64,000 nucleotides of DNA. It comes from Oscillospiraceae bacterium (GTDB lineage: Bacteria; Bacillota; Clostridia; Oscillospirales; Oscillospiraceae). The stretch covers positions 124,787 to 188,786 of the forward strand of contig SVMD01000001.1 in assembly GCA_015067615.1 (NCBI GenBank). The letters run 5' to 3'. The translations under genes and the position numbers were made by a program. Position 1 is the first letter of the stretch, and each line of letters starts with the position of its first letter. The notes under the pieces are model-generated. The model did not search any database and was not told the DNA's origin. It saw only the letters and a list, made by a program, of their open reading frames with translations. Positions 1 to 64,000 of this stretch are shown piece after piece.

Positions 1-312
1 GATATTGCTGATCTGGGGCAGGATCTGCAGCGTTTTTTCCGTGGGGTACAGCTCCATGACCCGCTTATCTGCAGCAGAGGGTTCCCGGCGCACAAAGCCG
101 TCCTCTTCCAGAACGGCCACCTGCCGGGCTACATTGCTCTTGTTGATGCAGATGATCCGGGCCAGCTTGTCCTGGGAGATGCCGGGATTGGCGCAGATCT
201 CCGTCAGATAGCTGGCGTGGGTGGATTTGAGGCCCAGTGGTGCCAGCTTGTCCGAGCGGTACTGAACGCCGCAGCGGGAGATTTCAAGCATATCACGAAT
301 AATCTGGGTCAT
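1..312 (-). CDS. MarR-family transcriptional regulator (3' end outside window)
   Basis: The minus-strand frame opens at an ATG at 312 behind a GAGGAG ribosome binding site and stays open to the window edge, so only the first 104 residues are seen. The visible part has a winged-helix arrangement: a helix pair, then ISQDKLARIICINKSNVARQ as the DNA-recognition helix region, then the wing with EEDGFVRREPSAADKR, the DxR wing motif typical of MarR proteins. It is divergent from the eut genes, with one dispersed repeat and about 300 bases between them, so it might control them, but nothing in the sequence proves that. Confidence 0.85.
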   Translation of the reverse strand, partial: MTQIIRDMLEISRCGVQYRSDKLAPLGLKSTHASYLTEICANPGISQDKLARIICINKSNVARQVAVLEEDGFVRREPSAADKRVMELYPTEKTLQILPQISNI

Positions 313-341
313 AAAATCACTCCTCAGGATTTGTATTAATT

Positions 342-370
342 ATTTTAGCACAATTTTCCACGGATGTAAA
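342..370 (-). promoter_or_regulatory. Sigma-A-type promoter of the MarR gene
   Basis: On the minus strand TTTACA (365-370) and TAAAAT (342-347) are separated by 17 bases, 30 bases upstream of the ATG at 312. Confidence 0.6.
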
Positions 371-378
371 GGAAAAGA

Positions 379-555
379 AAATTATCGTTTACGGTACAAT
401 TTTTCGATGATATTGTAGGGGCGATCATTGATCGCCCGCGCGGTACGCACTACGAATTCGCCGAAATCCAATGCGAATTCGTACATTCCCCTGCCGGGCG
501 CTCACTGAGCGCCCCTACATTCACGCCATTACATTGCGTCGCTAAACGATAATTT
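379..555. repeat. Dispersed repeat with 13-bp inverted ends, core type C
   Basis: The ends are AAATTATCGTTTA (379-391) and TAAACGATAATTT (543-555). The core is a long imperfect palindrome starting GTAGGGGCGATCATTGATCG and ending with its counterpart GGGCGCTCACTGAGCGCCCC. No open reading frame is convincing. It lies between the MarR gene and the eut locus, where a eut promoter would be expected; I could not identify one with confidence between 556 and 613. Confidence 0.85.
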
Positions 556-613
556 ACCGACTTCACACATATTTTTCTGTCTCTGGGGAATACTGGCTTT
601 GAAAAGGCGGTGG

Positions 614-1702
614 ATGATGATGGAGACGTTCTCCTGCAAGACCAGGATTCTGTCCGGCAGCGGCAGCATCGCAGCCCTGGCGGATTTCAACCCCAGGCGG
701 CTTTTCCTGGTGACGGACCCTTATTTTATGAAAAACGGCACTGCCCTGGATGTGGTAAAGCAGGCAAAGACCGAAAATTATGAGATTTTTGACGGCGTCA
801 TGCCGGACCCGACGGTGGAGCTGGCGGCCCGGGGCGCCGCCCGGGTGAAGAACTTCAGACCCGATCTGCTGGTGGCTCTGGGCGGCGGCAGCGCCATGGA
901 CTGCGCCAAGGCCATGGCCTATTTCAGCGGCGTTTCCTGTCCGGTGGCGGCCATTCCCACCACTTCCGGTTCCGGCTCCGAGGTGACGGATTTCGCCATT
1001 CTGACCTACGATGGCGTGAAGCATCCGCTGGTGGATGAAAAGCTGCGGCCGGAGCTGGCCATTCTGGACGATGCCCTTTTGCAGCAGCTGCCAAGGTCCC
1101 TGATCGCGGACACAGGCTTCGATGTGCTGGCCCATGCCCTGGAGGCCTGCGCCGGGACGAAGGGGGGCAGTATCACCGATGCCCTGGCACGGGAGTCTTT
1201 CCGGATGGCCTGTGCAGCACTGCCTAAGTCCTTTGCCGGGGACAAGTCGGTGCGGCTGGAAATGCACAAGGCAGCCTCCATGGCGGGGCTTGCCTTCAGC
1301 CAGGCGGGACTGGGGCTCTGCCATGCCCTGGCCCACGCCCTGGGAGGGGCCTTTCATGTGCCCCATGGACGGCTGAATGCGATTCTGCTCCCGGCGGTTC
1401 TGGAATGCAACGCATCCTATGCGCTGGGGAAGTACGCGGCGCTGGCAAGGGCCGCAGGCTTTTCCGTCAGTGCCGATACCATGGCGGTCCGGGCCCTGAA
1501 AAACGGCCTGATCGGGCTGCGCCGGGAGCTGGAACTGCCCCAGACCCTGGCCCAGGCGGGGGTGGACCCCAGAAAGCTCCGGGAACAGGAGCAGCAGATC
1601 ATCAACGCAGCTCTCAATGATCCCTGCTGCGAAACCAATCCGGTGAAGCCGGAGGCCCACATGGTCCGCGGAATTCTCAGTCAGGTGTCCGACCGTGGGT
1701 AA
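614..1702 (+). CDS. eutG: Iron-containing alcohol dehydrogenase (EutG/PduQ type)
   Basis: A 362-residue group III (iron-dependent) alcohol dehydrogenase, expected to reduce acetaldehyde to ethanol and so regenerate NAD+ for EutE. The NAD-binding GGGSAMDCAK lies at residues 90-99 and PTTSGSGSEV at 115-124. The four expected metal ligands are present: D170, H174, H237 and, in PHG, H251, with the family spacing. AAAGGCGG ahead of three consecutive ATGs supports a start at 614 (or 617/620) rather than the upstream TTG at 599. It is the first gene of the eut locus and overlaps eutA by 8 bases. It lacks an obvious N-terminal encapsulation helix. The exact substrate (ethanol or propanol) is inferred from context. 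Confidence 0.9.
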   Translation: MMMETFSCKTRILSGSGSIAALADFNPRRLFLVTDPYFMKNGTALDVVKQAKTENYEIFDGVMPDPTVELAARGAARVKNFRPDLLVALGGGSAMDCAKAMAYFSGVSCPVAAIPTTSGSGSEVTDFAILTYDGVKHPLVDEKLRPELAILDDALLQQLPRSLIADTGFDVLAHALEACAGTKGGSITDALARESFRMACAALPKSFAGDKSVRLEMHKAASMAGLAFSQAGLGLCHALAHALGGAFHVPHGRLNAILLPAVLECNASYALGKYAALARAAGFSVSADTMAVRALKNGLIGLRRELELPQTLAQAGVDPRKLREQEQQIINAALNDPCCETNPVKPEAHMVRGILSQVSDRG

Positions 1703-3062
1703 TGTGCTTCGCAGCGTGGGGCTGGACGTGGGGACCACCTCCACACAGCTGATCGTTTCGGAACTGACGGTGGAAAACCGGGCCGGAAGCTTCTCCGTGC
1801 CGGAAATGGCCATCGGGGACCGGAAGATCCTCTACAAAAGCCCTGTCCACTTTACGCCGCTGCTGCGGGGAGAACTGGTGGATGGGGAGAAATTGCGGAC
1901 AATGGTCGCTGCGGAATATGAGGCGGCTGGGATCAGCAGGGAGTCTGTGGATACCGGGGCCGTTATCATCACCGGGGAGACCAGCCGCCGGGAAAATGCC
2001 GCAACGGTGCTGCGGGAGCTGGCCGGCTTCGCCGGAGATTTTGTGGTGGCCACAGCGGGACCGGACCTGGAAAGCGTACTGGCGGCCAAGGGCTCCGGCG
2101 CGGTCGCCCTTTCGGAAGAAACCGGGAAACGGGTGCTGCACATGGACATCGGCGGCGGCACCAGCAACCTGGCACTGATCGAAAACGGTGCCATTGTGTC
2201 AACAGGCTGCCTGAATGTGGGCGGACGGTTGGTAAAATTTGATGAAAACCGGACCGTGACTTATGTTTCCCCGGTTTTGCGGGGACTGTGCCCATTGCGG
2301 GTGGGCGATGCGGTGACGGAGGAAGCCTTGGAGCAGGTATCCGGTGTTCTGGTTCGGGCTCTGGAAATGGCCGCGGGGCTTCGGTCCCGGGAAGCGCTGC
2401 TGGATGGGCTCACCACCGCCGGAACTTTCATGGAGCCGCCGGAGGAAGATGTGATCCTCTCCTTCTCCGGGGGTGTGGCGGACTGCATCGGCAGGGACCA
2501 TCCCTGGAGGGCATACGGTGATCTGGGGCCCATTCTGGGCAGAACCATTCGGGAAAGCGCCCTGTGTCGGGGTGAATATGTGCTGGGCCGGGAGACCATC
2601 CGGGCTACAGTCATCGGAGCCGGGTGCCACAGCGCCCAGCTCTCCGGCAGCACGGTTTTTCACCGGAATGTGGTCTTTCCGCTGAAGAATCTGCCGGTGG
2701 TCCAGGTGCCGGAGCAGCTGCAAAGGGAAAGCGGACTGGGTACGTTTCTTCACAGTGCCTATATCAAACAGGAGGCTACGCCGGTCATCGCCCTGCCGGG
2801 GCTCCAATCGCCGGATTATGGCAGTATCAAGGCCCTGGCATCGGCCATTGCACAGGCGAAGCTGCCCGGGCCCATATTTCTGTGCCTGGAGCAGGATATG
2901 GCAAAGGCTCTGGGACAGGCGCTGGCCCTGCTTCTGCCCCAGGAACAGCCCATCCTCTGCATCGACCGGGTACGGTTGGAGGCGGGGAGCTATCTGGATG
3001 TGGGGGCACCGGTGGGCCCGGCGCTGCCGGTGGTCATCAAGACCCTGATCTTAAACAGGTGA
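1695..3062 (+). CDS. eutA: Ethanolamine ammonia-lyase reactivating factor EutA
   Basis: A 455-residue protein of the EutA family, an actin-fold ATPase that removes damaged cobalamin from the EutBC lyase and so reactivates it. The N-terminal GLDVGTTSTQLIVSEL is the phosphate-1 motif of the ASKHA fold. LHMDIGGGTSNLALIENG near residue 150 is the phosphate-2 motif. The gene starts with GTG at 1695 inside the end of eutG (8-base overlap), so translation is probably coupled. Length matches the family. The neighbouring genes are all eut functions. Confidence 0.92.
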   Translation: MGNVLRSVGLDVGTTSTQLIVSELTVENRAGSFSVPEMAIGDRKILYKSPVHFTPLLRGELVDGEKLRTMVAAEYEAAGISRESVDTGAVIITGETSRRENAATVLRELAGFAGDFVVATAGPDLESVLAAKGSGAVALSEETGKRVLHMDIGGGTSNLALIENGAIVSTGCLNVGGRLVKFDENRTVTYVSPVLRGLCPLRVGDAVTEEALEQVSGVLVRALEMAAGLRSREALLDGLTTAGTFMEPPEEDVILSFSGGVADCIGRDHPWRAYGDLGPILGRTIRESALCRGEYVLGRETIRATVIGAGCHSAQLSGSTVFHRNVVFPLKNLPVVQVPEQLQRESGLGTFLHSAYIKQEATPVIALPGLQSPDYGSIKALASAIAQAKLPGPIFLCLEQDMAKALGQALALLLPQEQPILCIDRVRLEAGSYLDVGAPVGPALPVVIKTLILNR

Positions 3063-3088
3063 ATCAGCCTGAGCAAAAGGAGCGAGTT

Positions 3089-3697
3089 ATGAACAACGCA
3101 GATCTGGAAGCCCTGGCCCGGGTGATTATGGGCCGGGTCTTTATTGAACTGGAAGCCTCCGGGCGTCATGTCCATGTGACAAAGGAGCAGGCCCGGACCC
3201 TGTTCGGCCACGGTCTGACCCCCAGCCGGGACCTTTCCCAGCCGGGGCAGTATCTGGCCAAAGAGCGGGTCACGGTGAAGGGCCCCAAGGGAGAATTTCA
3301 TGAGGTGGCGGTTCTGGGCCCGGAGCGGAAGGAGGCCCAGGTGGAGGTGTCCCTGACGGATGCCCGGACCCTGGGACTGTCTGCACCGGTGCGGCCCTCC
3401 GGCAATGTGGCGGGGAGCCCCGGCTGCGTTCTGGTGGGGCCCAAGGGCCAGGTGGCCCTGCATCAGGGAGTCATCGCCGCCCAGCGACATGTGCATATGA
3501 CCCCGGCGGACGCCAAAACCATGGGGGTGCAGGATGGACAGGTGGTGAAGCTTCAGGTCTACACCGGCCGGCCCCTGATTTTTGAGGATGTACTGGTCCG
3601 GGTCAGCCCGGATTTTGCCACCTATGCCCACCTGGACTACGATGAGGCCAATGCCTGCGGCTGGCGCAGGGGGGATTTGGGGAGAATCCTGTCATGA
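3089..3697 (+). CDS. pduL: Phosphate propanoyl/acetyltransferase PduL (EutD role)
   Basis: A 202-residue PduL-type phosphotransacylase, which converts acetyl-CoA and phosphate to acetyl phosphate, recycling CoA within the microcompartment. Two internal beta-barrel repeats each carry the zinc-binding signature: GRHVHVT (H27, H29) and QRHVHMT (H134, H136). An amphipathic helix at residues 1-20 is of the kind used as an encapsulation peptide. Start ATG at 3089 follows AAAAGGAGCG. The 3' end overlaps the next gene by 4 bases (ATGA). In enterobacterial eut operons this step is done by the unrelated EutD; use of PduL is usual in Firmicutes. Confidence 0.93.
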   Translation: MNNADLEALARVIMGRVFIELEASGRHVHVTKEQARTLFGHGLTPSRDLSQPGQYLAKERVTVKGPKGEFHEVAVLGPERKEAQVEVSLTDARTLGLSAPVRPSGNVAGSPGCVLVGPKGQVALHQGVIAAQRHVHMTPADAKTMGVQDGQVVKLQVYTGRPLIFEDVLVRVSPDFATYAHLDYDEANACGWRRGDLGRILS

Positions 3698-4086
3698 GGG
3701 CCCTGCTGATCGGCCGGGAACCCACTGGGGACTTGGGCTTTCAGTATGTGACGGAGGAGCCCTGGGATGCGGTGGTCATCGGTTCTCTGACACCGGGACA
3801 GCTGCTGCGGTTCCGAAATGAGCAGGTTTTGCAGGCTCTCGCAGAGGGGAAAAGCGTGTATCTGTACACCCCGGGGCTGCCCCAGGCAAAGAACCGGGCG
3901 CTGGCAGCAAGTCTTGCCAGTGCCCAGCGGGAGCTGAAAAACTGGGGCGTATTGTTCACCGACGGTGGCAGGAAGCGTCTGGTCACGGCGGAGGAGGCAA
4001 GGCTTCTGAAGCGAAGCGGACAGCGTCCCGGTCCCGGGGCGGTGCTGACACCCCTGGCCAAGGAAATTATGGAGGGAACGGAATGA
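3694..4086 (+). CDS. Small ethanolamine-utilisation-associated protein, function unknown
   Basis: A 130-residue soluble protein encoded by a gene that overlaps pduL by 4 bases and eutN by 4 bases, so it is almost certainly co-translated with them. It resembles the uncharacterised Eut-associated proteins found in Firmicute eut operons. A Rossmann-like start (RALLIGREPTGDLGFQYVTE, then WDAVVIGSL) is followed by a helical part with LTPAQ-like LTPGQLLRFRNEQVLQAL. The C-terminus is basic and Pro/Gly rich. I see no catalytic motif and no membrane segment. Assignment to the family rests on size, position and general similarity as I recall it, not on a search. Confidence 0.65.
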   Translation: MRALLIGREPTGDLGFQYVTEEPWDAVVIGSLTPGQLLRFRNEQVLQALAEGKSVYLYTPGLPQAKNRALAASLASAQRELKNWGVLFTDGGRKRLVTAEEARLLKRSGQRPGPGAVLTPLAKEIMEGTE

Positions 4087-4319
4087 AAATCGGCAAAGTC
4101 ATCGGCTCGGTCTGGGCCACCCGGAAGGCCGCCTGTTTGCAGGGCCAGACCTTTTTGATCGTGAAATCCGAGGGGGACGAGATCGTGGCGGCGGATCAGG
4201 TGGGAGCAGGGCCCGGGGACCGGGTACTGCTGGTTACCGGCACCGTTGCCAGCCGCTTCTGCATGGATGCCCCGGTGGACGCGGCGGTGGTGGCCATCGT
4301 GGACGCCAAGAAGGAGTGA
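4083..4319 (+). CDS. eutN: Microcompartment vertex protein EutN (CcmL/EutN family)
   Basis: A 78-residue member of the CcmL/EutN family, whose pentamers close the vertices of the icosahedral shell. The family pattern is clear: MKIGKVIGSVWATRK at the N-terminus, LVDxxG-like VAADQVGAGPGDRVLLVTG in the middle, and a terminal AVVAIVDAKKE containing the conserved AVVAIVD strand. It overlaps the preceding gene by 4 bases and is followed 5 bases later by eutE. Length is short relative to some EutN proteins (about 95), mainly from a short loop. Confidence 0.92.
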   Translation: MKIGKVIGSVWATRKAACLQGQTFLIVKSEGDEIVAADQVGAGPGDRVLLVTGTVASRFCMDAPVDAAVVAIVDAKKE

Positions 4320-4324
4320 AACAC

Positions 4325-5752
4325 ATGGAATTAGACAAGGACTTATCGGCCCGGCAGGAGGCCAGGGTATTGGCAAAGCAGGCCCAGAAAGCCCAGGAGG
4401 CCCTGGGCAGCATGCCCCAGGAGAAGCTGGATGCCATTGTGGAGGCTGTGGCGAAGGCCTTCTCTAAAGAGGCACCCGCCCTGGCGGAAATGGCCGTATC
4501 CGAGACCGGCTTCGGCAATGTGGAGGACAAGATCCGCAAAAACCGCTTCGCTTCCGAAACGGTGGCCGAGGCGGTCCGGGGAATGCAAACCGTGGGCTTT
4601 CTCCGGGAGGACCGGGAAAACCGGATCTGGGAATACGGTGTGCCTGTGGGGGTCATCGCGGCCATCGTCCCCAGCACCAACCCCACCTCCACCGTCTGCT
4701 ACAAGGCCCTTATCGCCCTGAAATCCGGCAACAGCATCGTCTTTTCGCCCCATCCCAAGGCCATTGTGGCCACCCGGCAGGCGGCTAAGATCGTGGCGGA
4801 GGCGGCGGAAGTCGCAGGAGCCCCCAAAGGCGCGGTGAGCTGCCTGAGCATTCCCGCATTGCAGGGCTGTCAGGAGCTGATGACGGCGCCCCAGACCCGG
4901 CTGATTCTGGCCACCGGCGGCCCTGCCATGGTCAAGGCCGCCTACTCCTCCGGCAAGCCCGCCATCGGTGTGGGCGCCGGCAATGGCCCCGCCTACATCC
5001 ACCGCAGCGCGGATGTGAAGAAGGCCCTTTCCCGGATCTTGCGGTCCAAGACCTTTGATAACGGAACGGTCTGCGCCTCGGAGCAGAGCATCATTGTGGA
5101 AAAGGACCTGGAAGATACAGTTTTGCGGGAGGCCAGGGCGCAGGGCTTCTATCTCATGAGTCCGGAGGAGGCCGGGAAGCTGGCAAAGCTCCTGTTTAAG
5201 CCCAATGGGGCATTGAGCCCCGATGTGGTGGGCAAGACGGCCCAACATCTGGCGAAAATGGCGGGCTTTTCCGTGCCCCGGGACACGAAGATCCTCCTGG
5301 CCCGGGAGCGGGAGGCGGGGCCCAGCGTTCCCTACTCCATGGAAAAGCTTTGCCCGGTGCTGGCCTTCTATGTGATGGAGGATGAGGACGCGGTGCTGGA
5401 CAAGGTGGTGCAGGTGCTGACCCATGAGGGCAGCGGCCACACCTTTGCCATGCATGCGGAGGACGAAAGTGTGATCCGGAAATTTGCCGCAAAGGTGCCG
5501 GTGTCCCGGTTCCTGGTGAACACTCCGGCGGCTTTGGGCGGCATTGGAGCCAGCACAGGGTTGTTCCCGGCCCTGACTCTGGGCTGCGGCGCCGTGGGGG
5601 GCAGCTCCTCCTCCAACAATATTTCACCCCTGGATCTGATCAACATCCGCCGGGTGGCCTGGGACGTAGAGAAAACACCTCAGCCCCAGGTGCAGCTGAA
5701 TTCAGACCTGGTGGAGCTGCTGACCCGGAAGATCCTGGAACGGCTGGGATAA
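4325..5752 (+). CDS. eutE: CoA-acylating acetaldehyde dehydrogenase EutE
   Basis: A 475-residue acylating aldehyde dehydrogenase that converts acetaldehyde, NAD+ and CoA into acetyl-CoA and NADH. The catalytic cysteine is C250 in FDNGTVCASEQ, and the substrate-channel stretch VPSTNPTST lies at 116-124. The first 50 residues form a helix plus linker outside the core fold, the usual EutE/PduP encapsulation peptide. AAGGAG at 4311 favours the ATG at 4325 over an in-frame GTG at 4316. Eut operon neighbours give acetaldehyde rather than propionaldehyde as the substrate. Confidence 0.94.
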   Translation: MELDKDLSARQEARVLAKQAQKAQEALGSMPQEKLDAIVEAVAKAFSKEAPALAEMAVSETGFGNVEDKIRKNRFASETVAEAVRGMQTVGFLREDRENRIWEYGVPVGVIAAIVPSTNPTSTVCYKALIALKSGNSIVFSPHPKAIVATRQAAKIVAEAAEVAGAPKGAVSCLSIPALQGCQELMTAPQTRLILATGGPAMVKAAYSSGKPAIGVGAGNGPAYIHRSADVKKALSRILRSKTFDNGTVCASEQSIIVEKDLEDTVLREARAQGFYLMSPEEAGKLAKLLFKPNGALSPDVVGKTAQHLAKMAGFSVPRDTKILLAREREAGPSVPYSMEKLCPVLAFYVMEDEDAVLDKVVQVLTHEGSGHTFAMHAEDESVIRKFAAKVPVSRFLVNTPAALGGIGASTGLFPALTLGCGAVGGSSSSNNISPLDLINIRRVAWDVEKTPQPQVQLNSDLVELLTRKILERLG

Positions 5753-5768
5753 AAAAAGGGGGGATTCT

Positions 5769-6842
5769 ATGTCCGCTGAGAAAATCGTCATCGGCATTAT
5801 GGCCCTGTTTGCCCTGCTGGGGGCCCTGGACCGGATCTTCGGCAATCGTTTTGGATTGGGGAAGGAATTTGAGGAGGGAATCATGGCCATGGGGTCCCTG
5901 GCTATGGCCATGCTGGGTATCATTGCCCTGGCCCCGGTGCTGGCATCGGTGCTGAAGCCTGTGGTGGTGCCGGTATTTTCCCTGCTGGGGGCGGACCCTG
6001 CCATGTTTGCCGGGAGCATCCTGGCCTGTGATATGGGCGCCGGGTCCCTGGCCCTGGAGCTGACGGAAAACCGCCAGGCGGCCATGCTGGGCGGAGTCAT
6101 CACCGGGTCCATGCTGGGGGCCACCATCGTATTCACCATCCCGGTGGCCATGGGGATCCTCCGGGAGGAGGACCGGCCCGCCATGGCAAAGGGGATCCTC
6201 TGCGGCATCGTGACCATTCCGGTGGGTGTTTTGGTGGGGGGGCTGGTGGCGGGCTTCTCCATCGGAATGGTGCTGCGGAACCTGATCCCCATCGTGATTA
6301 TCGGCGCCCTCATCGCCTTCGGCCTGTGGAAATCCGAAGCGGCCATGGTCCGGGGCTTTTCCGCCTTCGGCAAGGGGGTGGTGGCCCTGGTGACGGCGGG
6401 GCTGGGGGCGGCCATTGTGGAGGAACTGACAGGCATTACCCTGATTCCCGGTTTGGCACCCCTCAGCGAAGGATTTCAGACCGTGGGGGCCATTGCCATC
6501 GTGCTGGCGGGGGCCTTTCCGCTGGTGGCGGTGATCACAAAGCTGCTGCGAAAGCCCCTGACGGCCCTGGGCCGGAGACTGGGCATCGATGACACCGCCG
6601 CCGCAGGCCTAATTGCCAGTCTTGCCAATTCCATCGCAACGTTAAATCTGGTCAAGGATATGACCTACCGGGGCAAGGTGGTGAATATCGCCTTTGCCGT
6701 ATCCGCGGCCTTTCTGCTGGGGGATCATCTGGGCTTCACGGCAGGCTTCGCCCCGGAGATGCTTACTGCCGTCATTGCGGGAAAGCTGGCCGGGGGGATC
6801 AGTGCCGTGGCCGTGGCCCTGTGGCTGACGAAGGAACGGTAA
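5769..6842 (+). CDS. eutH: Ethanolamine permease EutH
   Basis: A 357-residue integral membrane protein with about ten hydrophobic segments, matching EutH in length and in its opening EKIVIGIMALFALLGALDR. It is expected to admit ethanolamine across the cytoplasmic membrane. Conserved glycine-rich loops, such as SILACDMGAGSLALELTENR and GAAIVEELTGITLIPGL, are family-like. A GGGGG ribosome binding site lies at 5759-5763. The TAA stop (6840-6842) overlaps the left inverted end of a dispersed repeat, which separates eutH from eutB. Confidence 0.93.
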   Translation: MSAEKIVIGIMALFALLGALDRIFGNRFGLGKEFEEGIMAMGSLAMAMLGIIALAPVLASVLKPVVVPVFSLLGADPAMFAGSILACDMGAGSLALELTENRQAAMLGGVITGSMLGATIVFTIPVAMGILREEDRPAMAKGILCGIVTIPVGVLVGGLVAGFSIGMVLRNLIPIVIIGALIAFGLWKSEAAMVRGFSAFGKGVVALVTAGLGAAIVEELTGITLIPGLAPLSEGFQTVGAIAIVLAGAFPLVAVITKLLRKPLTALGRRLGIDDTAAAGLIASLANSIATLNLVKDMTYRGKVVNIAFAVSAAFLLGDHLGFTAGFAPEMLTAVIAGKLAGGISAVAVALWLTKER

Positions 6843-7020
6843 ATGATCGTTTACAAAAGCTTCCCCCTGGGGGGAAGCTGGCACCGCGAAAGCGGTGACT
6901 GATGAGGGGACTACCCTGCGATGATTGGAAATGCAATGGTTTTCCTGCTGCTGCCCCCTCATCCGCCCCTTCGGGGCACCTTCCCCCCAGGGGGAAGGCA
7001 TTACGCAAAACGATAATTTA
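6841..7020. repeat. Dispersed repeat, core type A, between eutH and eutB
   Basis: The left end AAATGATCGTTTA (6841-6853) has one mismatch; the right end runs to ACGATAATTTA at 7020. The core has hairpins CTTCCCCCTGGGGGGAAG and GCACCGC/GCGGTG followed by GACTGATGAGGGG, and ends with the complementary CCTTCCCCCCAGGGGGAAGG. The left end overlaps the eutH stop codon. Confidence 0.9.
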
Positions 7021-7039
7021 CCTCTGAAAGGGGAATACT

Positions 7040-8404
7040 ATGAAACTGAAAACCACTTTGTTGGGAAAAACATATCATTTCCGGGATGTGAAGGATGTGC
7101 TGGCCAAGGCCAATGAGGAAAAGACCGGCGACAAATTGGCGGGCCTGGCGGCGGAAACTGCCCAGGAGCGGGTCGCCGCCAAGGTGGTGCTGTCGGAAAT
7201 GCTTTTGGAGGAGCTGGGGGAGAATCCGGCGGTACCCTACGAAGCGGACGAGGTGACCCGGATCATCCAGGATGATGTGAACCGGGTCCAGTACGAGAAA
7301 ATCCGCCGCTGGACAGTATCCCAGCTCCGGGAATGGATCCTGTCGGAAAGTACCTCCGGGGCGGATATCCGGAGGGTAAGCCGTGGCCTTACCTCCGAGA
7401 TGGTGGCGGCGGTGTGCAAGCTCATGAGTAACCTGGACCTGATCTACGCCGCCAGCAAAATCACCGTCACTGCCCACTGCAACACCACCATCGGCCTGCC
7501 GGGGACCTTAAGCTGCCGCTTGCAGCCCAACCACACCACCGACGACCCGGAGGGCATCACCGCTTCCACACTGGAAGGGCTGTCCTTCGGAGCCGGTGAC
7601 GCGGTGATCGGCCTGAATCCGGTGACGGATTCTCCTGAACAGGTGGGCAAGGTGCTGCGGCGATTTCAGGAGATCAAGGAGCATTGGCAGATTCCTACCC
7701 AGATCTGCGTTCTGGCCCATGTGACCACTGCCATGAAGGCGGTGAAGGACGGGGCCCCCTGCGACCTGATTTTCCAGTCCATCGCAGGCTCGGAGGCGGG
7801 GAACGCCGCCTTCGGCTTCAATGCGGCAACCATTGAAGAGGCACGGCAGATGCTTCTGACTGAGGGCACGGCAGAGGGGCCCAACGTGATGTATTTTGAG
7901 ACCGGCCAGGGCTCGGAGCTTTCGTCCTCTGCCCACCACGGCACCGACCAGGTGACCATGGAGGCCCGGTGCTACGGCTTTGCCAAGCGCTTTTCGCCCT
8001 TCCTGGTGAATACGGTGGTGGGCTTCATCGGTCCGGAGTACCTGTATGACGCCCGGCAGGTGACCCGGGCGGGCCTGGAGGACCATTTTATGGGCAAGCT
8101 GACGGGGATTTCCATGGGCTGCGACTGTTGCTACACCAACCACATGAAGGCGGACCAGAACGATATCGAAAATCTGGCATCTCTGTTGACTCTGGCGGGC
8201 TGCAACTATTTTATGGGTATTCCCCATGGAGACGACATCATGCTCAACTACCAGACCACCGGCTTCCGGGAGACTGCGGCGCTGCGGGAGATCACCGGCA
8301 AGACCGCCATCCCGGAATTCCAGCGGTGGCTGGAAAAGATGGGCTTTGTGGAGAACGGAAAGCTCACAGCCAAGGCCGGCGATGGGTCCAGCCTGCTGTT
8401 TTAG
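7040..8404 (+). CDS. eutB: Ethanolamine ammonia-lyase large subunit EutB
   Basis: A 454-residue catalytic subunit of the adenosylcobalamin-dependent ethanolamine ammonia-lyase, which splits ethanolamine to acetaldehyde and ammonia. Length matches the family (about 453). The TIM-barrel core shows the family segments TAHCNTTIGLPGTLSCRLQP, GDAVIGLNPVTDS, YFETGQGSELSS and GCDCCYTNHMKADQNDIENL. The start at 7040 follows GAAAGGGG. It is separated from eutH upstream by a dispersed repeat and from eutC downstream by another one, which is unusual because eutB and eutC are normally nearly adjacent. Confidence 0.97.
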   Translation: MKLKTTLLGKTYHFRDVKDVLAKANEEKTGDKLAGLAAETAQERVAAKVVLSEMLLEELGENPAVPYEADEVTRIIQDDVNRVQYEKIRRWTVSQLREWILSESTSGADIRRVSRGLTSEMVAAVCKLMSNLDLIYAASKITVTAHCNTTIGLPGTLSCRLQPNHTTDDPEGITASTLEGLSFGAGDAVIGLNPVTDSPEQVGKVLRRFQEIKEHWQIPTQICVLAHVTTAMKAVKDGAPCDLIFQSIAGSEAGNAAFGFNAATIEEARQMLLTEGTAEGPNVMYFETGQGSELSSSAHHGTDQVTMEARCYGFAKRFSPFLVNTVVGFIGPEYLYDARQVTRAGLEDHFMGKLTGISMGCDCCYTNHMKADQNDIENLASLLTLAGCNYFMGIPHGDDIMLNYQTTGFRETAALREITGKTAIPEFQRWLEKMGFVENGKLTAKAGDGSSLLF

Positions 8405-8410
8405 TTGCAT

Positions 8411-8597
8411 AAATGATCGTTTAGCTTACAACTTGGCTCTCCCTCTGGGAGAGCTGGCACCGCTTTAGCGGTGGCTGAGAGGGCAAAAGACGTTACGACA
8501 CCCCCTCCGAGCCGCCGTACGGCGGCCCACCTCCCCCAAAGGTGGAGGCAAGGGCGCTCCCGCGCCACTGCAACCATCTAAGATAAACGATAATTTA
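8411..8597. repeat. Dispersed repeat, core type B, between eutB and eutC
   Basis: Ends AAATGATCGTTTA (8411-8423) and TAAACGATAATTTA (8584-8597). The core begins TTGGCTCTCCCTCTGGGAGA, continues with GCTGGCACCGC...GCGGTGGCTGAGAGGGC and closes with CCACCTCCCCCAAAGGTGGA. It parts the two subunit genes of the same enzyme. Confidence 0.92.
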
Positions 8598-8620
8598 CCT
8601 GCCCAGGAAAGGAGAAATCC

Positions 8621-9532
8621 ATGAACAAACAGGAACTGACCAATCTGGTGGCGGAGATCTTAAGCCAGATGAATGAACAGCAGCCCATGGTCAAGGGCAG
8701 CGACTACAAGACGGTGCTGCTTCAGCCGGACCGGCACGAAGTGGCCCCGGTGGATACCGGCTGTGCCTGCGATGTGACGGCGCTGGATCTGCGGAAGCTC
8801 TACCTGACGGAAAATCCGGAGAACAAGGAAAAATTCGCCCGGATGAAGGAAAAGACCCCTGCCCGGTTAGGCTCCGGCAAGGCCGGGGCCCGGTACAAAA
8901 CCATCACCATGCTCCGGTTCCGGGCGGACCACGCGGCGGCCCAGGACGCGGTGTTTTCCCAGGTGCCGGAGGACTATGCCCCCAAACATGGCATGACCCC
9001 GGTGCAGACAGAGTGTTCTTCCAAGGACGAGTACCTGACCCGGCCGGACAAGGGGCGGCGCTTTGATCAGGAGAATCAGCAGAAGATCCGGGCAGCTATA
9101 CCGGGTAAGCCCCGGGTGCTGATCGTGGTGGGGGATGGCCTCAGCTCCGCCGCCATTACCGCCAACGCTGTGGACTGTCTGGAAGCAATCAAGGATGGTC
9201 TGCGGGTGCGGAACATCGAATTCGGCCCGGATCTCTTCGTCCGGTACTGCCGGGTGGGTGCCGGGGACGCCATCGGCGATGTGACCGGCTGCGAGCTGGT
9301 CTGCATGCTGGTGGGGGAGCGGCCCGGTCTGGTGACGGACAAGAGTATGTCCGCCTATATCACCTACAGGCCCCACACCGGAGTTTCCGAGTCCGCCCGG
9401 ACGGTGGTCAGTAACATCCACGCCCAGGGTACCCCGGCTGTGGAGGCCGGGGCCTATATCGCGGAGCTCATCGAGATGATTCTGAAGAAAAAGGTCTCCG
9501 GCGTGGGCCTGCACACGGGAGCGGGCGCATGA
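8621..9532 (+). CDS. eutC: Ethanolamine ammonia-lyase small subunit EutC
   Basis: A 303-residue small subunit of ethanolamine ammonia-lyase, which together with EutB holds adenosylcobalamin. The C-terminal domain is strongly conserved: RVLIVVGDGLSSAAITANA, FVRYCRVGAGDAIGDVTGCE, VCMLVGERPGLVTDKSMSAY and TYRPHTGVSESARTVVSNIH. The N-terminal 40 residues are poorly conserved and contain a short amphipathic helix, the region used for compartment targeting in other EutC proteins. AAAGGAG precedes the ATG. The end overlaps eutL by 4 bases (ATGA). Confidence 0.96.
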   Translation: MNKQELTNLVAEILSQMNEQQPMVKGSDYKTVLLQPDRHEVAPVDTGCACDVTALDLRKLYLTENPENKEKFARMKEKTPARLGSGKAGARYKTITMLRFRADHAAAQDAVFSQVPEDYAPKHGMTPVQTECSSKDEYLTRPDKGRRFDQENQQKIRAAIPGKPRVLIVVGDGLSSAAITANAVDCLEAIKDGLRVRNIEFGPDLFVRYCRVGAGDAIGDVTGCELVCMLVGERPGLVTDKSMSAYITYRPHTGVSESARTVVSNIHAQGTPAVEAGAYIAELIEMILKKKVSGVGLHTGAGA

Positions 9533-10158
9533 TTCCGGTAAAGGTACTGGCGGTACGGTATCTGGCAAATGCTTCGCCTGCCCTGGCCCGGGGGCTGGGG
9601 GCTCCGGAGGGGTATCCAAGCTTGGGGATGCTGACCACCGACTGTGACGATGCCACCTATATCGCTCTGGATGCGGCTACGAAGGCAGCAGATGTGGAAG
9701 CCGTATACGGCAGGAGCTTCTATGCCGGGGCGGCCAATGCCTCCACACCCCATGCCGGGGAGGTCATCGGGATCCTGGCGGGAGCCACTCCCGGAGCGGT
9801 GAGAAGCGGCATGGAGGCGGCCCTGGCCGCACTGGGGAGACTGGGCTTTGAGGATGTCGGCGGTGTGCCCTATCTGGCCCACACGGTGGCCAGTGTGGGA
9901 AGTTACCTTGCCAAAGAGGCGGGGATTCCCCGGGGCAGCGCACTGGCATACCTGATTGCGCCGCCCCTGGAGGGGATGTATGCCCTGGACGCGGCGCTGA
10001 AGGCGGCAGATGTGAAGTTATGTAAACTATATGCGCCCCCCAGTGAGACGAATTTCGGAGGAGGACTCCTCAGCGGCAGCCAGTCCGCCTGCGCCGCGGC
10101 CTGTGGGGCTTTTGCCGGTGCGGTGGCGGAAGTGGCGGGAAAGCCGATTGAAAGCTAA
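9529..10158 (+). CDS. eutL: Microcompartment shell protein EutL
   Basis: A 209-residue tandem-domain BMC shell protein that forms trimers with a gated central pore. The two circularly permuted BMC domains cover roughly residues 1-105 and 106-209. Typical stretches are GYPSLGMLTTDCDDATYIALDA and YLIAPPLEGMYALDAALKAADV. It overlaps eutC by 4 bases. Its TAA stop (10156-10158) is shared with the left inverted end of a dispersed repeat, so the present stop may have come with, or been the target of, that insertion; the length is close to the family's (about 217). Confidence 0.93.
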   Translation: MIPVKVLAVRYLANASPALARGLGAPEGYPSLGMLTTDCDDATYIALDAATKAADVEAVYGRSFYAGAANASTPHAGEVIGILAGATPGAVRSGMEAALAALGRLGFEDVGGVPYLAHTVASVGSYLAKEAGIPRGSALAYLIAPPLEGMYALDAALKAADVKLCKLYAPPSETNFGGGLLSGSQSACAAACGAFAGAVAEVAGKPIES

Positions 10159-10345
10159 ATTATCGTTTACAATAGGAACTTAGCTCTCCCTTTGGGAGAG
10201 CTGGCACCGCCTTTGGCGGTGACTGAGAGGGCAAAAGACGTTACGACACCCCCTCCGAGCCGCCGTTCGGCGGCCCACCTCCCCCAAAGGTGGAGGCAAG
10301 GGCGCTCCCGCGCCAGTGCAACTATTGTAGATAAACGATAATTTT
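10157..10345. repeat. Dispersed repeat, core type B, between eutL and eutM
   Basis: Ends AAATTATCGTTTA (10157-10169) and TAAACGATAATTT (10332-10344). The core is nearly identical to the copy at 8411, including the TTACGACACCCCCTCCGAGC segment, and to the inverted copy at 37664. The first two bases are the last two of the eutL stop codon. Confidence 0.93.
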
Positions 10346-10375
10346 CCACACCAACTATGAAAGGAAGCAATTATT

Positions 10376-10681
10376 ATGGACACCAACAGCTTAGGTATGA
10401 TCGAAACCAAGGGCCTCATCGGGGCCATCGAAGCGGCGGACGCCATGGTCAAATCCGCCAATGTGACCCTGGTCGGTAAGGAGCAGGTGGGCGGCGGCCT
10501 GGTTACCGTCATGGTTCGCGGCGACGTGGGCGCTGTAAAGGCAGCCACGGACGCCGGGGCAGCGGCGGCGGAGAAGGTGGGGGAGCTGATCTCTGTTCAC
10601 GTCATCGCCCGGCCCCACACGGAGGTGGATGTGATTCTGCCCAAGGGCCGCGCACAGCAGAACCACCCCCAGGGTAAGTAA
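10376..10681 (+). CDS. eutM: Microcompartment hexameric shell protein EutM (PduA/EutM type)
   Basis: A 101-residue single-domain BMC protein, expected to form hexagonal tiles of the shell facets. The family pattern is complete: [59 protein letters not shown], then [18 protein letters not shown]. The usual pore glycine loop and the terminal ARPH motif are visible. The ATG at 10376 follows AAAGGAAG. It starts its own short transcription segment after a repeat and is adjacent (0 bases) to eutT. Confidence 0.96.
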
Positions 10682-11362
10682 ATGCTGTACACGGAAAGCT
10701 CTGTCCGGGACAATATCCGCAACCGGGAGGGAAAACGGGTCTTTTATCTGGGGAAGGGAGATACCCTGACTGCCGGGGCCCGGGACTGGCTGAGAAGTGA
10801 ACGAATCGAAATTCTCAGCGCCGAGGCTGCCCGGCCGGACCGGTTCCGGCTGGCCGGGGGCGGATATATGGATGAAAAGCCGGAGCATATGACCCACCTG
10901 AATGGAGAACTCCTGGTGCCCAAGACCCACCCCCGGATCGCTTTCCGAGGGAGCCTGGATACCCTGGAGGCGGATCTGATCCTGGCCCAGATAGCGGCAC
11001 CCCAGGCTGCCGGGAAGCTGGAGGAAATTCTGAATCTGAGCCGGAAAATTATGCGCTGTGACGTGCTGGAGGAGCCCCTGGAAAGTCTGATGCTCTGCGG
11101 TCTGACGGAAGGGGAACTGCGGCAGCGGAGTCACCGACCCCAGGAATACTATGGGATCCCTCACTTTATGCCCTCGGCAGCGGATGGGGAGGCTATAGCC
11201 CGGCTGAACCGGGCCCGGTGCGCTGCCCGGGAGGCAGAGCTGCGGGCAGCGGAAGCCTTTTCCGACCGGGAGGGGAATCCCACCCGGGAGGATATTCTGA
11301 AAGCACTGAACCGGATCAGTAGTATGCTCTATCTTCTGATGCTGGAGGAGAAGAGCCGATAA
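10682..11362 (+). CDS. eutT: Cob(I)alamin adenosyltransferase EutT, form without the Cys metal motif
   Basis: A 226-residue EutT-family ATP:corrinoid adenosyltransferase, supplying adenosylcobalamin to EutBC. Recognisable EutT stretches are HMTHLNGELLVPKTHPRIAF (69-88), IMRCDVLEEPLESLMLCGLT and REDILKALNRISSMLYLLML. The enterobacterial enzyme has an HX11CCX2C metal-binding motif just before the THL segment; here the corresponding region (about 50-72) contains no cysteine. Metal-independent EutT forms lacking this motif are known from Listeria and related Firmicutes, so this is probably that class. It directly abuts eutM. Confidence 0.9.
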   Translation: MLYTESSVRDNIRNREGKRVFYLGKGDTLTAGARDWLRSERIEILSAEAARPDRFRLAGGGYMDEKPEHMTHLNGELLVPKTHPRIAFRGSLDTLEADLILAQIAAPQAAGKLEEILNLSRKIMRCDVLEEPLESLMLCGLTEGELRQRSHRPQEYYGIPHFMPSAADGEAIARLNRARCAAREAELRAAEAFSDREGNPTREDILKALNRISSMLYLLMLEEKSR

Positions 11363-11367
11363 GATGA

Positions 11368-11395
11368 CCGGAGAGGCGGGAATCCGCCTCTCCGG
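11368..11395 (+). terminator. Hairpin at the end of the eut locus
   Basis: A perfect 12-bp stem (CCGGAGAGGCGG / CCGCCTCTCCGG, loop GAAT) starts 6 bases after eutT. The T-rich tail is weak (TGCTGCGTTCAATT), so termination may be partial. Confidence 0.65.
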
Positions 11396-11414
11396 TGCTG
11401 CGTTCAATTATTTC

Positions 11415-11443
11415 TTGCCAAATCGTCCCTTTTCCTCTATAAT
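11415..11443 (+). promoter_or_regulatory. Promoter of the cation symporter gene
   Basis: TTGCCA (11415-11420) and a consensus TATAAT (11438-11443) with a 17-base spacer, 30 bases before the ATG at 11474. Confidence 0.8.
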
Positions 11444-11473
11444 GGCTGTATCCATCCGTTAAGGAGCGTACTT

Positions 11474-12733
11474 ATGAAGAAAATTCTGAAAAATTACGGC
11501 TTTATCATTATGATGCTCACCGGCGTCATCGCGGGCTGCATCGTGGGTGCCATTTTCCCCATGGTGAAGGACGGCGATACGGTGATCAACCCCGGCGCAA
11601 CGGTCCTGGAGCCCTTCGGCACCGTGTTCATCAATCTGATGTTCTGCATCGTGGTGCCCATGGTGTTCTGCTCCATCGCCTCCGCCATTGCCAACATGGA
11701 ATCCATGAAAAAGGCAGGCAAGATCATGGGCGTCACGGTGGTGACCTTCTGTGTCACTGCGGGCATCGCCGCGCTGATCATGTACATCATCGCCCGGATC
11801 TTCCCTCTGGTCCAGGGTAAATACGATATGACCGAGGGTACCGTGGGTTCTACTCTGGGCCTGGCGGATATGATCATCAATTTCTTTACCAAGCCCGACT
11901 TCCCGGAGCTGTGGAGCCGGAAGGCCATTCTGCCGCTCATCGTCTTTGCCATCCTCTTCGGCTTCGGCATCCAGATGTCCGGCGGAAAGACCACCATGAC
12001 CGCCAAGCTTCTGGCGGATCTCACCGGCTGCATTATGAATGTGGTGAAGATCATCTCCTACTATGCCCCCATTGGCTTCTTCGGCTTCTTTGCCACCCTG
12101 GTGGCCACCTACGGTCCGGAACTGGTGGGTGACTACAGCCGTACCCTGATCATCTACTACACCCTCTGCTTTGTGTACATGTTCACCTTCTTCCCCCTCT
12201 ATGCCCGGTTCGGCGGCGGCAAGGGTGGCGCAAAGGTTATGTTCAAGCACCTGTTTAAACCCGCTGCGGTGTCCTTCGGTACCTGCTCCAGCGTTGCCAC
12301 CATCCCCACCAACATGGAAGCGGCGGAGAATACCGGCATTTCCAAGGACATTTCCAACATCGTTCTGCCCCTGGGTGCCACTATGCACATGGATGGCTCC
12401 GCCATGAGCGCCATCATTAAGGTGGCCTTCCTCTTCGGCATCTTCGGCAAGGACTTCGGTACCGGCGAGGCAATCCTGGCCATCATCGTGGCTATTTTCT
12501 CCTCCGTTGCCATGTCCGGCATTCCCGGCGGCGGCGGTACCGGCGAGCTGGTGCTGTGCACCATCTTCTTCCCGGACCAGATGGCCATTGCCTATCCCAT
12601 CGCCATTGCCCTGGGCAATCTGGTGGATCCTCCTGCCACCATGGTCAATGCCGCCGGTGACTATGTTGCCAGCTTCATCGTGGCCCGGTTCGTGGACGGA
12701 AAGGATTGGCTCCAGAAGCGGCTGCGGAAATGA
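11474..12733 (+). CDS. Dicarboxylate/amino acid:cation symporter (DAACS family)
   Basis: A 419-residue membrane protein of the glutamate/aspartate/dicarboxylate symporter family. Transmembrane helices fill most of the length. The two re-entrant hairpin regions are recognisable: the serine-rich SFGTCSSVATIPTNMEAAE and the glycine-rich AMSGIPGGGGTGELV, plus PLGATMHMDGSAM in TM7 and DPPATMVNAAGD in TM8, which form the substrate and cation sites. It has its own promoter and terminator and so is monocistronic. The transported substrate cannot be read from the sequence. It is not part of the eut pathway as far as can be seen. Confidence 0.9.
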   Translation: MKKILKNYGFIIMMLTGVIAGCIVGAIFPMVKDGDTVINPGATVLEPFGTVFINLMFCIVVPMVFCSIASAIANMESMKKAGKIMGVTVVTFCVTAGIAALIMYIIARIFPLVQGKYDMTEGTVGSTLGLADMIINFFTKPDFPELWSRKAILPLIVFAILFGFGIQMSGGKTTMTAKLLADLTGCIMNVVKIISYYAPIGFFGFFATLVATYGPELVGDYSRTLIIYYTLCFVYMFTFFPLYARFGGGKGGAKVMFKHLFKPAAVSFGTCSSVATIPTNMEAAENTGISKDISNIVLPLGATMHMDGSAMSAIIKVAFLFGIFGKDFGTGEAILAIIVAIFSSVAMSGIPGGGGTGELVLCTIFFPDQMAIAYPIAIALGNLVDPPATMVNAAGDYVASFIVARFVDGKDWLQKRLRK

Positions 12734-12761
12734 TCAATATTTAAATTTTTCTGAACAACAG

Positions 12762-12793
12762 GCCATCCCTCCTGGGATGGCTTGTATTTTTTT
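12762..12793 (+). terminator. Rho-independent terminator after the symporter
   Basis: Stem GCCATCCC/GGGATGGC (loop TCCT) followed by TTGTATTTTTTTG. Confidence 0.85.
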
Positions 12794-12872
12794 GTCCAAT
12801 GTGATAGAATCTTATTGGCATAAAGTATATCGATTTATAAATATCCACACTCATTTTCCGAAAGGCAACACT

Positions 12873-13712
12873 ATGGCAAAAAAATCCGCACCCCGGAGGA
12901 AGCCTACCATTGCCCAGCGTACCGTGGCCTGGCGGTCCGGTAAAACCGCCTTTATCCTGCGGTGGCTGGCGATGATTCCCCTGGCTGTCCTCTGGTTTCT
13001 TTTCAAATTTATGCTGGCAGGTTACAGCTTTTCGGCACTGGTCTGCCTGTGCCTCATGGGCATCATGCTGTTTTACAACGGCTGCTATCTGGCCCGGAAA
13101 CGATACCCCAAAACGACCAGGGTGGTGAAGCGTGTGTTTACAATTCTGCTGTGTCTTGGCCTGCTGGTGGTGGGCGTGACGGAGTGCCTGATCATCCACG
13201 CCAGTCTGGGAGACAAAGACGAAACCTGTGAATATATGCTGGTTTTGGGAGCGAAGGTTCGTCCTGACGGCCCTTCCGTTTCCCTGATGGACCGGATCAG
13301 GGCTGCTGCCGAATATATGGAAGATCACCCGGATGTGATCGCCATCGTTTCCGGCGGCAAGGGCACCGATGAACCCATGACGGAGGCCCAGTGCATGTAT
13401 GAGGAGCTTATCAAGCTGGGCATCGACCCCGGCCGCATCTGGATGGAGGACCAAGCCACCTCCACCTGGGAAAATCTCCACTTTGCGCTGAATCTGATCG
13501 AAGAAAAAACCGGCGGGCGGCCCACCAAAATCGGCCTGCTCTCCAGTGAATATCACCTGTTCCGGGCAAAACTCTTCGCCGATGCCTGCGGTGTTGAGGC
13601 GGTGGGTATCCCGGCACGCACATCCCGGCTTCCTCAGATGATCAACCACTTCATGCGTGAAGTGGCCGGCGTCTGGCACTATATTTTATTGGGAGGAAAT
13701 TATCATGATTGA
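12873..13712 (+). CDS. YdcF/SanA-like membrane protein (DUF218 domain)
   Basis: A 279-residue protein. A basic N-terminus is followed by about three hydrophobic segments (residues 28-45, 50-66 and 83-105). The C-terminal DUF218 domain has LGAKVRPDGPSVSLMDRI, IVSGGKGTDEPMTEAQCMYE and EDQATSTWENLHFA, then LLSSEYHLFRAKLFA, the expected conserved blocks. The family includes E. coli SanA and YdcF, associated with envelope functions, but the reaction is not established. Start 12873 follows AAAGGCAAC; a longer open frame to 12507 runs back into the symporter gene and its terminator and is not coding. The end overlaps the next gene by 8 bases. Confidence 0.82.
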   Translation: MAKKSAPRRKPTIAQRTVAWRSGKTAFILRWLAMIPLAVLWFLFKFMLAGYSFSALVCLCLMGIMLFYNGCYLARKRYPKTTRVVKRVFTILLCLGLLVVGVTECLIIHASLGDKDETCEYMLVLGAKVRPDGPSVSLMDRIRAAAEYMEDHPDVIAIVSGGKGTDEPMTEAQCMYEELIKLGIDPGRIWMEDQATSTWENLHFALNLIEEKTGGRPTKIGLLSSEYHLFRAKLFADACGVEAVGIPARTSRLPQMINHFMREVAGVWHYILLGGNYHD

Positions 13713-14745
13713 CAGAAAGTATGCCGAATACGCATGGGAGCAGACCGAGCAGATCCTTGCTATTGATTCTCCTGTGGGCTATACCATGGACGTGGCTGCC
13801 TGGTCCAAGAAGGCCTTTGAGGACCTGGGCTTTAAAGCACACTACTCCAACAAGGGCGGCGTGGTGGCAGATCTGGGCGGTGAGGATACCGAAGATGCCC
13901 TGCTGCTGACTGTCCATTCCGATACCCTGGGCGGTATGGTCAGCACCATCAAGCCCAACGGCCGTCTGCAGCTCAGCGCCCTGGGCGGCCTGGAGCCCAA
14001 TAATACCGAGACCGAGAATGTGCGGGTCCGGACTCGGGACGGCCGTGTCTATGAGGGCACCTTCCAGCTGGCAAACGCCTCCTTCCATGTGAACGAGGAA
14101 TTTGAGAAAACCGAGCGGGACTGGGATACCATGGAGGTAGTCCTGGACGAGGATGTGCGCTCCGCTGCCGATGTCCGGGCTCTGGGCGTTGAGGTGGGCG
14201 ATATCGTCTGCTTTGAGCCCCGGACCCGCCGCACTGCCTCTGGCTATATCAAGAGCCGCTTCCTGGATGACAAGCTGAGCATGGGCATCGTGCTGGGCTT
14301 TGCCAAGTACATTGCGGACAATCAGATCCGCCTGCCCCGAAAGACCTATGTGGCGGTGACCATTTACGAGGAAGTTGGCCACGGCTGCAGCTCTGTGGAT
14401 CTGAAGGGTGTTACCGAGATCCTGTCCGTGGATATGGGCTGTGTGGGCGATGGCCTGCAGTGCACCGAAAAGCAGGTTTCCATCTGCGCCAAGGACAAGG
14501 GCGGTCCCTACAACTATAACATGGTTACCAAGCTGATCAATGCCGCCAAGAAGATGGAGGCTGACTACGCGGTGGACGTGTACCCCCGGTACAGCTCCGA
14601 CGCCACCGCAGCCCTCCGGGGCGGCGCCGATGTGCGCCACGGCCTCATCGGCGCAGGTGTCTACGCCAGCCACGGTTACGAGCGCAGCCACATGGACGGC
14701 GTGTACAACACCATCAAGGTGATCTGCGGCTATCTGGGAGTTTAA
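13705..14745 (+). CDS. M42-family metallo-aminopeptidase
   Basis: A 346-residue M42 (glutamyl aminopeptidase/endoglucanase-like) peptidase. The dinuclear metal site is visible: TVHSDTLGGMV (H and the catalytic D), the bridging D in LDDKLSMGI, the catalytic EE pair in IYEEVGHGCS, the D of VDMGCVG, and the last histidine in YERSHMDGVYNT. It probably trims N-terminal residues from cytoplasmic peptides in a tetrahedral dodecamer, as relatives do. The start at 13705 follows GGGAGGAAAT and overlaps the end of the DUF218 gene by 8 bases. Confidence 0.92.
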   Translation: MIDRKYAEYAWEQTEQILAIDSPVGYTMDVAAWSKKAFEDLGFKAHYSNKGGVVADLGGEDTEDALLLTVHSDTLGGMVSTIKPNGRLQLSALGGLEPNNTETENVRVRTRDGRVYEGTFQLANASFHVNEEFEKTERDWDTMEVVLDEDVRSAADVRALGVEVGDIVCFEPRTRRTASGYIKSRFLDDKLSMGIVLGFAKYIADNQIRLPRKTYVAVTIYEEVGHGCSSVDLKGVTEILSVDMGCVGDGLQCTEKQVSICAKDKGGPYNYNMVTKLINAAKKMEADYAVDVYPRYSSDATAALRGGADVRHGLIGAGVYASHGYERSHMDGVYNTIKVICGYLGV

Positions 14746-14749
14746 CGCA

Positions 14750-15469
14750 ATGGAAGGCAGAAAGTTGACCCGGGGCGAAGCTGTAGTCTTCGTATTTCTG
14801 TTCCTTGGTATGTTCTGCCTGGTTCATTTCCATGAAAAGCTGCAGGAATGGAATCTGATTCTGCCTGTTATCATCGTTGTTGTCGTCGCTTTCCTCGGCT
14901 TCTTTGCCTGGCAGATCGCCAGGGACTGGAAAAAGCCGGACGAGGAAATCCTTGATTTGGAGGATACCGTTCAGAACGGCTCTCTTTCCAACAGTTCCAA
15001 AAGGCAGCTCACCTACCGGGACCGAAAAAAATACTTCTTCGGCTGTATTGGGTTCATTGTCTTTATTCTTTTCCGGGAAAAACAGATCAGTCCCGGTTCC
15101 CTGATTTTTTGCGGAATTGTACTGCTTGCAGGATGCATCTGGTTTCTTCCTGCCTGGATTCAGAAACGACGGGGAAAAGAGGGTGAGCCTCTATTCCCTA
15201 ACGCAAAGCTTCAGCCGGAACAGCTCTTCTATATGCTCTTCAGCCTGGCTGGTACATGCTTCATCATCTTCTGGATATATCTTGTTCTGCGCAATGTCCC
15301 CCAATTGTGGTGGTTCTCCATTCCGGGCTTCATCATAGGCGCAGGTGTGTCCCGCCCATTGGTTGCCGGACTGCGGCTCCTGTTCCGAAAGGAAAAAGAC
15401 CCGGGGGAGAAGCATGTCCGCAGGCAGAAGGATATGGATCCCTGGGAACGTCCGGACAGAAAAACGTAA
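14750..15469 (+). CDS. Multi-pass membrane protein of unknown function with DPWERPD tail
   Basis: A 239-residue protein with about six hydrophobic segments: near residues 9-24, 36-55, 97-108, 119-136, 162-184 and 190-215. A short charged loop follows TM2 (KKPDEEILDLEDTVQNG). The C-terminus is cytoplasmic in appearance and ends HVRRQKDMDPWERPDRKT, almost the same as the tail of the next protein. I do not recognise the family. The gene starts 4 bases after the M42 peptidase and is probably in the same operon. Confidence 0.7.
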   Translation: MEGRKLTRGEAVVFVFLFLGMFCLVHFHEKLQEWNLILPVIIVVVVAFLGFFAWQIARDWKKPDEEILDLEDTVQNGSLSNSSKRQLTYRDRKKYFFGCIGFIVFILFREKQISPGSLIFCGIVLLAGCIWFLPAWIQKRRGKEGEPLFPNAKLQPEQLFYMLFSLAGTCFIIFWIYLVLRNVPQLWWFSIPGFIIGAGVSRPLVAGLRLLFRKEKDPGEKHVRRQKDMDPWERPDRKT

Positions 15470-15490
15470 TTGCGCAAGGAGGTACACTCT

Positions 15491-15835
15491 ATGGGAAAAT
15501 ATGATGACAAGAAGCCTCGGAGCGGGAGCAAGTGGATCGGACTTCTGATCTTCCTGATGTTTGCCAATCCGGCTCTGTTCATTCCTCTTGCCGTCATCGG
15601 CGGCACCGTCTATCTGGTCAGCAGGAACCTGAAAACCGGCGGAAAATCCTCCTCCGGTACCTACAGACAGCCGCCTGTCCGCTACACCACCCGTCAGGAA
15701 AAATTCGACGAATGTCCCCAGCCCCTTTTCTGCCGCCATAAGGACAAGGGTGAACACCATGTCCGCCGGGGCAGGGAAATCGACCCCTGGGACCGCCCGG
15801 ACATCGACATCAGCAAATATCAGCGCAACCGATAA
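15491..15835 (+). CDS. Small membrane protein of unknown function with DPWDRPD tail
   Basis: A 114-residue protein. A basic N-terminus leads to one or two hydrophobic segments (about residues 16-45), and a polar C-terminal half ends with HVRRGREIDPWDRPDIDISK. This tail matches the tail of the preceding protein, although the membrane parts are not alike. It starts at 15491 behind a strong AAGGAGGT. No enzymatic motif is visible. The pair looks like two membrane proteins sharing a docking peptide. Confidence 0.7.
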   Translation: MGKYDDKKPRSGSKWIGLLIFLMFANPALFIPLAVIGGTVYLVSRNLKTGGKSSSGTYRQPPVRYTTRQEKFDECPQPLFCRHKDKGEHHVRRGREIDPWDRPDIDISKYQRNR

Positions 15836-15840
15836 AAAGA

Positions 15841-15874
15841 ACCCTCCCCGGTTAGAAGACCGGGGAGGGTTTCT
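15841..15874 (+). terminator. Bidirectional terminator
   Basis: An 11-bp stem ACCCTCCCCGG/CCGGGGAGGGT with TTTCT on the right. Confidence 0.8.
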
Positions 15875-15930
15875 GCAAAAAAAAAACAACAGGGCAGCGG
15901 ATGCTGCCCTGTTATCTTTTCGGCATTTAA

Positions 15931-16209
15931 TTAGCCGTTGTTGTGCATCTGGGAGAAGCACTCGCTGCAGAACACGGGACGGTCGGTCTTGGGCTGGAAG
16001 GGAACCTTAGCCTCGCCGCCGCAACGGGCGCAGGTAGCGGTGAAGAACTCACGGGGAGCGCGGGTAGCGTTCTTGCGGGCGTCACGGCAAGCCTTGCAGC
16101 GCTGGGGCTCATTCTGGAAGCCGCGCTCTGCGTAGAAAGCCTGCTCACCGGCGGTGAACACGAACTCGTTGCCGCACTCTTTGCACTTTAAAGTCTTATC
16201 TTCGTACAT
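15931..16209 (-). CDS. Small zinc-ribbon protein
   Basis: A 92-residue protein with eight cysteines in four CxxC pairs: CKEC, CKAC, CARC and CSEC. The first half (TLKCKECGNEFVFTAGEQAFYAERGF) matches the putative zinc-binding family of Firmicutes often called zf-trcl; the second half is a CxxC-CxxC domain. Role unknown; nucleic acid binding or a protein-docking role are possibilities. The gene has a near-consensus promoter and a leader of over 100 bases. It shares no operon with ruvB. Confidence 0.82.
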   Translation of the reverse strand: MYEDKTLKCKECGNEFVFTAGEQAFYAERGFQNEPQRCKACRDARKNATRAPREFFTATCARCGGEAKVPFQPKTDRPVFCSECFSQMHNNG

Positions 16210-16313
16210 TTGGATTTACCTCTCTTCGGTTAGTTGATGCCCCGTAAGTGACTACCAGTTTTGGTGGAAACGCAGGGTCGGAATATGTGGCCAAATTGTG
16301 AACCACAAGTCGG

Positions 16314-16342
16314 ATTATACACAAAGGCTGTGCTTTTGTCAA
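16314..16342 (-). promoter_or_regulatory. Consensus promoter of the zinc-ribbon gene
   Basis: On the minus strand TTGACA (16337-16342) and TATAAT (16314-16319) are both consensus and 17 bases apart. The start codon is about 105 bases downstream, so the mRNA has a long 5' leader (16210-16307). Confidence 0.88.
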
Positions 16343-16400
16343 TCCTTTATAAAATCTTTTCTCCGTATTTTCTGAATTTATGCAATCTTTTCAAAGAAAA

Positions 16401-17441
16401 TCAGAGAGAAAACTGCTGCTGGCCCTCATAGGGGATATGCAGGTGGTCATAGGCCAGGGCGGTGACGCAGCGGCCCCGGGGTGTCCGGGTCAAAAAGCCC
16501 AGCTGCATGAGGTAGGGCTCGTAAACATCCTCCAGAGTTACGGCTTCCTCGCCGATGGTGGCTGCCAGGGTTTCCAGACCCACCGGGCCGCCGGCGTAGT
16601 TCTGGATGATGGCGGTGAGCATCCGGCGGTCGATATTGTCAAGACCCAGGTGGTCCACTTCCAGACGGCGCAGGGCCAGATCGGCGGCTTCCTTGGTGAT
16701 GGTGCCGTCGCCCAGGACCATGGCAAAGTCCCGGACCCGCCGCAGGAAGCGGTTGGCGATTCGGGGGGTGCCCCGGCTCCGGGAGGCGATCTCCATGGCA
16801 CCGCTGGGGTCAATGGGCATGCCCAAAATGGTGGCGGAGCGGGTGACGATTATCGCCAGTTCCTCGGGAGTGTACAGCTCCAGGCGCAGGTTCACGCCGA
16901 ACCGGTCCCGCAGGGGAGCAGACAGCTGTCCGGCCCGGGTGGTGGCGCCCACCAGGGTGAACTTGGGAAGGTCCAGGCGGATGGAGTTGGCAGAAGGGCC
17001 CTTGCCCACGATGATATCGATGGCGAAGTCCTCCATGGCCGGGTAAAGGATTTCCTCCACAACCCGGTTTAAGCGGTGGATCTCGTCGATAAAGAGAATA
17101 TCGCCGGGATTTAAGTTGGTCAGCAGTGCCGCCAGATCGCCGGGCTTTTCAATGGCGGGACCGGAGGTGACCCGGATGTTCACGCCCATCTCGTTGGCGA
17201 TGACCCCGGCCAGTGTGGTCTTGCCAAGGCCGGGAGGGCCGTAGAGCAGGGTGTGGTCCAGGGGTTCGCCCCGTCGCCGGGCAGCTTCAATATAAATGGA
17301 CAGGTTGCCCTTGGCCTTCTCCTGACCGGTGTAGTCGGAGAGCAGCTTGGGCCGCAGACCGATCTCACCGGCGTCCTGGGGGGCGTAGGTGGGGGAGATG
17401 ATGGGGGCAGTATCCAGTTCCTGTGAGAATTCTAAACTCAT
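16401..17441 (-). CDS. ruvB: Holliday junction branch-migration ATPase RuvB
   Basis: A 346-residue AAA+ motor that pumps DNA through RuvA at Holliday junctions. Walker [10 protein letters not shown] is at 68-76 and Walker [11 protein letters not shown] at 114-123. Other marks are [26 protein letters not shown] (sensor 1 and beta-hairpin) and the winged-helix C-terminus ending with [18 protein letters not shown]. The start at 17441 follows GGAGGAAAC. It is separated from ruvA by a 119-codon gene rather than following directly. Confidence 0.97.
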
Positions 17442-17470
17442 GGCGTTTCCTCCGTAGGAAAATGTTGGGA

Positions 17471-17830
17471 CTATCTATTCGGCGGAAGTACCGCCACCGT
17501 TACACTGATATTATCAAAATCCTGATCCAGGTGGGCGGTGTCCGTCCAGCCGTTCAGGCACACATCCAGCAGCATACCCAGCACCGCTTCTACCCAAATC
17601 TTGGTTGCGGTTATGGTTTTACCGTCCAGGTTCAAAACATAACCATCGGCAGCGGAAAGCATTGCGTTACAGGATTGGCTCGTGAATGTTACCCGATCCA
17701 GCTTCCCATAAATCAGCCCAGACAGCAAAAGCGCCGCATCCGTAACCGCTTCCGTGGGAACGGAAAGGATCCATGCAGTTTCACCAGGGAAGTAAAGTGC
17801 TTCGATATTGCAGGACACATATGCTTTCAT
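17471..17830 (-). CDS. Hypothetical protein between ruvA and ruvB
   Basis: A 119-residue soluble protein whose gene begins 3 bases after the ruvA stop and ends 29 bases before ruvB, on the same strand. I do not recognise it. It is acidic, with alternating beta-like and hydrophobic stretches ([42 protein letters not shown]). A conserved-looking acidic tail [18 protein letters not shown] might be a strand in a small sheet. Lower GC than ruvA and ruvB and AT-richer third positions suggest later arrival. Its position implies co-expression with the RuvAB branch-migration machine; that does not establish a shared function. Confidence 0.65.
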
Positions 17831-17833
17831 TGT

Positions 17834-18436
17834 TTACCCTTTCATAACCATCTGCCGCAGGGCGTAGCGGACCATCTCTTCGGTGGTTGTCTTGGGGTCC
17901 ACGCCCTTTAATGCGGCGTTGATTTCCGCGGCAGAGTAGCCCAGCTCCTGGAGCGCCGCATGGGCCAGGGCGGCGGCGTTGCCGGTCTGGACCGGGGCAG
18001 CGGCAGGTCCGGCGGAGAAGTCCAGCTCGGCGGAAGCGCCACCGATCTTGTCCTTCAGTTCCAGAATGATCCGCTGGGCGATCTTCTTGCCCACGCCCTG
18101 GGCGGCGGTGAGCATCTTGTCATTGCCGGTCATGACCGCCAGAGTAAAGTTCTGGGGGCCGCCGGAGGAGAGAATGGCCATGGCGGCCTTGGGACCCACG
18201 CCGTTGACAGAGGTCAGCAGCTCATAGCACCGCTGCTCCTCCCTGGAAATAAAACCGTAGAGGTCGTGGGCATCCTCCCGGATGGACTCGGTGATGTACA
18301 GCCGGGCATTCTGATTCAGTTTTAATTGTGAAGACGTATAGGCCGTGACCCGGCAGCCGTAGCCCACACCGCCGCAGTCAATGACGGCCAGGCCGGGCTC
18401 CAGAATGGTCACCGGACCGGAAACATAGTAGATCAT
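17834..18436 (-). CDS. ruvA: Holliday junction DNA-binding subunit RuvA
   Basis: A 200-residue protein that tetramerises on Holliday junctions and recruits RuvB. N-terminal OB fold (MIYYVSGPVTILEPGLAVID...GYGCRVTAY), helix-hairpin-helix pair with LLTSVNGVGPKAAMAIL and GVGKKIAQRIILELKDK, and a C-terminal RuvB-binding domain (ALQELGYSAAEINAAL). Start 18436 follows GGGAGG and overlaps the ruvC stop (ATGA); a longer frame from a GTG at 18499 lies inside ruvC. Confidence 0.96.
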   Translation of the reverse strand: MIYYVSGPVTILEPGLAVIDCGGVGYGCRVTAYTSSQLKLNQNARLYITESIREDAHDLYGFISREEQRCYELLTSVNGVGPKAAMAILSSGGPQNFTLAVMTGNDKMLTAAQGVGKKIAQRIILELKDKIGGASAELDFSAGPAAAPVQTGNAAALAHAALQELGYSAAEINAALKGVDPKTTTEEMVRYALRQMVMKG

Positions 18437-18945
18437 ATAAAGCCTCCCTGTTTTTTCTGCGCCTGGGCAAGGAGTGAGGTGGAAGATCTGCCGTGGCACA
18501 GGGCGATGGCAATGGCGTCGGCTGCGTCGTCAGGCTTGGGCATGGCGTTTAAGTGCAGCAGGCGCATGGTCATGTCCTGCATCTGGTGTTTGGTGGCGCC
18601 GCCGTAGCCCACCAGGGCCTGCTTGACCTGCATGGGCTTATAGGAGAAAACCTCCAGCCCCGCCTGGCGGATGGCCAGCAGCACCACGCCTCTTGCCTGG
18701 GCCACGCCGATGCCGGTGGTGACGTTCTGGCCGAAGAACAGCTCTTCGATGGCCACCACGTCGGGCTGGGCGATGCGCAGGAGCTCCACCATATCGTTAT
18801 AGATCACTTCCAGCCGCCAGGAGAAGTCCGTATTGGCCGGAGTGGTGATAGCGCCGCAGTTAAGCAGTTTAAACTGTCCCCGCTCCGCCTCGATGAGGCC
18901 GAAGCCGGTGATCCCGTAGCCGGGGTCGATTCCCAGTATCTTCAT
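18433..18945 (-). CDS. ruvC: Holliday junction resolvase RuvC
   Basis: A 170-residue endonuclease of the RNase H fold. Acidic active-site residues are visible: D7 in ILGIDPGYG, E68 in VVAIEELFFG, and the D pair in KPDDAADAIAIALCH. It cleaves the junctions migrated by RuvAB. The gene overlaps ruvA by 4 bases and its ATG overlaps the stop of a 49-codon gene upstream by 1 base, so three genes are translationally coupled. Confidence 0.96.
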   Translation of the reverse strand: MKILGIDPGYGITGFGLIEAERGQFKLLNCGAITTPANTDFSWRLEVIYNDMVELLRIAQPDVVAIEELFFGQNVTTGIGVAQARGVVLLAIRQAGLEVFSYKPMQVKQALVGYGGATKHQMQDMTMRLLHLNAMPKPDDAADAIAIALCHGRSSTSLLAQAQKKQGGFI

Positions 18946-19094
18946 CAGGCGCCTCCTGTGGCGATGGCAAGGATCTGATAGATCACAAACAGGATCATAA
19001 AGACCAGGCCGATCCGGGCCAGCCAGACCTGGTATGCAGGCCGGGGGGTGTAGCCCTCGTTCTCCGGTACCTGGTTTTCATTTCTTTCGTCCAT
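18945..19094 (-). CDS. 49-residue single-pass membrane protein coupled to ruvC
   Basis: An ATG at 19094 behind GAGGTGAAATTTC opens a 49-codon frame whose TGA shares one base with the ruvC ATG. The peptide has a polar, acidic start (MDERNENQVPENEGYTPRPA) and one hydrophobic helix over residues 26-45 (IGLVFMILFVIYQILAIATG). The good ribosome binding site, the precise overlap with ruvC and the clean helix argue that it is real despite its length. I do not recognise a family. Confidence 0.7.
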   Translation of the reverse strand: MDERNENQVPENEGYTPRPAYQVWLARIGLVFMILFVIYQILAIATGGA

Positions 19095-19169
19095 GAAATT
19101 TCACCTCAGAATATATGATAGCACATTTGTTTTGATTTCGCTATCCCTATTTTACCCGGTTGGGGAGAT

Positions 19170-19410
19170 AAATTATCGTTTACAAAAGCTTCCCCCTGGG
19201 GGGGAAGCTGGCACCGCGAAAGCGGTGACTGATGAGGGGATTACCCTGCGATGACTGGAAATGCAATGGTTTTCCTGCTGCTGTCCCCTCATCCATTTGT
19301 TGTGGTGCGCTTGCCACCGGCAAGCGATTGATTTTGATTCGCTGCGCGGAGCACCACCCTTCGGGGCACCTTCCCCCCAGGGGGAAGGTATTACGCTAAA
19401 CGATAATTTG
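19170..19410. repeat. Dispersed repeat, long core type A
   Basis: Ends AAATTATCGTTTA (19170-19182) and TAAACGATAATTT (19397-19409). Core like the copy at 6841 with an added 60-base palindrome (GTGGTGCGCTTGCCACCGGC ... GCGGAGCACCAC). Same length and layout as the copy at 63254. Together with the flanking 19095-19169 this fills the gap between the ruvC operon and folT. Confidence 0.9.
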
Positions 19411-19423
19411 CCGCAATTGGGAC

Positions 19424-19456
19424 AAAAAGTGAGGCCCCGCGGATTTTCCGCGGGGC
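19424..19456 (-). terminator. Terminator after folT
   Basis: Stem GCCCCGCGG/CCGCGGGGC followed on the minus strand by CCTCACTTTTT, directly after the folT stop. Confidence 0.85.
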
Positions 19457-19462
19457 TGAGGG

Positions 19463-20557
19463 TTATTCTGTGGGAGCCAGGGTGAAGGAGAGGATTTCTC
19501 CGGTCTTTTCGTTCTTTTGAATTTCGGCGGTGGCCACCTTGATCAGGGAGCCGTAGGGGTCCTTCTTGGGACCGGACTTGGAATAGCCCCAGAGGGTATT
19601 CAGGGAATAGTATTTATCCGCGGCCTGTCCGGCTGCGAAGGCCTCCTCGTCCAGAATGTAAACGGATACGGTGTAGTCCGTCTCGGCTTCAAACAGCCCC
19701 CGGTAGGCGCTGTCCACGATGCAGACTACGGTTTCATCGTCCCAGTCCTCCGTTTCCTCCAGCACCAGGTCCGTCATGGTCTGGTTGGCTTGAATGCGCT
19801 GTTTGTCGGTATAGTCGGCGGAGCGGGAGGTGGAGGTGTAGCGGTAGCCCAGGTAGCTCACGGCGGAGACGATGCCCACCAGCACCAGCAGGATCAGCAC
19901 AGCCACCTGCTTTTTGGTGAAGCGCATGTCGGACTCCGGGCAGTAGATCAGCCGGGCGCGTCGGGCCACGGGCATCAGAGCCCGGAGGAACAGGGTCAGG
20001 ACCACCGTTTCAATGGGGAACAGGGCCAGATTCTTGAAGATCCGGGTCACCGTCATGATGCCCATGATGGACTCCTTGGCCTGGTCCGGGTTACCAATGT
20101 AGGTGTAGTACCAGGCGTAGATCACCTGCTGCAGCACCACATTGACAAGGAAACAGATGCCGAACCGGGCGAACATCACCCGGATGGGGGTCACTTTTGC
20201 CCGGTAGAGGAACAGGGCATAGATCAGGGTGGAGGCGATCTCCGTCAGGACGAAGGGCAGGAAGTAATCGCCGGTGGGCCAGATCATGAAGCCCACGGTG
20301 TCCGAAATGATGGCGGCGGGAATGGCCATAACGGGGCCGAAGATCATGGCACCCAGGGCGGTGGCCAAAGTGGCGGTCTGGATGTACAGGCTGGGGCCCA
20401 GGGGGATGGCGGCGGGCTTCAGGGCGATGCGCAGGGCCACCATCAGGGCGGAAATCACCAGCATTTTGGTATCCCGCAGCTCCGCGGCGGCATCAGCCCA
20501 GTAGGCCAGGGAAAAGGGATGGGAATACACGCGCATGGATTTTGGTGCTTTGGACAT
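19463..20557 (-). CDS. folT: ECF transporter S component for folate (FolT-like) with extra C-terminal domain
   Basis: A 364-residue protein. Residues about 30-205 are a six-helix ECF S-component (LVISALMVALRIALKPAAIP, the AxxxN-like region replaced by MVALRIALK, and long loops typical of the family). Residues 225-245 form one more membrane helix, followed by a 120-residue extracytoplasmic domain with no motif I know. Folate specificity is inferred from the THF riboswitch upstream, which controls folate genes. It needs the EcfAAT energising module, not seen in this window. Start 20557 follows AAAGGAGGT; a longer open frame would run into the leader. Confidence 0.85.
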   Translation of the reverse strand: MSKAPKSMRVYSHPFSLAYWADAAAELRDTKMLVISALMVALRIALKPAAIPLGPSLYIQTATLATALGAMIFGPVMAIPAAIISDTVGFMIWPTGDYFLPFVLTEIASTLIYALFLYRAKVTPIRVMFARFGICFLVNVVLQQVIYAWYYTYIGNPDQAKESIMGIMTVTRIFKNLALFPIETVVLTLFLRALMPVARRARLIYCPESDMRFTKKQVAVLILLVLVGIVSAVSYLGYRYTSTSRSADYTDKQRIQANQTMTDLVLEETEDWDDETVVCIVDSAYRGLFEAETDYTVSVYILDEEAFAAGQAADKYYSLNTLWGYSKSGPKKDPYGSLIKVATAEIQKNEKTGEILSFTLAPTE

Positions 20558-20565
20558 AATAAATG

Positions 20566-20574
20566 ACCTCCTTT
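20566..20574 (-). promoter_or_regulatory. folT Shine-Dalgarno site and target of the leader's anti-SD
   Basis: On the minus strand AAAGGAGGT lies 8-9 bases before the folT ATG. The leader carries its exact complement, ACCTCCTTT, at 20725-20733, immediately 3' of the riboswitch. Confidence 0.7.
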
Positions 20575-20617
20575 GTCTGTAGGCAACGGACGGCTGCAGA
20601 GCTTCCGGGAATGACGT

Positions 20618-20651
20618 AAAAAGCCCCCTCCGGCAGTTGCCGAAAGGGGAG
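20618..20651 (-). terminator. Attenuator hairpin in the folT leader
   Basis: Between the riboswitch and the gene, the minus strand reads CTCCCCTTTCGGCA, a two-base loop, then TGCCGGAGGGGGC and CTTTTTAC: a stable G-C rich stem with a short U run, about 60 bases before the start codon. Confidence 0.7.
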
Positions 20652-20744
20652 TAAAGCATCATTCACCCAGAAAAGCAGCGGATAGACAGCCGACAAATTG
20701 CCCGACCGAGTATCGTTGCTACATAAAGGAGGTTTTCCCATATG

Positions 20745-20843
20745 CAACAGCGGGTGCGGAAGCCCCATCGTGGAAAAATTTCCTTCGTCCTCCGGACAAC
20801 TCCCCGTTCCGGTGGCACTTAACGCAAGGCTTCCTACTCTGTT
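20745..20843 (-). ncRNA. Tetrahydrofolate (THF) riboswitch upstream of folT
   Basis: On the minus strand the leader contains the conserved THF-riboswitch blocks in order: AACAGAGTAGGAAGCC, GCGTTAAGTGCC, GGAACGGGGAGTTG, CCGGAGGACGAA, and the closing GGGGCTTCCGCACCCGCTGTT segment (its halves pair with the opening as P1/P2). The arrangement AGTAG ... GCGTTAAGTG ... GGG.GTTG ... CGAAGG is diagnostic. The RNA begins within about 5-10 bases of the predicted transcription start. Transporter genes of the folate ECF type are the classic targets. Confidence 0.9.
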
Positions 20844-20851
20844 CAGGGATT

Positions 20852-20880
20852 ACTATACATCATTTGCCGAAAAAAGTAAA
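20852..20880 (-). promoter_or_regulatory. Promoter of the THF riboswitch-folT transcript
   Basis: TTTACT (20875-20880) and TATAGT (20852-20857) with a 17-base spacer and a TG before the -10. The riboswitch starts right after it. Confidence 0.7.
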
Positions 20881-20913
20881 GGGCGGGGAGAAAAAACCAC
20901 GCATATTCTGCGG

Positions 20914-20944
20914 AAAATCCCCCGGTATCGGCAGATACCGGGGG
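20914..20944 (-). terminator. Terminator after rqcH
   Basis: Stem CCCCCGGTATC/GATACCGGGGG followed on the minus strand by ATTTTCCG, just after the rqcH stop. Confidence 0.75.
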
Positions 20945-20950
20945 ATGGGA

Positions 20951-22708
20951 TCAGGCTTCTTCTTTTTTCTCCGCGTTCAGGGCATCCACCACGATGTCCG
21001 GGTAGGGATTGACGATGGCGGTGCGGTAGGTATGGTAGATGACCATGCCGGGCTTGCCGTTGGCAGGTTTCTTCACCTGTTTCACAGGGGTCACGTCCAC
21101 CGGCAGGTTCTGGCCGCCCTTATGCTCGGAGTAGTAGGCCGCCAGCTGGGCTGCCTGGGTGATGGTATCGTCCGGGGGCGTGGTGCCGCCGCAGGAGATG
21201 ATCACATGGGAGCCGTGGACCTTGGAGGCGTGGCACCAGATGTCGTCCTTGCGGGCCAGGCGGAAGGTCAGCTCATCGTTCTGCTTGTTGTTCCGGCCCA
21301 CGTAGATGGGGTAGCCGTCAGTGGACTCAAAGCGCATGGGGGGCAGCTTTCCCTGCTTCATCCGCTTTTTTCCGGGGTCGGCCTTGATATAGCCACCCTC
21401 CTGGAGCTCCCGGCGGATCTCTTCCAGCTCCGCTTCCGTCTGGGCCCGGTCCAGCTCCTCCAGAACGCTCTTTAAATAGTGCAGCTCGTTTTCACCGATC
21501 TCCATCTGGTGGGTCAGCTCTTTTTCGGCGTTTTTCAGCTTGGCGTAGTCCTTGTAGAATTTGGCCGCGTTCTGCTGGGGGGACAGGATGGGGGAGATGG
21601 GAATGTCGATCTCCTTCATCTCCTCGTCGTAGAAGTCCTCGCAGCGGACCAGAGTTTGGCCCTTTTTGATCTTGTGGATGTTGGCGGTGACGATGTCGCC
21701 CAGCTGCCGCAGCCGCTCCCGGTCATAGGTGGCTTCCAGCTCTTTCTCCTGGATGGCCAGCTTCCGGGTCAGGCGGGTGCAGAGATTCTGGACCGTTTTG
21801 CGGACGGCTTGGCTCTTCTGGCGCATGGCGGCCTGACCGTCCCGGACGGTGTAGTACATGTCCAGCAGGGCGGCGAAGGATTCTGCCGTTTCGCAGCCGC
21901 CGTACTGGCGGATGGGGCAGAAGGCAAACTGCTTGGGGGTGCCGTCAACCTGGGCATAGTAATAGGGGGCCGGGTGGTTTAAGTGTTCCGTGAAGAAAAG
22001 GTGCAGCTTGTCTGCCACGGTGTCCACGTCCATACCTTCGATCCGGGCATCGGTGGAGCCAGCGGCAAAGAGGGCTGCTTCCCGGCAGACCAGGGGGCTG
22101 AGGCCGCCTAAGGCATCCATCAGCCGGTCGGAAAGAAGATCCGCGCCGGGGGCGGATAAGAGGTTGACATAATTCTGAACCTCGTAGTTTCGAGGATCGT
22201 CCTTGGTGATGGGGTCCGGGTACTGGTAGTTAAGACCCGGCAGGGCGGCCCGCTTGGCGCTCTCGTCCAGGCCGATTCTGCGCAGACAGTCGATAATCCG
22301 ACCTTCGGGGCTCAGCAAGTACAGGTTACAGGTGCGGCCCATCAGCTCACAGACCAGTTTCTTTTCCACATGGTCGCCCATTTCATCGATGCAGTCGAAG
22401 GTGAACTCCGCGCAGCGCTCCATGGGAATCTGGGAAATGTTCAGAAGCCGTGCGCCGGACAGGTGCTTGCGCAGCAGCATACAGAACATGGGAGGCTCCG
22501 CCGGATTTTCCGGGGAAGCGGAGGTCAGGTGCAGCCGGGGGGCGGTGGGATTGGCGGCGAAGATCAGCTTCTGCCGGCCCTCCTGGCATTTCAGGTGCAG
22601 GATCACCGTGTCCCGGCTGGGCTGGTGGATTTTATCAATTCTTGCACCAGCGGCTTTGGAACGGATCTCGTCCAGAACCGCGGATAAAAAGGTTGCGTCA
22701 AAGGCCAT
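20951..22708 (-). CDS. rqcH: Ribosome-associated quality control factor RqcH (NFACT family)
   Basis: A 585-residue NFACT protein (Rqc2/FbpA family). It binds stalled 50S-peptidyl-tRNA complexes and directs alanine tailing; older annotations call it fibronectin-binding protein. NFACT-N lies at residues 1-200 (VLDEIRSKAAGARIDKIHQP, CMLLRKHLSGARLL), a coiled-coil middle at about 280-450, and the NFACT-R domain at about 460-570 with DDIWCHASKVHGSHVII and IYHTYRTAIVNPYPDIVV. Length fits the family. The start at 22708 follows AAAGGAG; upstream lies a dispersed repeat that separates it from mnmG. Confidence 0.93.
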   Translation of the reverse strand: MAFDATFLSAVLDEIRSKAAGARIDKIHQPSRDTVILHLKCQEGRQKLIFAANPTAPRLHLTSASPENPAEPPMFCMLLRKHLSGARLLNISQIPMERCAEFTFDCIDEMGDHVEKKLVCELMGRTCNLYLLSPEGRIIDCLRRIGLDESAKRAALPGLNYQYPDPITKDDPRNYEVQNYVNLLSAPGADLLSDRLMDALGGLSPLVCREAALFAAGSTDARIEGMDVDTVADKLHLFFTEHLNHPAPYYYAQVDGTPKQFAFCPIRQYGGCETAESFAALLDMYYTVRDGQAAMRQKSQAVRKTVQNLCTRLTRKLAIQEKELEATYDRERLRQLGDIVTANIHKIKKGQTLVRCEDFYDEEMKEIDIPISPILSPQQNAAKFYKDYAKLKNAEKELTHQMEIGENELHYLKSVLEELDRAQTEAELEEIRRELQEGGYIKADPGKKRMKQGKLPPMRFESTDGYPIYVGRNNKQNDELTFRLARKDDIWCHASKVHGSHVIISCGGTTPPDDTITQAAQLAAYYSEHKGGQNLPVDVTPVKQVKKPANGKPGMVIYHTYRTAIVNPYPDIVVDALNAEKKEEA

Positions 22709-22732
22709 GGTTTACTCCTTTGTAATTGCTGT

Positions 22733-22924
22733 AAATTATCGTTTAGCGTAATAAGGCCCCCTTGCCTAAAGGGGGCTGTCAGCGAAGCTGACTGGGGGAT
22801 ATCGTGCCGCTTTTAGCGGCACATCGCCCTACGGGCGAGAATCCCTCCGCCCCTCCGGGGCACCTCCCTTTAGGCAAGGGAGGCTTTGGTACGGTGCTGA
22901 CTTGAAACGCTAAACAATAATTTA
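22733..22924. repeat. Dispersed repeat, core type E
   Basis: Ends AAATTATCGTTTA (22733-22745) and TAAACAATAATTTA (22911-22924, one mismatch). The core differs from the other copies: AAGGCCCCCTTGCCTAAAGG, GGCTGTCAGCGAAGCTGACT, GTGCCGCTTTTAGCGGCAC and CTCCCTTTAGGCAAGGGAGG. The right end supplies the mnmG stop codon on the minus strand. Confidence 0.88.
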
Positions 22925-24790
22925 TCTCTGTTCCAAATAAATGAGAAGCACGGCGATGTCTGCCGGGCTGACGCCGGAGATCCGGCCGGCCTGTCCGATG
23001 GACATGGGGCGGATCTTCTGGAGCTTCTCTTGGGCTTCCAGCCGCAGTCCGGCGATGGACAGGTAGTCGATGTCGGGGGGCAGCAGTCTTGCTTCCTCCT
23101 TTTTAAATTCCGCCACCTGTTTCAGCTGCTTTTCCAGGTAGCCCGCGTATTTCAGTTGGATCTCCACCTCGGCGGTGACGGCGGGGGACAGGTCCGGGCG
23201 GGAGGCATCGAAGGGGGCGATATCGGCGTAAGAAATCTGGGGGCGGCGGAGCAGGTCGGCGAGCCTTGCGGAACTGGAAACAGGGGTGGAGCCCCTGGTT
23301 TCCAGCATGGCGTTCAGCTCAGGGCTGCCGGGGACGCCATTTGCTTCCAGACGGCGCATTTCTCTTGCCACCTGGGCGTATTTTTCCTCCACAGCGGCAA
23401 GCCGCTCCGGGGGCACCAGGCCCACTTTGGCGCCGATGTGGGTCAGGCGCTGGTCGGCGTTGTCCTGCCGGTGGAGCAGACGGTATTCAGAGCGGCTGGT
23501 CATGATCCGGTAGGGCTCTTCCGTGCCCTTGGTCACTAAGTCATCGATGAGGGTGCCGATGTAGCTGGTGTCCCGGGTCAGGATCAGGGGCTCCTGATTG
23601 CGCAGCTTCAGTACGGCGTTGATGCCCGCGATGAGGCCCTGGGCAGCGGCTTCTTCGTAGCCGGAGGTGCCGTTGAACTGGCCCGCGCCGTAGAGATTCT
23701 GGATTGCCTTGGTCTCCAGGGTGGGGAGCAGAGCGGTGGGATCCACGCACTCATACTCGATGGCGTAGGCCGGGCGCATCATTTCGGCGTTCTCCAGACC
23801 GGGAATGGTGCGCATCATTTGCAGTTGCACATCCTCGGGCAGGGAGGAGGAGAAGCCCTGGATGTACATTTCCTCGGTGTCCAGGCCGCAGGGCTCGATG
23901 AACAGCTGGTGGCGGTTCTTGTCGGCGAAGCGGACGATCTTGGTTTCGATACTGGGGCAGTACCGGGGACCCACGCCGGAGATGGTGCCGTCGTACATGG
24001 GACTGCGGTGCAGATTGGCTTTGATGATCTCGTGGGTCTGCTCGTTGGTGTAGGTGAGATAACAGACGGCGGCGTTGCAGGGGGCGTGTTCGGTGCGGAA
24101 GGAGAAGGGCTCGATCTGCTCGTCACCGGGCTGCAGCTCCATTTTGGAAAAATCGATGGAGCGGCGGTTGATTCTGGGAGGGGTGCCGGTTTTGAAGCGG
24201 CGCAGGGGCAGACCCAGGGTGCGGAGGTTATCTGCCAGACCCTTGGAGGGGTGCATGCCGTCGGGGCCGGACTCGATGACGCTCTCGCCGGTGATGATGG
24301 TGCTGTCAAGATACGTGCCGGTGGCGATGATGACCGCCTTGGCATCATACTGGGCGCCCAGCTGGGTGCGCAGGCCGGTGACGGCACCGTTTTCCACCAG
24401 AATCTCCGTGATCTGGGCCTGTTTCAGCTCTAAGTTTTCCTGCATTTCCAGGGTGTGCTTCATTACCTGCTGGTAGTGGCGGCGGTCCGCCTGGGCCCGG
24501 AGGGAATGGACGGCGGGGCCTTTGCCACGGTTCAGCATTCGGTACTGGATACAGGCCTTGTCGGCAGCCACGCCCATTTCACCGCCCAGGGCGTCGATTT
24601 CACGGACGATGTGGCCTTTTCCCGTGCCGCCGATGGCCGGGTTACAGGGCATATTGCCCACGGCGTCCAGGTTGATGGTGAACAGGATGGTGTGACAGCC
24701 CAACCGGGCAGCGGCCAGGGCGGCTTCAATGCCTGCGTGGCCCGCGCCGATGACGGCGATGTCACAGCTTCCTGCGTGGTAGTAGTTCAT
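22922..24790 (-). CDS. mnmG: tRNA U34 carboxymethylaminomethyl-modifying enzyme MnmG (GidA)
   Basis: A 622-residue FAD enzyme that, with MnmE, adds the carboxymethylaminomethyl group to wobble uridine 34. The dinucleotide fold is at the N-terminus ([20 protein letters not shown]), followed by [20 protein letters not shown], the GTYL segment, GLFFAGQ-like [20 protein letters not shown], and the C-terminal MnmE-binding helices. Start 24790 follows GAGGAGTGATCC; an upstream ATG at 24835 lies within the nitroreductase. The TAA stop (22922-22924) is also the outer end of a dispersed repeat, so the last residues may have been reshaped by the insertion. Confidence 0.96.
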
Positions 24791-24794
24791 AGGA

Positions 24795-25538
24795 TCACTC
24801 CTCATCACCACACCAGTGCCTTGCGATTTGGGCACAGGAGCGGCTCATTTCCCGGCTGAAATCGCTGTTCCACTTCCGCTTGCAGAAGCGGCGGATCCAG
24901 TCGGAGAGTTCTTCGTTTTCTCTGCCGGTCTGCTGGGCCAGCATTCGGGGCATGGCGGCGGCCTTTTCCGGGTCGTAGCCGTTTTCGTGGACCATATCCT
25001 CCACCCGGAACCGGGCGGGCTTCAGACGGTCCTTCTGCTGCTGGGTGGGATAGCCGAAGCAGAGCATGGCGGCGGGGGTTACATACTGGGGCAGGCCCAG
25101 AAGCTCCCGATGGTATTCGTAGTTTTCGGTGATATCGCCGATATAGCAGCTGCCTACACCCAGGCTTTCCGCTGCCACCACCGCGTTCTGGGCGGCGATG
25201 AGGGCATCGGCCTGGGAAAGGAACAGGTCGCCCATAGCAGGCTTGCGGACCTCCTGCTGGAACAGGCAGAAGGTATCGTACCAGCGGCGGTAATCGGCGC
25301 AGAAGATCAGCACCATAGGGGCCGTGGCGATGAAGGGCTGGTTGTCACAGCTTTTGGCCAGGGCATTTTTCTTTTCCTGGTCGGTGATGTCCAGGATAGT
25401 GTACAGTGCCATATTGCCCGCGGTGGGGGCCTGGAGGGCAGCCTCCAGGATGGCGCGCTTTACATCCGGCTCAATGGGCCGGTCTTCGTAGACCCGGACG
25501 GACTTGCGCCGGTGGAGCTGTTCAATGGTGGAATTCAT
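24795..25538 (-). CDS. Nitroreductase-family flavoprotein
   Basis: A 247-residue FMN-dependent nitroreductase-like oxidoreductase. Typical marks are [16 protein letters not shown] (FMN-phosphate site) near the N-terminus, [14 protein letters not shown], and [16 protein letters not shown]. The domain covers residues 1-180; a helical C-terminal extension (190-247) carries several basic and cysteine residues. The substrate is unknown. The gene overlaps trmB by 4 bases (ATGA) and ends 4 bases before mnmG, so trmB, this gene and mnmG are one operon. Confidence 0.9.
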
Positions 25539-26227
25539 TCTGCGTCCTCTTCGGTCAGGGCGGGCTTCTTCTCCTCGGCAGGCAGCACAAAGGGCTTGCA
25601 GACCACCTCGCAGCGGTTGATGGGGGTGCCCAGGCCGTGGAACTTCTCCTCATAGCCGGTCATGATGCCCACAATGCCGTTTTCATGGAGATTCCGGGTC
25701 AGATTCTTGACCTCAAGGCCGCAGGCGGCAAACTCCTCCACGGAGAACTCAAACAGGGGGGCGTTGTCGGTCTTGTAGTGGATCTCGCCGCCGGTCTTGA
25801 TCACACGGCAGTACTTGTCCAGGAAGCCCCGGTGGGTCAGGCGGCGCTTGGCGTTCTTCTTCCGGGGCCAGGGATCGGGGAAGTTGATGAACAGACGGTC
25901 GATCTCAAAGGAGGCGAAAATTTCCTCGATATTGGCCACGTCCATGTCGATAAAGAACACGTTCTTCAGGCCCATGTTCTTTGCCTTCTCCATGGCCACC
26001 ACCATGGCTTCCCGGCAGCGCTCCACGGCGATGAGCAGCACATCGGGGTTGGCTTCGGCAGTTTCGGCGGTGAACTTGCCCTTGCCGCAGCCTACCTCTA
26101 CCCAGAGGGCGGTGCAGTCCTTCTTCAGCTCTCGCCAAGTTCCCTTCATGGTTTCGGGCTGGGTGATCCGGTAATCGGCGCAGGCGGCCATCCGGGATTC
26201 CAGGTTCTTCATTCTTCTCATTCTCAT
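25535..26227 (-). CDS. trmB: tRNA (guanine-N7-)-methyltransferase TrmB
   Basis: A 230-residue SAM-dependent enzyme that methylates G46 in the variable loop of tRNA. SAM-binding motif I is VEVGCGKGKFTAETA, followed by GLKNVFFIDMDVANIEEIF and the conserved substrate motif FINFPDPWPRKKNAKRRLTH. Length matches the family. Start ATG at 26227 follows GGAGGATAAATCCT. It begins the trmB-nitroreductase-mnmG operon from a good promoter. Confidence 0.95.
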   Translation of the reverse strand: MRMRRMKNLESRMAACADYRITQPETMKGTWRELKKDCTALWVEVGCGKGKFTAETAEANPDVLLIAVERCREAMVVAMEKAKNMGLKNVFFIDMDVANIEEIFASFEIDRLFINFPDPWPRKKNAKRRLTHRGFLDKYCRVIKTGGEIHYKTDNAPLFEFSVEEFAACGLEVKNLTRNLHENGIVGIMTGYEEKFHGLGTPINRCEVVCKPFVLPAEEKKPALTEEDAE

Positions 26228-26278
26228 AGGATTTATCCTCCAAAAGGGCAGTTATGGCCCATAATATTTCAATTTATC

Positions 26279-26307
26279 ATTATAGCAAAAAGAATTCCGC
26301 GAATCAA
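26279..26307 (-). promoter_or_regulatory. Promoter of the trmB operon
   Basis: Minus-strand TTGATT (26302-26307) and consensus TATAAT (26279-26284) with a 17-base spacer. Confidence 0.82.
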
Positions 26308-26390
26308 GAGAAAAGATGAGGTTTGCCCTTGCATCCCGGGGAAAAACTGTGTACCATATAGAAAACGGACAGAAAGGACGTGATGTATCC

Positions 26391-27422
26391 ATGATCGAAG
26401 TGGATATTTCCAATATTTGGGGAGAAATCTCCCTGCCGGAGCTTTTGGGTATGGAAAAGGCGGTTTTCGATGCCCACATGGGCATCAGCGAGGCCTGGAT
26501 GGAGCTGCCGGATGAAAAAGAGCGGAACAGATTGCTGGCGGTGGCGGAGGAAATCCGGGAGAGCAGTGATCTTTTGGTGGTGGTGGGAGGCAATGCTTCC
26601 CGGGCTGCCATGAGGCTGCTCCGCCATAAGGATGCGCTGCAGGTCCATTTCCTGGAAGGCAGCATCAGTGCCCGGGAACGGCAGCAGCTTCCGGCCCTGC
26701 TGGAGGGAAAGGCTATTTCCGTCTGTGTGGAATCGGACTCCGGTCTGGGAGATGCGATGATGCTGGGGGAGCTGAAATGGCTCCTGGAGCGCCGGTACGG
26801 CACGGATGAGGCCCACAGCCGGATCCACCGGGATCCCTGGGGCCTGGTGACTATGGCGGCCGCCGGACTGGATCTGGGGGCTGTGATCCGGGGCATGGAA
26901 AATGCCCGGCAGGAGCTGGACCTCCGGGCCTACGAAAACCCCGCCTGGCTCTATGCCGCTGCCCGGACTCTGCTGGGCCGGAAGGGCAAAGCAGTGGAAA
27001 TTCTCATGGGCTCGGAGCCGGGCTTTGAGGATTTGGGCAGCTGGTGGCAGGGGCAGTTTGCGGCCGGAGAAGTGGTTCCCATGCCTGTCCGGATGACCGG
27101 AGATATGGCTCCGGCGGGAAATCAGCACAGCTTTGAGACCACGCTTCGCTTCTCCCATCCGGAACAGCAGCTTCCCCTGGGACCTGAGGTGCTGGGTGTG
27201 GCAGATCTGGCCCGCTTTGCCGGGAAGACCCCGGATCAGGTGGAGCAGGAAATCTGGGACGATCTGCTGGAACGGCATACGGAGCAGGGAATCCCGGTGA
27301 TCGCGGTGGACTGCGGGGAACTGACGGAGGAAACTTTAGGCAGCCTTTTCTGGTTTTTCCGGCTCAGCGGGGCCCTCTGCCGGGGAATTTCCGGCGGAGA
27401 AAGTGCGGAATCTGCCGAATAA
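26391..27422 (+). CDS. Glucose-6-phosphate-isomerase-like protein lacking catalytic residues
   Basis: A 343-residue protein that can be aligned by eye with bacterial phosphoglucose isomerase (about 450). LLVVVGGNASRAAM (61-74) matches the first phosphosugar loop; WLLERRYGTDEAHSRI (130-145) matches the segment after SKSGTTTE; NPAWLYAAARTLLGRKGKAVE (183-203) and LGSWWQGQF (215-223) match NPAYQYAVVRNVLYNKGKTIE and WWKQLF; GIPVIAVDCGELTEETLG (300-317) matches the late domain. Missing are the GIGGSYLG loop, the SGT phosphate motif (ESDSGLGD instead), the GGRYS arginine, the QEGRR glutamate and the C-terminal GVEAYK lysine. The frame is intact, so it is a probable pseudoenzyme with unknown role. 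Confidence 0.75.
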   Translation: MIEVDISNIWGEISLPELLGMEKAVFDAHMGISEAWMELPDEKERNRLLAVAEEIRESSDLLVVVGGNASRAAMRLLRHKDALQVHFLEGSISARERQQLPALLEGKAISVCVESDSGLGDAMMLGELKWLLERRYGTDEAHSRIHRDPWGLVTMAAAGLDLGAVIRGMENARQELDLRAYENPAWLYAAARTLLGRKGKAVEILMGSEPGFEDLGSWWQGQFAAGEVVPMPVRMTGDMAPAGNQHSFETTLRFSHPEQQLPLGPEVLGVADLARFAGKTPDQVEQEIWDDLLERHTEQGIPVIAVDCGELTEETLGSLFWFFRLSGALCRGISGGESAESAE

Positions 27423-27496
27423 CGGAGAAAATATCCGGGAAGAAGAACGAGATAACTCTTTTTTTTATTTCCCACAATGAATTCACAAAATAGTTG

Positions 27497-27525
27497 TTGC
27501 AAAATTCTGCGATAACTGGTAGAAT
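27497..27525 (+). promoter_or_regulatory. Promoter of the small P-loop gene
   Basis: TTGCAA (27497-27502) and TAGAAT (27520-27525) spaced by 17 bases. Confidence 0.75.
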
Positions 27526-27568
27526 GTCCATACAGCAAAAAACGCTGCAAGCAAAGGAGGAAATTCCG

Positions 27569-27976
27569 ATGATTCATCTGATTATGGGCCTGAAGGGCTC
27601 CGGCAAGACCAAGAAACTGATCGACGCCATCAACGCTGCTGTTGCTGAGGCACACGGCGATGTGGTCTGCATCGAGTACGGCAAGAAGCTGACTTACGAC
27701 GTTACCTATAAGGTCCGTCTGGTCGACTCCCAGGAATATGGCATCAGCTCCGCTGAGATGCTGAAGGGCTTCCTGAGCGGCCTGCACGCCGGTAACTTTG
27801 ATATTACCAACGTCTTCATCGACAACCTGTACAAGACCATCGGCAAGGACGTGGCCGCTGCTGAGGATTTCATTGCCTGGTGTGCAAAGTTTGCCGCCGA
27901 CAATGGCATGGAGATCACCATCTCTGTTTCCGAGGATCCCGCCAACCTGTCTGACGCTGCCAAGCAGTACGTGTAA
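27569..27976 (+). CDS. Small P-loop NTPase-like protein, function unknown
   Basis: A 135-residue protein with a Walker A GLKGSGKTK at residues 7-15 and a plausible Walker B FIDNLYK (about 86-92) after a hydrophobic strand. It is much smaller than standard P-loop enzymes and contains little beyond the core sheet: IEYGKKLTYDVTYKVRLVDSQEYG links the two motifs and a final strand MEITISVSEDP resembles the sensor strand. Codon use is highly biased, and it has a strong GGAGG site, its own promoter and terminator, suggesting high expression. I know no defined role. Confidence 0.75.
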   Translation: MIHLIMGLKGSGKTKKLIDAINAAVAEAHGDVVCIEYGKKLTYDVTYKVRLVDSQEYGISSAEMLKGFLSGLHAGNFDITNVFIDNLYKTIGKDVAAAEDFIAWCAKFAADNGMEITISVSEDPANLSDAAKQYV

Positions 27977-27994
27977 TCAAAGGTCTCCTACATA

Positions 27995-28023
27995 ACGCCG
28001 CTGTGTATGCAGCGGCGTTTTTG
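27995..28023 (+). terminator. Terminator after the P-loop gene
   Basis: Stem ACGCCGCTG/CAGCGGCGT followed by TTTTTTG. Confidence 0.9.
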
Positions 28024-28038
28024 TATGCGCGCAAAGAT

Positions 28039-28070
28039 GGGCGCCCCCAATGGGGCGCCCTGTGTTTTTT
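28039..28070. terminator. Second hairpin between convergent genes
   Basis: A 9-bp stem GGGCGCCCC/GGGGCGCCC with TGTGTTTTTT on the right and ATCTTTGC in the minus direction. It follows the Cys-rich gene on the minus strand and backs up the preceding terminator. Confidence 0.7.
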
Positions 28071-28233
28071 AGCAGCAGCGGTCGTTGTCGCAGCCGCAGC
28101 CGTTGTTCCAGCCGCCGTTGTTGCCGCAGCAGCCGCCCCAATTGCCATTGCCGCCGCAGTTGCAGAACAGCAGGATCAGAATGATGATCCACCACCAGTT
28201 GTTGCCGTTGCCCATATTATTGTTGCAGCACAT
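28069..28233 (-). CDS. 54-residue Cys/Asn/Gly-rich membrane peptide
   Basis: An ATG at 28233 behind GGAGGTATGAATT opens a 54-codon frame. The peptide has a CC-Asn start, a short hydrophobic stretch WWWIIILILLFC (residues 13-24), then a Gly/Asn/Cys-rich tail with ten or so cysteines ending CDNDRCC. Composition is far from any antisense shadow, and the ribosome binding site is strong. It recalls small, low-complexity spore-surface or envelope peptides of Firmicutes, but I cannot assign a family. A peptide-export or toxin role is not supported by any neighbour. Confidence 0.65.
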   Translation of the reverse strand: MCCNNNMGNGNNWWWIIILILLFCNCGGNGNWGGCCGNNGGWNNGCGCDNDRCC

Positions 28234-28352
28234 AATTCATACCTCCAGGATTTACTTGAGCGTCGGAGCGCTCATGTTCCATGGTATGACAGGGCAGGAA
28301 AAATGTGCGGCGGCGAGGCTGTCCGGGGAAATGTGAAATTTTTCCGGAGCCC

Positions 28353-28381
28353 TTGACAAGCATCGGCGGAAAAGATAAAAT
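28353..28381 (+). promoter_or_regulatory. Promoter of the MarR-ABC exporter operon
   Basis: Consensus TTGACA (28353-28358) and TAAAAT (28376-28381) with a 17-base spacer. Confidence 0.88.
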
Positions 28382-28385
28382 AAAC

Positions 28386-28397
28386 GTAGCGTGCTAC
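28386..28397 (+). promoter_or_regulatory. Palindromic operator at the transcription start
   Basis: GTAGC-GT-GCTAC lies 4 bases after the -10 box and 22 bases before the MarR start codon. Position and symmetry fit autorepression by the MarR protein encoded next; this is inference. Confidence 0.55.
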
Positions 28398-28419
28398 ATT
28401 TTTGCTTGGAGGTGATAGT

Positions 28420-28881
28420 GTGTCTGTTCATTATGGTCATCTGCTCCGGATATTGCACTGGTGTACGGATCAGTCCATGACCAACGCACTGGAAAACATG
28501 GAACTGACCGCGGCCCAGGGCCATATCATGGGCTTTCTGGCCCACAGGAAGGAACCGCCCTGCCCCCGGGATATTGAGGAGGCCTTCCAGCTGTCCCATC
28601 CCACGGTGTCGGGCCTGCTGTCCCGGCTGGAGAAGAAGGATTTCATCCAGCTTCGGCCCGATGAGCATGACCGGCGGTGCAAGCGGATCCATGTGCTGCC
28701 CAAGGGTAAGGAATGCATGGAAAACATGCATCAGGTGATCCAAAACAACGAAAAGCGGCTGGTGGAGGGCTTTACGGCGGAGGAACAGGCACTGTTCGCC
28801 GATTTCCTGAACCGGGCCATCGCCAATATGGGCGCAAGCCCCTGCCGCAAACAAACCCATAAGGAGGAAAACAGTCAATGA
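28420..28881 (+). CDS. MarR-family repressor of the ABC exporter operon
   Basis: A 153-residue MarR regulator. The winged helix covers residues 30-100, with EEAFQLSHPTVSGLLSRLEK as the recognition helix region and LRPDEHDRRCKRIHVL as the wing with its DxR motif. GGAGGTGATA favours the GTG start at 28420. A single gene overlap (ATGA) joins it to the following ABC gene, a common arrangement in which a MarR protein senses a toxic ligand and derepresses the exporter. Confidence 0.9.
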   Translation: MSVHYGHLLRILHWCTDQSMTNALENMELTAAQGHIMGFLAHRKEPPCPRDIEEAFQLSHPTVSGLLSRLEKKDFIQLRPDEHDRRCKRIHVLPKGKECMENMHQVIQNNEKRLVEGFTAEEQALFADFLNRAIANMGASPCRKQTHKEENSQ

Positions 28882-30629
28882 TACGACGCGTTGCCCGGAG
28901 CATCCGGGAATACAAATGGCCGGCGATCCTGAGCCCCCTGTGCATGATCGGCGAGGTGGCCATGGAGGTGCTGATCCCCCTGGTCATGGCAAGCCTGTAT
29001 GACTACGGTGTGGTGATGCAGAACATGAACATCGTGGTGACCCGCTCCATCCAGCTGATCATCTGCGCCCTGATGAGCCTTTCCTTCGGTGTGCTGTCCG
29101 CCATTTTCGCATCCCGGGCAGGTACCGGCTTTGCCAAGAATCTGCGCCACGATATGTTCTATAAGGTGCAGAAATTCAGCTTTTCCAACATCGATAAGTT
29201 CTCCTCCGCTTCCATCGTGACGCGGCTGACTTCCGATGTTGCCAACCTGCAGATGACCTTCCAGATGATGATCCGTATGGCCATCCGCTGCCCCATGATG
29301 CTGGTCCTGGCCTTCATCTCCGCCAACCGGATCAGCCCGGAACTGAGCCGCATCTACCTGTATGTTATGCCTGTGCTGGCCCTGGCCCTCATCGCCCTGA
29401 CCCCTGTGGTCTTTAAGATCTTCGACCGGGGCTTCCGGATGATGGATAAGATGAACAACATCGTCCAGGAGAATGTTCACGGCATCCGGGTGGTCAAGAG
29501 CTTTGTCCGGGAGGAGAAGGAAATCGAGAAGTTCACCGGTATTTCCAGTGATCTGGCAAGAAACTTCTCCAAGGCGGAAAAAATCCTGGCCCTGAACAGC
29601 CCCATTATGATGAGCTGCGTGTATGTGTGCATGCTGACCATCTCCTGGGTGGGTGCCCAGATGGTGGTGGCCTCCGGCAATAATCCCCTGAACGGCCTGA
29701 CCACCGGCGAGCTTTCCTCCATGTTTACTTACACTACCCAGATCCTGTCGGGCCTTATGATGCTCTCCATGGTCTTCGTCATGCTGACCATGTCCCGGAC
29801 GCCCCTGCGCCGCTGCTCCGAGCTGCTGGCGGAGGAGCCGGATCTGGTTTCCCCTGACGAGTCCATCGCCGTCACCACCGTTCCCGACGGCTCCATCGAC
29901 TTTGAGAATGTGGGCTTCCGCTATGCCGCCACCGCCCAGCACCGGGCCCTGAAGGAAGTGAATCTGCACATTCCCTCCGGCGCCACCGTGGGCATCATCG
30001 GCGGCACCGGCTCAAGCAAGTCCACCCTGGTGCAGCTGATCCCCCGGCTCTATGACGTGTCCGAGGGTGTGCTGAAGGTGGGCGGACTGGACGTCAAGTG
30101 CTACGACCTGAAGACCCTTCGTGACTCTGTTGCCATGGTGCTGCAGAAGAACGAGCTGTTCTCCGGCACCATCAAGGAGAATCTGCGCTGGGGTAACCCC
30201 GAGGCCACTGACGAGGAGCTGGTCCATGCCTGTAAGCTGGCCTGCGCCGACGAGTTTATCCAGGGCTTCCCGGACAAGTACGACACCTACATTGAACAGG
30301 GCGGCACCAACGTCTCCGGCGGCCAGAAGCAGCGGCTCTGCATTGCCCGGGCCCTGCTGAAGAAGCCCCAGATCCTGATCCTGGATGACTCCACCTCCGC
30401 TGTGGATACCCGCACCGACGCCTCCATCCGCCGGGCCTTCCGGGAGGAAATCCCCAACACCACCAAGCTGATCATCGCCCAGCGGATCGCCTCCGTGCAG
30501 GACGCGGACATGATCATCGTTCTGGACAACGGCCAGGTCAACGCCGTGGGTAACCATGAGCAACTGATGAAGACCTGTGCCATCTACCAGGAAGTATTCT
30601 ACTCTCAGCAGAAAGGAGGGCTCGAGTAA
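28878..30629 (+). CDS. ABC exporter half-transporter (degenerate-site subunit)
   Basis: A 583-residue permease-ATPase fusion. Residues 1-320 have six transmembrane helices. The ATPase domain has Walker A GGTGSSKST, signature VSGGQKQR and Walker B ILILDDSTSAVD, where aspartate replaces the catalytic glutamate. That is the mark of the degenerate partner in heterodimeric exporters such as BmrCD or TM287/288. The partner is encoded immediately downstream, with start and stop overlapping by 1 base. Substrate unknown; MarR control suggests a drug or toxic metabolite. Confidence 0.93.
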   Translation: MIRRVARSIREYKWPAILSPLCMIGEVAMEVLIPLVMASLYDYGVVMQNMNIVVTRSIQLIICALMSLSFGVLSAIFASRAGTGFAKNLRHDMFYKVQKFSFSNIDKFSSASIVTRLTSDVANLQMTFQMMIRMAIRCPMMLVLAFISANRISPELSRIYLYVMPVLALALIALTPVVFKIFDRGFRMMDKMNNIVQENVHGIRVVKSFVREEKEIEKFTGISSDLARNFSKAEKILALNSPIMMSCVYVCMLTISWVGAQMVVASGNNPLNGLTTGELSSMFTYTTQILSGLMMLSMVFVMLTMSRTPLRRCSELLAEEPDLVSPDESIAVTTVPDGSIDFENVGFRYAATAQHRALKEVNLHIPSGATVGIIGGTGSSKSTLVQLIPRLYDVSEGVLKVGGLDVKCYDLKTLRDSVAMVLQKNELFSGTIKENLRWGNPEATDEELVHACKLACADEFIQGFPDKYDTYIEQGGTNVSGGQKQRLCIARALLKKPQILILDDSTSAVDTRTDASIRRAFREEIPNTTKLIIAQRIASVQDADMIIVLDNGQVNAVGNHEQLMKTCAIYQEVFYSQQKGGLE

Positions 30630-32527
30630 TGCCTCCTGCAAAAATGCGCGGCGACGGCCGCATGGCTAAGGATCCCAAGAAGACATTCTTCCGGCTCCTG
30701 AGTTACCTGAAGCAGCACATGGTCATCATGGTCATCGTGATGCTGTGCATCCTGATGGGTGCCTACGCCACCATCACCGGCTCCACGGCCCTGGGCAAGA
30801 TCATTGACCAGTTCATTCTGCCTATGGTGGAAACCGGTTCCACGGATTTCGGGCCCATGGCCGCCTTCCTGACCAGAGTGGTCTGCATCTTCGCTCTGGG
30901 TATTGTGGCTACCTTCCTGCAGAGCTATCTGATGGTGGGCGTCACCCAGGGCATCCAGAAGACTGTCCGTGACGAGATGTTCGCCAAGATGCAGAAGCTG
31001 CCCATCCGCTACTTCGACTCCAATACTGCCGGCAATATCATGTCCCGGTACACCTCCGACATCGATACCCTGCGTCAGATGATCTCCCAGTCCATTCCCC
31101 AGGCCTTCTCCTCCGTGGTGACCCTGGTGGTGGTCTTTGTGACCATGGTCAAGACCTCCTGGATCCTGACCATCGTGACCATGATCACCGTGCTGGGCGT
31201 GGTGTACGTCACCAAGACCCTGGCAGGCAAGGCAGGTAAGTTCTTTATCGGCCAGCAGAAGTCCCTGGGTGCCGTCAACGGCTATATCGAGGAGATGATC
31301 ACCGGACAGAAGGTGGTCAAGGTCTTTAACCACGAGGACGTGTGCAAGGAGGAGTTCAACAAGCTGAACACCACCCTCTGCGAAAACGCCTTCTCCGCCG
31401 GTAAGTTCTCCAACATGATGGGCCCCATCAACAATAACTTAGGCTACGTCCAGTATGCCATCCTGGCCATCGTGGGCGGCGTGATCGTGGTCCAGTCCGG
31501 CGGTGCCCTGCTGAAGCTGGGCGAGCTGGTCACCTTCATGGTCCTGTCCCGGAACTTCAACCAGCCCATCAACCAGATCTCCCAGCAGATGAACTCCATC
31601 GTCATGGCTCTGGCCGGTGCCGAGCGGGTGTTCGAGCTGATGGATCAGGAGCCTGAGGTGGATGACGGTTACGTGAAGCTGGTCAATGCCCATATCGCTG
31701 AGGACGGCACCATCACCGAGTGCGCTGAGCGCACCGGCCGCTGGGCCTGGAAGCACTACCACAAGGCAGACGATACCACCACCTACACCGAGCTGAAGGG
31801 CGATATCACCATGTATAATGTGGACTTCGGCTATGTGCCGGAGAAGACGGTGCTCCATGACATCACCCTCTACGCCAAGCCCGGTCAGAAGATCGCCTTC
31901 GTGGGCGCCACCGGCGCAGGCAAGACCACCATTACGAACCTGATTAACCGGTTCTACGACATTGCCGATGGCAAGATCCGCTACGACAATATCAACATCA
32001 ACAAGATTGCCAAGGACGACCTGCGGCGTTCTCTGGGCGTGGTGCTTCAGGAGACCAACCTGTTCACCGGCACCGTCATGGAGAATATCCGCTACGGCAA
32101 TCTGGACGCATCCGATGAGGACTGCATCAAGGCGGCGAAGCTGGCCAATGCCCACGATTTCATCACCCGACTGCCCAAGGGCTATGAGACGGAGCTCACC
32201 GGCAACGGAGCAAGTCTTTCCCAGGGTCAGCGGCAGCTGATCGCCATTGCCCGGGCGGCTGTGGCGGATCCCCCTGTGATGATCCTGGACGAGGCCACCT
32301 CCTCCATCGATACCCGTACCGAAAAGCTGGTCCAGGACGGCATGGATGCTCTGATGCATGGCCGTACCGTCTTCGTCATTGCCCACCGCCTGAGCACCAT
32401 CATGAATTCCGACTGCATCATGGTGCTGGACCACGGTCATATTATTGAGCGGGGCAGCCATGATGAGCTGATCGAGAAGAAGGGTACCTACTACCAGCTG
32501 TACACCGGCGCATTCGAACTGGAATAA
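30629..32527 (+). CDS. ABC exporter half-transporter (consensus-site subunit)
   Basis: A 632-residue permease-ATPase fusion that pairs with the preceding half-transporter. Six membrane helices precede the ATPase domain. Walker A GATGAGKTT is followed by Q-loop QETNLF, signature SLSQGQRQ and Walker B MILDEATSSID with the catalytic glutamate, then the switch histidine in AHRLST. A 40-residue insertion between the membrane and ATP-binding parts (about 345-385, containing CAERTGRWAWKHYHKADDTT) is longer than usual. Membrane exporter; substrate unknown. Confidence 0.93.
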   Translation: MPPAKMRGDGRMAKDPKKTFFRLLSYLKQHMVIMVIVMLCILMGAYATITGSTALGKIIDQFILPMVETGSTDFGPMAAFLTRVVCIFALGIVATFLQSYLMVGVTQGIQKTVRDEMFAKMQKLPIRYFDSNTAGNIMSRYTSDIDTLRQMISQSIPQAFSSVVTLVVVFVTMVKTSWILTIVTMITVLGVVYVTKTLAGKAGKFFIGQQKSLGAVNGYIEEMITGQKVVKVFNHEDVCKEEFNKLNTTLCENAFSAGKFSNMMGPINNNLGYVQYAILAIVGGVIVVQSGGALLKLGELVTFMVLSRNFNQPINQISQQMNSIVMALAGAERVFELMDQEPEVDDGYVKLVNAHIAEDGTITECAERTGRWAWKHYHKADDTTTYTELKGDITMYNVDFGYVPEKTVLHDITLYAKPGQKIAFVGATGAGKTTITNLINRFYDIADGKIRYDNININKIAKDDLRRSLGVVLQETNLFTGTVMENIRYGNLDASDEDCIKAAKLANAHDFITRLPKGYETELTGNGASLSQGQRQLIAIARAAVADPPVMILDEATSSIDTRTEKLVQDGMDALMHGRTVFVIAHRLSTIMNSDCIMVLDHGHIIERGSHDELIEKKGTYYQLYTGAFELE

Positions 32528-32541
32528 GGAAAAAACAGCAG

Positions 32542-32573
32542 ACCGGGGGCGGATTTCCGCCCCCGGTATTTTT
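32542..32573 (+). terminator. Terminator of the exporter operon
   Basis: Stem ACCGGGGGCGG/CCGCCCCCGGT and ATTTTTG. Confidence 0.9.
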
Positions 32574-32581
32574 GTGCAGAT

Positions 32582-32748
32582 AGATTATCGTTTGCTTTAG
32601 AAACTTGGCTCCCCCTCTGGGGGAGCTGGCGCCGCTTTGGCGGCGACTGAGAGGGCAAAACTCTTTGTGATACCCTCTCCGTCAGCCTTCGGCTGCCACC
32701 TCCCCCAAAGGGGGAGGCAAGGCGGCTGCGCCGCTAAACGATAAATTA
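32582..32748. repeat. Dispersed repeat, core type B (short)
   Basis: Left end AGATTATCGTTT and right end TAAACGATAAATT, both slightly diverged. Core TTGGCTCCCCCTCTGGGGGA and CACCTCCCCCAAAGGGGGAG. It lies between two terminators of convergent operons. Confidence 0.88.
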
Positions 32749-32753
32749 CAGCA

Positions 32754-32785
32754 AAAACTCCCACGGCAGAAGCCGTGGGAGTTTT
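32754..32785. terminator. Bidirectional terminator, end of the YtrA-ABC operon
   Basis: Perfect stem AAAACTCCCACGGC/GCCGTGGGAGTTTT with loop AGAA, 2 bases after the permease stop on the minus strand. Confidence 0.9.
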
Positions 32786-32787
32786 AT

Positions 32788-34533
32788 TTATCTGCCGAAC
32801 TTTTCCAGGAGAGCGTCCACGTCTGCGCCGTAGGCGCGGAGCCAGTTCAGGGTGTTCTCCGCATTGGAGAAGACGGTGATGGCTTCACCGGCGGAGCGGT
32901 TGATCCAGTAAAGGCTCTCGTCCGGGTGGTGGAAATCCCAGAGCTGGGCCATGGTACCGGCCTCGCAGTCGGCGATGATGGCCCGGTACAGGCCCCGGAG
33001 GTCCGCAGGATCGTGGACGTAGATCTCCTGGCCATCCCAGGTGTCCCGCAGAAGCAGCAGACTGTTTTCTTCCAGGAACCGTTCCTCGGTCATGTCACTG
33101 CCGAAGACGGTCTCCGGGCGGCTGAAAACCTGCCGGAGGAAGTCGCCGGTTTCGTCGCCCATCCAGACGGAATAGTACCGGGAGACGGTGCGGCCGCTCT
33201 TCATATGGTAGTGGATGGTCATGGACAGGCTGAAATCCATCCTCTCCGCATCCTCCTTGGAGTAGACGTATTCCGCGGTGACGGTCTCGATACGGAACTG
33301 GCTGCGGCCATACTGCTCATAGAAGTCCACAGCCTCCTGGTGCATATCGATGACCTGCTGGATTTCCGCCGGGTCCGTCAGGGTGATGTCCTCGTGGAGA
33401 TTGTAGGGAGAGTACCAGTAGTTGGACAGGCCCACGGATTCCACCTGGTCTGCTTCCGGCACCCAGCGGACAATGCCGAAGATATCCAGGGAGGCGACCA
33501 CCAGGGTCAGGCCGAAGACAAGCATCAGGGCCCCGCAGCGCAGGAAGCTTTTCAGCCGGAATACCCGGGGTGTCCGTTCCAGCAGCATCTTGCCCACGAA
33601 CCATCCCACGGCCAGTCCGGCGAAGAGGAAGAACAGGGTATTGATACCGATGATCTGGTCCGTGAAGAAGTAGAAGACCGCGCCTGCCATCAGGCTGAAG
33701 ACCACCTGGAATACAGGCTCCAGACCCTTAATGGCCATGAAATCTCCGGCACATTCCAGATTGCGGCGGCGGTACAGGCGCATGGCGGCAAACAGCAGGG
33801 CGATGCCGACGGCGGCCACGATGAAGTAATAGGCGAAGGCCTCACCCAGGTAGTATTCCACCCAGCCTGCACCGTGCATATCGTCAACAAATGCTGCTTC
33901 CATCATCTTTCCGCAGGGACAGAAATTGAAGAAGGGTTCAAAATCCAGCCGGATGCCGTAGAACTGGGGAACATAGAGGAGTTCCAGGAGCCAGCCTATA
34001 ATCAGAGCTCCGAAATTCACGATGCCGTAGACCACCGCCTGGGCAAAGCGGCTGCCCACACAGAAAACACAGAACACGGCGATGCCGAAGAAGCACATGA
34101 ATTGCAGATTTACGCCTGCGAACCAGATGCCAGCGGCCGGAATGTTGTCAGCCGGTCCAACCAGGAGCAGCAGGATTGCAGCCAGGGCGGCCATGATGGC
34201 GGTGGGAATCAGGTGGAACGCAAAGCCGGAAAGTACATTGCTCACAAACCAGGTCTCCCGCTTCATGGGCAGGGCGTGGAGGGCGTTGCACATCCGGGAA
34301 TTGTACAGGTCGCCAAACAACAGCTGGGCGCAGATCAGGGCGTAGCAGGGGGTGATCAGGGCGAGGACCTGCAGGCTCTGGATCAGATTGGAGGCGATCC
34401 AGTGTCTGCCGCTGTCCATCACCAGAACCAGACCCATCAGGGCGCAGATGGTGTAAAGGCCCCAGGCCGGGGAGAACCGGGTCAGGTTCTTTTTGAAGAT
34501 GGTGGCATTAAAGGACGATTGATTTGACTTCAT
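32788..34533 (-). CDS. ABC-2-type multi-pass permease, partner of the ABC ATPase
   Basis: A 581-residue membrane protein. Hydrophobic segments occur at about 20-40, 55-75, 100-130, 140-165, 170-195, 225-245, 268-300 and 305-330, followed by a 230-residue soluble domain (about 350-581) that faces outside if the topology is as usual. No known enzymatic motif. Its gene overlaps the ATPase gene by 26 bases. In YtrABC-like operons the permease and ATPase act together in stress adaptation or antibiotic-induced export; this is inferred. Confidence 0.82.
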   Translation of the reverse strand: MKSNQSSFNATIFKKNLTRFSPAWGLYTICALMGLVLVMDSGRHWIASNLIQSLQVLALITPCYALICAQLLFGDLYNSRMCNALHALPMKRETWFVSNVLSGFAFHLIPTAIMAALAAILLLLVGPADNIPAAGIWFAGVNLQFMCFFGIAVFCVFCVGSRFAQAVVYGIVNFGALIIGWLLELLYVPQFYGIRLDFEPFFNFCPCGKMMEAAFVDDMHGAGWVEYYLGEAFAYYFIVAAVGIALLFAAMRLYRRRNLECAGDFMAIKGLEPVFQVVFSLMAGAVFYFFTDQIIGINTLFFLFAGLAVGWFVGKMLLERTPRVFRLKSFLRCGALMLVFGLTLVVASLDIFGIVRWVPEADQVESVGLSNYWYSPYNLHEDITLTDPAEIQQVIDMHQEAVDFYEQYGRSQFRIETVTAEYVYSKEDAERMDFSLSMTIHYHMKSGRTVSRYYSVWMGDETGDFLRQVFSRPETVFGSDMTEERFLEENSLLLLRDTWDGQEIYVHDPADLRGLYRAIIADCEAGTMAQLWDFHHPDESLYWINRSAGEAITVFSNAENTLNWLRAYGADVDALLEKFGR

Positions 34534-35389
34534 AGTTCACACCTCCCAGTTCGTAAATAAAGATCTCTTCCAGAGAAAGGGGCAGAATGTCGTAATAATC
34601 GGGGCCTGCGGCAATTACGGTTTCCTCAATCTGTCTGGGGTTGCCCCGGACGATGAGGGTCTTCAGGCGGCCGGAGGCGGCTTCATGGAGGATATCCAGC
34701 CCCTCGGGAATATTGCCCACGATCTGCAATTTGTGGGTGGCGCCCTGCATATCGGCCAGGCTCCGCTCCAGGAGCATTTTGCCGTGGTCCATGATGCCCA
34801 CATGGTCGCAGATGTCCTCCAGCTCCCGGAGATTGTGGGAGGAGATCAGCACCGTGGTGCCGTGCTGGGCCACATCGGACAGCAGCAGGCTCCAGACCTG
34901 GCGGCGCATGACAGGGTCCAGGCCGTCCACCGGCTCATCCAGTACCAGCAGGTCCGGCCGGGTGCAGATGCTCAAATGGAAGGCCGCCTGCTTCTGCATG
35001 CCCTTGGAGAAGCGGCGGATGGGGTTCTTTTTCGGCAGGTTGAAGACCTCGTAGAGCCGATCAAAGAGCTCGTCGTCGAATTTGGGGTAGATCCCCCGGT
35101 AGTATTTGCGCATGTCCTCCAAGGTTGCGGAGGGGAAGTAGAAGATATCGTCCGGGATGGAGCCGATGGTGGTCTTGATCTCCGGATTTTCGTAGATTTC
35201 TTCACCGTTCAGGGTAATCTGGCCGCAGTCCGGGCGGTAAACGCCCAGCAGGCACCGGATGGCGGTGGATTTTCCCGCGCCGTTGGGACCCACCAGGCCG
35301 TAGACGGCGCCCTTGGGGACGGTCATGGAAAGATCGTCCAGAGCCTTGAAATCACCAAAGGATTTGGTGACGTTTTTCAGTTCCAGCAT
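34508..35389 (-). CDS. ABC transporter ATP-binding protein (YtrB-like)
   Basis: A 293-residue ATPase. Walker A GPNGAGKST, Q-loop region GSIPDDIFYF, signature FSKGMQKQA, Walker B LLVLDEPVDGLDP and the switch histidine in ISSHNLRE are all present. A C-terminal 70-residue extension (about 225-293) follows the standard domain. The gene begins 2 bases after the GntR regulator stop and overlaps the permease gene by 26 bases, giving a three-gene operon. Confidence 0.94.
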   Translation of the reverse strand: MLELKNVTKSFGDFKALDDLSMTVPKGAVYGLVGPNGAGKSTAIRCLLGVYRPDCGQITLNGEEIYENPEIKTTIGSIPDDIFYFPSATLEDMRKYYRGIYPKFDDELFDRLYEVFNLPKKNPIRRFSKGMQKQAAFHLSICTRPDLLVLDEPVDGLDPVMRRQVWSLLLSDVAQHGTTVLISSHNLRELEDICDHVGIMDHGKMLLERSLADMQGATHKLQIVGNIPEGLDILHEAASGRLKTLIVRGNPRQIEETVIAAGPDYYDILPLSLEEIFIYELGGVNYEVKSIVL

Positions 35390-35391
35390 GT

Positions 35392-35748
35392 TTATTCCTC
35401 CTTTTGCAGCCGGGCAATCAGTTCCCGGCGGTCTACGCCGCAGCGCTCCAGCTGAAGTATCAGCTTGTCGAATTCCGTCAGCAGCCGGTCAGCCTCCCGC
35501 TGGCGGATGCTCATTTCGCCGCTGACGAAGCAGCCCTTGCCCTGCATGGACACGATCCAGCCCTCCAGCTCCAATTGGCGGTAGGAGCGCTGGATGGTGT
35601 TGGGGTTGATGGCCAGCTCCGCGGCCAGGTCCCGGACGGAAGGCAGCTTGTCGCCGGGCTTTAAGATTCCCGCGGCGATTTGCTCCCGGAAGCCGTCAAT
35701 GATTTGGCTGTAAATGGGCCGGGCGTCCCGGTAGTCCAAATGTACCAT
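35392..35748 (-). CDS. GntR/YtrA-family repressor
   Basis: A 118-residue short GntR regulator of the YtrA type: the winged helix fills residues 8-75 (IYSQIIDGFREQIAAGILKPGDKLPSVRDLAAELAINPNTIQRSY is split by the canonical GDKLPSVRDLA and NPNTIQRSY elements), and only a short helical tail follows. Start 35748 follows AAGGAGGTTTGCC; a longer open frame upstream covers the promoter. The operon it heads, with ABC genes, is the usual YtrA layout, and an inverted repeat at its own promoter supports autorepression. Confidence 0.92.
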   Translation of the reverse strand: MVHLDYRDARPIYSQIIDGFREQIAAGILKPGDKLPSVRDLAAELAINPNTIQRSYRQLELEGWIVSMQGKGCFVSGEMSIRQREADRLLTEFDKLILQLERCGVDRRELIARLQKEE

Positions 35749-35760
35749 GGCAAACCTCCT

Positions 35761-35789
35761 TAACTGTATGAATTGTATTAGTACAGTTA
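35761..35789 (-). promoter_or_regulatory. YtrA-type operator
   Basis: TAACTGTA (35761-35768) and TACAGTTA (35782-35789) form a perfect inverted repeat with a 13-base centre, just downstream of the -10 box, as expected for a repressor site. Confidence 0.8.
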
Positions 35790-35817
35790 GTATATCAGTG
35801 ATGCAGTTTAATGTCAA
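35789..35817 (-). promoter_or_regulatory. Promoter of the YtrA-ABC operon
   Basis: Minus-strand TTGACA (35812-35817) and TATACT (35789-35794), spacer 17 bases. The operator touches the -10 box. Confidence 0.88.
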
Positions 35818-35849
35818 TGGAGGGAAGTTTAAGAGTTTGTTAAGAAGGG

Positions 35850-36019
35850 GAATTATTGTTTACATTAGACACTTGGCTCCCCCTCTGGGGGAGCTGGCAC
35901 CGCCTTTGGCGGTGACTGAGAGGGCAAAAGACGTTACGACACCCTCTCCGTCAGTCCTTCGGACTGCCACCTCTCCCAAAGGGAGAGGCAAGGCGACTGC
36001 GCCGCTAAACGATAATTTT
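35850..36019. repeat. Dispersed repeat, core type B (short)
   Basis: Left end GAATTATTGTTTA (two mismatches) at 35850-35862, right end TAAACGATAATTT at 36006-36018. Core TTGGCTCCCCCTCTGGGGGA to CTCTCCCAAAGGGAGAGGCA. It marks the left side of the phage head cassette. Confidence 0.88.
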
Positions 36020-36094
36020 ATTATTTTTATGGAGTTGCACTATTTAGTGCAACTTTTTTTATTTTCCGGGGTGCGGATGAAAGGGAGGGGAAGT

Positions 36095-36415
36095 ATGAAG
36101 GAAAACAATGGGGAGAAATCCCTGCGGTCCCGGATTCGGGGCGGTGAGATCCGGCGGCGGGATGTGACACGGCGGCTGGCTGAGCTGGCCTTCGGCAAGG
36201 CAAACGACTGTGTCCGGCTGGCGCTGGAGGACGATCCCATGCTGGACAAGCTGGACCTTAGCCTGCTCAGCGAGGTCAAGCGCAACGACAAGGGCACCGT
36301 GGAGATCAAGCTCATCGACCGGCTCCGGGCACTGGAACAGCTGGCACTGGTTGCTGAGGAGGAAAAGACGGACCTGGAATCCTTCCTGCAGGCGCTGCAG
36401 GAGGAGGGCTCATGA
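36095..36415 (+). CDS. Probable phage terminase small subunit
   Basis: A 106-residue, highly charged protein directly upstream of the terminase large subunit and overlapping it by 4 bases (ATGA). It is almost entirely helical: a basic N-terminus (SLRSRIRGGEIRRRDVTRR) is followed by acidic helices with a final coiled-coil-like part (LRALEQLALVAEEEKTDLESFLQAL). I cannot identify a fold, but size, charge and position match TerS proteins. Start 36095 follows GGGAGGGGA. Confidence 0.6.
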   Translation: MKENNGEKSLRSRIRGGEIRRRDVTRRLAELAFGKANDCVRLALEDDPMLDKLDLSLLSEVKRNDKGTVEIKLIDRLRALEQLALVAEEEKTDLESFLQALQEEGS

Positions 36416-37665
36416 GCTACGCCGCCTTCTCGCCGAAGCAGAAACGGGTGCTCTCCTGGTGGGTGCCGGGAAACCGGGACTGCAAAAAGGAGGCCATCGT
36501 CTGCGATGGGGCGGTGCGGTCGGGGAAGACCATGGCCATGGGACTGAGCTTCTTTCTCTGGGCCTTTGCCTGCTTCGACGGGCAGCGGTTCGGGGTCTGC
36601 GGAAAGACCATATCCAGTCTGCGGCGAAACGTCCTGTCGGAAATTTTGCCGCGGCTGGAGGGGATGGGGGCCACCTGGAAGGAGAAGCGGACGGAAAATC
36701 TGGTAACCGTCCGCTTCCTGGGCCGGGAAAACAAGTTCTACATCTTCGGCGGCCGGGATGAAAGCTCCGCCAGCCTCATTCAGGGCATCACCTTTGCAGG
36801 GATATTACTGGATGAGGTGGCCCTGATGCCCCGGAGCTTTGTGGAGCAGGCCTGCGCAAGATGCTCCGTGGCGGGGAGCAGGCTCTGGTTCAACTGCAAT
36901 CCGGCGGGGCCCAGTCACTGGTTCTACCAGACCTGGATTCTGGAGGCGGAGAAGCGCAACTGCCTGCGGCTGCACTTTACCATGGAGGACAATCCCTCCC
37001 TGACGAAGGAGATCCGGGAGCGGTACGAGCGGCTGTACACCGGAGTCTTCTACCGGCGGTTCATCCAGGGCCAGTGGGCCCAGGCGGAGGGGCGGGTGTA
37101 CGACTTCTTTGAGCCGGAGATGGTAAAGCCTGTGCCGGAGGGGCCCTTCGAGAAATGGTACATTTCCTGTGACTACGGCACGGTGAATCCCACCTCCATG
37201 GGGCTCTGGGGCCGGTGCCGGGGGACCTGGTACCGGGTGAAGGAATTCTATTTTTCCTCCCGGGTGGCCCAAAGGCAGATGACCGATGAGGAATACGCCA
37301 CGGCCCTTCAGAATCTGGCCGGGGAAAGGAAGATCACCGCGGTGATCGTGGATCCGTCGGCCGCCAGCTTCATTGAAGTGCTGCGGCGCCGGGGCTGGCG
37401 GGTGCAGAAGGCGGACAACGACGTGCTGTCGGGGATCCGACTTACTTCAGACTGCCTGAAGGACGGCAGAATCGTCATCTGCGAGGGCTGCGCCGACTGC
37501 TTACGGGAGATGGATGAGTACGTCTGGGATCTGTCCGCCGGGAACAAGGACCGGGTGAAGAAGGAGCACGACCACGCCATGGACGATATGCGCTATTTTG
37601 TGTCTACGGTGCTGAAAGAGCAGACAGGGGGCTTTGCGGCTCTGAGCGTGGAGAGAAGAAGGTAA
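36412..37665 (+). CDS. terL: Phage terminase large subunit (PBSX-type)
   Basis: A 417-residue DNA-packaging ATPase-nuclease. Walker A CDGAVRSGKTMAM is near residues 30-42, Walker B GILLDEVALMP near 129-139, and the coupling motif WFNCNPAGPSHWFY follows. The C-terminal RNase H-like nuclease begins with YISCDYGTVNPTSMGLWG (first Asp) and has IVDPSAASFIEVL (second) and HDHAMDDMRYFV (third). All key residues are present, so it may be active. Its TAA stop (37663-37665) overlaps the end of a dispersed repeat. Confidence 0.95.
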   Translation: MSYAAFSPKQKRVLSWWVPGNRDCKKEAIVCDGAVRSGKTMAMGLSFFLWAFACFDGQRFGVCGKTISSLRRNVLSEILPRLEGMGATWKEKRTENLVTVRFLGRENKFYIFGGRDESSASLIQGITFAGILLDEVALMPRSFVEQACARCSVAGSRLWFNCNPAGPSHWFYQTWILEAEKRNCLRLHFTMEDNPSLTKEIRERYERLYTGVFYRRFIQGQWAQAEGRVYDFFEPEMVKPVPEGPFEKWYISCDYGTVNPTSMGLWGRCRGTWYRVKEFYFSSRVAQRQMTDEEYATALQNLAGERKITAVIVDPSAASFIEVLRRRGWRVQKADNDVLSGIRLTSDCLKDGRIVICEGCADCLREMDEYVWDLSAGNKDRVKKEHDHAMDDMRYFVSTVLKEQTGGFAALSVERRR

Positions 37666-37851
37666 ATTATCGTTTATCTACAATAGTTGCACTGGCGCGG
37701 GAGCGCCCTTGCCTCCACCTTTGGGGGAGGTGGGCCGCCGAACGGCGGCTCGGAGGGGGTGTCGTAACGTCTTTTGCCCTCTCAGTCACCGCCCACGCGG
37801 TGCCAGCTCTCCCAAAGGGAGAGCCAAGTTCCTATTGTAAACGATAATTTA
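37664..37851. repeat. Dispersed repeat, core type B, inverted, inside the phage cassette
   Basis: Ends AAATTATCGTTTA (37664-37676) and TAAACGATAATTTA (37838-37851). The core is the reverse complement of the copy at 10157. It separates terL from the portal gene and overlaps the terL stop. Confidence 0.93.
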
Positions 37852-37877
37852 GTTCACAAGCGGAAAGGAGAATCAAC

Positions 37878-39014
37878 ATGAAATGGAAACGGAAGGAAAG
37901 GGTTCCGGTGGCTGTGACCCAGCTCCGGGGCGGGGAGACCCATCCCTTTGGGGCGCTGCGGAGCTTTGCGCCCCTGGGCGGCGGCGAGGAGCGGCTCTAC
38001 CGGCAGATGCGTCAGGCGATCCCGGTGCTGGATGCGGCGGTGGGGAAGCTGGTGCGCCTCAGCGGCGGCTTTCAGGTGCAGTGCCGGGATGGGGAGAGTC
38101 AGCGGAAACTGGAGGACTTTCTGCGAACTTGCCCCTGCGGCAGGGGGCAGGTGGGCATCAACAGCTTCCTGGCGGGGTACCTGGACAGCCTGCTGACCTA
38201 TGGCCGTGCCATCGGGGAACTGGTGGTGGCAGGCGGCAAAGTCCGGGCGGTTTGCTGGGGGGATGTGACGCTGCTGGATATTCAGGAAGGGGAGAGCCTG
38301 CTGGATACCGTTATCTGGGGTCCTGACAGCCATGGGCTCATGCGGCCCCTGCCTTACCAGAATCTGCTGCTGTTCACCACCTTGAATCCGGAGCCCGGGG
38401 CTCCCTACGGCGTCAGCATTTTCCGGGGGATGCCCTTTTTGGCGGACATTCTGCTGAAAATTTACAACACCATCGGCGTCAACTGGGACCGGGCAGGGAA
38501 CATCCGCTACAGCGTCATCTGCAAGGGCGGCGAGGATATGGACCCGGCGGTGGTCCAGGAGCGGGGCCGTCAGGTGGCCACGGAATGGGCCAGGGCCATG
38601 GAGGATGGAAAAAACGGCACCGTCCGGGATTTCGTGGCCGTGGGAGATGTGGAGATCAAGGTCATCGGCGGTGAAAGTCCCATCCTGGACAGCGAGGTGC
38701 CTGTACGGCAGATTTTGGAACAGCTGGTGGCCAAAACCGGCCTGCCGCCCTTCCTGCTGGGACTGAACTGGTCCACCACCGAGCGGATGAGCACCCAGCA
38801 GGCGGACCTGCTGACTTCCGAACTGTGGGCACTGCGCAGAAGTGTACAGCCTGCGGTGGAGAAGATCTGTAGGTCTTATCTGGCGCTGGAGGGGCTGGAT
38901 CCGGATGTGGAGATCCTCTGGGATGATATCAGCTTACAGGATATCACCGAGGAGGCCAGGGCGGAGCTGTATCGGGCTCAGGCCGAGAAGTATCGAAAGG
39001 AAGCAGAATCTTAA
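37878..39014 (+). CDS. Phage portal protein
   Basis: A 378-residue portal-family protein, expected to form the dodecameric ring through which DNA is packaged. Portal-like features are the N-terminal RQAIPVLDAAVGKLVRL, the LAGYLDSLLTYGRAIGELVV stem region, LPYQNLLLFTTLNPEPGAPYGVSIFRGM and the C-terminal helices with LGLNWSTTERMSTQQADLL. It is shorter than SPP1-type portals (about 500), as in PBSX-like elements. ATG at 37878 follows GGAAAGGAG. Confidence 0.88.
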   Translation: MKWKRKERVPVAVTQLRGGETHPFGALRSFAPLGGGEERLYRQMRQAIPVLDAAVGKLVRLSGGFQVQCRDGESQRKLEDFLRTCPCGRGQVGINSFLAGYLDSLLTYGRAIGELVVAGGKVRAVCWGDVTLLDIQEGESLLDTVIWGPDSHGLMRPLPYQNLLLFTTLNPEPGAPYGVSIFRGMPFLADILLKIYNTIGVNWDRAGNIRYSVICKGGEDMDPAVVQERGRQVATEWARAMEDGKNGTVRDFVAVGDVEIKVIGGESPILDSEVPVRQILEQLVAKTGLPPFLLGLNWSTTERMSTQQADLLTSELWALRRSVQPAVEKICRSYLALEGLDPDVEILWDDISLQDITEEARAELYRAQAEKYRKEAES

Positions 39015-39016
39015 AG

Positions 39017-39056
39017 GAGATTGCCACGCCAGTCTGCGGACTGGCTCGCAATGACA
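39017..39056. repeat. Short dispersed palindromic repeat
   Basis: GAGATTGCCACGCCAGTCTG ... ACTGGCTCGCAATGACA. The centre CCAGTCTGCGGACTGG is a hairpin. This short sequence is of the type dispersed in many Firmicute genomes between genes; here it separates portal and protease genes. Confidence 0.6.
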
Positions 39057-39076
39057 TGCATTTTAGGAGGGACATA

Positions 39077-39970
39077 ATGCAAATTAAGAAGGGAACGGAA
39101 GTAAAAACCGGGGGCGTGCCCACGGCGGTGCAGCTGGGGGCCATTAACGCCCTGGCGAAGGCGGAGCTGACCGGAGAACAGGTGTATGTGTTCTCCCTGC
39201 GGCTGTGCGACGATCAGGTGGACCGGGATTTTGAGCGGTTTGACACCGGGGCGCTGCCCGCTCTGGCGAAGCTGTTCATCGGCAAGACCGGCGTGGTGGA
39301 TCACAAGTGGAGCAGCGAAAACCAGGTGGCCCGGATCTTTGCTGCGGAGACGGTGATGGAAAATGGCGTCAGCTATATCAAGGCCTGGGCTTACATCCGT
39401 CGGGGCGGCAGCAATGACGAGGTAATCGCGGATATCGAAGCGGGGATTAAGAAGGAAGTGTCCGTGGGCTGCGCCATGGGACGTTCGGTTTGCTCCGTCT
39501 GCGGCAGTGAGTACGGCAGCTGCGGCCATCAGAAGGGGCAGCATTACGACGGGGTTTTGTGCTGCGCCATTTTGAAGGAACCCATGGATGCCTACGAATT
39601 TTCCTTCGTGGCGGTGCCTGCCCAGGTCAATGCCGGGGTTCTGAAGGGCATGGGCAGAAACAAGTGCCTGAAGGAGCTGGCTGATGAATTTGGGGCCCAG
39701 AGCGAGTATCGGTCATTGTTCAAGGAGGCGCAGCTGGGGCGGCAGTACCGCAAAGAGCTGGAGGACAGCGTGGTGCGGCTGTGTCTGGCGCTGGAGCTGG
39801 GGGCGGAGGCAGATACCTACCGGGGCGTGGCGAAAATGGCCGCTGCGGAGGACCTGATGAAGCTGAAGTCGGCGCTGGAACAGCGGCTTGCGGAGAGCCT
39901 GCCGGTTCAGACCCAGCTGGGCGGCAATGCAGGCAGCATGGAAGCTGTGGAGAGCGGATTTCTGATTTAA
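39077..39970 (+). CDS. Phage prohead protease-like protein
   Basis: A 297-residue protein encoded between portal and major capsid genes, where the HK97-type maturation protease normally lies. Protease-like features are DDQVDRDFERFDTGAL, the histidine in VVDHKWSS and the EVSVGCAMGRSVC strand, followed by AYEFSFVAVPAQVNAG, which matches the ELSFVP(A)-type end of U35/U9 domains. Four cysteines in CSVCGSEYGSCGH form a zinc-finger-like insert. Residues 210-297 are helical, possibly the scaffold part. Start 39077 follows AGGAGGGA. Confidence 0.78.
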   Translation: MQIKKGTEVKTGGVPTAVQLGAINALAKAELTGEQVYVFSLRLCDDQVDRDFERFDTGALPALAKLFIGKTGVVDHKWSSENQVARIFAAETVMENGVSYIKAWAYIRRGGSNDEVIADIEAGIKKEVSVGCAMGRSVCSVCGSEYGSCGHQKGQHYDGVLCCAILKEPMDAYEFSFVAVPAQVNAGVLKGMGRNKCLKELADEFGAQSEYRSLFKEAQLGRQYRKELEDSVVRLCLALELGAEADTYRGVAKMAAAEDLMKLKSALEQRLAESLPVQTQLGGNAGSMEAVESGFLI

Positions 39971-40083
39971 TGAAGAATGATAAATGCAGAAGGAAGAATG
40001 AATGTGTCTGCTTCGCAGACTATATAAATCATTTTCGAAGGAAATACATCAATTCTGCATTCTACATTCTGAATTCTGCATTA
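39971..40083. repeat. AT-rich imperfect palindromic intergenic element
   Basis: AAATGCAGAA near 39982 is answered by TTCTGCATT at 40053 and again at 40074, and GTCTGC/GCAGAC forms a hairpin at 40006-40020. AT-rich compared with its surroundings. No gene seen from 39971 to 40136. Confidence 0.6.
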
Positions 40084-40142
40084 TATTGCGGTTTATCCGG
40101 GTTTCCCGGTGACCATACATTACTTTTAGGAGGAAAATGAAA

Positions 40143-41168
40143 ATGGGTTACGACAATCTGAAACTGGAAAAGGGTATGTACCGTCAGGCGGGTAAGAGCT
40201 TTACCCAGGTGCTGGAATCTCTGGATCCCAGCGAGAATTACCGGGGCACCGCGCTGGAGGGCACCGACGCCTTCCAGCGGCAGCTGAAGCGCTTTGGTAT
40301 CCGGGCCAAGGGCGCCGGTTCTTCTCCTGTGGAGAAGTTCTTCGCCACCATGGATTCCGCTGTGCTGTTCCCTGAGTACATCGCCCGGACCGTCCGCCAG
40401 GGTATGGAGGAAAATGACATTCTGCCTGCCATCGTGGCGACCACCACTGTCATCGACGCCATGGACTACCGCTCCATCTACTCCGTCCCCACCGACGAGG
40501 ACAAGGCACTGCAGGACGTGGCTGAGGGCGCTGCCATCCCCGAGACCACCATCAAGACCAAGGAGCATCTGGTGAGCCTGAAAAAGCGGGGCCGCATGCT
40601 GGTTGCCTCCTACGAGGCTCTGCGGTTCCAGAAGCTGGACATCTTCGGCGTCATGCTGCGCCAAATCGGTGCCTACATTCAGAAGCAGCAGCTTGCCGAT
40701 GCGGTGGGTGTGATCCTGAACGGCGACGGCAACGACAACGCCGCCGTCCAGTATAAGATCGGCACCTCCCCCATCTCCGGTACTTCCGGTACTCTGGGCT
40801 ATGATCAGCTGGTGGAGTTCTGGAGCCAGTTTGATCCTTACACCATGAATACCCTGCTGTGCGGCAATGGCACCATGACCAAGCTGCTGAAGGTGCCTGA
40901 GCTGCAGAATCCCCTCACCGGCCTGAATTTCCAGGGTACTGGCAAGCTGACTACCCCCCTGGGTGCCCAGCTGCACCGAACCTCTGCTGTGGGTGAGAAT
41001 ATGCTCATCGGTCTGGACAACCGCTACGCTCTGGAGATGGTCCGGGCCGGGGATGTGCTGGTGGAATATGACAAGCTCATCGACCGTCAGCTGGAGCGTG
41101 CCGCCATCACCTCCATTTCCGGCTTCTGCAAGATCTGTGACGGCGCTTCCGCCGCGCTGAGCGTATGA
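40143..41168 (+). CDS. Phage major capsid protein (HK97 fold)
   Basis: A 341-residue capsid protein. After a 60-residue N-terminal arm come the HK97-type blocks: PVEKFFATMDSAVLFPEYIA, then VATTTVIDAMDYRSIYS, the spine-helix region TKEHLVSLKKRGRMLVASYEAL, and the P-domain end LGAQLHRTSAVGENMLIGLDN. AGGAGG placed 9 bases before the ATG at 40143 favours this start over 40137. Codon use is strongly biased to frequent codons, as in highly expressed genes. It overlaps the next gene by 4 bases. Confidence 0.92.
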   Translation: MGYDNLKLEKGMYRQAGKSFTQVLESLDPSENYRGTALEGTDAFQRQLKRFGIRAKGAGSSPVEKFFATMDSAVLFPEYIARTVRQGMEENDILPAIVATTTVIDAMDYRSIYSVPTDEDKALQDVAEGAAIPETTIKTKEHLVSLKKRGRMLVASYEALRFQKLDIFGVMLRQIGAYIQKQQLADAVGVILNGDGNDNAAVQYKIGTSPISGTSGTLGYDQLVEFWSQFDPYTMNTLLCGNGTMTKLLKVPELQNPLTGLNFQGTGKLTTPLGAQLHRTSAVGENMLIGLDNRYALEMVRAGDVLVEYDKLIDRQLERAAITSISGFCKICDGASAALSV

Positions 41169-41524
41169 TTCTGACGGATCAGGTATATGCCCAGGCTGCC
41201 CTGCTTGCAGGGCAGCTGGAGGGGAATCAGGTGGATATCCTCCGGGCCCTCTGTGCCGCAGCCACTGCGTCCCTGACGGCCCGGCTCCGGGAGGGGCTGC
41301 GTCCGGAGGACTGCAAGGCGGATTTCATCGCCTCCGCCAGCCTTTATGCTCTGGCTGCCCTGAACGCGGTGAAGGATGGGGATACTCTGGAGCAGTTTAC
41401 CGCCGGGGATTTGACCATCCGGAAATCCGCTTCCGCGGACCCTGCCTCCAATGTGCTGCGCAACCAGGCGGAGCTGATGATCGCGCCCTACTTAAAGGAC
41501 CGGTTCTGCTTCCGGGGGGTGTAG
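41165..41524 (+). CDS. Phage head-tail connector (gp6-like)
   Basis: A 119-residue mostly helical protein following the major capsid gene with a 4-base overlap. It resembles the HK97 gp6/SPP1 gp15 connector class in size and place (QVYAQAALLAGQLEGNQVDI, then ALCAAATASLTARLREGL, then FTAGDLTIRKSASADPAS). Function inferred from order and helical content; no diagnostic motif. Confidence 0.7.
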   Translation: MILTDQVYAQAALLAGQLEGNQVDILRALCAAATASLTARLREGLRPEDCKADFIASASLYALAALNAVKDGDTLEQFTAGDLTIRKSASADPASNVLRNQAELMIAPYLKDRFCFRGV

Positions 41525-41525
41525 C

Positions 41526-41870
41526 ATGCAGCGGATGGTAAGTGGGATCCTGCGGCAGTACGGAACCCAGATGCAGCTGGACCGGGGCGGTGACGTGATT
41601 TCGGTGAAGGGCTTCTTTCAGCCGGTGCGGTCCAAAAGCTGGCAGAGCATGGTGAATCTGGAGACACCTCTGGGGGAAGTCTACCGGGGGCAGTATATCT
41701 ACATCGGCCCGGCGGATGTGGCGGTATCCGAGGGTGATGTGCTGACCGTGGGGGAGAAGCGGTATTTCCTGCGGCGGGTGGAAGTGTATTACCACCGGGA
41801 CCAGGCGGTGTACACCTGGGGAATGTGCGTGGAGAAGGGGGTCAACGATACATGGGGATCTCGATCTTAG
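41526..41870 (+). CDS. Phage head-closure/minor structural protein
   Basis: A 114-residue beta-rich protein (GGDVISVKGFFQPVRSK, GQYIYIGPADVAVSEGDVLT, KRYFLRRVEVYYHRDQAVYTWG) one base after the connector gene. The position matches head-closure or head-tail joining proteins of siphoviruses. The last 19 bases overlap the next gene's start in another frame. Confidence 0.65.
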   Translation: MQRMVSGILRQYGTQMQLDRGGDVISVKGFFQPVRSKSWQSMVNLETPLGEVYRGQYIYIGPADVAVSEGDVLTVGEKRYFLRRVEVYYHRDQAVYTWGMCVEKGVNDTWGSRS

Positions 41871-42562
41871 AACTGGTGCTGCGCCGGCTCCGGGAGGAGA
41901 ATTTCCTGGCGGATGTGGCCTTTCCGGGGCAGAAATATCCGGCCATTACGGAGCCGGTGGCGGCGGTCCATATTGAAAAGGTGGACCGGGCCAATCTGAC
42001 CGTCACCGTGGAGGTCAGCATCATCTGCCCCGCCTCCCTGGGCGGTGTCTACTGCGAGGTGGAGGCCCTCCGGGCCACGGAGGTGCTGCGTTGGGCTGGG
42101 GCTACCTGCATCCAGAACGGATGCGAGTATGACGGTCTGGCCCAGGTATATGTGGTCAGTGTTCTGGCTACCTTCACCTGCGTCACCGAGGCGGAGGATT
42201 GCGTCATGGGCCCCGGCTTCAAGGTATATCTGAATGAGATCCTGATGCCCTATGCTGTCTCCTTCCAGGCGGAGCAGACGGTGGATGTGGACGCCATCCA
42301 CGAGATCGGCGAGGATGCGCCCATCGGCATCCGCAAGGGCAGCTGGGTGTGGAAGCTGCAGCTGGAGGAGCTGATCCCATCGGGCAGTCTGGAAGCGGAC
42401 GACAGCGGCGGCCTTTTCCAGCTGCGGCTGGAGAGCGACACGGTGACGGAGACCTATTACCACTGCCGCTGGACCTCCGTTCGCCGGGAGTACACCCGGC
42501 AGGGGCTGCGGCGGATCCGCAGCGGCATCAGCATGCTCAGACAGGAGGAAAGCTATGGATAA
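41852..42562 (+). CDS. Phage structural protein of unknown role
   Basis: A 236-residue soluble protein. The N-terminal 100 residues (ILELVLRRLREENFLADVAF, VAAVHIEKVDRANLTVTVEV) resemble tail-completion/joining proteins; the C-terminal part is beta-rich (WKLQLEELIPSGSLEADDSG, FQLRLESDTVTETYY). No motif is decisive. ATG at 41852, overlapping the preceding gene by 19 bases; the stop overlaps the next gene by 8 bases. Confidence 0.55.
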   Translation: MGISILELVLRRLREENFLADVAFPGQKYPAITEPVAAVHIEKVDRANLTVTVEVSIICPASLGGVYCEVEALRATEVLRWAGATCIQNGCEYDGLAQVYVVSVLATFTCVTEAEDCVMGPGFKVYLNEILMPYAVSFQAEQTVDVDAIHEIGEDAPIGIRKGSWVWKLQLEELIPSGSLEADDSGGLFQLRLESDTVTETYYHCRWTSVRREYTRQGLRRIRSGISMLRQEESYG

Positions 42563-42920
42563 GCTGAGCTTCAGAACCTTTACCTGGCCCACCAATCCGG
42601 AGGTGTATCAGGAGGAATTCATCCGGGAGGCCCTGTACGCCAAAACCGATTCCGGCGACACGGTGTTTTCCGGTATGGGACCCATGAAGCGGGTGATCAC
42701 CGGCAGCGGGTCCTTCTTCGGAACCAGTGCCTACACCAATTTCAACAAGCTGGCGGAGCTGTTTGCCGCAGGAGGGATGGGCGCCCTGACCCACCCGGTC
42801 TGCGGCATGCGGACGGTGTATTTTACGAAGCTGGAGATGATGCAGAGTCCCAAGTCGGACTATGTGGCCTACAGCTTTGAGTTCAAGGAAGCAGATGAGG
42901 ACGGGGCCATCCCTAAGTAA
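42555..42920 (+). CDS. Last gene of the phage cassette, possible tail-tube or joining protein
   Basis: A 121-residue protein (KLSFRTFTWPTNPEVYQEEF at the start; FSGMGPMKRVITGSGSFFGT and KLEMMQSPKSDYVAYSFEFK later), beta-rich in the second half. It resembles the N-terminal part of tail-associated circularisation or joining proteins but the assignment is weak. The gene ends with a terminator and no tail, lysis or lysogeny gene follows. Confidence 0.5.
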   Translation: MDKLSFRTFTWPTNPEVYQEEFIREALYAKTDSGDTVFSGMGPMKRVITGSGSFFGTSAYTNFNKLAELFAAGGMGALTHPVCGMRTVYFTKLEMMQSPKSDYVAYSFEFKEADEDGAIPK

Positions 42921-42926
42921 ACAGGA

Positions 42927-42956
42927 GATCCGCAGCCAAAGGGCTGCGGATCTTTT
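42927..42956 (+). terminator. Terminator closing the phage head cassette
   Basis: Stem GATCCGCAGCC/GGCTGCGGATC followed by TTTTC. Confidence 0.85.
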
Positions 42957-43050
42957 CATTTCCGGGCTTCCAACCGCAGGTTGGAAGCATTTTTTGCCAT
43001 ATCAACCAGCGCTTCATTGCATTTCAGGCTGAGCCATGTTACTTTTTAGA

Positions 43051-43060
43051 TGTAGCTACA
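43051..43060 (+). promoter_or_regulatory. Palindrome in the promoter region of the HTH-repeat gene
   Basis: TGTAGCTACA is a perfect 10-base palindrome 24 bases before the start codon. A weak promoter (TTGCAT, 17 bases, TACTTT) just precedes it. Candidate autoregulatory site for the HTH protein. Confidence 0.4.
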
Positions 43061-43084
43061 GACTTTTTTTGGGAGGTAAATGCC

Positions 43085-43789
43085 ATGACCCTTGGAAATA
43101 AGATCGCGAATTACAGAAAGAATCTGGGAATCACCCAGGATGCGCTGGCCCAGCAGCTGGGCGTCACCAATCAGGCGGTGAGCAAGTGGGAGTCGGATCA
43201 GTGCTGCCCGGATGTGATGCTGCTGCCGAAGATAGCGGACATTTTTGGAATCTCCCTGGACGAACTGTTCGGACGGGAAATGCCCCGGAGGGAGCTTGCC
43301 GCTGTGGAACCTGCCTGGCCCGACGACAACGTGCTTCGGGTGGCGGTGTATGTGGGCAGCAGGCTGGTCTGCGGCGGCAGGGCAGAGCCGGGGAGCGAGT
43401 ATGCCTATAACGGTGATGTGGCCGGTGTTCTCAGCCGTGTGACCGTATCCTGCGGCGATGTGCAGGGCGATGTTTACGGCGATATCAGTGTGGCGGGCTC
43501 TCTGAACTGCGGCAACGTAGAAGGCGACGTGGACGCAGGGAAGACCGTCAACTGCGGAAATGTGGGCGGTGACGTGTCTGCCGGTTCCGCTGTCAGCTGC
43601 GGTAACGTGGGAGGCGATGTGGATGCGGGAGCCCATGTGGGCTGCGGAAATGTCGGCGGTGATGTGGATGCAGGCACCGACGTGAAATGCGGTGATGTGG
43701 GCGGCGACGTGGACGCCGGAGGAAAGGTGGAATGCGGCGGCGTGGAGGGCGATATCGATGCCGGCGGCGCTGTAATCATCCGCAAATAA
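43085..43789 (+). CDS. XRE-type HTH protein with six exact-length 15-residue repeats
   Basis: A 234-residue protein. Residues 1-65 are a Cro/CI-type helix-turn-helix (ITQDALAQQLGVTNQAVSKWE). After a linker, residues 140-229 contain six consecutive 15-residue repeats of the form V-x-C-G-(N/D)-V-G-G-D-V-D-A-G-x-x; one irregular repeat precedes them. The period, central GD and lack of large hydrophobics suggest a beta-solenoid like bactofilins or DUF4097 proteins, i.e. a polymerising or scaffolding domain. No transmembrane helix. It directly follows the phage cassette and has its own promoter and terminator. The role is unknown. Confidence 0.8.
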   Translation: MTLGNKIANYRKNLGITQDALAQQLGVTNQAVSKWESDQCCPDVMLLPKIADIFGISLDELFGREMPRRELAAVEPAWPDDNVLRVAVYVGSRLVCGGRAEPGSEYAYNGDVAGVLSRVTVSCGDVQGDVYGDISVAGSLNCGNVEGDVDAGKTVNCGNVGGDVSAGSAVSCGNVGGDVDAGAHVGCGNVGGDVDAGTDVKCGDVGGDVDAGGKVECGGVEGDIDAGGAVIIRK

Positions 43790-43804
43790 GAAAATTTGTG
43801 ACCC

Positions 43805-43837
43805 AACCGTCCGGAGGATGCCTCCGGGCGGTTTTTT
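43805..43837 (+). terminator. Terminator after the HTH-repeat gene
   Basis: Stem AACCGTCCGGAGG/CCTCCGGGCGGTT, then TTTTC. Confidence 0.88.
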
Positions 43838-43869
43838 CGTCATAAATCTTTCATAACTGCACATACTAT

Positions 43870-43892
43870 TTACCCATTGACAAAGTAGGTAA
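43870..43892 (+). promoter_or_regulatory. Rrf2-type operator 1 at the nifS promoter
   Basis: TTACC (43870-43874) and GGTAA (43888-43892) separated by 13 bases; the site covers the -35 box. See operator 2 at 43904. Confidence 0.75.
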
Positions 43893-43905
43893 GTGGTGCT
43901 ATATT
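43877..43905 (+). promoter_or_regulatory. Promoter of the nifS-nifU-rrf2 operon
   Basis: TTGACA (43877-43882) and TATATT (43900-43905) with a 17-base spacer. Confidence 0.88.
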
Positions 43906-43926
43906 ACCTATGGATTTACTGGGTAA
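43904..43926 (+). promoter_or_regulatory. Rrf2-type operator 2 at the nifS promoter
   Basis: A second TTACC-N13-GGTAA (43904-43908 and 43922-43926), overlapping the end of the -10 box and the start site. Same half-sites and spacing as operator 1; centres are 34 bases apart. Confidence 0.75.
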
Positions 43927-43954
43927 TTCCAAATCCTTCCAAAGGAGTAACAAT

Positions 43955-45142
43955 ATGTACGTTTACGCTGACAACGCGGCGACTACCGCCATGAGCCAGG
44001 TAGCCATCGACGCGATGATTCCCTATATGAACAAGGTCTACGGCAACCCTTCCTCCCTCCACTCTGTGGGTCAGGAAGCCAAGGAGGCTCTGGAAGCCGC
44101 CCGTGAGACCGTGGCCAAGTGCTTGGGCTGTGAACCTCGGGAGATCACCTTCACCTCCGGCGGCAGCGAGGCCGACAACCAGGCCATCATTTCCGCTGCC
44201 CGCTTCGGCGCCCGGAAGGGTAAGAAGCACATCATCTCCACTGCCTTTGAGCATCACGCCGTGCTGCACACCCTGAACAAGCTGGAAAAGGAAGGCTTCG
44301 AGATCCAGCTGCTGGATGTTTCCAAGGGCCACAACATCACCGCCCAGCAGGTCAAGGACGCCATTCGGGAGGATACCTGCCTGGTCACCGTCATGTACGC
44401 CAACAACGAGATCGGCTCCGTGCTGCCCATCGCGGAAATCGGCGCCGTCTGCAAGGAAGCCAAGGTTCCCTTCCACACCGATGCCGTCCAGGCGGTTGGT
44501 CACCTGCACATCAACGTGAAGGAACAGAATATCGATATGCTGAGCCTCTCCGGCCACAAGTTCCACGGCCCCAAGGGTGTGGGCGCTCTGTACTGCCGCC
44601 GTGGCCTGCCCCTGGTGAACGTCATTGAGGGCGGCGCCCAGGAGCGGGGCAAGCGGGCCGGTACTGAGAATATCGCCGGTATCTGCTCCATGGCCGCAGC
44701 CATGAAGGATGCCTGCGACCATATCGACGAGAATATGCCCCGGGTCGCCGCCATGCGGGACCGGCTGATTGAGGGCCTTTCTCAGATTCCCCACAGCGCC
44801 CTGAACGGCGACAGCGTCAACCGGCTCCCCGGCAACGTGAACTTCTGCTTCGAGGGCATCGAGGGCGAGAGCCTGCTGCTTCTGCTGGACATGAAGGGCG
44901 TCTGCGCTTCCTCCGGCTCCGCCTGCACCTCCGGCTCCCTGGATCCCAGCCATGTGCTGCTGGCCATCGGCCGGGTACACGACGTAGCCCACGGCTCCCT
45001 GCGCCTGAGTCTGTCCGAATACAACACCGAGGAAGAAGTGGACCACATTCTGAAGGTGGTTCCCGAGGTGGTCGCCTATCTGCGGAACATGAGCCCCGTG
45101 TGGCGGGATCTGCAGACCGGCAAGCGGCAGTATATTCTGTAA
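43955..45142 (+). CDS. nifS: Cysteine desulfurase NifS/IscS type
   Basis: A 395-residue PLP enzyme that takes sulfur from cysteine for Fe-S cluster assembly. The PLP lysine is K202 in SLSGHKFHGPKG, and the catalytic loop cysteine is C324 in ASSGSACTSGSLDPSHV, the short-loop NifS/IscS type. Start 43955 follows AAAGGAG. The gene heads a nifS-nifU-rrf2 operon, so it donates sulfur to the NifU scaffold. Codon bias is strong. Confidence 0.97.
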   Translation: MYVYADNAATTAMSQVAIDAMIPYMNKVYGNPSSLHSVGQEAKEALEAARETVAKCLGCEPREITFTSGGSEADNQAIISAARFGARKGKKHIISTAFEHHAVLHTLNKLEKEGFEIQLLDVSKGHNITAQQVKDAIREDTCLVTVMYANNEIGSVLPIAEIGAVCKEAKVPFHTDAVQAVGHLHINVKEQNIDMLSLSGHKFHGPKGVGALYCRRGLPLVNVIEGGAQERGKRAGTENIAGICSMAAAMKDACDHIDENMPRVAAMRDRLIEGLSQIPHSALNGDSVNRLPGNVNFCFEGIEGESLLLLLDMKGVCASSGSACTSGSLDPSHVLLAIGRVHDVAHGSLRLSLSEYNTEEEVDHILKVVPEVVAYLRNMSPVWRDLQTGKRQYIL

Positions 45143-45145
45143 ATA

Positions 45146-45254
45146 ATGCCCTCCCCTTTGGGGAGGGGGGACCGCTTGCGGTGGGAGAGGTGGTTTGCGG
45201 CTTCGCCGCCCTCTTCCGGCGCTGCGCGCCACCTTCCCCAGAGGGGAAGGCTTT
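45146..45254. repeat. Core-type palindromic element without the usual inverted ends
   Basis: CCCTCCCCTTTGGGGAGGGG opens and CACCTTCCCCAGAGGGGAAGG closes a hairpin-rich stretch like the repeat cores of types A/B, but neither AAATTATCGTTTA nor its complement is present. It lies between nifS and nifU. Confidence 0.6.
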
Positions 45255-45285
45255 GACAATCGAAAAGATAAGGAGAAATTTAGAT

Positions 45286-45729
45286 ATGGCACTCTACAGC
45301 GACAAGGTCATGGACCATTTTATGAACCCCCGGAATGTGGGCTACATTGAAAACGCCGACGGTATCGGCGAGATCGGCAACGCCAAGTGCGGCGACATTA
45401 TGAAGATCTATCTGAAGATCGAAAACGATGTGATCGTGGACGCCAAGTTCGAGACCTTCGGCTGCGGCTCCGCCATCGCTTCTTCCTCTATGGCCACCGA
45501 AATGATCATCGGCAAGCCCGTTTCCGAAGCGCTGGAACTGACCAACAAGGCCGTTGTGGAGGCTCTGGACGGTCTGCCCGCCCACAAGGTCCACTGCTCC
45601 GTGCTGGCTGAGGAGGCTATCAAGAACGCTCTGAAGGACTACTTCGACCGCAACGGCATCCCCTACGATCCCGAGCAGTTCAAGGAGACCGACCACGACG
45701 AGCTCCACGCCCAGGTCCACGGCGAGTAA
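45286..45729 (+). CDS. nifU: Iron-sulfur scaffold protein NifU/IscU type
   Basis: A 147-residue scaffold on which Fe-S clusters are built. The three cluster-ligand cysteines are C35 (in AKCGD, with D37), C60 (in FGCGSA) and C104 (in VHCSVLAEEA), with IscU-like spacing. The C-terminal 25 residues are acidic. It corresponds to a single-domain NifU/IscU. Start 45286 follows AAGGAG. Partner of the NifS encoded just upstream. Confidence 0.96.
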   Translation: MALYSDKVMDHFMNPRNVGYIENADGIGEIGNAKCGDIMKIYLKIENDVIVDAKFETFGCGSAIASSSMATEMIIGKPVSEALELTNKAVVEALDGLPAHKVHCSVLAEEAIKNALKDYFDRNGIPYDPEQFKETDHDELHAQVHGE

Positions 45730-45735
45730 ACGGCC

Positions 45736-46149
45736 ATGATCGTATCCACCAAGGGACGTTATGCCCTGCGGGTGATGGTGCATTTTGCCCGGCGGGGCGG
45801 GGAGGAGTACATCCCCCTGAAGGAGATCGCGGAGGCTGAGGGCATCAGCCAGAAGTATCTGGAATCCATTATGACGGTGCTGAGCAAGGCTGGCTTCGTG
45901 GACGCGGTCCACGGCAAGGGCGGCGGCTACCGCCTGAACCGAAAGCCTGAGGAATACACCGTGGGCAGTATCCTGAAGGTGACCGAGGGTGGCTTAAGCA
46001 CCGTGTCCTGCACCAGTCAGGGCGCCGCGGCCTGCTCCCGGGCGGAATGCTGCGATGCCCTGCCCATGTGGGAGAAGCTGGACAAGCTGATCAACGATTT
46101 CTTTGAAGGCTACACCATTGCAGACCTGCTGAAGGACAATGAAAAATGA
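45736..46149 (+). CDS. iscR: Rrf2-family regulator, IscR-like
   Basis: A 137-residue regulator. The winged helix fills residues 1-80 with EIAEAEGISQKYLESIMTVL as the recognition region. C92, C100, C105 and C106 sit where IscR has its three cluster ligands, so an Fe-S-sensing role is likely. It lies 6 bases after nifU and ends the operon that starts at a promoter with two matched operators, which suggests autoregulation; no direct proof. Confidence 0.9.
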   Translation: MIVSTKGRYALRVMVHFARRGGEEYIPLKEIAEAEGISQKYLESIMTVLSKAGFVDAVHGKGGGYRLNRKPEEYTVGSILKVTEGGLSTVSCTSQGAAACSRAECCDALPMWEKLDKLINDFFEGYTIADLLKDNEK

Positions 46150-46150
46150 G

Positions 46151-46176
46151 AAAGACGGCCGCAAGGCCGTCTTTTT
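46151..46176 (+). terminator. Terminator of the nifS-nifU-rrf2 operon
   Basis: Stem AAAGACGGCC/GGCCGTCTTT and T run. Confidence 0.9.
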
Positions 46177-46188
46177 GTATCTGTACGT

Positions 46189-46357
46189 AAATTGTCGTTT
46201 AGCTTTGTAGGGGGCGGCGCCCTCGACGCCCCGCTCCCCTCGTCCACTACTGTAGTAATACTGAAAATTTGCCCATCGAGGTCAAATTTTCAGACGGGAC
46301 GTCGTAGGCGCCGTCCCCTACGGAATGTACGGTATATGTCAGCCAAACGATAATTTA
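46189..46357. repeat. Dispersed repeat, core type D
   Basis: Ends AAATTGTCGTTTA (one mismatch, 46189-46201) and CAAACGATAATTTA (46344-46357). The core is different again: GTAGGGGGCGGCGCCCTCGA ... CCCCTACGG with a central TTTGCCCATCGAGGTCAAAT palindrome. Confidence 0.87.
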
Positions 46358-46371
46358 TCCGCCAAAATAAG

Positions 46372-46401
46372 AAGGACGGCCTGGATTCGGGCCGTCCTTT
46401 T
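46372..46401. terminator. Bidirectional terminator
   Basis: Stem AAGGACGGCC/GGCCGTCCTT, 4 bases after the stop of the minus-strand membrane protein. Confidence 0.85.
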
Positions 46402-46404
46402 GGG

Positions 46405-47385
46405 TTACATATCGAAAATATTGCCCAGGACCACACCGTTGTCGTTGGGCTTTTCCCGGAGCTGCTCATAGGCAGCCAGATAGGTGGCCTCCACCTTGTT
46501 TCGCAGGGTGAACTGGATCAAAAACTGCACCGCCAGGGCTGCGCAGTAGACCAGCAGGGACAGAAGTCTTGCGTCCATGGGGATCACAATGCCCAGGGTG
46601 GACAGAATCATATCCAGATACATGATCAGTGTCATGACCAGGGTGGCAGCGTAGTAGGGCCACAGGCTCAGATCGATCTTCAGCATGGACAGGAAGCGGC
46701 GGCGCATGATCCGGGAGCTGGTCCGCAGGGCCACAAGAGCCCGGCCGTTGGGTTCGTCCAGGAGGCAGTAGTTAGCCATCCGGTAGCGGTGGAGAATGGG
46801 GATCACAAGCAGCAGGGATACGATGCCGGTGATGATGAACATGGGACCCATGGTGCCCATCAGGGCATTCAGGGTGGCTTCGTCTATGGCGGTGGCGCCG
46901 GATGCCATCAGGGGAGTCAGGATCTCCAGCATGGGGTCTGCCAGAGGTGTCATGGCGAAGATGGTGCTGCCAAGCTGCACGGCCAGAAGGGTTGCGGTAA
47001 AATACACCGCACCCTGGAACAGGCTCATCCGGACCAGGGGCCACAGCTTCCGGAAGCCGATCTTCAGGTCTGTATGGTCGGCGTACTGGCCCCGGACAAT
47101 GCGCATCATGCCACCCAGGTATCCCAGTTCCAGACACATGGACATAAAGCTTGCCACCAGGGGCAGCGCTACCTGGGCAGTGGAGAAGATGGCTCGGTTG
47201 CCCAGATTGCTCAGGCCGGAGGTTCCGGAGATCTGCTGCTCCAGCCACAGATCCGCCAGGGTTATCAAAAGGGACAGTCCCACAATGACGCAGGAATAGG
47301 CGGTTACCAGCTTTTTCGGTTCTCTGCCCCGGCGAAGCGCAAATTCGGCGCGCTCCCGGAGCGGGCGGGGATTGAGGATGTCCAT
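46405..47385 (-). CDS. Uncharacterised membrane protein
   Basis: A 326-residue protein with about six membrane helices: approximately residues 27-45, 65-90, 118-140, 178-205, 235-262 and 272-300. Both ends appear cytoplasmic; the N-terminus is basic (NPRPLRERAEFALRRGREPKK). A large soluble loop around 140-180 has ATAIDEATLNALMGTMGP. I do not recognise a family. The gene starts 138 bases from the divergent XRE regulator. Confidence 0.72.
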   Translation of the reverse strand: MDILNPRPLRERAEFALRRGREPKKLVTAYSCVIVGLSLLITLADLWLEQQISGTSGLSNLGNRAIFSTAQVALPLVASFMSMCLELGYLGGMMRIVRGQYADHTDLKIGFRKLWPLVRMSLFQGAVYFTATLLAVQLGSTIFAMTPLADPMLEILTPLMASGATAIDEATLNALMGTMGPMFIITGIVSLLLVIPILHRYRMANYCLLDEPNGRALVALRTSSRIMRRRFLSMLKIDLSLWPYYAATLVMTLIMYLDMILSTLGIVIPMDARLLSLLVYCAALAVQFLIQFTLRNKVEATYLAAYEQLREKPNDNGVVLGNIFDM

Positions 47386-47494
47386 AAAGGTCTCCTTTTC
47401 GTAAGATAATACCTATGTTATATACGAAAAGGATAGAAATAGCAAATGAATTTTTTGTAACGGTAGCAATTGGAGGAAGAATATGATAAACTAA

Positions 47495-47511
47495 GGTAAA
47501 TTCTGTTTACC
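47495..47511 (+). promoter_or_regulatory. Inverted-repeat operator candidate in the XRE-TPR promoter
   Basis: GGTAAA-TTCTG-TTTACC directly downstream of a TATGAT -10-like box (47482-47487) and 12 bases before the start codon. Confidence 0.5.
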
Positions 47512-47523
47512 GGGGGTGACCAT

Positions 47524-48192
47524 ATGGAACTGGGGGAGAAGATCCGCCGGGCGCGGCTGGAGGCCGGACTATCCCAGCGGCAGCTGTGCGGGGAGGAGAT
47601 CACCCGCAATATGCTGTCCCTGATCGAAAATGGGGCGGCGAAGCCTTCCATGAAGACCCTGCGCTACCTTGCGGATCAGCTGGGGAAGCCCCTGAGCTTT
47701 TTCCTGGATGAAGCGGCCCCGGAGCATGACCGGATTCTGGAATCCGCCCGGGCCCTTAACCAGGCAGAGGAAGCCCTGGCAGCAGGGAAGGATATCTATG
47801 CAGCCCAGCTGCTGGAAAAGGTGACCTGGCCCCGGCTTCGGCGGGAAACGCTGCTGCTCTGTGCCAAATGCCCTGGGGCAAAGCTGACCGAAGTGGCAGC
47901 GCAGCTGCCGTCACTGGATGAGGAACTGCTGCTCCGGGCGGAGGCGGCTCTGGCAGATGGGCTGCCGGACAGATGCGAAAAGCTGCTGCTGGCTGTGGAA
48001 GATTCCACAAGTCCCCGGTGGCAGCTGCTGATGGGCAGGCTCTGTATGGCCCGGCTGGATTGGGCCAGGGCGGCAGCGCATCTGGAACAGGCAGAGGCTG
48101 CCTGCCTGGAAGCAGTCCCGCTTCTGGAAGTCTGCTTCCGGGAATTGGGGGACTACAGGCGGGCCTACGAATATGCCTGCAAGGGAAGATAG
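47524..48192 (+). CDS. XRE regulator with TPR-like helical domain
   Basis: A 222-residue protein. Residues 1-65 are a Cro/CI-type helix-turn-helix (KIRRARLEAGLSQRQLCGEE, ITRNMLSLIENGAAKPSMKTL). Residues 75-222 are helix pairs rich in alanine and leucine, of TPR type (LNQAEEALAAGKDIYAAQLL, ARLDWARAAAHLEQAEAACL, YRRAYEYAC). Such HTH-TPR proteins often bind a peptide or partner that switches DNA binding. No peptide gene is recognised next to it. The start at 47524 follows GGGGGTGACC. Confidence 0.85.
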   Translation: MELGEKIRRARLEAGLSQRQLCGEEITRNMLSLIENGAAKPSMKTLRYLADQLGKPLSFFLDEAAPEHDRILESARALNQAEEALAAGKDIYAAQLLEKVTWPRLRRETLLLCAKCPGAKLTEVAAQLPSLDEELLLRAEAALADGLPDRCEKLLLAVEDSTSPRWQLLMGRLCMARLDWARAAAHLEQAEAACLEAVPLLEVCFRELGDYRRAYEYACKGR

Positions 48193-48212
48193 TGAGGTAT
48201 GCACAAAGCGGA

Positions 48213-48243
48213 AAAAGCGGACTGCCCAAGGGCAGTCCGCTTT
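48213..48243. terminator. Bidirectional terminator between convergent genes
   Basis: Stem AAAGCGGACTGCCC/GGGCAGTCCGCTTT. Confidence 0.9.
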
Positions 48244-48248
48244 GTTGG

Positions 48249-49703
48249 TTATTCGGTGGGCTCTGTTACGGGCTCCGTAACCTCCGTGGGTTCCGGCTCA
48301 GGTGCGGGGACCCAGTTGGGATCGCTCAGCACGGCTTCCTTGGACTGGTGGAGGGTATCATACCAGGCCTGGGCCTTTTCAAGGCCCTCGCCCACCAGAT
48401 CCATGGTGCGGTTGTAGGAATCCACACAGGCGTTGTAGGTGGTATCGCTGATCTGGAAGGTCTCCTGCCAGCTGTCCAGCCGGCTGTAGTCCAGGGGAAG
48501 AATGGTGTAGCTTTCCTTGTTGCCAACCATGTACACCCAGGTGGGGATGCAGGATGCTTCGATGACCTCCACGCTGCCGTCGATATACCGGGCCAGGGTG
48601 AAGTTGAACAGAATGCCGTCCTCCGTGTGGCCGGACTTCATGCGCATCTCGTGGATCCGCTGGTTGGACACGGCGTTGCCGGTGGAGTAGATGATCAGGG
48701 TCTTGTGGCTGTCGTCCAGGGTGGAGGTCAGCAGATCCACAGGCTCAACCACATGGGGATGGCCGCCCACGATCACGTCCACACCCATATCGCACAGCTG
48801 CTGGGCGATCTTCACCTGATAGTCCGTGGGCTTCAGCTGGTACTCCTCGCCCCAGTGCATGTACACCACGATAGCCTCGGCGCCCTCGGCCTTCATGGCA
48901 TCAAACTGGGTGCCGATCTCCTCGTAGAACTTGTTCAGCTGACCGTAGTCGAAGGAGTTGATCATGCCGAAGGAGTCGGGGCTGCACTGGATGGCGTTAA
49001 TGGAGGGCACCCCGGGCATGCCGTCGGAGGTTTCGGCGGTGTAGGCAGTCATGCCCACCTTGATGCCGTTGACCTCGATGACCTTGTGATTGGGGTCCTC
49101 CTTGGTCTTCTGGGTGCCCAGACTCTCAAGCCCGGTCTGCTCCAGCACCTCCAATGTCCGGCTGATACCTGCCGCGCGGGTGTCGTAGCAGTGGTTGTTG
49201 CCGGTCAGGAGCATGTCAAAGCCTGCGTTCAGGGAGCCCAGAGCGATGCCGTCGGGGCAGTTGAACAGGGGGTTGCCGGAGTAAGGATAGGTGGGATTCT
49301 CGCCCCGGAGGGTGGTTTCCAGATTGGCCACGGCATAGTCCGCTGCCTGGATGTAGGGGGTCACATGGGTGAACAGGCAGTCAAAGACCCAGTCACCCTG
49401 CTCTGCGTCCCAGCAGCTCTGGAACACGGGCTTGTGCATCAGCAGGTCACCGGTGACGGTGAAGCTGGCGGTGGTCTCGATCACATTGACCGGAGGCGGG
49501 ACCGTGGTGGGAGGCACGGTGGTGGGGGGCACCGTAGTCTCCGGGGGCAGGGTGGTCTCTGCTGTGGTTTCAGAGGGCTCCGTGGGATCGGCGGGGAGCC
49601 TGTCCCGCAGCAGAAGCACAGCCACAGCGACCAGTACCAGAATCAAAATGGCGATAAAGGGAAATACAGGGAATTTCCGTTTCCTTGCGTATTTACCGGG
49701 CAT
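48249..49703 (-). CDS. CapA-family protein (PGA_cap metallophosphatase-like), membrane anchored
   Basis: A 484-residue protein. An N-terminal signal anchor (about residues 12-30) is followed by a Thr/Pro-rich linker (65-95, repeats of TTVPPTTVPP). The CapA domain (about 100-400) begins TGDLLMHKPVFQSCWD and has LLTGNNHCYDTRAAGI and VIVGGHPHVVEPVDLL, the usual metal-site blocks. CapA proteins are linked to poly-gamma-glutamate in capsule strains, but stand-alone copies in Firmicutes often lack other capsule genes, as here. Start 49703; it lies 15 bases after alr on the same strand. Confidence 0.85.
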   Translation of the reverse strand: MPGKYARKRKFPVFPFIAILILVLVAVAVLLLRDRLPADPTEPSETTAETTLPPETTVPPTTVPPTTVPPPVNVIETTASFTVTGDLLMHKPVFQSCWDAEQGDWVFDCLFTHVTPYIQAADYAVANLETTLRGENPTYPYSGNPLFNCPDGIALGSLNAGFDMLLTGNNHCYDTRAAGISRTLEVLEQTGLESLGTQKTKEDPNHKVIEVNGIKVGMTAYTAETSDGMPGVPSINAIQCSPDSFGMINSFDYGQLNKFYEEIGTQFDAMKAEGAEAIVVYMHWGEEYQLKPTDYQVKIAQQLCDMGVDVIVGGHPHVVEPVDLLTSTLDDSHKTLIIYSTGNAVSNQRIHEMRMKSGHTEDGILFNFTLARYIDGSVEVIEASCIPTWVYMVGNKESYTILPLDYSRLDSWQETFQISDTTYNACVDSYNRTMDLVGEGLEKAQAWYDTLHQSKEAVLSDPNWVPAPEPEPTEVTEPVTEPTE

Positions 49704-49718
49704 GGGAAAAGACCTCCT

Positions 49719-50888
49719 TTATATGTCTTTGGAGAAGGGATCCAGCAAATAGTGGACCGAGTGGACGGTTTTTCCGTCCTGGGTGTAGATTCGGGGGACA
49801 CGGCGGCTGATACCGCAGACAAATTCATAGTTGAAGCTTCCGGCGGCTTCGGCGATGGCTTCCATGGTGATCACCTCATCGCCGCTGCGGCCCACCAGCA
49901 CCACCTTGTCGTTGATGTCGATATCGGGAATATCGGTGACGTCCACGATCATCTGGTCCATGCAGATACGGCCCAGGATGGGGGCCCGCTTGCCCCGGAT
50001 CAGCACATAGAACTTTCCGGAAAGGCTCCGGCGGTAGCCGTCGGCGTAGCCTACGGGCACCGTGGCCACCCGGGTGGGCCTGGTGGTGGTGTAGGTGGCG
50101 CCGTAGCTGATCTCCCGGCCAGCCGGGAGGGTCTTGATATGGCTGACACGGCTCAAAAACTGCAGGGCAGGTTCCAGCTTCAGCAGGGAGGGATCCACCT
50201 CGTCACTGGGGTACATGCCGTAGGTGACGATACCGGAGCGGACCATCTCGTAGTGGTTGTCAAAATTCATGAGGCCCGCGGAATTGTCCATGTGGCGGAT
50301 GGGGATGTGGATGCCCCGCTTTTTAAGCTCGCCGTCGAACCAGTCAAAAAGCTGGGCCTGCTTCCGGGAACGTTCCAGGTCGGCAGAATCGGCGGTGGCG
50401 AAGTGGCTGAACAGGCCCTCAGCCTTGATACCGGGCAGGCTTGCGATCTTTTCGCACAGGTCCAGGGATTCTTCCGTAGCCTGGAAGCCCAGACGGCTCA
50501 TACCGGTGTCCACAGCCAGGTGGAACAGGGCGGTATGGCCGGCGGCCTGGGCAGCTTCGCTCAGAGCCACGGCGTCCTTCCAGTGGAAGATGGCCGGGCG
50601 GATGCCCTGCTCAATGGCCAGGGGGAAGGCGTTGATGGGGGTGTGGCCCAGAATCAGAATGGGGTTGCGCAGACCTGCCTGCCGCAGCTCCATGGCCTCC
50701 AGCATGGAGGAGACGCCGAAAAAGCTGCACTTGTTCTCCAGCAGCCGGGCCACCTGGATGGCACCGTGGCCGTAGGCGTCGGCCTTGATGATGGCCATGA
50801 TGGGCACGCCCACTTTTTCCTTGACTGCGTCAAAATTCCGGGCGATCACGTCCAGATCGATCTTCACGCGGGTGCTGTCAAAATTCAA
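49719..50888 (-). CDS. alr: Alanine racemase
   Basis: A 389-residue PLP-dependent alanine racemase giving D-alanine for peptidoglycan. PLP lysine is in IMAIIKADAYGHGA, the other catalytic residue region is in SYGATYTTTRPTRVATVPVGYADGYRR. A TTG at 50888 behind ACAGGAGCTGATGA is the only suitable start, since the open frame upstream runs into the intergenic region and has no SD-linked start; the ATG seen in that SD region is out of frame. Length matches the family. The capA-like gene follows 15 bases after it. Confidence 0.94.
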   Translation of the reverse strand: MNFDSTRVKIDLDVIARNFDAVKEKVGVPIMAIIKADAYGHGAIQVARLLENKCSFFGVSSMLEAMELRQAGLRNPILILGHTPINAFPLAIEQGIRPAIFHWKDAVALSEAAQAAGHTALFHLAVDTGMSRLGFQATEESLDLCEKIASLPGIKAEGLFSHFATADSADLERSRKQAQLFDWFDGELKKRGIHIPIRHMDNSAGLMNFDNHYEMVRSGIVTYGMYPSDEVDPSLLKLEPALQFLSRVSHIKTLPAGREISYGATYTTTRPTRVATVPVGYADGYRRSLSGKFYVLIRGKRAPILGRICMDQMIVDVTDIPDIDINDKVVLVGRSGDEVITMEAIAEAAGSFNYEFVCGISRRVPRIYTQDGKTVHSVHYLLDPFSKDI

Positions 50889-51034
50889 ATCATCAGCTCC
50901 TGTTTTGGGTACATATTTCCAACATTCTATCATGGAAAGCGGAAAAAGTAAACCGTCAGGAGGTAAATGATTCTTGAACAACCAGTGCAACTTTCGATCA
51001 ATGGAAGAAAAAATCGAAAGGGGCAGATATTTAC

Positions 51035-51062
51035 TGGACTTTCCGTGAGAATACGGTATACT
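51035..51062 (+). promoter_or_regulatory. Promoter of the MFS transporter operon
   Basis: TGGACT (51035-51040) and TATACT (51057-51062), spacer 16 bases. Confidence 0.6.
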
Positions 51063-51111
51063 TATCTTTAGAATGTCGCAGTCTGCGGCAATACATACGG
51101 AGGTAGTTCCC

Positions 51112-52668
51112 ATGAAGCTCAACTACAAACGCACGATCCTCGTCGGCTTTGCCTTTTTCCTGATCAGCGCCTTCTGGCAGGCCTACGATGCCACCATCCC
51201 CGTGATCCTGACCAACAAGTTCGGTATGAGCCAGACCTGGTCCGGCGTCATCATGGCCCTGGACAATATTCTGGCCGTGTTCATGCTGCCCATTTTCGGC
51301 GCATTGTCTGACAAGTGTAACACCAAGTTCGGCAAGCGCACTCCCTTTATCACCGTCGGCACCATCCTGGCTGCCTGCGCCATTATCTGCCTGTCCTTTG
51401 TGGACAATATGCAGCTGAAGAACATTGCGGATGTGTCCACCATCGACGATCCCACCGCTATGGCCGTGATCTACGACCTGCAGGCTGACAATCAGCTGCT
51501 GACCCCCGAGGGTGACACCATCGTGCTGTCCGAGGAGTTTACCAAGGAAGAATTCGTGCAGATTACCTGCAAGATCACTGACGAAGCTACCGGCAAGACC
51601 ATCACCAATCCCGATTACACCAACTATGTGGCCCCGGCCCGGCAGGCCTGCGCCGCCCAGGCAACGAGACAGAACTCCGTGCCCCTGATCCTCTTCGTGG
51701 CGCTGCTGCTGATCGTTCTGGTATCCATGGCCACCTTCCGCAGCCCCGCCGTGGCCCTGATGCCCGACGTGACTGTAAAGCCCCTGCGCTCCAAGGCCAA
51801 TGCCATCATCAACCTGATGGGCACCGCCGGCGGCATTCTGGTGCTGGTGCTGGGTATGGTGTTTGCCACCTCCGCTGTCCAGAATGCTCTCATGAGCTAC
51901 ACCGTCTACTACGGCGTCATCGCCGCCATTATGCTGGGCGCCCTGGCGGTATTCCTCTTCACGGTCAAGGAGCCCAAGTGGGCCGCCGAGATGGCCGCCG
52001 ATTCCGTGAAGTACGGCATCGAGGAGGAAGTGAAGGAGGATTCCGGCGAGAAGCGTCAGCTGTCCGCTTCCGAGAAGCGCTCCCTGATGCTGATCCTGGC
52101 CTCCATCGCCCTGTGGTACTTCGGCTACAACGCCGTTACCTCCAAGTACGCCGTCTATGCCGGCAACATCCTGGATAAGGACTACAATACCACCATGCTG
52201 CTGGCCCAGGCCGCCGCCATCGTCTCCTACGTCCCCTCCGGCAACGTGGCATCCCGCATCGGCCGGAAGAAGACCATCCTGGCAGGTGTCGTGATGCTGG
52301 CCACCGCCTTCACCTGCGCGGCCTTTATGCGGGCCGGAAGCCCCACCTGGATGATGAACGCCATGTTCGCTCTGGCCGGCGTTGCCTGGGCTACCATCAA
52401 CGTCAACTCCTTCCCCATGGTGGTGGAGATGTGCTCCGGCGGCGATATCGGCAAGTACACCGGCTTCTACTACACCGCCTCCATGTCTGCCCAGATCGCA
52501 ACCCCCATGCTTTCCGGCTTCCTGATGGACAAGATGGGCATGACCGTCCTGTTCCCCTATGCCGCCATCTTTGTGGGCCTGGCTTTCGTGACCATGAGCC
52601 TGGTCAAGCACGGCGATGCCAAGATACTGCCCAAGAAGGGCCTGGAAGCGCTGGATATCGACGACTAA
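51112..52668 (+). CDS. MFS transporter (GPH/SLC45-like)
   Basis: A 518-residue major facilitator of about 12 helices. The family loops GALSDKCNTKFGKRTPFI (motif A with the arginine-rich variant) and SNRVGRKKT-like SRIGRKKTILAG are present. An extracytoplasmic insert of about 90 residues (110-200, with DEATGKTITNPDYTNYV) and a charged central loop (KYGIEEEVKEDSGEKRQL) are unusual for the family. It resembles sugar:cation symporters; substrate unknown. The downstream glycerophosphodiesterase gene is 10 bases away, so they form an operon. Confidence 0.85.
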   Translation: MKLNYKRTILVGFAFFLISAFWQAYDATIPVILTNKFGMSQTWSGVIMALDNILAVFMLPIFGALSDKCNTKFGKRTPFITVGTILAACAIICLSFVDNMQLKNIADVSTIDDPTAMAVIYDLQADNQLLTPEGDTIVLSEEFTKEEFVQITCKITDEATGKTITNPDYTNYVAPARQACAAQATRQNSVPLILFVALLLIVLVSMATFRSPAVALMPDVTVKPLRSKANAIINLMGTAGGILVLVLGMVFATSAVQNALMSYTVYYGVIAAIMLGALAVFLFTVKEPKWAAEMAADSVKYGIEEEVKEDSGEKRQLSASEKRSLMLILASIALWYFGYNAVTSKYAVYAGNILDKDYNTTMLLAQAAAIVSYVPSGNVASRIGRKKTILAGVVMLATAFTCAAFMRAGSPTWMMNAMFALAGVAWATINVNSFPMVVEMCSGGDIGKYTGFYYTASMSAQIATPMLSGFLMDKMGMTVLFPYAAIFVGLAFVTMSLVKHGDAKILPKKGLEALDIDD

Positions 52669-52678
52669 GGAGGGCAAT

Positions 52679-53506
52679 ATGAACTATCCCAAACTGATGA
52701 AGACCGCTGTGGCAGCCACCGCCGCGGTCAGCACCCTGGGCCTCTACGCCCTGAAGGGAAGAAGCGATCATCCCGGTCTGGAAGCCCTGCAGGGCTGGGC
52801 CTATGCCCACCGGGGCCTGCACAGGGTAGGCATCCCCGAAAACTCCATGGCCGCCTTCCGGGCCGCTCTGGAAAAGGGCTACGGCATCGAGCTGGACATC
52901 CATCTGATGCGCGACGGCAATCTGGCGGTCATCCATGACGCTTCCCTGAAGCGCACTGCCGGTGCCGATGTGCAGATCGAGGATCTGACCGCGGAAGATC
53001 TGGAAAATTACCGTCTGGAGGGCACCGACGAAAAGATCCCCCTGTTCCGGGATGTCATGGCCCTCTACGAGGGGAAGGCGCCCATGATCGTGGAACTGAA
53101 GCCCATGAATGGCAATCATGCCGCCCTGGCGGAGGCCGCCTGTGAGATTTTGAAGGACTACAACGGCATCTACTGCATGGAGTCCTTCGACCCCCGGTGT
53201 GTGGCCTGGCTGAGAAAGAACCGCCCCCAGATCATCCGGGGACAGCTGACGGAGAATTTTGTGGCCCATGACAAGACTCTGCATCCGGCCATCCGCTTCG
53301 CCCTGACTCACAATCTGCTGAACTTCCTGACGGTGCCGGACTTTGTGGCCTATAAGTTTGCGGATCGCCGCGACAGCATCACCACCGCCCTGTGCCGGAA
53401 GGCCTGGGATGTTCAGGGTGTCAGCTGGACCATCAAGACTCAGGAAGACTATGATACCGCCGTGAAAGAGGGGTGGCTCCCCATCTTCGAGGGCTTTGAA
53501 CCGTAA
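52679..53506 (+). CDS. Glycerophosphodiester phosphodiesterase (GlpQ-like)
   Basis: A 275-residue GDPD-domain protein. Catalytic histidine is in AYAHRGLHRVGIPENSMAAF, followed by ELDIHLMRDGNLAVIHDASL with the metal ligands, and MESFDPRCVAWLRKNRP. Residues 1-25 form a short hydrophobic stretch that could be a membrane anchor. It hydrolyses glycerophosphodiesters to sn-glycerol-3-phosphate; the neighbouring MFS protein might import substrate or export product, which is inferred only. Start 52679 follows AAGGAGGG. Confidence 0.9.
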   Translation: MNYPKLMKTAVAATAAVSTLGLYALKGRSDHPGLEALQGWAYAHRGLHRVGIPENSMAAFRAALEKGYGIELDIHLMRDGNLAVIHDASLKRTAGADVQIEDLTAEDLENYRLEGTDEKIPLFRDVMALYEGKAPMIVELKPMNGNHAALAEAACEILKDYNGIYCMESFDPRCVAWLRKNRPQIIRGQLTENFVAHDKTLHPAIRFALTHNLLNFLTVPDFVAYKFADRRDSITTALCRKAWDVQGVSWTIKTQEDYDTAVKEGWLPIFEGFEP

Positions 53507-53511
53507 TACAG

Positions 53512-53545
53512 CATGCCCGGGTGCATCCGCACCCGGGCATGTTTG
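53512..53545 (+). terminator. Terminator after the GlpQ-like gene
   Basis: Stem CATGCCCGGGTGC/GCACCCGGGCATG, then TTTG. Confidence 0.85.
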
Positions 53546-53559
53546 TGAAGTGGGAAGAT

Positions 53560-53740
53560 AAATTATCGTTTAGCGTAATACCTTCCCCCTGGGGGGAAGG
53601 TGCCCCGAAGGGGCGGATGAGGGGACCGCAGTAGGAAAAACGTTACATTTCCGGTCATCGCAGGGTGTTCCCCTCATCAGTCACCGCTTACGCGGTGCCA
53701 GCTTCCCCCCCAGGGGGAAGCTATTGTAAACGATAATTTA
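53560..53740. repeat. Dispersed repeat, core type A, inverted
   Basis: Ends AAATTATCGTTTA (53560-53572) and TAAACGATAATTTA (53727-53740). The core is the reverse complement of the copy at 6841. Confidence 0.93.
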
Positions 53741-53750
53741 CCGAACCAAG

Positions 53751-53783
53751 AAAAAAATCGCCCCGAAGTGATCCGGGGCGATT
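53751..53783. terminator. Bidirectional terminator
   Basis: Stem AATCGCCCCG/CGGGGCGATT, with T run on the minus strand after the flavodiiron gene. Confidence 0.85.
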
Positions 53784-53793
53784 GTCATGTAAA

Positions 53794-54948
53794 TCAGGCC
53801 ATCAGCTCGTCAGCCAGGGCTGCGATCTGGAGCTTGTTCTCCTGGTTCATGGCGGAGAAGATCTTCACAGTGGTATTGGTGTAGGAGATATTCTTGCTGC
53901 CCTCCAGATATTTCATCATCATCTTGGCGGCGATGGGTGCCCAGGAGCCGTTCTCGATCATGCCGATGGTGCGGTTCTTGTAGCCCCGCTCGGTCAGGTG
54001 GTGGATGAACTCCTTCATGAAGGGGAAGATGTCGCCGTTATAGGTGGTGGTGGCCAGCACCAGCTTGCCGTAACGGAAGGCATCCTCCACAGCCTCGGCC
54101 ATATCGCAGCGGGCCAGGTCGTTGACGACCACCTTGGGGCAGCCCTTAGCCTTCAAAGTCTCGGCCAGCAGCTCCACGGCGGCCTTGGTGTGGCCGTAGA
54201 TGGAGGTATAGGCAATGACTACGCCCTCGCTCTCCACGCCGTAGGAGGACCAGATGTCATACAGATTGATATAGTAGCCCAGATTCTCATTCAGCACGGG
54301 ACCATGGAGGGGACAGATGGTCTGAATATCCAGATTGGCGGCCTTTTTCAGCACATTCTGGACCTGCACACCGTACTTGCCCACGATGCCGATGTAGTAG
54401 CGGCGGGCTTCACAGGCCCAGTCCTCCTCCACATCCAGAGCGCCGAACTTGCCGAAGGCGTCGGCGGAGAAGAGGACCTTGTCATAAGCGTCATAGGTCA
54501 TGATGACCTCGGGCCAGTGGACCATGGGAGCTGCCACAAAGTGGAGGGTATGCACGCCCAGGGAAAGGGTATCGCCCTCACCGACGACAACACGGCGGGC
54601 AGAATAATCCTCACCGAAGAACTGCTTCATCATCACAAAGGCTTTCTGGGAGGAGACCACCTGGGCATCGGGGTAGGCTGCCAGAAAATCGTCGATACCG
54701 GCAGAGTGGTCCGGCTCCATGTGCTGCACGATCAGATAATCGGGCTTCCGGCCCTCCAGAACGGCGGCGATATTGCCCAGCCACTCCTGCACAAAATTGG
54801 CATCCACCGCATCCATCACGGCGATCTTCTCGTCCAGAATCACATAGGAATTGTAAGCCATGCCGTTGGGCACCACATACTGGCCCTCAAACAGGTCGAT
54901 TTCGTGATCATTTACACCCACATAGCGGATATCCTTGGTAACGGTCAT
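53794..54948 (-). CDS. Flavodiiron protein (FprA-type A flavoprotein)
   Basis: A 384-residue protein. The metallo-beta-lactamase domain (1-250) has diiron ligands H76, E78, D80, H81 (in VQHMEPDHSAG), H144 and D163, and a later H in CPLHGP. The C-terminal flavodoxin domain (about 255-384) has YTSIYGHTKAAVELLAE and the TTTYNGDIFPF loop. It reduces O2 or NO and protects anaerobes against oxygen; it takes electrons from a rubredoxin-like donor, not seen nearby. Monocistronic. Confidence 0.95.
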   Translation of the reverse strand: MTVTKDIRYVGVNDHEIDLFEGQYVVPNGMAYNSYVILDEKIAVMDAVDANFVQEWLGNIAAVLEGRKPDYLIVQHMEPDHSAGIDDFLAAYPDAQVVSSQKAFVMMKQFFGEDYSARRVVVGEGDTLSLGVHTLHFVAAPMVHWPEVIMTYDAYDKVLFSADAFGKFGALDVEEDWACEARRYYIGIVGKYGVQVQNVLKKAANLDIQTICPLHGPVLNENLGYYINLYDIWSSYGVESEGVVIAYTSIYGHTKAAVELLAETLKAKGCPKVVVNDLARCDMAEAVEDAFRYGKLVLATTTYNGDIFPFMKEFIHHLTERGYKNRTIGMIENGSWAPIAAKMMMKYLEGSKNISYTNTTVKIFSAMNQENKLQIAALADELMA

Positions 54949-55076
54949 AATCTGCGCTCCTTTGATTTTTCTTTATCATACAGTTTTTTCCTGTTTTCAA
55001 CAGTGACTTTATCACAAATTTCCGCATTTGTACACAGTTAAATTTCGGAAATTGCCGGAGGGCTATTGGTTTTTTG

Positions 55077-55104
55077 TTGCAATTTTGCCCTGATGTGATA
55101 TGAT
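55077..55104 (+). promoter_or_regulatory. Promoter of the HerA-like ATPase gene
   Basis: TTGCAA (55077-55082) and TATGAT (55099-55104), spacer 16 bases; start codon 37 bases downstream. Confidence 0.6.
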
Positions 55105-55140
55105 ATTTACATTGAATAGAGAATAGAGGAGGATGCCCCT

Positions 55141-56643
55141 ATGTACATTTCCGATTCCCACAAGGTCTGGCTGGCCACATCCGACAAGCCCATCTACCTG
55201 CAGCCCGGGATGGCCAACCGCCACGGCCTCATCGCCGGTGCCACCGGTACCGGTAAGACCGTCACCCTGAAGGTGCTGGCAGAGTCCTTCAGCGATATGG
55301 GCGTGCCCGTGTTCGTGGCCGATATCAAGGGTGACCTGAGCGGCATGTGTGCCCCCGGTGAGGAGAACAAGCATATCCGCCGCAGTATCGACACCATGGG
55401 TCTGGGTGATTTCCAGTACCGTTCCTATCCCGTCCGTTTCTGGGATGTCTACGGCAAGCAGGGTATCCCTGTCCGCACCACCATCTCCGAGATGGGCCCG
55501 GAGCTCCTAAGCCGCCTGCTGGGCCTGAACGAGACCCAGAACGGCATCCTGCGGATCGTGTTCCGCATCGCCGACGACCGGGGACTGCTGCTGCAGGACC
55601 TGAAGGACCTGCGGGCCATGGTCCAGCACGTGGGCGATAATTCCAAGGAATACAAGCTCACCTACGGCAATATCGCCCCCCAGAGCGTGGGTGCCATTCA
55701 GAGAGCCCTGCTGAAGCTGGAGGACGAGGGCGGCGAGATCTTCTTCGGCGAACCCGGCCTGGAGCTTTCCGACTGGTTCGACTGGGACGAGAACGGCAAG
55801 GGTATCATGAATATCCTGGAATGCTACGAGCTGTTCCAGCATCCCCTGCTCTATGGCACCTTCCTGCTGTGGATGCTGACTGAAATCTACGAGATGCTGC
55901 CCGAAGCCGGCGACGTGGATAAGCCCAAGTTCGCCTTCTTCTTCGACGAGGCCCACACCCTGTTCAACGATGCCCCCAAGGCTCTGGTGGAGAAGATCGA
56001 GCAGGTGATCCGTCTGATCCGCTCCAAGGGCGTTTCCGTCTGGTTCATCACCCAGAATCCCGCCGATATCCCCGAGGCAGTCCTGGGTCAGATCAGCAAC
56101 CGGGTGCAGCATGCCCTCCGGGCCTACACCCCCAACGATCAGAAGTTCATCCGGGCCGCTGCCCGGTCCTTCCGGGAGAATCCTGCCTTCAACACCGAGG
56201 AGGCCATCCAGTCCCTGGCCACCGGCGAGGCCCTGGTGAGTGTTCTGGACGAAGAGGGCATTCCCACTATGGTGGAGAAGGCCAACATCCTGCCTCCCCG
56301 CTCTTCCATGAAGGCCTGTGATTCCGTTACCTTACAGGCCAATATCCTGGGCTGCCCCCTGCGGGAGAAGTACCTGAATGAGCAGGACGAGGAATCCGCC
56401 TACGAGGTCCTCACCCAGGAGCAGGAAGAAAAGGAAGAGGCTGAGAGCCTGGCTCTGGAAGAGAAGCAGAAGGAAGCCGAGCGCAAGGCTGAGGAGAAGC
56501 AGAAGGAGAAGGAAGCCAAGGAGCGGGAAAAGCGCATCAAGAACAATCCCATCGTGAAGATTGCCAAGTCTTCCATCCACAGCGTTGGCCGGGAATACGG
56601 CAAAAAGCTGATCCGCGGTATACTGGGTACTTTCCTGAAGTAA
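55141..56643 (+). CDS. HerA/YjgR-type ATPase (DUF853)
   Basis: A 500-residue cytoplasmic P-loop ATPase of the HerA-FtsK superfamily. Walker A GATGTGKTVTLK lies near residue 36 and Walker B FAFFFDEAHTLFNDAPKAL near 260-278, with VWFITQNPADIPEAVLGQIS as the sensor/arginine-finger region. A charged, lysine/glutamate-rich coiled coil covers about 415-465, followed by a conserved basic C-terminus. Family known as YjgR/DUF853, with proposed DNA-translocation roles, but function is not settled. Strong codon bias. Confidence 0.9.
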   Translation: MYISDSHKVWLATSDKPIYLQPGMANRHGLIAGATGTGKTVTLKVLAESFSDMGVPVFVADIKGDLSGMCAPGEENKHIRRSIDTMGLGDFQYRSYPVRFWDVYGKQGIPVRTTISEMGPELLSRLLGLNETQNGILRIVFRIADDRGLLLQDLKDLRAMVQHVGDNSKEYKLTYGNIAPQSVGAIQRALLKLEDEGGEIFFGEPGLELSDWFDWDENGKGIMNILECYELFQHPLLYGTFLLWMLTEIYEMLPEAGDVDKPKFAFFFDEAHTLFNDAPKALVEKIEQVIRLIRSKGVSVWFITQNPADIPEAVLGQISNRVQHALRAYTPNDQKFIRAAARSFRENPAFNTEEAIQSLATGEALVSVLDEEGIPTMVEKANILPPRSSMKACDSVTLQANILGCPLREKYLNEQDEESAYEVLTQEQEEKEEAESLALEEKQKEAERKAEEKQKEKEAKEREKRIKNNPIVKIAKSSIHSVGREYGKKLIRGILGTFLK

Positions 56644-56664
56644 TTCCGTACATAATGCAGTTGA

Positions 56665-56694
56665 CAGGCACAGCCATAGGGCTGTGCCTGTTCT
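56665..56694 (+). terminator. Terminator after the HerA-like gene
   Basis: Stem CAGGCACAGCC/GGCTGTGCCTG and TTCTTG. Confidence 0.8.
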
Positions 56695-56742
56695 TGCGTA
56701 TTTGAGCATTCTGCGATTTGTTTCATGTATTGCGTAGTCGAT

Positions 56743-57250
56743 AGGTGTTACTTTCTTGCAGCCATGCAAGAAAGTAACCAAAGAAGATGGCATAGGGGAG
56801 GCGCTGACCGCGAAGCCTATCGAAACAGCGTTTGTCAGTTCACTTATTTCCCCGGCTTCGAGCCGCCCTTCCTGTTGCGGTGCCCGGCATCTTCCTTGCC
56901 TTACCGGCTGCGTCATCTGCCGACCGCTGCCACTCGCTCAAGTCGCTTCTTCCGCCGCAGGCGGCGCTCCTCTCGCTCCCCCTATGTACCCCTTCCGGCG
57001 CTGGTCGGAAGATTTCTGTAGTCTTTTTTCCTAAGACTGACAACCGCAACAGCAGACGAACGCAGGCAGTCCCGGTAAAAACGACTGGCACCAGGCCATC
57101 GACGGGGGCCGGGTGGGGGTCTGGGGGAGGGCGGCTCAAAGTCGGGCTGCCCATGCTGGATTTGCTGATGGTACCGAAAGGCTTTGCGGTCAGCGCCTCC
57201 CCCAGCCGCTTTCTTTGGTTCGTTTCTTGTGCGGGCACAAGAAATGAACA
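56743..57250. mobile_element. Non-coding 508-bp element with hairpin ends and long inverted repeats
   Basis: At the left GTTACTTTCTTGCA-GCCA-TGCAAGAAAGTAAC is a perfect 14-bp hairpin (56747-56778); at the right GTTCGTTTCTTGTGC...GCACAAGAAATGAAC is a similar hairpin near 57218-57250. Just inside, about 56 bases are imperfect inverted repeats, including GGGGAGGCGCTGACCGCGAA on the left and its counterpart on the right. The middle is GC-rich without a credible gene; open frames of about 100 codons in all frames are unsupported. It fills the gap between the HerA-like gene and the DDAH-like gene. Confidence 0.75.
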
Positions 57251-57284
57251 CCCACCAAGTCCATACGCAGAACCAGCAGAAAAA

Positions 57285-57320
57285 GTAAAGCCAAGCTGTA
57301 GAACGCAGCTTGGCTTTTAC
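57285..57320. terminator. Bidirectional terminator
   Basis: Stem AAAGCCAAGCTG/CAGCTTGGCTTT, after the stop of the DDAH-like gene on the minus strand. Confidence 0.85.
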
Positions 57321-57340
57321 TGTTCTTTGAGGTGCGTTTC

Positions 57341-58111
57341 TTAGAACCGCAGGGACAGGCAGGACAGGCCGCCGTCCAGCTTCCGGTATTCGGAGGTGTC
57401 CACCAGAATCACAGGATAACCGGCATTTCTGACGGCTGCTTCCACAGCGGGGAAGCCCATGGGCACGATGACGGTGCCGTTGACCCAGATGCAGTTGGCG
57501 GCGTAGGCCTCCTCCTCGGGGATCTCGATCCGGTTGTACTTGGCGAAGTCGGGCTTCTCCACGAACTCGCCGGAGACCAGCATGTTGTTGTTTTCCAGAT
57601 AGTTGACGCCGGTCTTCAGATGCAGCACTTCACTCAGGGGTACTTCGCTGCCGGTGAGGCCGTGCTTGTTGAGAATTTCGATGAACTGACGGATGCCCTC
57701 CTCATTGGTCCGGGCGGAGCGGCCCACGTAGAAGTGATCGCCCACCATCATCACGTCGCCGCCCTCCAGGGTGCCGGGGGCTTTGATATATTCGATCTTG
57801 TCCTCGGGGAAGAACTCCCGGATGGCGCCGATGATCTCGTCCTTCTCGCCGTTGCGGCTTTCGGCGCCGGGGTTGGTGATGATGGCGCACTTACGGGTGA
57901 TGACGGCGGGGTCCTCCACGAAGCAGGAGTCGGGGTAGCGCTCATCGGCGGGCAGGACGGTGACATTGACACCGCACTTCTTCAGGGCCTCGATGTAGGT
58001 GTCGTGCTGCTGCAGGGCTTTTTCATAGTCGGGCTTGCCCAGCTGGGGATTGGAGGTGATGCCCTCCACCATGGCGCGGCAGGGGCGCCGCACAATTACA
58101 TTCTGAAACAT
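57341..58111 (-). CDS. Dimethylargininase/amidinotransferase-superfamily hydrolase
   Basis: A 256-residue guanidino-group-modifying enzyme (DDAH/arginine deiminase superfamily). Segments are PDSCFVEDPAVI, the GTLEGGDVMMVGDHFYVGRS core with the substrate and catalytic residues, and the final catalytic cysteine in GGLSCLSLRF (about residue 250). It hydrolyses a substituted arginine to citrulline, as DDAHs do; substrate inferred. Start 58111 follows AGAAAGAAGG and a good promoter; a longer frame from 58192 is not needed. Role in amino acid catabolism is likely. Confidence 0.9.
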   Translation of the reverse strand: MFQNVIVRRPCRAMVEGITSNPQLGKPDYEKALQQHDTYIEALKKCGVNVTVLPADERYPDSCFVEDPAVITRKCAIITNPGAESRNGEKDEIIGAIREFFPEDKIEYIKAPGTLEGGDVMMVGDHFYVGRSARTNEEGIRQFIEILNKHGLTGSEVPLSEVLHLKTGVNYLENNNMLVSGEFVEKPDFAKYNRIEIPEEEAYAANCIWVNGTVIVPMGFPAVEAAVRNAGYPVILVDTSEYRKLDGGLSCLSLRF

Positions 58112-58163
58112 AAAAAATCCTTCTTTCTTTCCTGTTTTCCATGGGAATGGTATATTTATCCAG

Positions 58164-58192
58164 ATTATACTCTCCCCGGGACCATAAGTCAA
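58164..58192 (-). promoter_or_regulatory. Promoter of the DDAH-like gene
   Basis: Minus-strand TTGACT (58187-58192) and TATAAT (58164-58169), spacer 17 bases. Confidence 0.8.
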
Positions 58193-58215
58193 GGTAATCG
58201 GGCAGGATTGTCCAC

Positions 58216-58244
58216 TTGCCGGGCGGGAAGAAATGTGCTATACT
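58216..58244 (+). promoter_or_regulatory. Promoter of the VanY-like gene
   Basis: TTGCCG (58216-58221) and TATACT (58239-58244), spacer 17 bases; divergent to the DDAH promoter 25 bases away. Confidence 0.75.
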
Positions 58245-58273
58245 AAACAAAATATGACTCTGGAGGCAAAACT

Positions 58274-59734
58274 GTGAGAAAACTCGTGAAATTTCTGCTT
58301 GTGGTCCTGCTGGTCCTGGTTCTGGTGCTGGCGGCCATGATCCTGATCCCTAAGTATCTGCTGGGGATCGATATTTTTGACCTCAGCGGCTGGCATACCG
58401 ATGACGCCGGACAGCTGCAGTATCTGGACACCCGGGGCAGGCCCATCACCGGCTGGCAAACCATCGACGGAAAATGGTACTATTTTGATCCCCAGGACGG
58501 CGCCATGACCACTGGCTGGGCCCAGGTGGACGGACAGTATTACTATCTGGATGAAGCGGGTACCCGCCGCAGCGGCTGGCTGAAGCTGGCCGACGGCAGA
58601 TACTACCTGGACCCCGCCACCGGCGCGGCGGTGACCGGCTGGACGGAGCTGGAGGGGGAGACCTTCTATCTGTCCGAACAGGGCAAGGTCTGCACCGGAC
58701 TGACGGAGATCGGCGGCAAGACCTATCTGCTGGATGCCCAGGGCAAGCGGGGCACCGGCTGGGCGGAATTTGACGGCAAGCGCTACTTCCTGGATGAAAA
58801 CAGCGTCATCACCACCGGCTGGGTGGACACGGAATTTGGCAGCAGCTATTTCCTGTCCGACGGCAGCCTGGGCACCGGCTGGACGGACACCGATCAGGGC
58901 CGGTACTACCTGACAGAAAACGGCACCATCGGCTCCGGCTGGCTGGAAACAGCTGAGGGCTGGCTGTATCTGGATGAGACCGGCCTTCCCGGCACCGGCC
59001 TGGTGGATACCCCCCAGGGCAGAGCCTACTTAAATGAATCCGGCATCGCCCAGACCGGCTGGATGGAGCTGGATGGGGATACATATTACTTCCGGGAAAA
59101 CGGCATCGCCGCCATCGGCAAGATGATCATCGATGACCAGACCCACTATTTCTCCTCCAAGGGCAAAGAGGTGGTCCTGGTCAATATGTGGAACCCCCTG
59201 CCGGAGGATTACGAGGTGGAGCTGGTGGCCTACGGCAACAACAAGATCGCTGCGGAGGCCTACGACGATCTGGTTGACATGGTGAATCAGATCAAGGGCC
59301 TGGGCTACTACAAGGTCACCTCCATCCACCGCAGCAAGGCTACCCAGCAGGTGATCTGGGACCGTTACTACAATGGCTTCCGGGCTGTTGGCTACAGTAA
59401 GGAGGAGTCCGAACGGCTCACGGCCGAGAAGGTGGCCGTTCCCGGCACCAGCGAGCATCACACCGCCTACGCTGTGGATATCGACGGTGTCAAGCCCGTC
59501 CACAACTGGCTGGCGGAACACAGCTGGGAGCATGGCTTCATCGTCCGGTTCCCGGAGGGCACCACCGAGATCACCGGCATCGTCTACGAGCCCTGGCACT
59601 TCCGCTATGTGGGCAAGGAGCTGGCCAAGGAGATCTTTGAGCTGGGCGTCACCCTGGAAGAGTATATGGATATGCTGACCGAGCAGGCCGGAAACGGCAC
59701 CGGCACCGCATCCAATCCCGAGATTTTCGGATAA
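58274..59734 (+). CDS. Cell-wall-binding VanY-type D,D-carboxypeptidase
   Basis: A 486-residue protein with a GTG start after GGAGGC. An N-terminal anchor (residues 5-27) is followed by about eleven aromatic wall-binding repeats of about 20 residues (GW-x-DG-xYY-D pattern, about 40-300). The C-terminal M15B peptidase (about 325-465) has PGTSEHHTAYAVDID with the HxxxxxxD zinc site near residue 390 and EPWHFRYVG near 440. It should trim D-Ala from peptidoglycan stems outside the cell. The choline/aromatic-type repeats attach it to wall polymers. Confidence 0.92.
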   Translation: MRKLVKFLLVVLLVLVLVLAAMILIPKYLLGIDIFDLSGWHTDDAGQLQYLDTRGRPITGWQTIDGKWYYFDPQDGAMTTGWAQVDGQYYYLDEAGTRRSGWLKLADGRYYLDPATGAAVTGWTELEGETFYLSEQGKVCTGLTEIGGKTYLLDAQGKRGTGWAEFDGKRYFLDENSVITTGWVDTEFGSSYFLSDGSLGTGWTDTDQGRYYLTENGTIGSGWLETAEGWLYLDETGLPGTGLVDTPQGRAYLNESGIAQTGWMELDGDTYYFRENGIAAIGKMIIDDQTHYFSSKGKEVVLVNMWNPLPEDYEVELVAYGNNKIAAEAYDDLVDMVNQIKGLGYYKVTSIHRSKATQQVIWDRYYNGFRAVGYSKEESERLTAEKVAVPGTSEHHTAYAVDIDGVKPVHNWLAEHSWEHGFIVRFPEGTTEITGIVYEPWHFRYVGKELAKEIFELGVTLEEYMDMLTEQAGNGTGTASNPEIFG

Positions 59735-59739
59735 GGTAT

Positions 59740-59768
59740 AACCGCCCGGCAAACGCCGGGCGGTTTTC
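59740..59768 (+). terminator. Terminator after the VanY-like gene
   Basis: Stem AACCGCCCGGC/GCCGGGCGGTT, then TTCTG. Confidence 0.87.
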
Positions 59769-59780
59769 TGCTGATATGGT

Positions 59781-59960
59781 AAATTATCGTTTAGCGTAAT
59801 ACCTTCCCCCTGGGGGGAAGGTGCCCCGAAGGGGCGGATGAGGGGACAGCAGCAGAAAAACCGTTGCATTTCCAGTCATCGCAGGGTAGTCCCCTCATCA
59901 GTCACCGCTTGCGCGGTGCCAGCTTCCCCCCAGGGGGAAGCTCTTGTAAACGCTAATTTA
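59781..59960. repeat. Dispersed repeat, core type A, inverted
   Basis: Ends AAATTATCGTTTA (59781-59793) and TAAACGCTAATTTA (one mismatch, 59947-59960). Core nearly the same as the copy at 53560. A weak promoter region for the GH3 gene lies between 59961 and 60102. Confidence 0.92.
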
Positions 59961-60102
59961 CCGCAATACAGCACTTTCATCAAAATTATCCTCCGGATTT
60001 CTTGAGAATTGCCGAATGGAAAATTACTCCAAAATATGGCATAATTACTTTGTATAAGTCCTCTTGCGGAGGACGTGATTCTTAGAAAGTGGAGGAATCC
60101 CA

Positions 60103-62340
60103 ATGGCAATCAAAGCATCCGACAATTTTAAGGTCTACCACAATCCCAATGGACCCAAAATCAGCACTCTGAACCGCCCCATCATCGAGGCCGACGGCCT
60201 GTATTTCAAGGACATCGACGGCACCGGCACCGTGTCCCCCGTCAACGACTGGCGCCTGAGCCCTGCTGAGCGTGCTGCCGCCTACGTCAAGCTGATGACC
60301 GTGGACGAGAAGATCGGCCAGCTGTTCATCTCCGACTGGCGCATGGGCCCCAAGTACCCCTCCGCCCGCTTAAAGGGCCATGTGGCCGTGGCCGATGAGT
60401 CCGGCTGCGTGGACGAGGCTGAAGTGAACCAGAAGACCATCTTCGGCGAGCAGAAGCTTCCCGGCACCACCACCCTGATCAAGGAGTGGTTCGCCCGCCA
60501 CACCATTCTCCGTGAGAACGCCCAGCCCGACGACCTGGCTGACTACCTGAACCAGCTCCAGGCCATCGCCGAGGAGTGCGAGCGCTTCGTGCCTGTCCAG
60601 GCTGCCTCCAACTCCCGGAACGAAAACGGCGAGATCGTCTTCGGCATGAACGACGCCGGCGGCGTGTTCCCCACCTGGCCCGGCACCCTGGGCATCGCAG
60701 CCGCCGTCAAGGGCAGCGGCATTGAAGTGGCCGACAAGTGGGCCGAGGCTACCAGAGAGAGCTGGGAGGCCTGCAACCTGCGCAAGGGCTATATGTACAT
60801 GGTGGACTGCATGTCTGACCCCCGCTGGCAGCGCTCCTACGGCACCTTCGGCGAGGATCCTGCTCTGATCTGTGAGATTGCCGAGCACATCATTCCCAGA
60901 ATCCAGGGCTCCGAGAACGGCGTCACCCAGAGCGGCGTTGCCGTCACCACCAAGCACTTCCCCGGCGGCGGTCCCCGTGAGAACGGCTTTGACCCCCACT
61001 ACGCCGCAGGCCAGTGGAACGTCTACGCCACCCCCGGCTCCCTGCAGAAGTACCATATGCCCGGCTTCAAGTCCGCGGTTGCCAAGAACACCTCCTCCAT
61101 TATGCCCTACTACTCCAAGCCCGCCGCTGCCAAGTCCTCTGTCCAGCAGGACTGCCAGGGCAACGACGTCCGCTTCGATCCCTACGGCTTCGCCTACAAC
61201 CGGGTATTTATCCATGACATCCTGCGGGGTCAGATGGGCTTCAAGGGCTACATCAACTCCGACACCGGCATCGTCCACAACATGAAGTGGGGCGTGGAAA
61301 TGCTGGACGAGCCTGAGCGCATCGGCTTCGCCGTCCGCAACTCCGGTGTGGATGTGATTTCCGGCCTGTATGACAATGCCTACGGCCGTGAAAGCTATGA
61401 CCGTGCCACCAATGGCTACTACGAGACCCACCAGCTGCCCGAGGGCTTCACCCCTGATATGGTTACCCTGAATGACGAGGCCATCGACCGTGCTGTCACC
61501 CGAACCCTGACCGAGATGTTCACCCTGGGCATGTTCGAGGATACCTACCGTGACGCCAAGGCCGCCAAGGAGACCGTCAAGGGCTCTAAGTACTGGGCGG
61601 ATGCCGAGCTGGCCCACCGCCAGAGCGTGGTCCTGCTGAAGAACGACGGCACACTGCCCCTGAACGCTGCCGGCAAGAAGGTCTATGTGGAGGCCTTCAA
61701 GAAGGATCCCAAGCAGGGCGAGCTGGCTACCGCAGCTCTGCGGGAAATGGTTGCCCAGGACGCAACCCTGGTGGATGACTACAACGAGGCTGACGTTGCC
61801 ATTTTGTTCGTGAACCCCTCCTCCGGCGACTACTTCACCGCTACCGCCGGTTATCTGGAGCTGGACATCTGCGAGGGCAAGGAAGTTCCCAACGTGGACG
61901 ACAACTGCCGTCCCATGAAGGAGACCCACCTGGAGACCACTCTGACCGGCGTTCAGAAGATTGCCGACATCGCCGCTGCCATCCACGCCAAGGGCGGCAA
62001 GGTCATCTCCAATATCAACTTCCCCCTGGCCTGGCTGGTTGGCAACGTGGAGCGCAATGTGGACGCACTGCTGGCCGGTTTCGAGACCTACCCCGCAGCC
62101 ACTCTGGACGTGATCTTCGGCCGTTACAACCCCACCGGCAAGTTGCCCATCACCCTGCCCAAGGGCGACGAGGTCCTGGCTGTCAACGAAAACGGCGTCT
62201 GCATCTCCCCCAACGACGTTCCCGGCTTCGACAAGGACCAGTATATGCCCGAGTCCCTCAAGGACGAGAACGGCAAGGCCTACGCTTATCGTGATGCCAA
62301 CGGTAATTACTATGAGCTGAACTTCGGCCTGAGCTTCTAA
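60103..62340 (+). CDS. Glycoside hydrolase family 3 protein
   Basis: A 745-residue GH3 enzyme. The N-terminal barrel (about 60-420) has KLMTVDEKIGQLFISDWRMG, the KHFPGGGPRENGFDPH substrate site and a GYINSDTGIVHNMKWGVEML region carrying the nucleophile aspartate; NSDTG replaces the commoner SDW. The C-terminal alpha-beta sandwich (about 480-745) has SVVLLKNDGTLPLNA with the usual acid/base region. Codon bias is extreme, so it is probably highly expressed. Start ATG at 60103. Substrate not predicted. Confidence 0.88.
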   Translation: MAIKASDNFKVYHNPNGPKISTLNRPIIEADGLYFKDIDGTGTVSPVNDWRLSPAERAAAYVKLMTVDEKIGQLFISDWRMGPKYPSARLKGHVAVADESGCVDEAEVNQKTIFGEQKLPGTTTLIKEWFARHTILRENAQPDDLADYLNQLQAIAEECERFVPVQAASNSRNENGEIVFGMNDAGGVFPTWPGTLGIAAAVKGSGIEVADKWAEATRESWEACNLRKGYMYMVDCMSDPRWQRSYGTFGEDPALICEIAEHIIPRIQGSENGVTQSGVAVTTKHFPGGGPRENGFDPHYAAGQWNVYATPGSLQKYHMPGFKSAVAKNTSSIMPYYSKPAAAKSSVQQDCQGNDVRFDPYGFAYNRVFIHDILRGQMGFKGYINSDTGIVHNMKWGVEMLDEPERIGFAVRNSGVDVISGLYDNAYGRESYDRATNGYYETHQLPEGFTPDMVTLNDEAIDRAVTRTLTEMFTLGMFEDTYRDAKAAKETVKGSKYWADAELAHRQSVVLLKNDGTLPLNAAGKKVYVEAFKKDPKQGELATAALREMVAQDATLVDDYNEADVAILFVNPSSGDYFTATAGYLELDICEGKEVPNVDDNCRPMKETHLETTLTGVQKIADIAAAIHAKGGKVISNINFPLAWLVGNVERNVDALLAGFETYPAATLDVIFGRYNPTGKLPITLPKGDEVLAVNENGVCISPNDVPGFDKDQYMPESLKDENGKAYAYRDANGNYYELNFGLSF

Positions 62341-62341
62341 G

Positions 62342-63016
62342 ATGGCAATTACCCTTTACAACCAGAACACCCCCCGGATCCGGGGGGTGCTCTTTGATAT
62401 GGACGGCCTGGTGCTGGACACGGAAAAGCTCTATACCCGGTTCTGGATGGAGGCCTGCCGTTTTTACGGCTTCCCTATGACCCGTGACCAGGCCCTGAAA
62501 ATGCGTGCTGCCAACGCAAGACTCAGCGAGGAGAACCTCCGCAGCTTCTTTGGTCCTACGGTGGATTACAAAAAGTGCCGAGCCAAGCGCATTGAGCTGA
62601 TGGATGCATTCATTGAAGAAAACGGCGTGGAAACGAAGCCGGGCATTTTCGAGCTTCTGGATGCCCTGGACACAAAGGGGATCCCTGCCGCCATCACCTC
62701 CTCGGCACCGAAAGAGCGGATCGAAAAGCATCTGGCGTCGGTGAATCTGAAGCACCGGTTCGCCGCCATTTGCAGCGGTCATGAGGTGCCCCACGGCAAA
62801 CCTGCCCCCGACATCTACCTCCACGGCGCTGCGTCCCTGGGCCTTCCACCGGAAAGCTGTCTTGCCCTGGAGGATGCCCCTACCGGCATTTTGGCGGCAC
62901 ACCGGGCAGGCTGCGTGACGGTGATGGTTCCTGACCTGGACCAGCCGGATGAACGCACCCAAAAGCTGCTCCATGCCAGAGCCGACAGTCTGCTGGATGT
63001 GATAAAACTGCTGTAA
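62342..63016 (+). CDS. HAD-family phosphatase (beta-phosphoglucomutase-like)
   Basis: A 224-residue HAD hydrolase. Motif I is FDMDGLVLDTE (D19, D21), motif II is ITSSAPK and motif III includes GKPAPDIYLHGA, then ALEDAPTGILAAHRAG. The C1-type helical cap lies between motifs I and II. Typical of broad-specificity sugar phosphatases or beta-phosphoglucomutase. It starts 2 bases after the GH3 stop, so the two are co-transcribed, perhaps handling a GH3-released sugar phosphate; this is inferred. Confidence 0.9.
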   Translation: MAITLYNQNTPRIRGVLFDMDGLVLDTEKLYTRFWMEACRFYGFPMTRDQALKMRAANARLSEENLRSFFGPTVDYKKCRAKRIELMDAFIEENGVETKPGIFELLDALDTKGIPAAITSSAPKERIEKHLASVNLKHRFAAICSGHEVPHGKPAPDIYLHGAASLGLPPESCLALEDAPTGILAAHRAGCVTVMVPDLDQPDERTQKLLHARADSLLDVIKLL

Positions 63017-63036
63017 CCAAAATTGGAATCGTTTTA

Positions 63037-63066
63037 TTCATAATTTAGTCGTTTTTTGTTTATAAT
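63037..63066 (+). promoter_or_regulatory. Promoter of the small RNA candidate
   Basis: TTCATA (63037-63042) and consensus TATAAT (63061-63066), spacer 18 bases, 21 bases after the HAD gene stop. Confidence 0.6.
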
Positions 63067-63072
63067 CTTGTT

Positions 63073-63223
63073 AAGTGGTATTCAAAAAGTCCCGTTAAGA
63101 TGAAACCATAAAGGATGCGGAAGCCGTGAGCCGCATTCCTGCGTAGATCCTCTTTTCTACCTCTCTTCTTTCCAAAAATCCCTGAGCGAGAAACCCCGGT
63201 ATCGATAGATACCGGGGTTTTTC
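63073..63223 (+). ncRNA. Candidate small non-coding RNA upstream of punA
   Basis: A consensus-like promoter followed by about 150 bases and a strong terminator (AAACCCCGGTAT/ATACCGGGGTTT then TTCC, 63191-63223), with no open frame. Inside is a hairpin AGGATGCGG...CCGCATTCCT (63112-63142). I recognise no known RNA family. It may be an sRNA, or a leader with an attenuator for punA, though a repeat separates it from that gene. With the repeat below it accounts for the gap 63017-63511. Confidence 0.5.
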
Positions 63224-63253
63224 CTTGTCTTTGGGCTCTGTGTATGGTAAAAT

Positions 63254-63494
63254 AAATTATCGTTTACAATAGCTTCCCCCTGGGGGGAAGCTGGCACCGC
63301 GTAAGCGGTGACTGATGAGGGGAACACCCTGCGATGACCGGAAATGTAACGTTTTTCCTACTGCGGTCCCCTCATCCATTTGTTGTGGTGCGCTTGCCAC
63401 CGGCAAGCGATTGATTTTGATTCGCTGCGCGGAGCACCACCCTTCGGGGGCACCTTCCCCCCAGGGGGAAGGTATTACGCTAAACGATAATTTA
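63254..63494. repeat. Dispersed repeat, long core type A
   Basis: Ends AAATTATCGTTTA (63254-63266) and TAAACGATAATTTA (63481-63494). Same 60-base palindromic insert as the copy at 19170. Confidence 0.92.
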
Positions 63495-63511
63495 TCTCAG
63501 GAGGAATCTTT

Positions 63512-64000
63512 ATGAACATCATGGAAAAGATCACCGCCGCTGCGGAATATATTCTCTCCAAAACCCAGCTGCGTCCCACCATCGGACTGGTGCTGGGCAG
63601 CGGACTGGGCGATTTTGCCGACACACTGGAGGACGCTGTGCGGATTCCCTATGGTGAGATCCCTTATTTCCCCATCTCCACCGCCCCGGGCCATGCGGGC
63701 AATCTGGTCATCGGCAAACGCTGCGGCCAGGTGGTGGCGGCGCTCCAGGGCCGCTTCCACTACTACGAGGGCCACTCCATGCAGACGCTCACCATGCCCA
63801 TCCGGGTCATGGCGAAGCTGGGCGTTAAAAATCTGGTGCTGACCAACGCCGCCGGAGGTGCCAATGCAAGCTATAACCCCGGCACCCTGATGCTGATTTC
63901 CGATCACATTAACTATTCCTTCGACAATCCCCTCATCGGCGCCAATCTGGAGGAGTTCGGCCCCCGCTTCCCGGACGTTTCCGACCTGTACAGCAGGGAA
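63512..64000 (+). CDS. punA: Purine nucleoside phosphorylase (3' end outside window)
   Basis: An open frame of 163 codons running off the window, with start at 63512 behind AGGAGG. It shows the trimeric purine nucleoside phosphorylase (PNP-II) pattern: PTIGLVLGSGLGDFADTL with the phosphate loop, PGHAGNLVIG, the MQGRFHYYEG-like ALQGRFHYYEGHSMQTLTMP, LTNAAGGANASYNPGTLMLI and SDHINYSFDNPLIG. It cleaves purine nucleosides to base and ribose-1-phosphate. About half the protein is visible (family about 270). Confidence 0.95.
   Translation, partial: MNIMEKITAAAEYILSKTQLRPTIGLVLGSGLGDFADTLEDAVRIPYGEIPYFPISTAPGHAGNLVIGKRCGQVVAALQGRFHYYEGHSMQTLTMPIRVMAKLGVKNLVLTNAAGGANASYNPGTLMLISDHINYSFDNPLIGANLEEFGPRFPDVSDLYSRE

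Follow-up and report, generated by a model that had tools for sequence, protein, structure and literature searches.

A conserved phage-head cassette of gut Oscillospiraceae that resembles a gene transfer agent stripped of almost all its tail

The window, i.e., the whole stretch of 64,000 nucleotides that was analysed, carries a head operon of nine genes on the + strand at positions 36095-42920, as found by profile searches with PHROGs and Pfam. The genes encode the small terminase (TerS), the large terminase (TerL), the portal, a protease/scaffold protein, the major capsid protein, two connectors, a fusion of tail terminator and tail tube, and a tail cap. The original prediction of a head cassette was correct, except that it had counted eight genes. 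Terminator-like hairpins at 42926-42988 (no strand assigned) end the operon, as had been proposed. As in gene transfer agents (GTAs), phage-like head genes and a packaging motor lie together in the chromosome.

TerS (36095-36415, + strand, 106 aa) matches PF03592 (Terminase_2, E 6e-6), but only at profile positions 54-137 of 141; the N-terminal DNA-binding part, a helix-turn-helix (HTH), is missing. An N-terminal HTH model of limited reach, built from six Oscillospiraceae TerS only, matched none of 48 TerS ORFs of Faecousia type, window included. The model overlooks evident HTH parts of other families, e.g., at loci L171 and L182, which Pfam finds, and its count at other loci (16/42) is therefore a lower bound. 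The Pfam comparison of TerS covered ten hand-chosen proteins, five of Faecousia type and five with an HTH recognised by eye. By the same HTH model, the part is also missing in other genera that have a tail sheath; hence, HTH loss is not strictly coupled to tail loss. From its profile, TerS of the cassette is predicted to lack sequence-specific DNA binding. This is a trait of RcGTA, whose TerS is stated to lack the DNA-binding part in the available text of PMC7947584. Likewise, the FpGTA TerS has no obvious DNA-binding domain according to the available text of PMC12946183.

TerL (36412-37665, + strand, 417 aa) consists of an ATPase and an RNase H-like nuclease (phrog_2, E 3e-52; PF03237; PF17289). 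The Walker A motif SGKT is found in 48/48 complete Faecousia-type loci, and the Walker B motif hhDE together with three nuclease motifs in 43/48, in line with the intact active-site residues noted earlier.

The portal protein (37878-39014, + strand, 378 aa) matches phrog_30703 (E 7e-151) and no Pfam family. PF04860, the Pfam portal model, gave no match in the bacterium's own genome because the portal is too divergent. The prohead protease (39077-39970, + strand) is T4-gp21-like, with a Cys/His-rich insert and a helical C-terminal part that resembles a scaffold. Its likeness to T4 gp21 comes from a second aligner, as Foldseek by itself found nothing at E 0.001.

The major capsid protein (40137-41168, + strand, 343 aa) matches phrog_3922 (E 2e-105) and PF25209 (E 3e-15), and its mean column identity across 29 homologues is 76%. 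The strong codon bias claimed for its gene was confirmed: its codon adaptation to RpoB exceeds that of 43 of the 51 other called window genes, while the remaining cassette genes exceed 9 to 30 of 51. No named phage with a close capsid or portal was found.

Two connectors follow. By position and conservation, g6 (41165-41524, + strand) is a probable head-tail adaptor, without a convincing family match; g7 (41526-41870, + strand) is a probable head-closure protein with a weak match to phrog_82 (Hc1, E 0.22). Each is present in 48/48 complete loci. In g8 (41852-42562, + strand), a tail terminator (approximately residues 1-120) is fused to a tail tube (approximately 120-236). For the Faecousia-type loci, this assignment is based on profile comparison and fold; single-domain models of terminator and tube both match one ORF in only 2/57 of them. 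The last gene, g9 (42555-42920, + strand), is a tail cap or DNA_circ_N-like protein (PF07157, E 5e-5; phrog_184, baseplate hub, E 1e-7) without the LysM part that it has in long forms of the cassette. It was found in 22 of the 48 complete loci and not in the other 26. The cassette had been described as having no tail, which holds for sheath and baseplate but not for g8, the terminator-tube fusion, or for g9, which matches tail and DNA_circ_N families.

In the window's ORF list, read by eye, no gene for an integrase, replication, a holin, an endolysin, a sheath, or a baseplate was seen, and a PHROGs search with 10 flanking proteins matched none of the structural, lysis, or integration families. 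Within this scope, no self-mobilising genes (integrase, replication) accompany the cluster, as in GTAs. Nor was a lysis or receptor-binding gene found near the cassette. Integrase, replication, holin, and endolysin were thus rightly listed as absent before; against the listed absence of a repressor, regulators at 43085-43789 and 47524-48192 match PHROGs families named transcriptional repressor, which is a very general HTH family.

The stable repeats reported between the cassette genes are present but do not belong to the cassette. The repeat at 37664-37850 (no strand assigned), between TerL and the portal gene, has a 26-bp core with 20 copies in the genome (≤2 mismatches), four of them in the window, and is interspersed genome-wide. 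Of the 43 Faecousia-type loci that offer 15 kb of sequence or more, 22 share at least one flanking gene with the window. The same genomic place is therefore kept in part, with flanks that are often rearranged.

Variable flanks between species would suit a capsid-forming satellite, which fills its own heads with its own DNA and borrows tails from a helper phage. Capsid-forming PICIs have head genes and no tail genes, and a head-only set (terminase, portal, protease, capsid, connectors) is what such satellites encode; tail loss would be tolerable if a helper supplied tails. The cassette differs in that neither an integrase nor an excision gene was seen beside it in the window, and in that its TerS is without the region needed to recognise the element's own DNA. 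Together with an almost always single copy and a capsid phylogeny that tracks RpoB (see below), this makes a satellite quite improbable.

Capsid homologues were found in 71/200 genomes of the family and in 50/101 genomes of the genus (Faecousia-type Oscillospiraceae), almost always in single copy, and no capsid match listed has an internal stop. The capsid is missing in 51/101 genus genomes and in 13/28 of the good ones. As about half of the genus is without it, the cassette is either not essential or lost frequently. Loci were picked for study by capsid (the best 80 of 138), so that capsid intactness at these loci is partly due to this choice. Of the 48 loci holding the whole stretch, 47 have intact genes for TerL, portal, protease, and capsid, and 46 have the same order and strand from TerS to g8.

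Purifying selection in relatives, a check suggested with the original prediction, is seen in the core genes, whose median dN/dS lies far below 1 (capsid 0.15, TerL 0.22, portal 0.22, protease 0.26; g8 0.24). TerS (0.40) and g6 (0.54) evolve fast. An ordinary prophage remnant kept by chance would explain the missing tail, lysis, and integration genes, the inserted repeats, the window's lack of a dec gene between the genes for protease and capsid, and the 26/48 loci in which g9 was not found. It does not agree with four intact core genes and a common gene order in nearly all complete loci, with the low dN/dS, or with the codon bias of the capsid gene, and we regard it as very unlikely. The earlier reading as a degraded prophage is not supported, given the intact genes, the low dN/dS, and a capsid phylogeny that stays near that of the hosts.

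The capsid and host RpoB trees of 24 genomes agree well (Mantel r 0.85, 0/9999 permutations as high), also within the genus (r 0.76, 2/9999 permutations as high). They have 10 of 21 splits in common, compared with a maximum of 3 over 500 label shuffles. As the other 11 splits differ, some transfer of the cassette may have occurred. One group of gut bacteria keeps the cassette intact and hands it down mainly from parent to offspring, and such largely vertical descent with purifying selection is characteristic of GTAs.

In other genera, a long form of the cassette combines a PBSX-like head with a contractile tail and lacks a long tape measure (all ORFs there are shorter than about 280 aa). Its order is terminases, portal, protease, capsid, connectors, sheath, tube, chaperone, LysM protein, hub, spike, baseplate J, tail protein, and endolysin. 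The long form is likely the parent of the Faecousia-type cassette. Its sheath gene, which sits between terminator and tube, is gone from the window. Sheath is present at 30 of 34 other Oscillospiraceae loci, while no sheath, hub, or baseplate J was found within 9 kb after the capsid at any of 57 Faecousia-type loci, window included. Sheath, tube, and baseplate in one cluster, as in PBSX-like contractile elements, therefore characterise the long form and not the Faecousia-type loci.

A missing tail could also be encoded elsewhere, with the cassette as operon I of a two-locus GTA and an unseen operon II for tail tip, fibre, and lysis. FpGTA of Faecalibacterium is split in this way and has no identifiable tail, with operon II about 125 kb off in one strain, as given in the available text of PMC12946183. 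We searched for a second tail locus by sheath, baseplate J, and hub only. Baseplate J is absent from the bacterium's own genome and from 18/19 other Faecousia-type genomes, and hub from 17/17 genus genomes. The sheath model PF04984 found no sheath in the own genome either; this negative is weak because PF04984 misses six known sheaths of this element's family. PF04984 negatives were therefore rejected as proof of sheath absence: six of ten capsid-bearing, PF04984-negative genomes have a sheath beside the capsid (G031, G061, G172, G055, G076, and G069; loci L119, L121, L124, L125, L126, and L127), detected with a model derived from these loci. Altogether, a two-locus arrangement appears unlikely.

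PBSX of Bacillus subtilis, a GTA-like defective prophage, has a gene order like that of the long form; the comparison is of gene order. The long form differs from it in lacking a long tape measure, and the window form in its fused terminator and tube and in lacking sheath, baseplate, and lysis genes. The available text of PMC12946183 states that PBSX packages dispersed chromosome pieces of 13.4 kb and describes it as tailocin-like, without DNA injection. With such a parent, a tailocin-like weapon or a non-DNA container might be considered. Contractile action is impossible without sheath and baseplate, and the conserved terminase and portal point to DNA as cargo. A weapon or container is hence hardly to be expected, and the earlier suggestion of a capsid container for something encoded elsewhere is unlikely.

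Among known GTAs, RcGTA and its relatives in Alphaproteobacteria have a complete tail and a phage ancestry different from that of the cassette. To our knowledge, few GTAs are known outside Alphaproteobacteria. Faecalibacterium belongs to Oscillospirales, the same order as the cassette host. By description and not by sequence, FpGTA is like the cassette in its operon of TerS, TerL, portal, scaffold, and capsid, and unlike it in that another operon supplies genes for baseplate, fibre, and lysis (available text of PMC12946183).

The cassette is probably a GTA-like element, i.e., a domesticated PBSX-type head with a stub tail that would pack host DNA non-specifically. The retained capsid island or gene transfer-like module considered at the outset is thus favoured by gene content, single-copy and mainly vertical descent, loss of the TerS HTH, and PBSX-like relatives. 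Packaging, release, and delivery are inferred as follows. Deletion of the sheath gene from the long form would have joined terminator and tube because the gene sits between them. TerS without a DNA-binding part would let TerL start on any chromosomal DNA and fill the protease-matured head via the portal. The head would then be sealed by the adaptor, the stopper, and the terminator-tube ring, plus g9 where present. Release would have to depend on lysis genes elsewhere or on cell death. Delivery, if any, would use either competence proteins for uptake or, as FpGTA does with its two operons, some adsorption locus. ComEC, found in 21/21 genus genomes, does not tell those with the capsid (14) from those that lack it (7).

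On four contigs from faecal viromes, cassettes lie next to housekeeping genes. These contigs were discarded as proof of packaging, as two rpoB contigs in the same data set make contamination possible. For Oscillospiraceae, GTA-like packaging is described in a paper of 2026 (3/25 events, Onthomonas), which in its available text names a gene cluster for Faecalibacterium only (PMC12946183). Our literature search, which covered neither most subscription journals nor bioRxiv preprints, gave no report of a GTA in Oscillibacter.

More tentatively, the cassettes may form a GTA lineage, inherited vertically and with its centre in Oscillospirales, that shed its contractile tail more than once. One form would have lost the sheath and kept terminator and tube free, another would combine sheath loss with a terminator-tube fusion and a hub, and in Faecousia the fusion would serve as a plug, followed at most by g9. 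The Faecousia form could then be a tail-less GTA whose DNA, in plugged heads freed by cell death, is taken up by competence or another route, and this lineage could also be the gene cluster behind the Oscillospiraceae packaging reported in faeces. A conserved packaging cassette in abundant gut Clostridia would supply a genetic basis for host-DNA packaging in faecal particles, and the several degrees of tail loss in relatives would allow a study of how such elements lose a phage tail and yet retain the packaging motor.

Faecousia-type loci were chosen by their capsid gene (best 80 of 138 loci), and the complete stretch of the cassette (36095–42920, + strand in the window) is present in 48 of 63. 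Of these 48 loci, 47 have intact copies of all four core genes (TerL, portal, protease, capsid), and gene order and strand are unchanged in 46 of the 48. The terminator/tube fusion gene g8 is found in 46 and the tail cap-like gene g9 in 22. Medians of dN/dS, taken over pairs with a dS of 0.1–0.8, are 0.15 for the capsid, 0.22 for both TerL and portal, 0.26 for the protease, 0.24 for g8, 0.29 for g7 (probable head closure), 0.40 for TerS, 0.54 for g6 (probable head–tail adaptor), and 0.11 for g9 (20 pairs only). Pairs with a value of at least 1 occur for g6 (1/206), g7 (2/86), and g8 (6/51) and for no other gene.

Gene maps were drawn for 100 loci and then for 39 further ones. As the gene caller skipped some genes on the wrong strand, gene presence was judged by models on stop-to-stop ORFs. 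In other Oscillospiraceae genera, the long form (PBSX-like head plus contractile tail) runs from the head genes, with a small gene labeled dec by us ahead of the capsid, to terminator, sheath, tube, and chaperone, the sheath gene lying between terminator and tube. Beyond the chaperone follow small ORFs, g9 with LysM, hub, spike, baseplate J, and a tail protein. The tape-measure position holds only small ORFs of under about 280 aa; a small ORF in that position at the loci L108 (14056–14637) and L187 (1356–1907) has a conserved C-terminal RDARRYDGG motif, and very short versions (47–49 aa) occur in L171 and L190. Oscillibacter valericigenes has two more ORFs 3' of the tail protein: one of 83 aa that matches no family, then an endolysin (phrog_21357, E 2e-30). 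Some IMG/VR entries (for example L228, L231, and L233, 13.3–14.3 kb) consist of the long form with little else. Where relatives have dec (about 112 aa), the window has a repeat-like element (39971–40120); the 30-bp core of this element appears a single time in the window.

Outside the Faecousia type, 34 Oscillospiraceae loci (six contigs entered twice) extend 2.3 kb or more past the capsid; 29 of them carry sheath, hub, and baseplate J, and one more, cut off by the contig end, has the sheath. None of these three genes lies within 9 kb past the capsid in any of 57 Faecousia-type loci, window included, and g8 is found in 55 of them. Genome-wide, baseplate J is absent in the window's own genome and in 18 of 19 other Faecousia-type genomes, the hub is absent in 17/17 genus genomes, and the own genome gave no match to PF04984, which is insensitive for sheaths of this group. 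On one contig of genome G114 (L095/L120), terminator and tube form a single ORF, g9 and hub are kept and the sheath is absent; in G012 and G179, of the same genus, the sheath adjoins the capsid. L122 and L123, from one genus, have terminator (141 aa), tube (135 aa), and g9 (113 aa) as separate genes, with sheath, hub, and baseplate absent at the locus and no hub found elsewhere in their genomes. Among 18 loci from other families of the order, four have a sheath, eight lack it but carry hub and baseplate J, two have the hub only, and four have none of the three. Given these varied sheathless and fused forms, either sheath loss and fusion occurred more than once or the history was mixed by transfer. 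In another family, L178:8420–9148 (− strand) joins the tube protein to g7, unlike the fusion in Faecousia. L172 represents a genus in another family; there the cassette stops after a terminator-like gene directly 5' of glycogen synthesis genes, and this head-only form seems independent.

Because motor, portal, protease, and capsid are intact, the product is likely a DNA-filled head, sealed by a short neck. The DNA-binding HTH is absent from the TerS of the window and of its Faecousia-type relatives: the Pfam match begins at profile position 50–56 in five of five Faecousia-type proteins, including that of the window, and at position 1–19 in five TerS picked for comparison. A model of limited reach detected the HTH in 0/48 Faecousia-type loci, and by this model several long-form loci likewise lack it. 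All 21 genomes of the genus that were tested encode ComEC; the capsid is found in 14 of them and missing from 7.

The capsid gene was found in 50 of 101 genomes of the genus (15 of 28 good genomes), in 71/200 genomes and 48/106 genera of the family, in 71/394 genomes and 42/168 genera of the order, and in 11/391 genomes of the class, three of these being distant and outside the order. It is single-copy in nearly all of these genomes; the exceptions among family and order genomes are fragments (G103, G576; split or short) and G506 with two copies. None of the capsid matches listed has inner stops. Among 50,697 phage records, close capsids occur only in five unannotated faecal contigs (52–68% identity), and the three named phage records with a match are all below 27%; the portal matches the same five contigs at 40–54% and one named phage at 31%.

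Gene content was read for four of these virome contigs (the fifth is MT838993), with gene names assigned by eye. MT835508 (46.7 kb) combines a cassette with a row of ribosomal protein genes that includes rpoA; in MT835769, MT835952, and MT836604, the cassettes adjoin housekeeping genes, e.g., thymidylate synthase, recG, rpe, and thioredoxin. These contigs fit packaged host DNA but also contamination, as the same virome set contains two rpoB contigs.

PMC12946183 reports 25 GTA-like packaging events, which include 17 from Ruminococcaceae, 3 from Oscillospiraceae (Onthomonas), and 3 from Christensenellaceae; a gene cluster for packaging is described only in Faecalibacterium, and the main text names neither Faecousia nor Oscillibacter. 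No description of the Oscillospiraceae element was found in the literature searched.

Capsid and RpoB trees covered 24 of 30 genomes searched (of the other six, three gave no match to RpoB and three only pieces); they correlate with r 0.85 and have 10/21 splits in common. Of the 43 loci that span 15 kb or more, 22 have a flank gene in common with the window (at least 60% identity), the neighbours being recurrent but shuffled; the commonest are a small ATPase-like gene, an ABC transporter pair, and a NifS/Rrf2 group. Just 3' of the cassette, 43085–43789 (+ strand) encodes an XRE-type HTH regulator fused to a repetitive GCGNV.GDVDAG beta-helix-like tail, and a homologue (54%) lies directly past g9 in L045. 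Two oppositely oriented copies of a 20-copy genome-wide repeat (35870–36020 and 37664–37850) flank TerS–TerL. Further away, genes at about 600–11400 (+ strand) resemble, by eye from ORF starts, an ethanolamine-type microcompartment operon.
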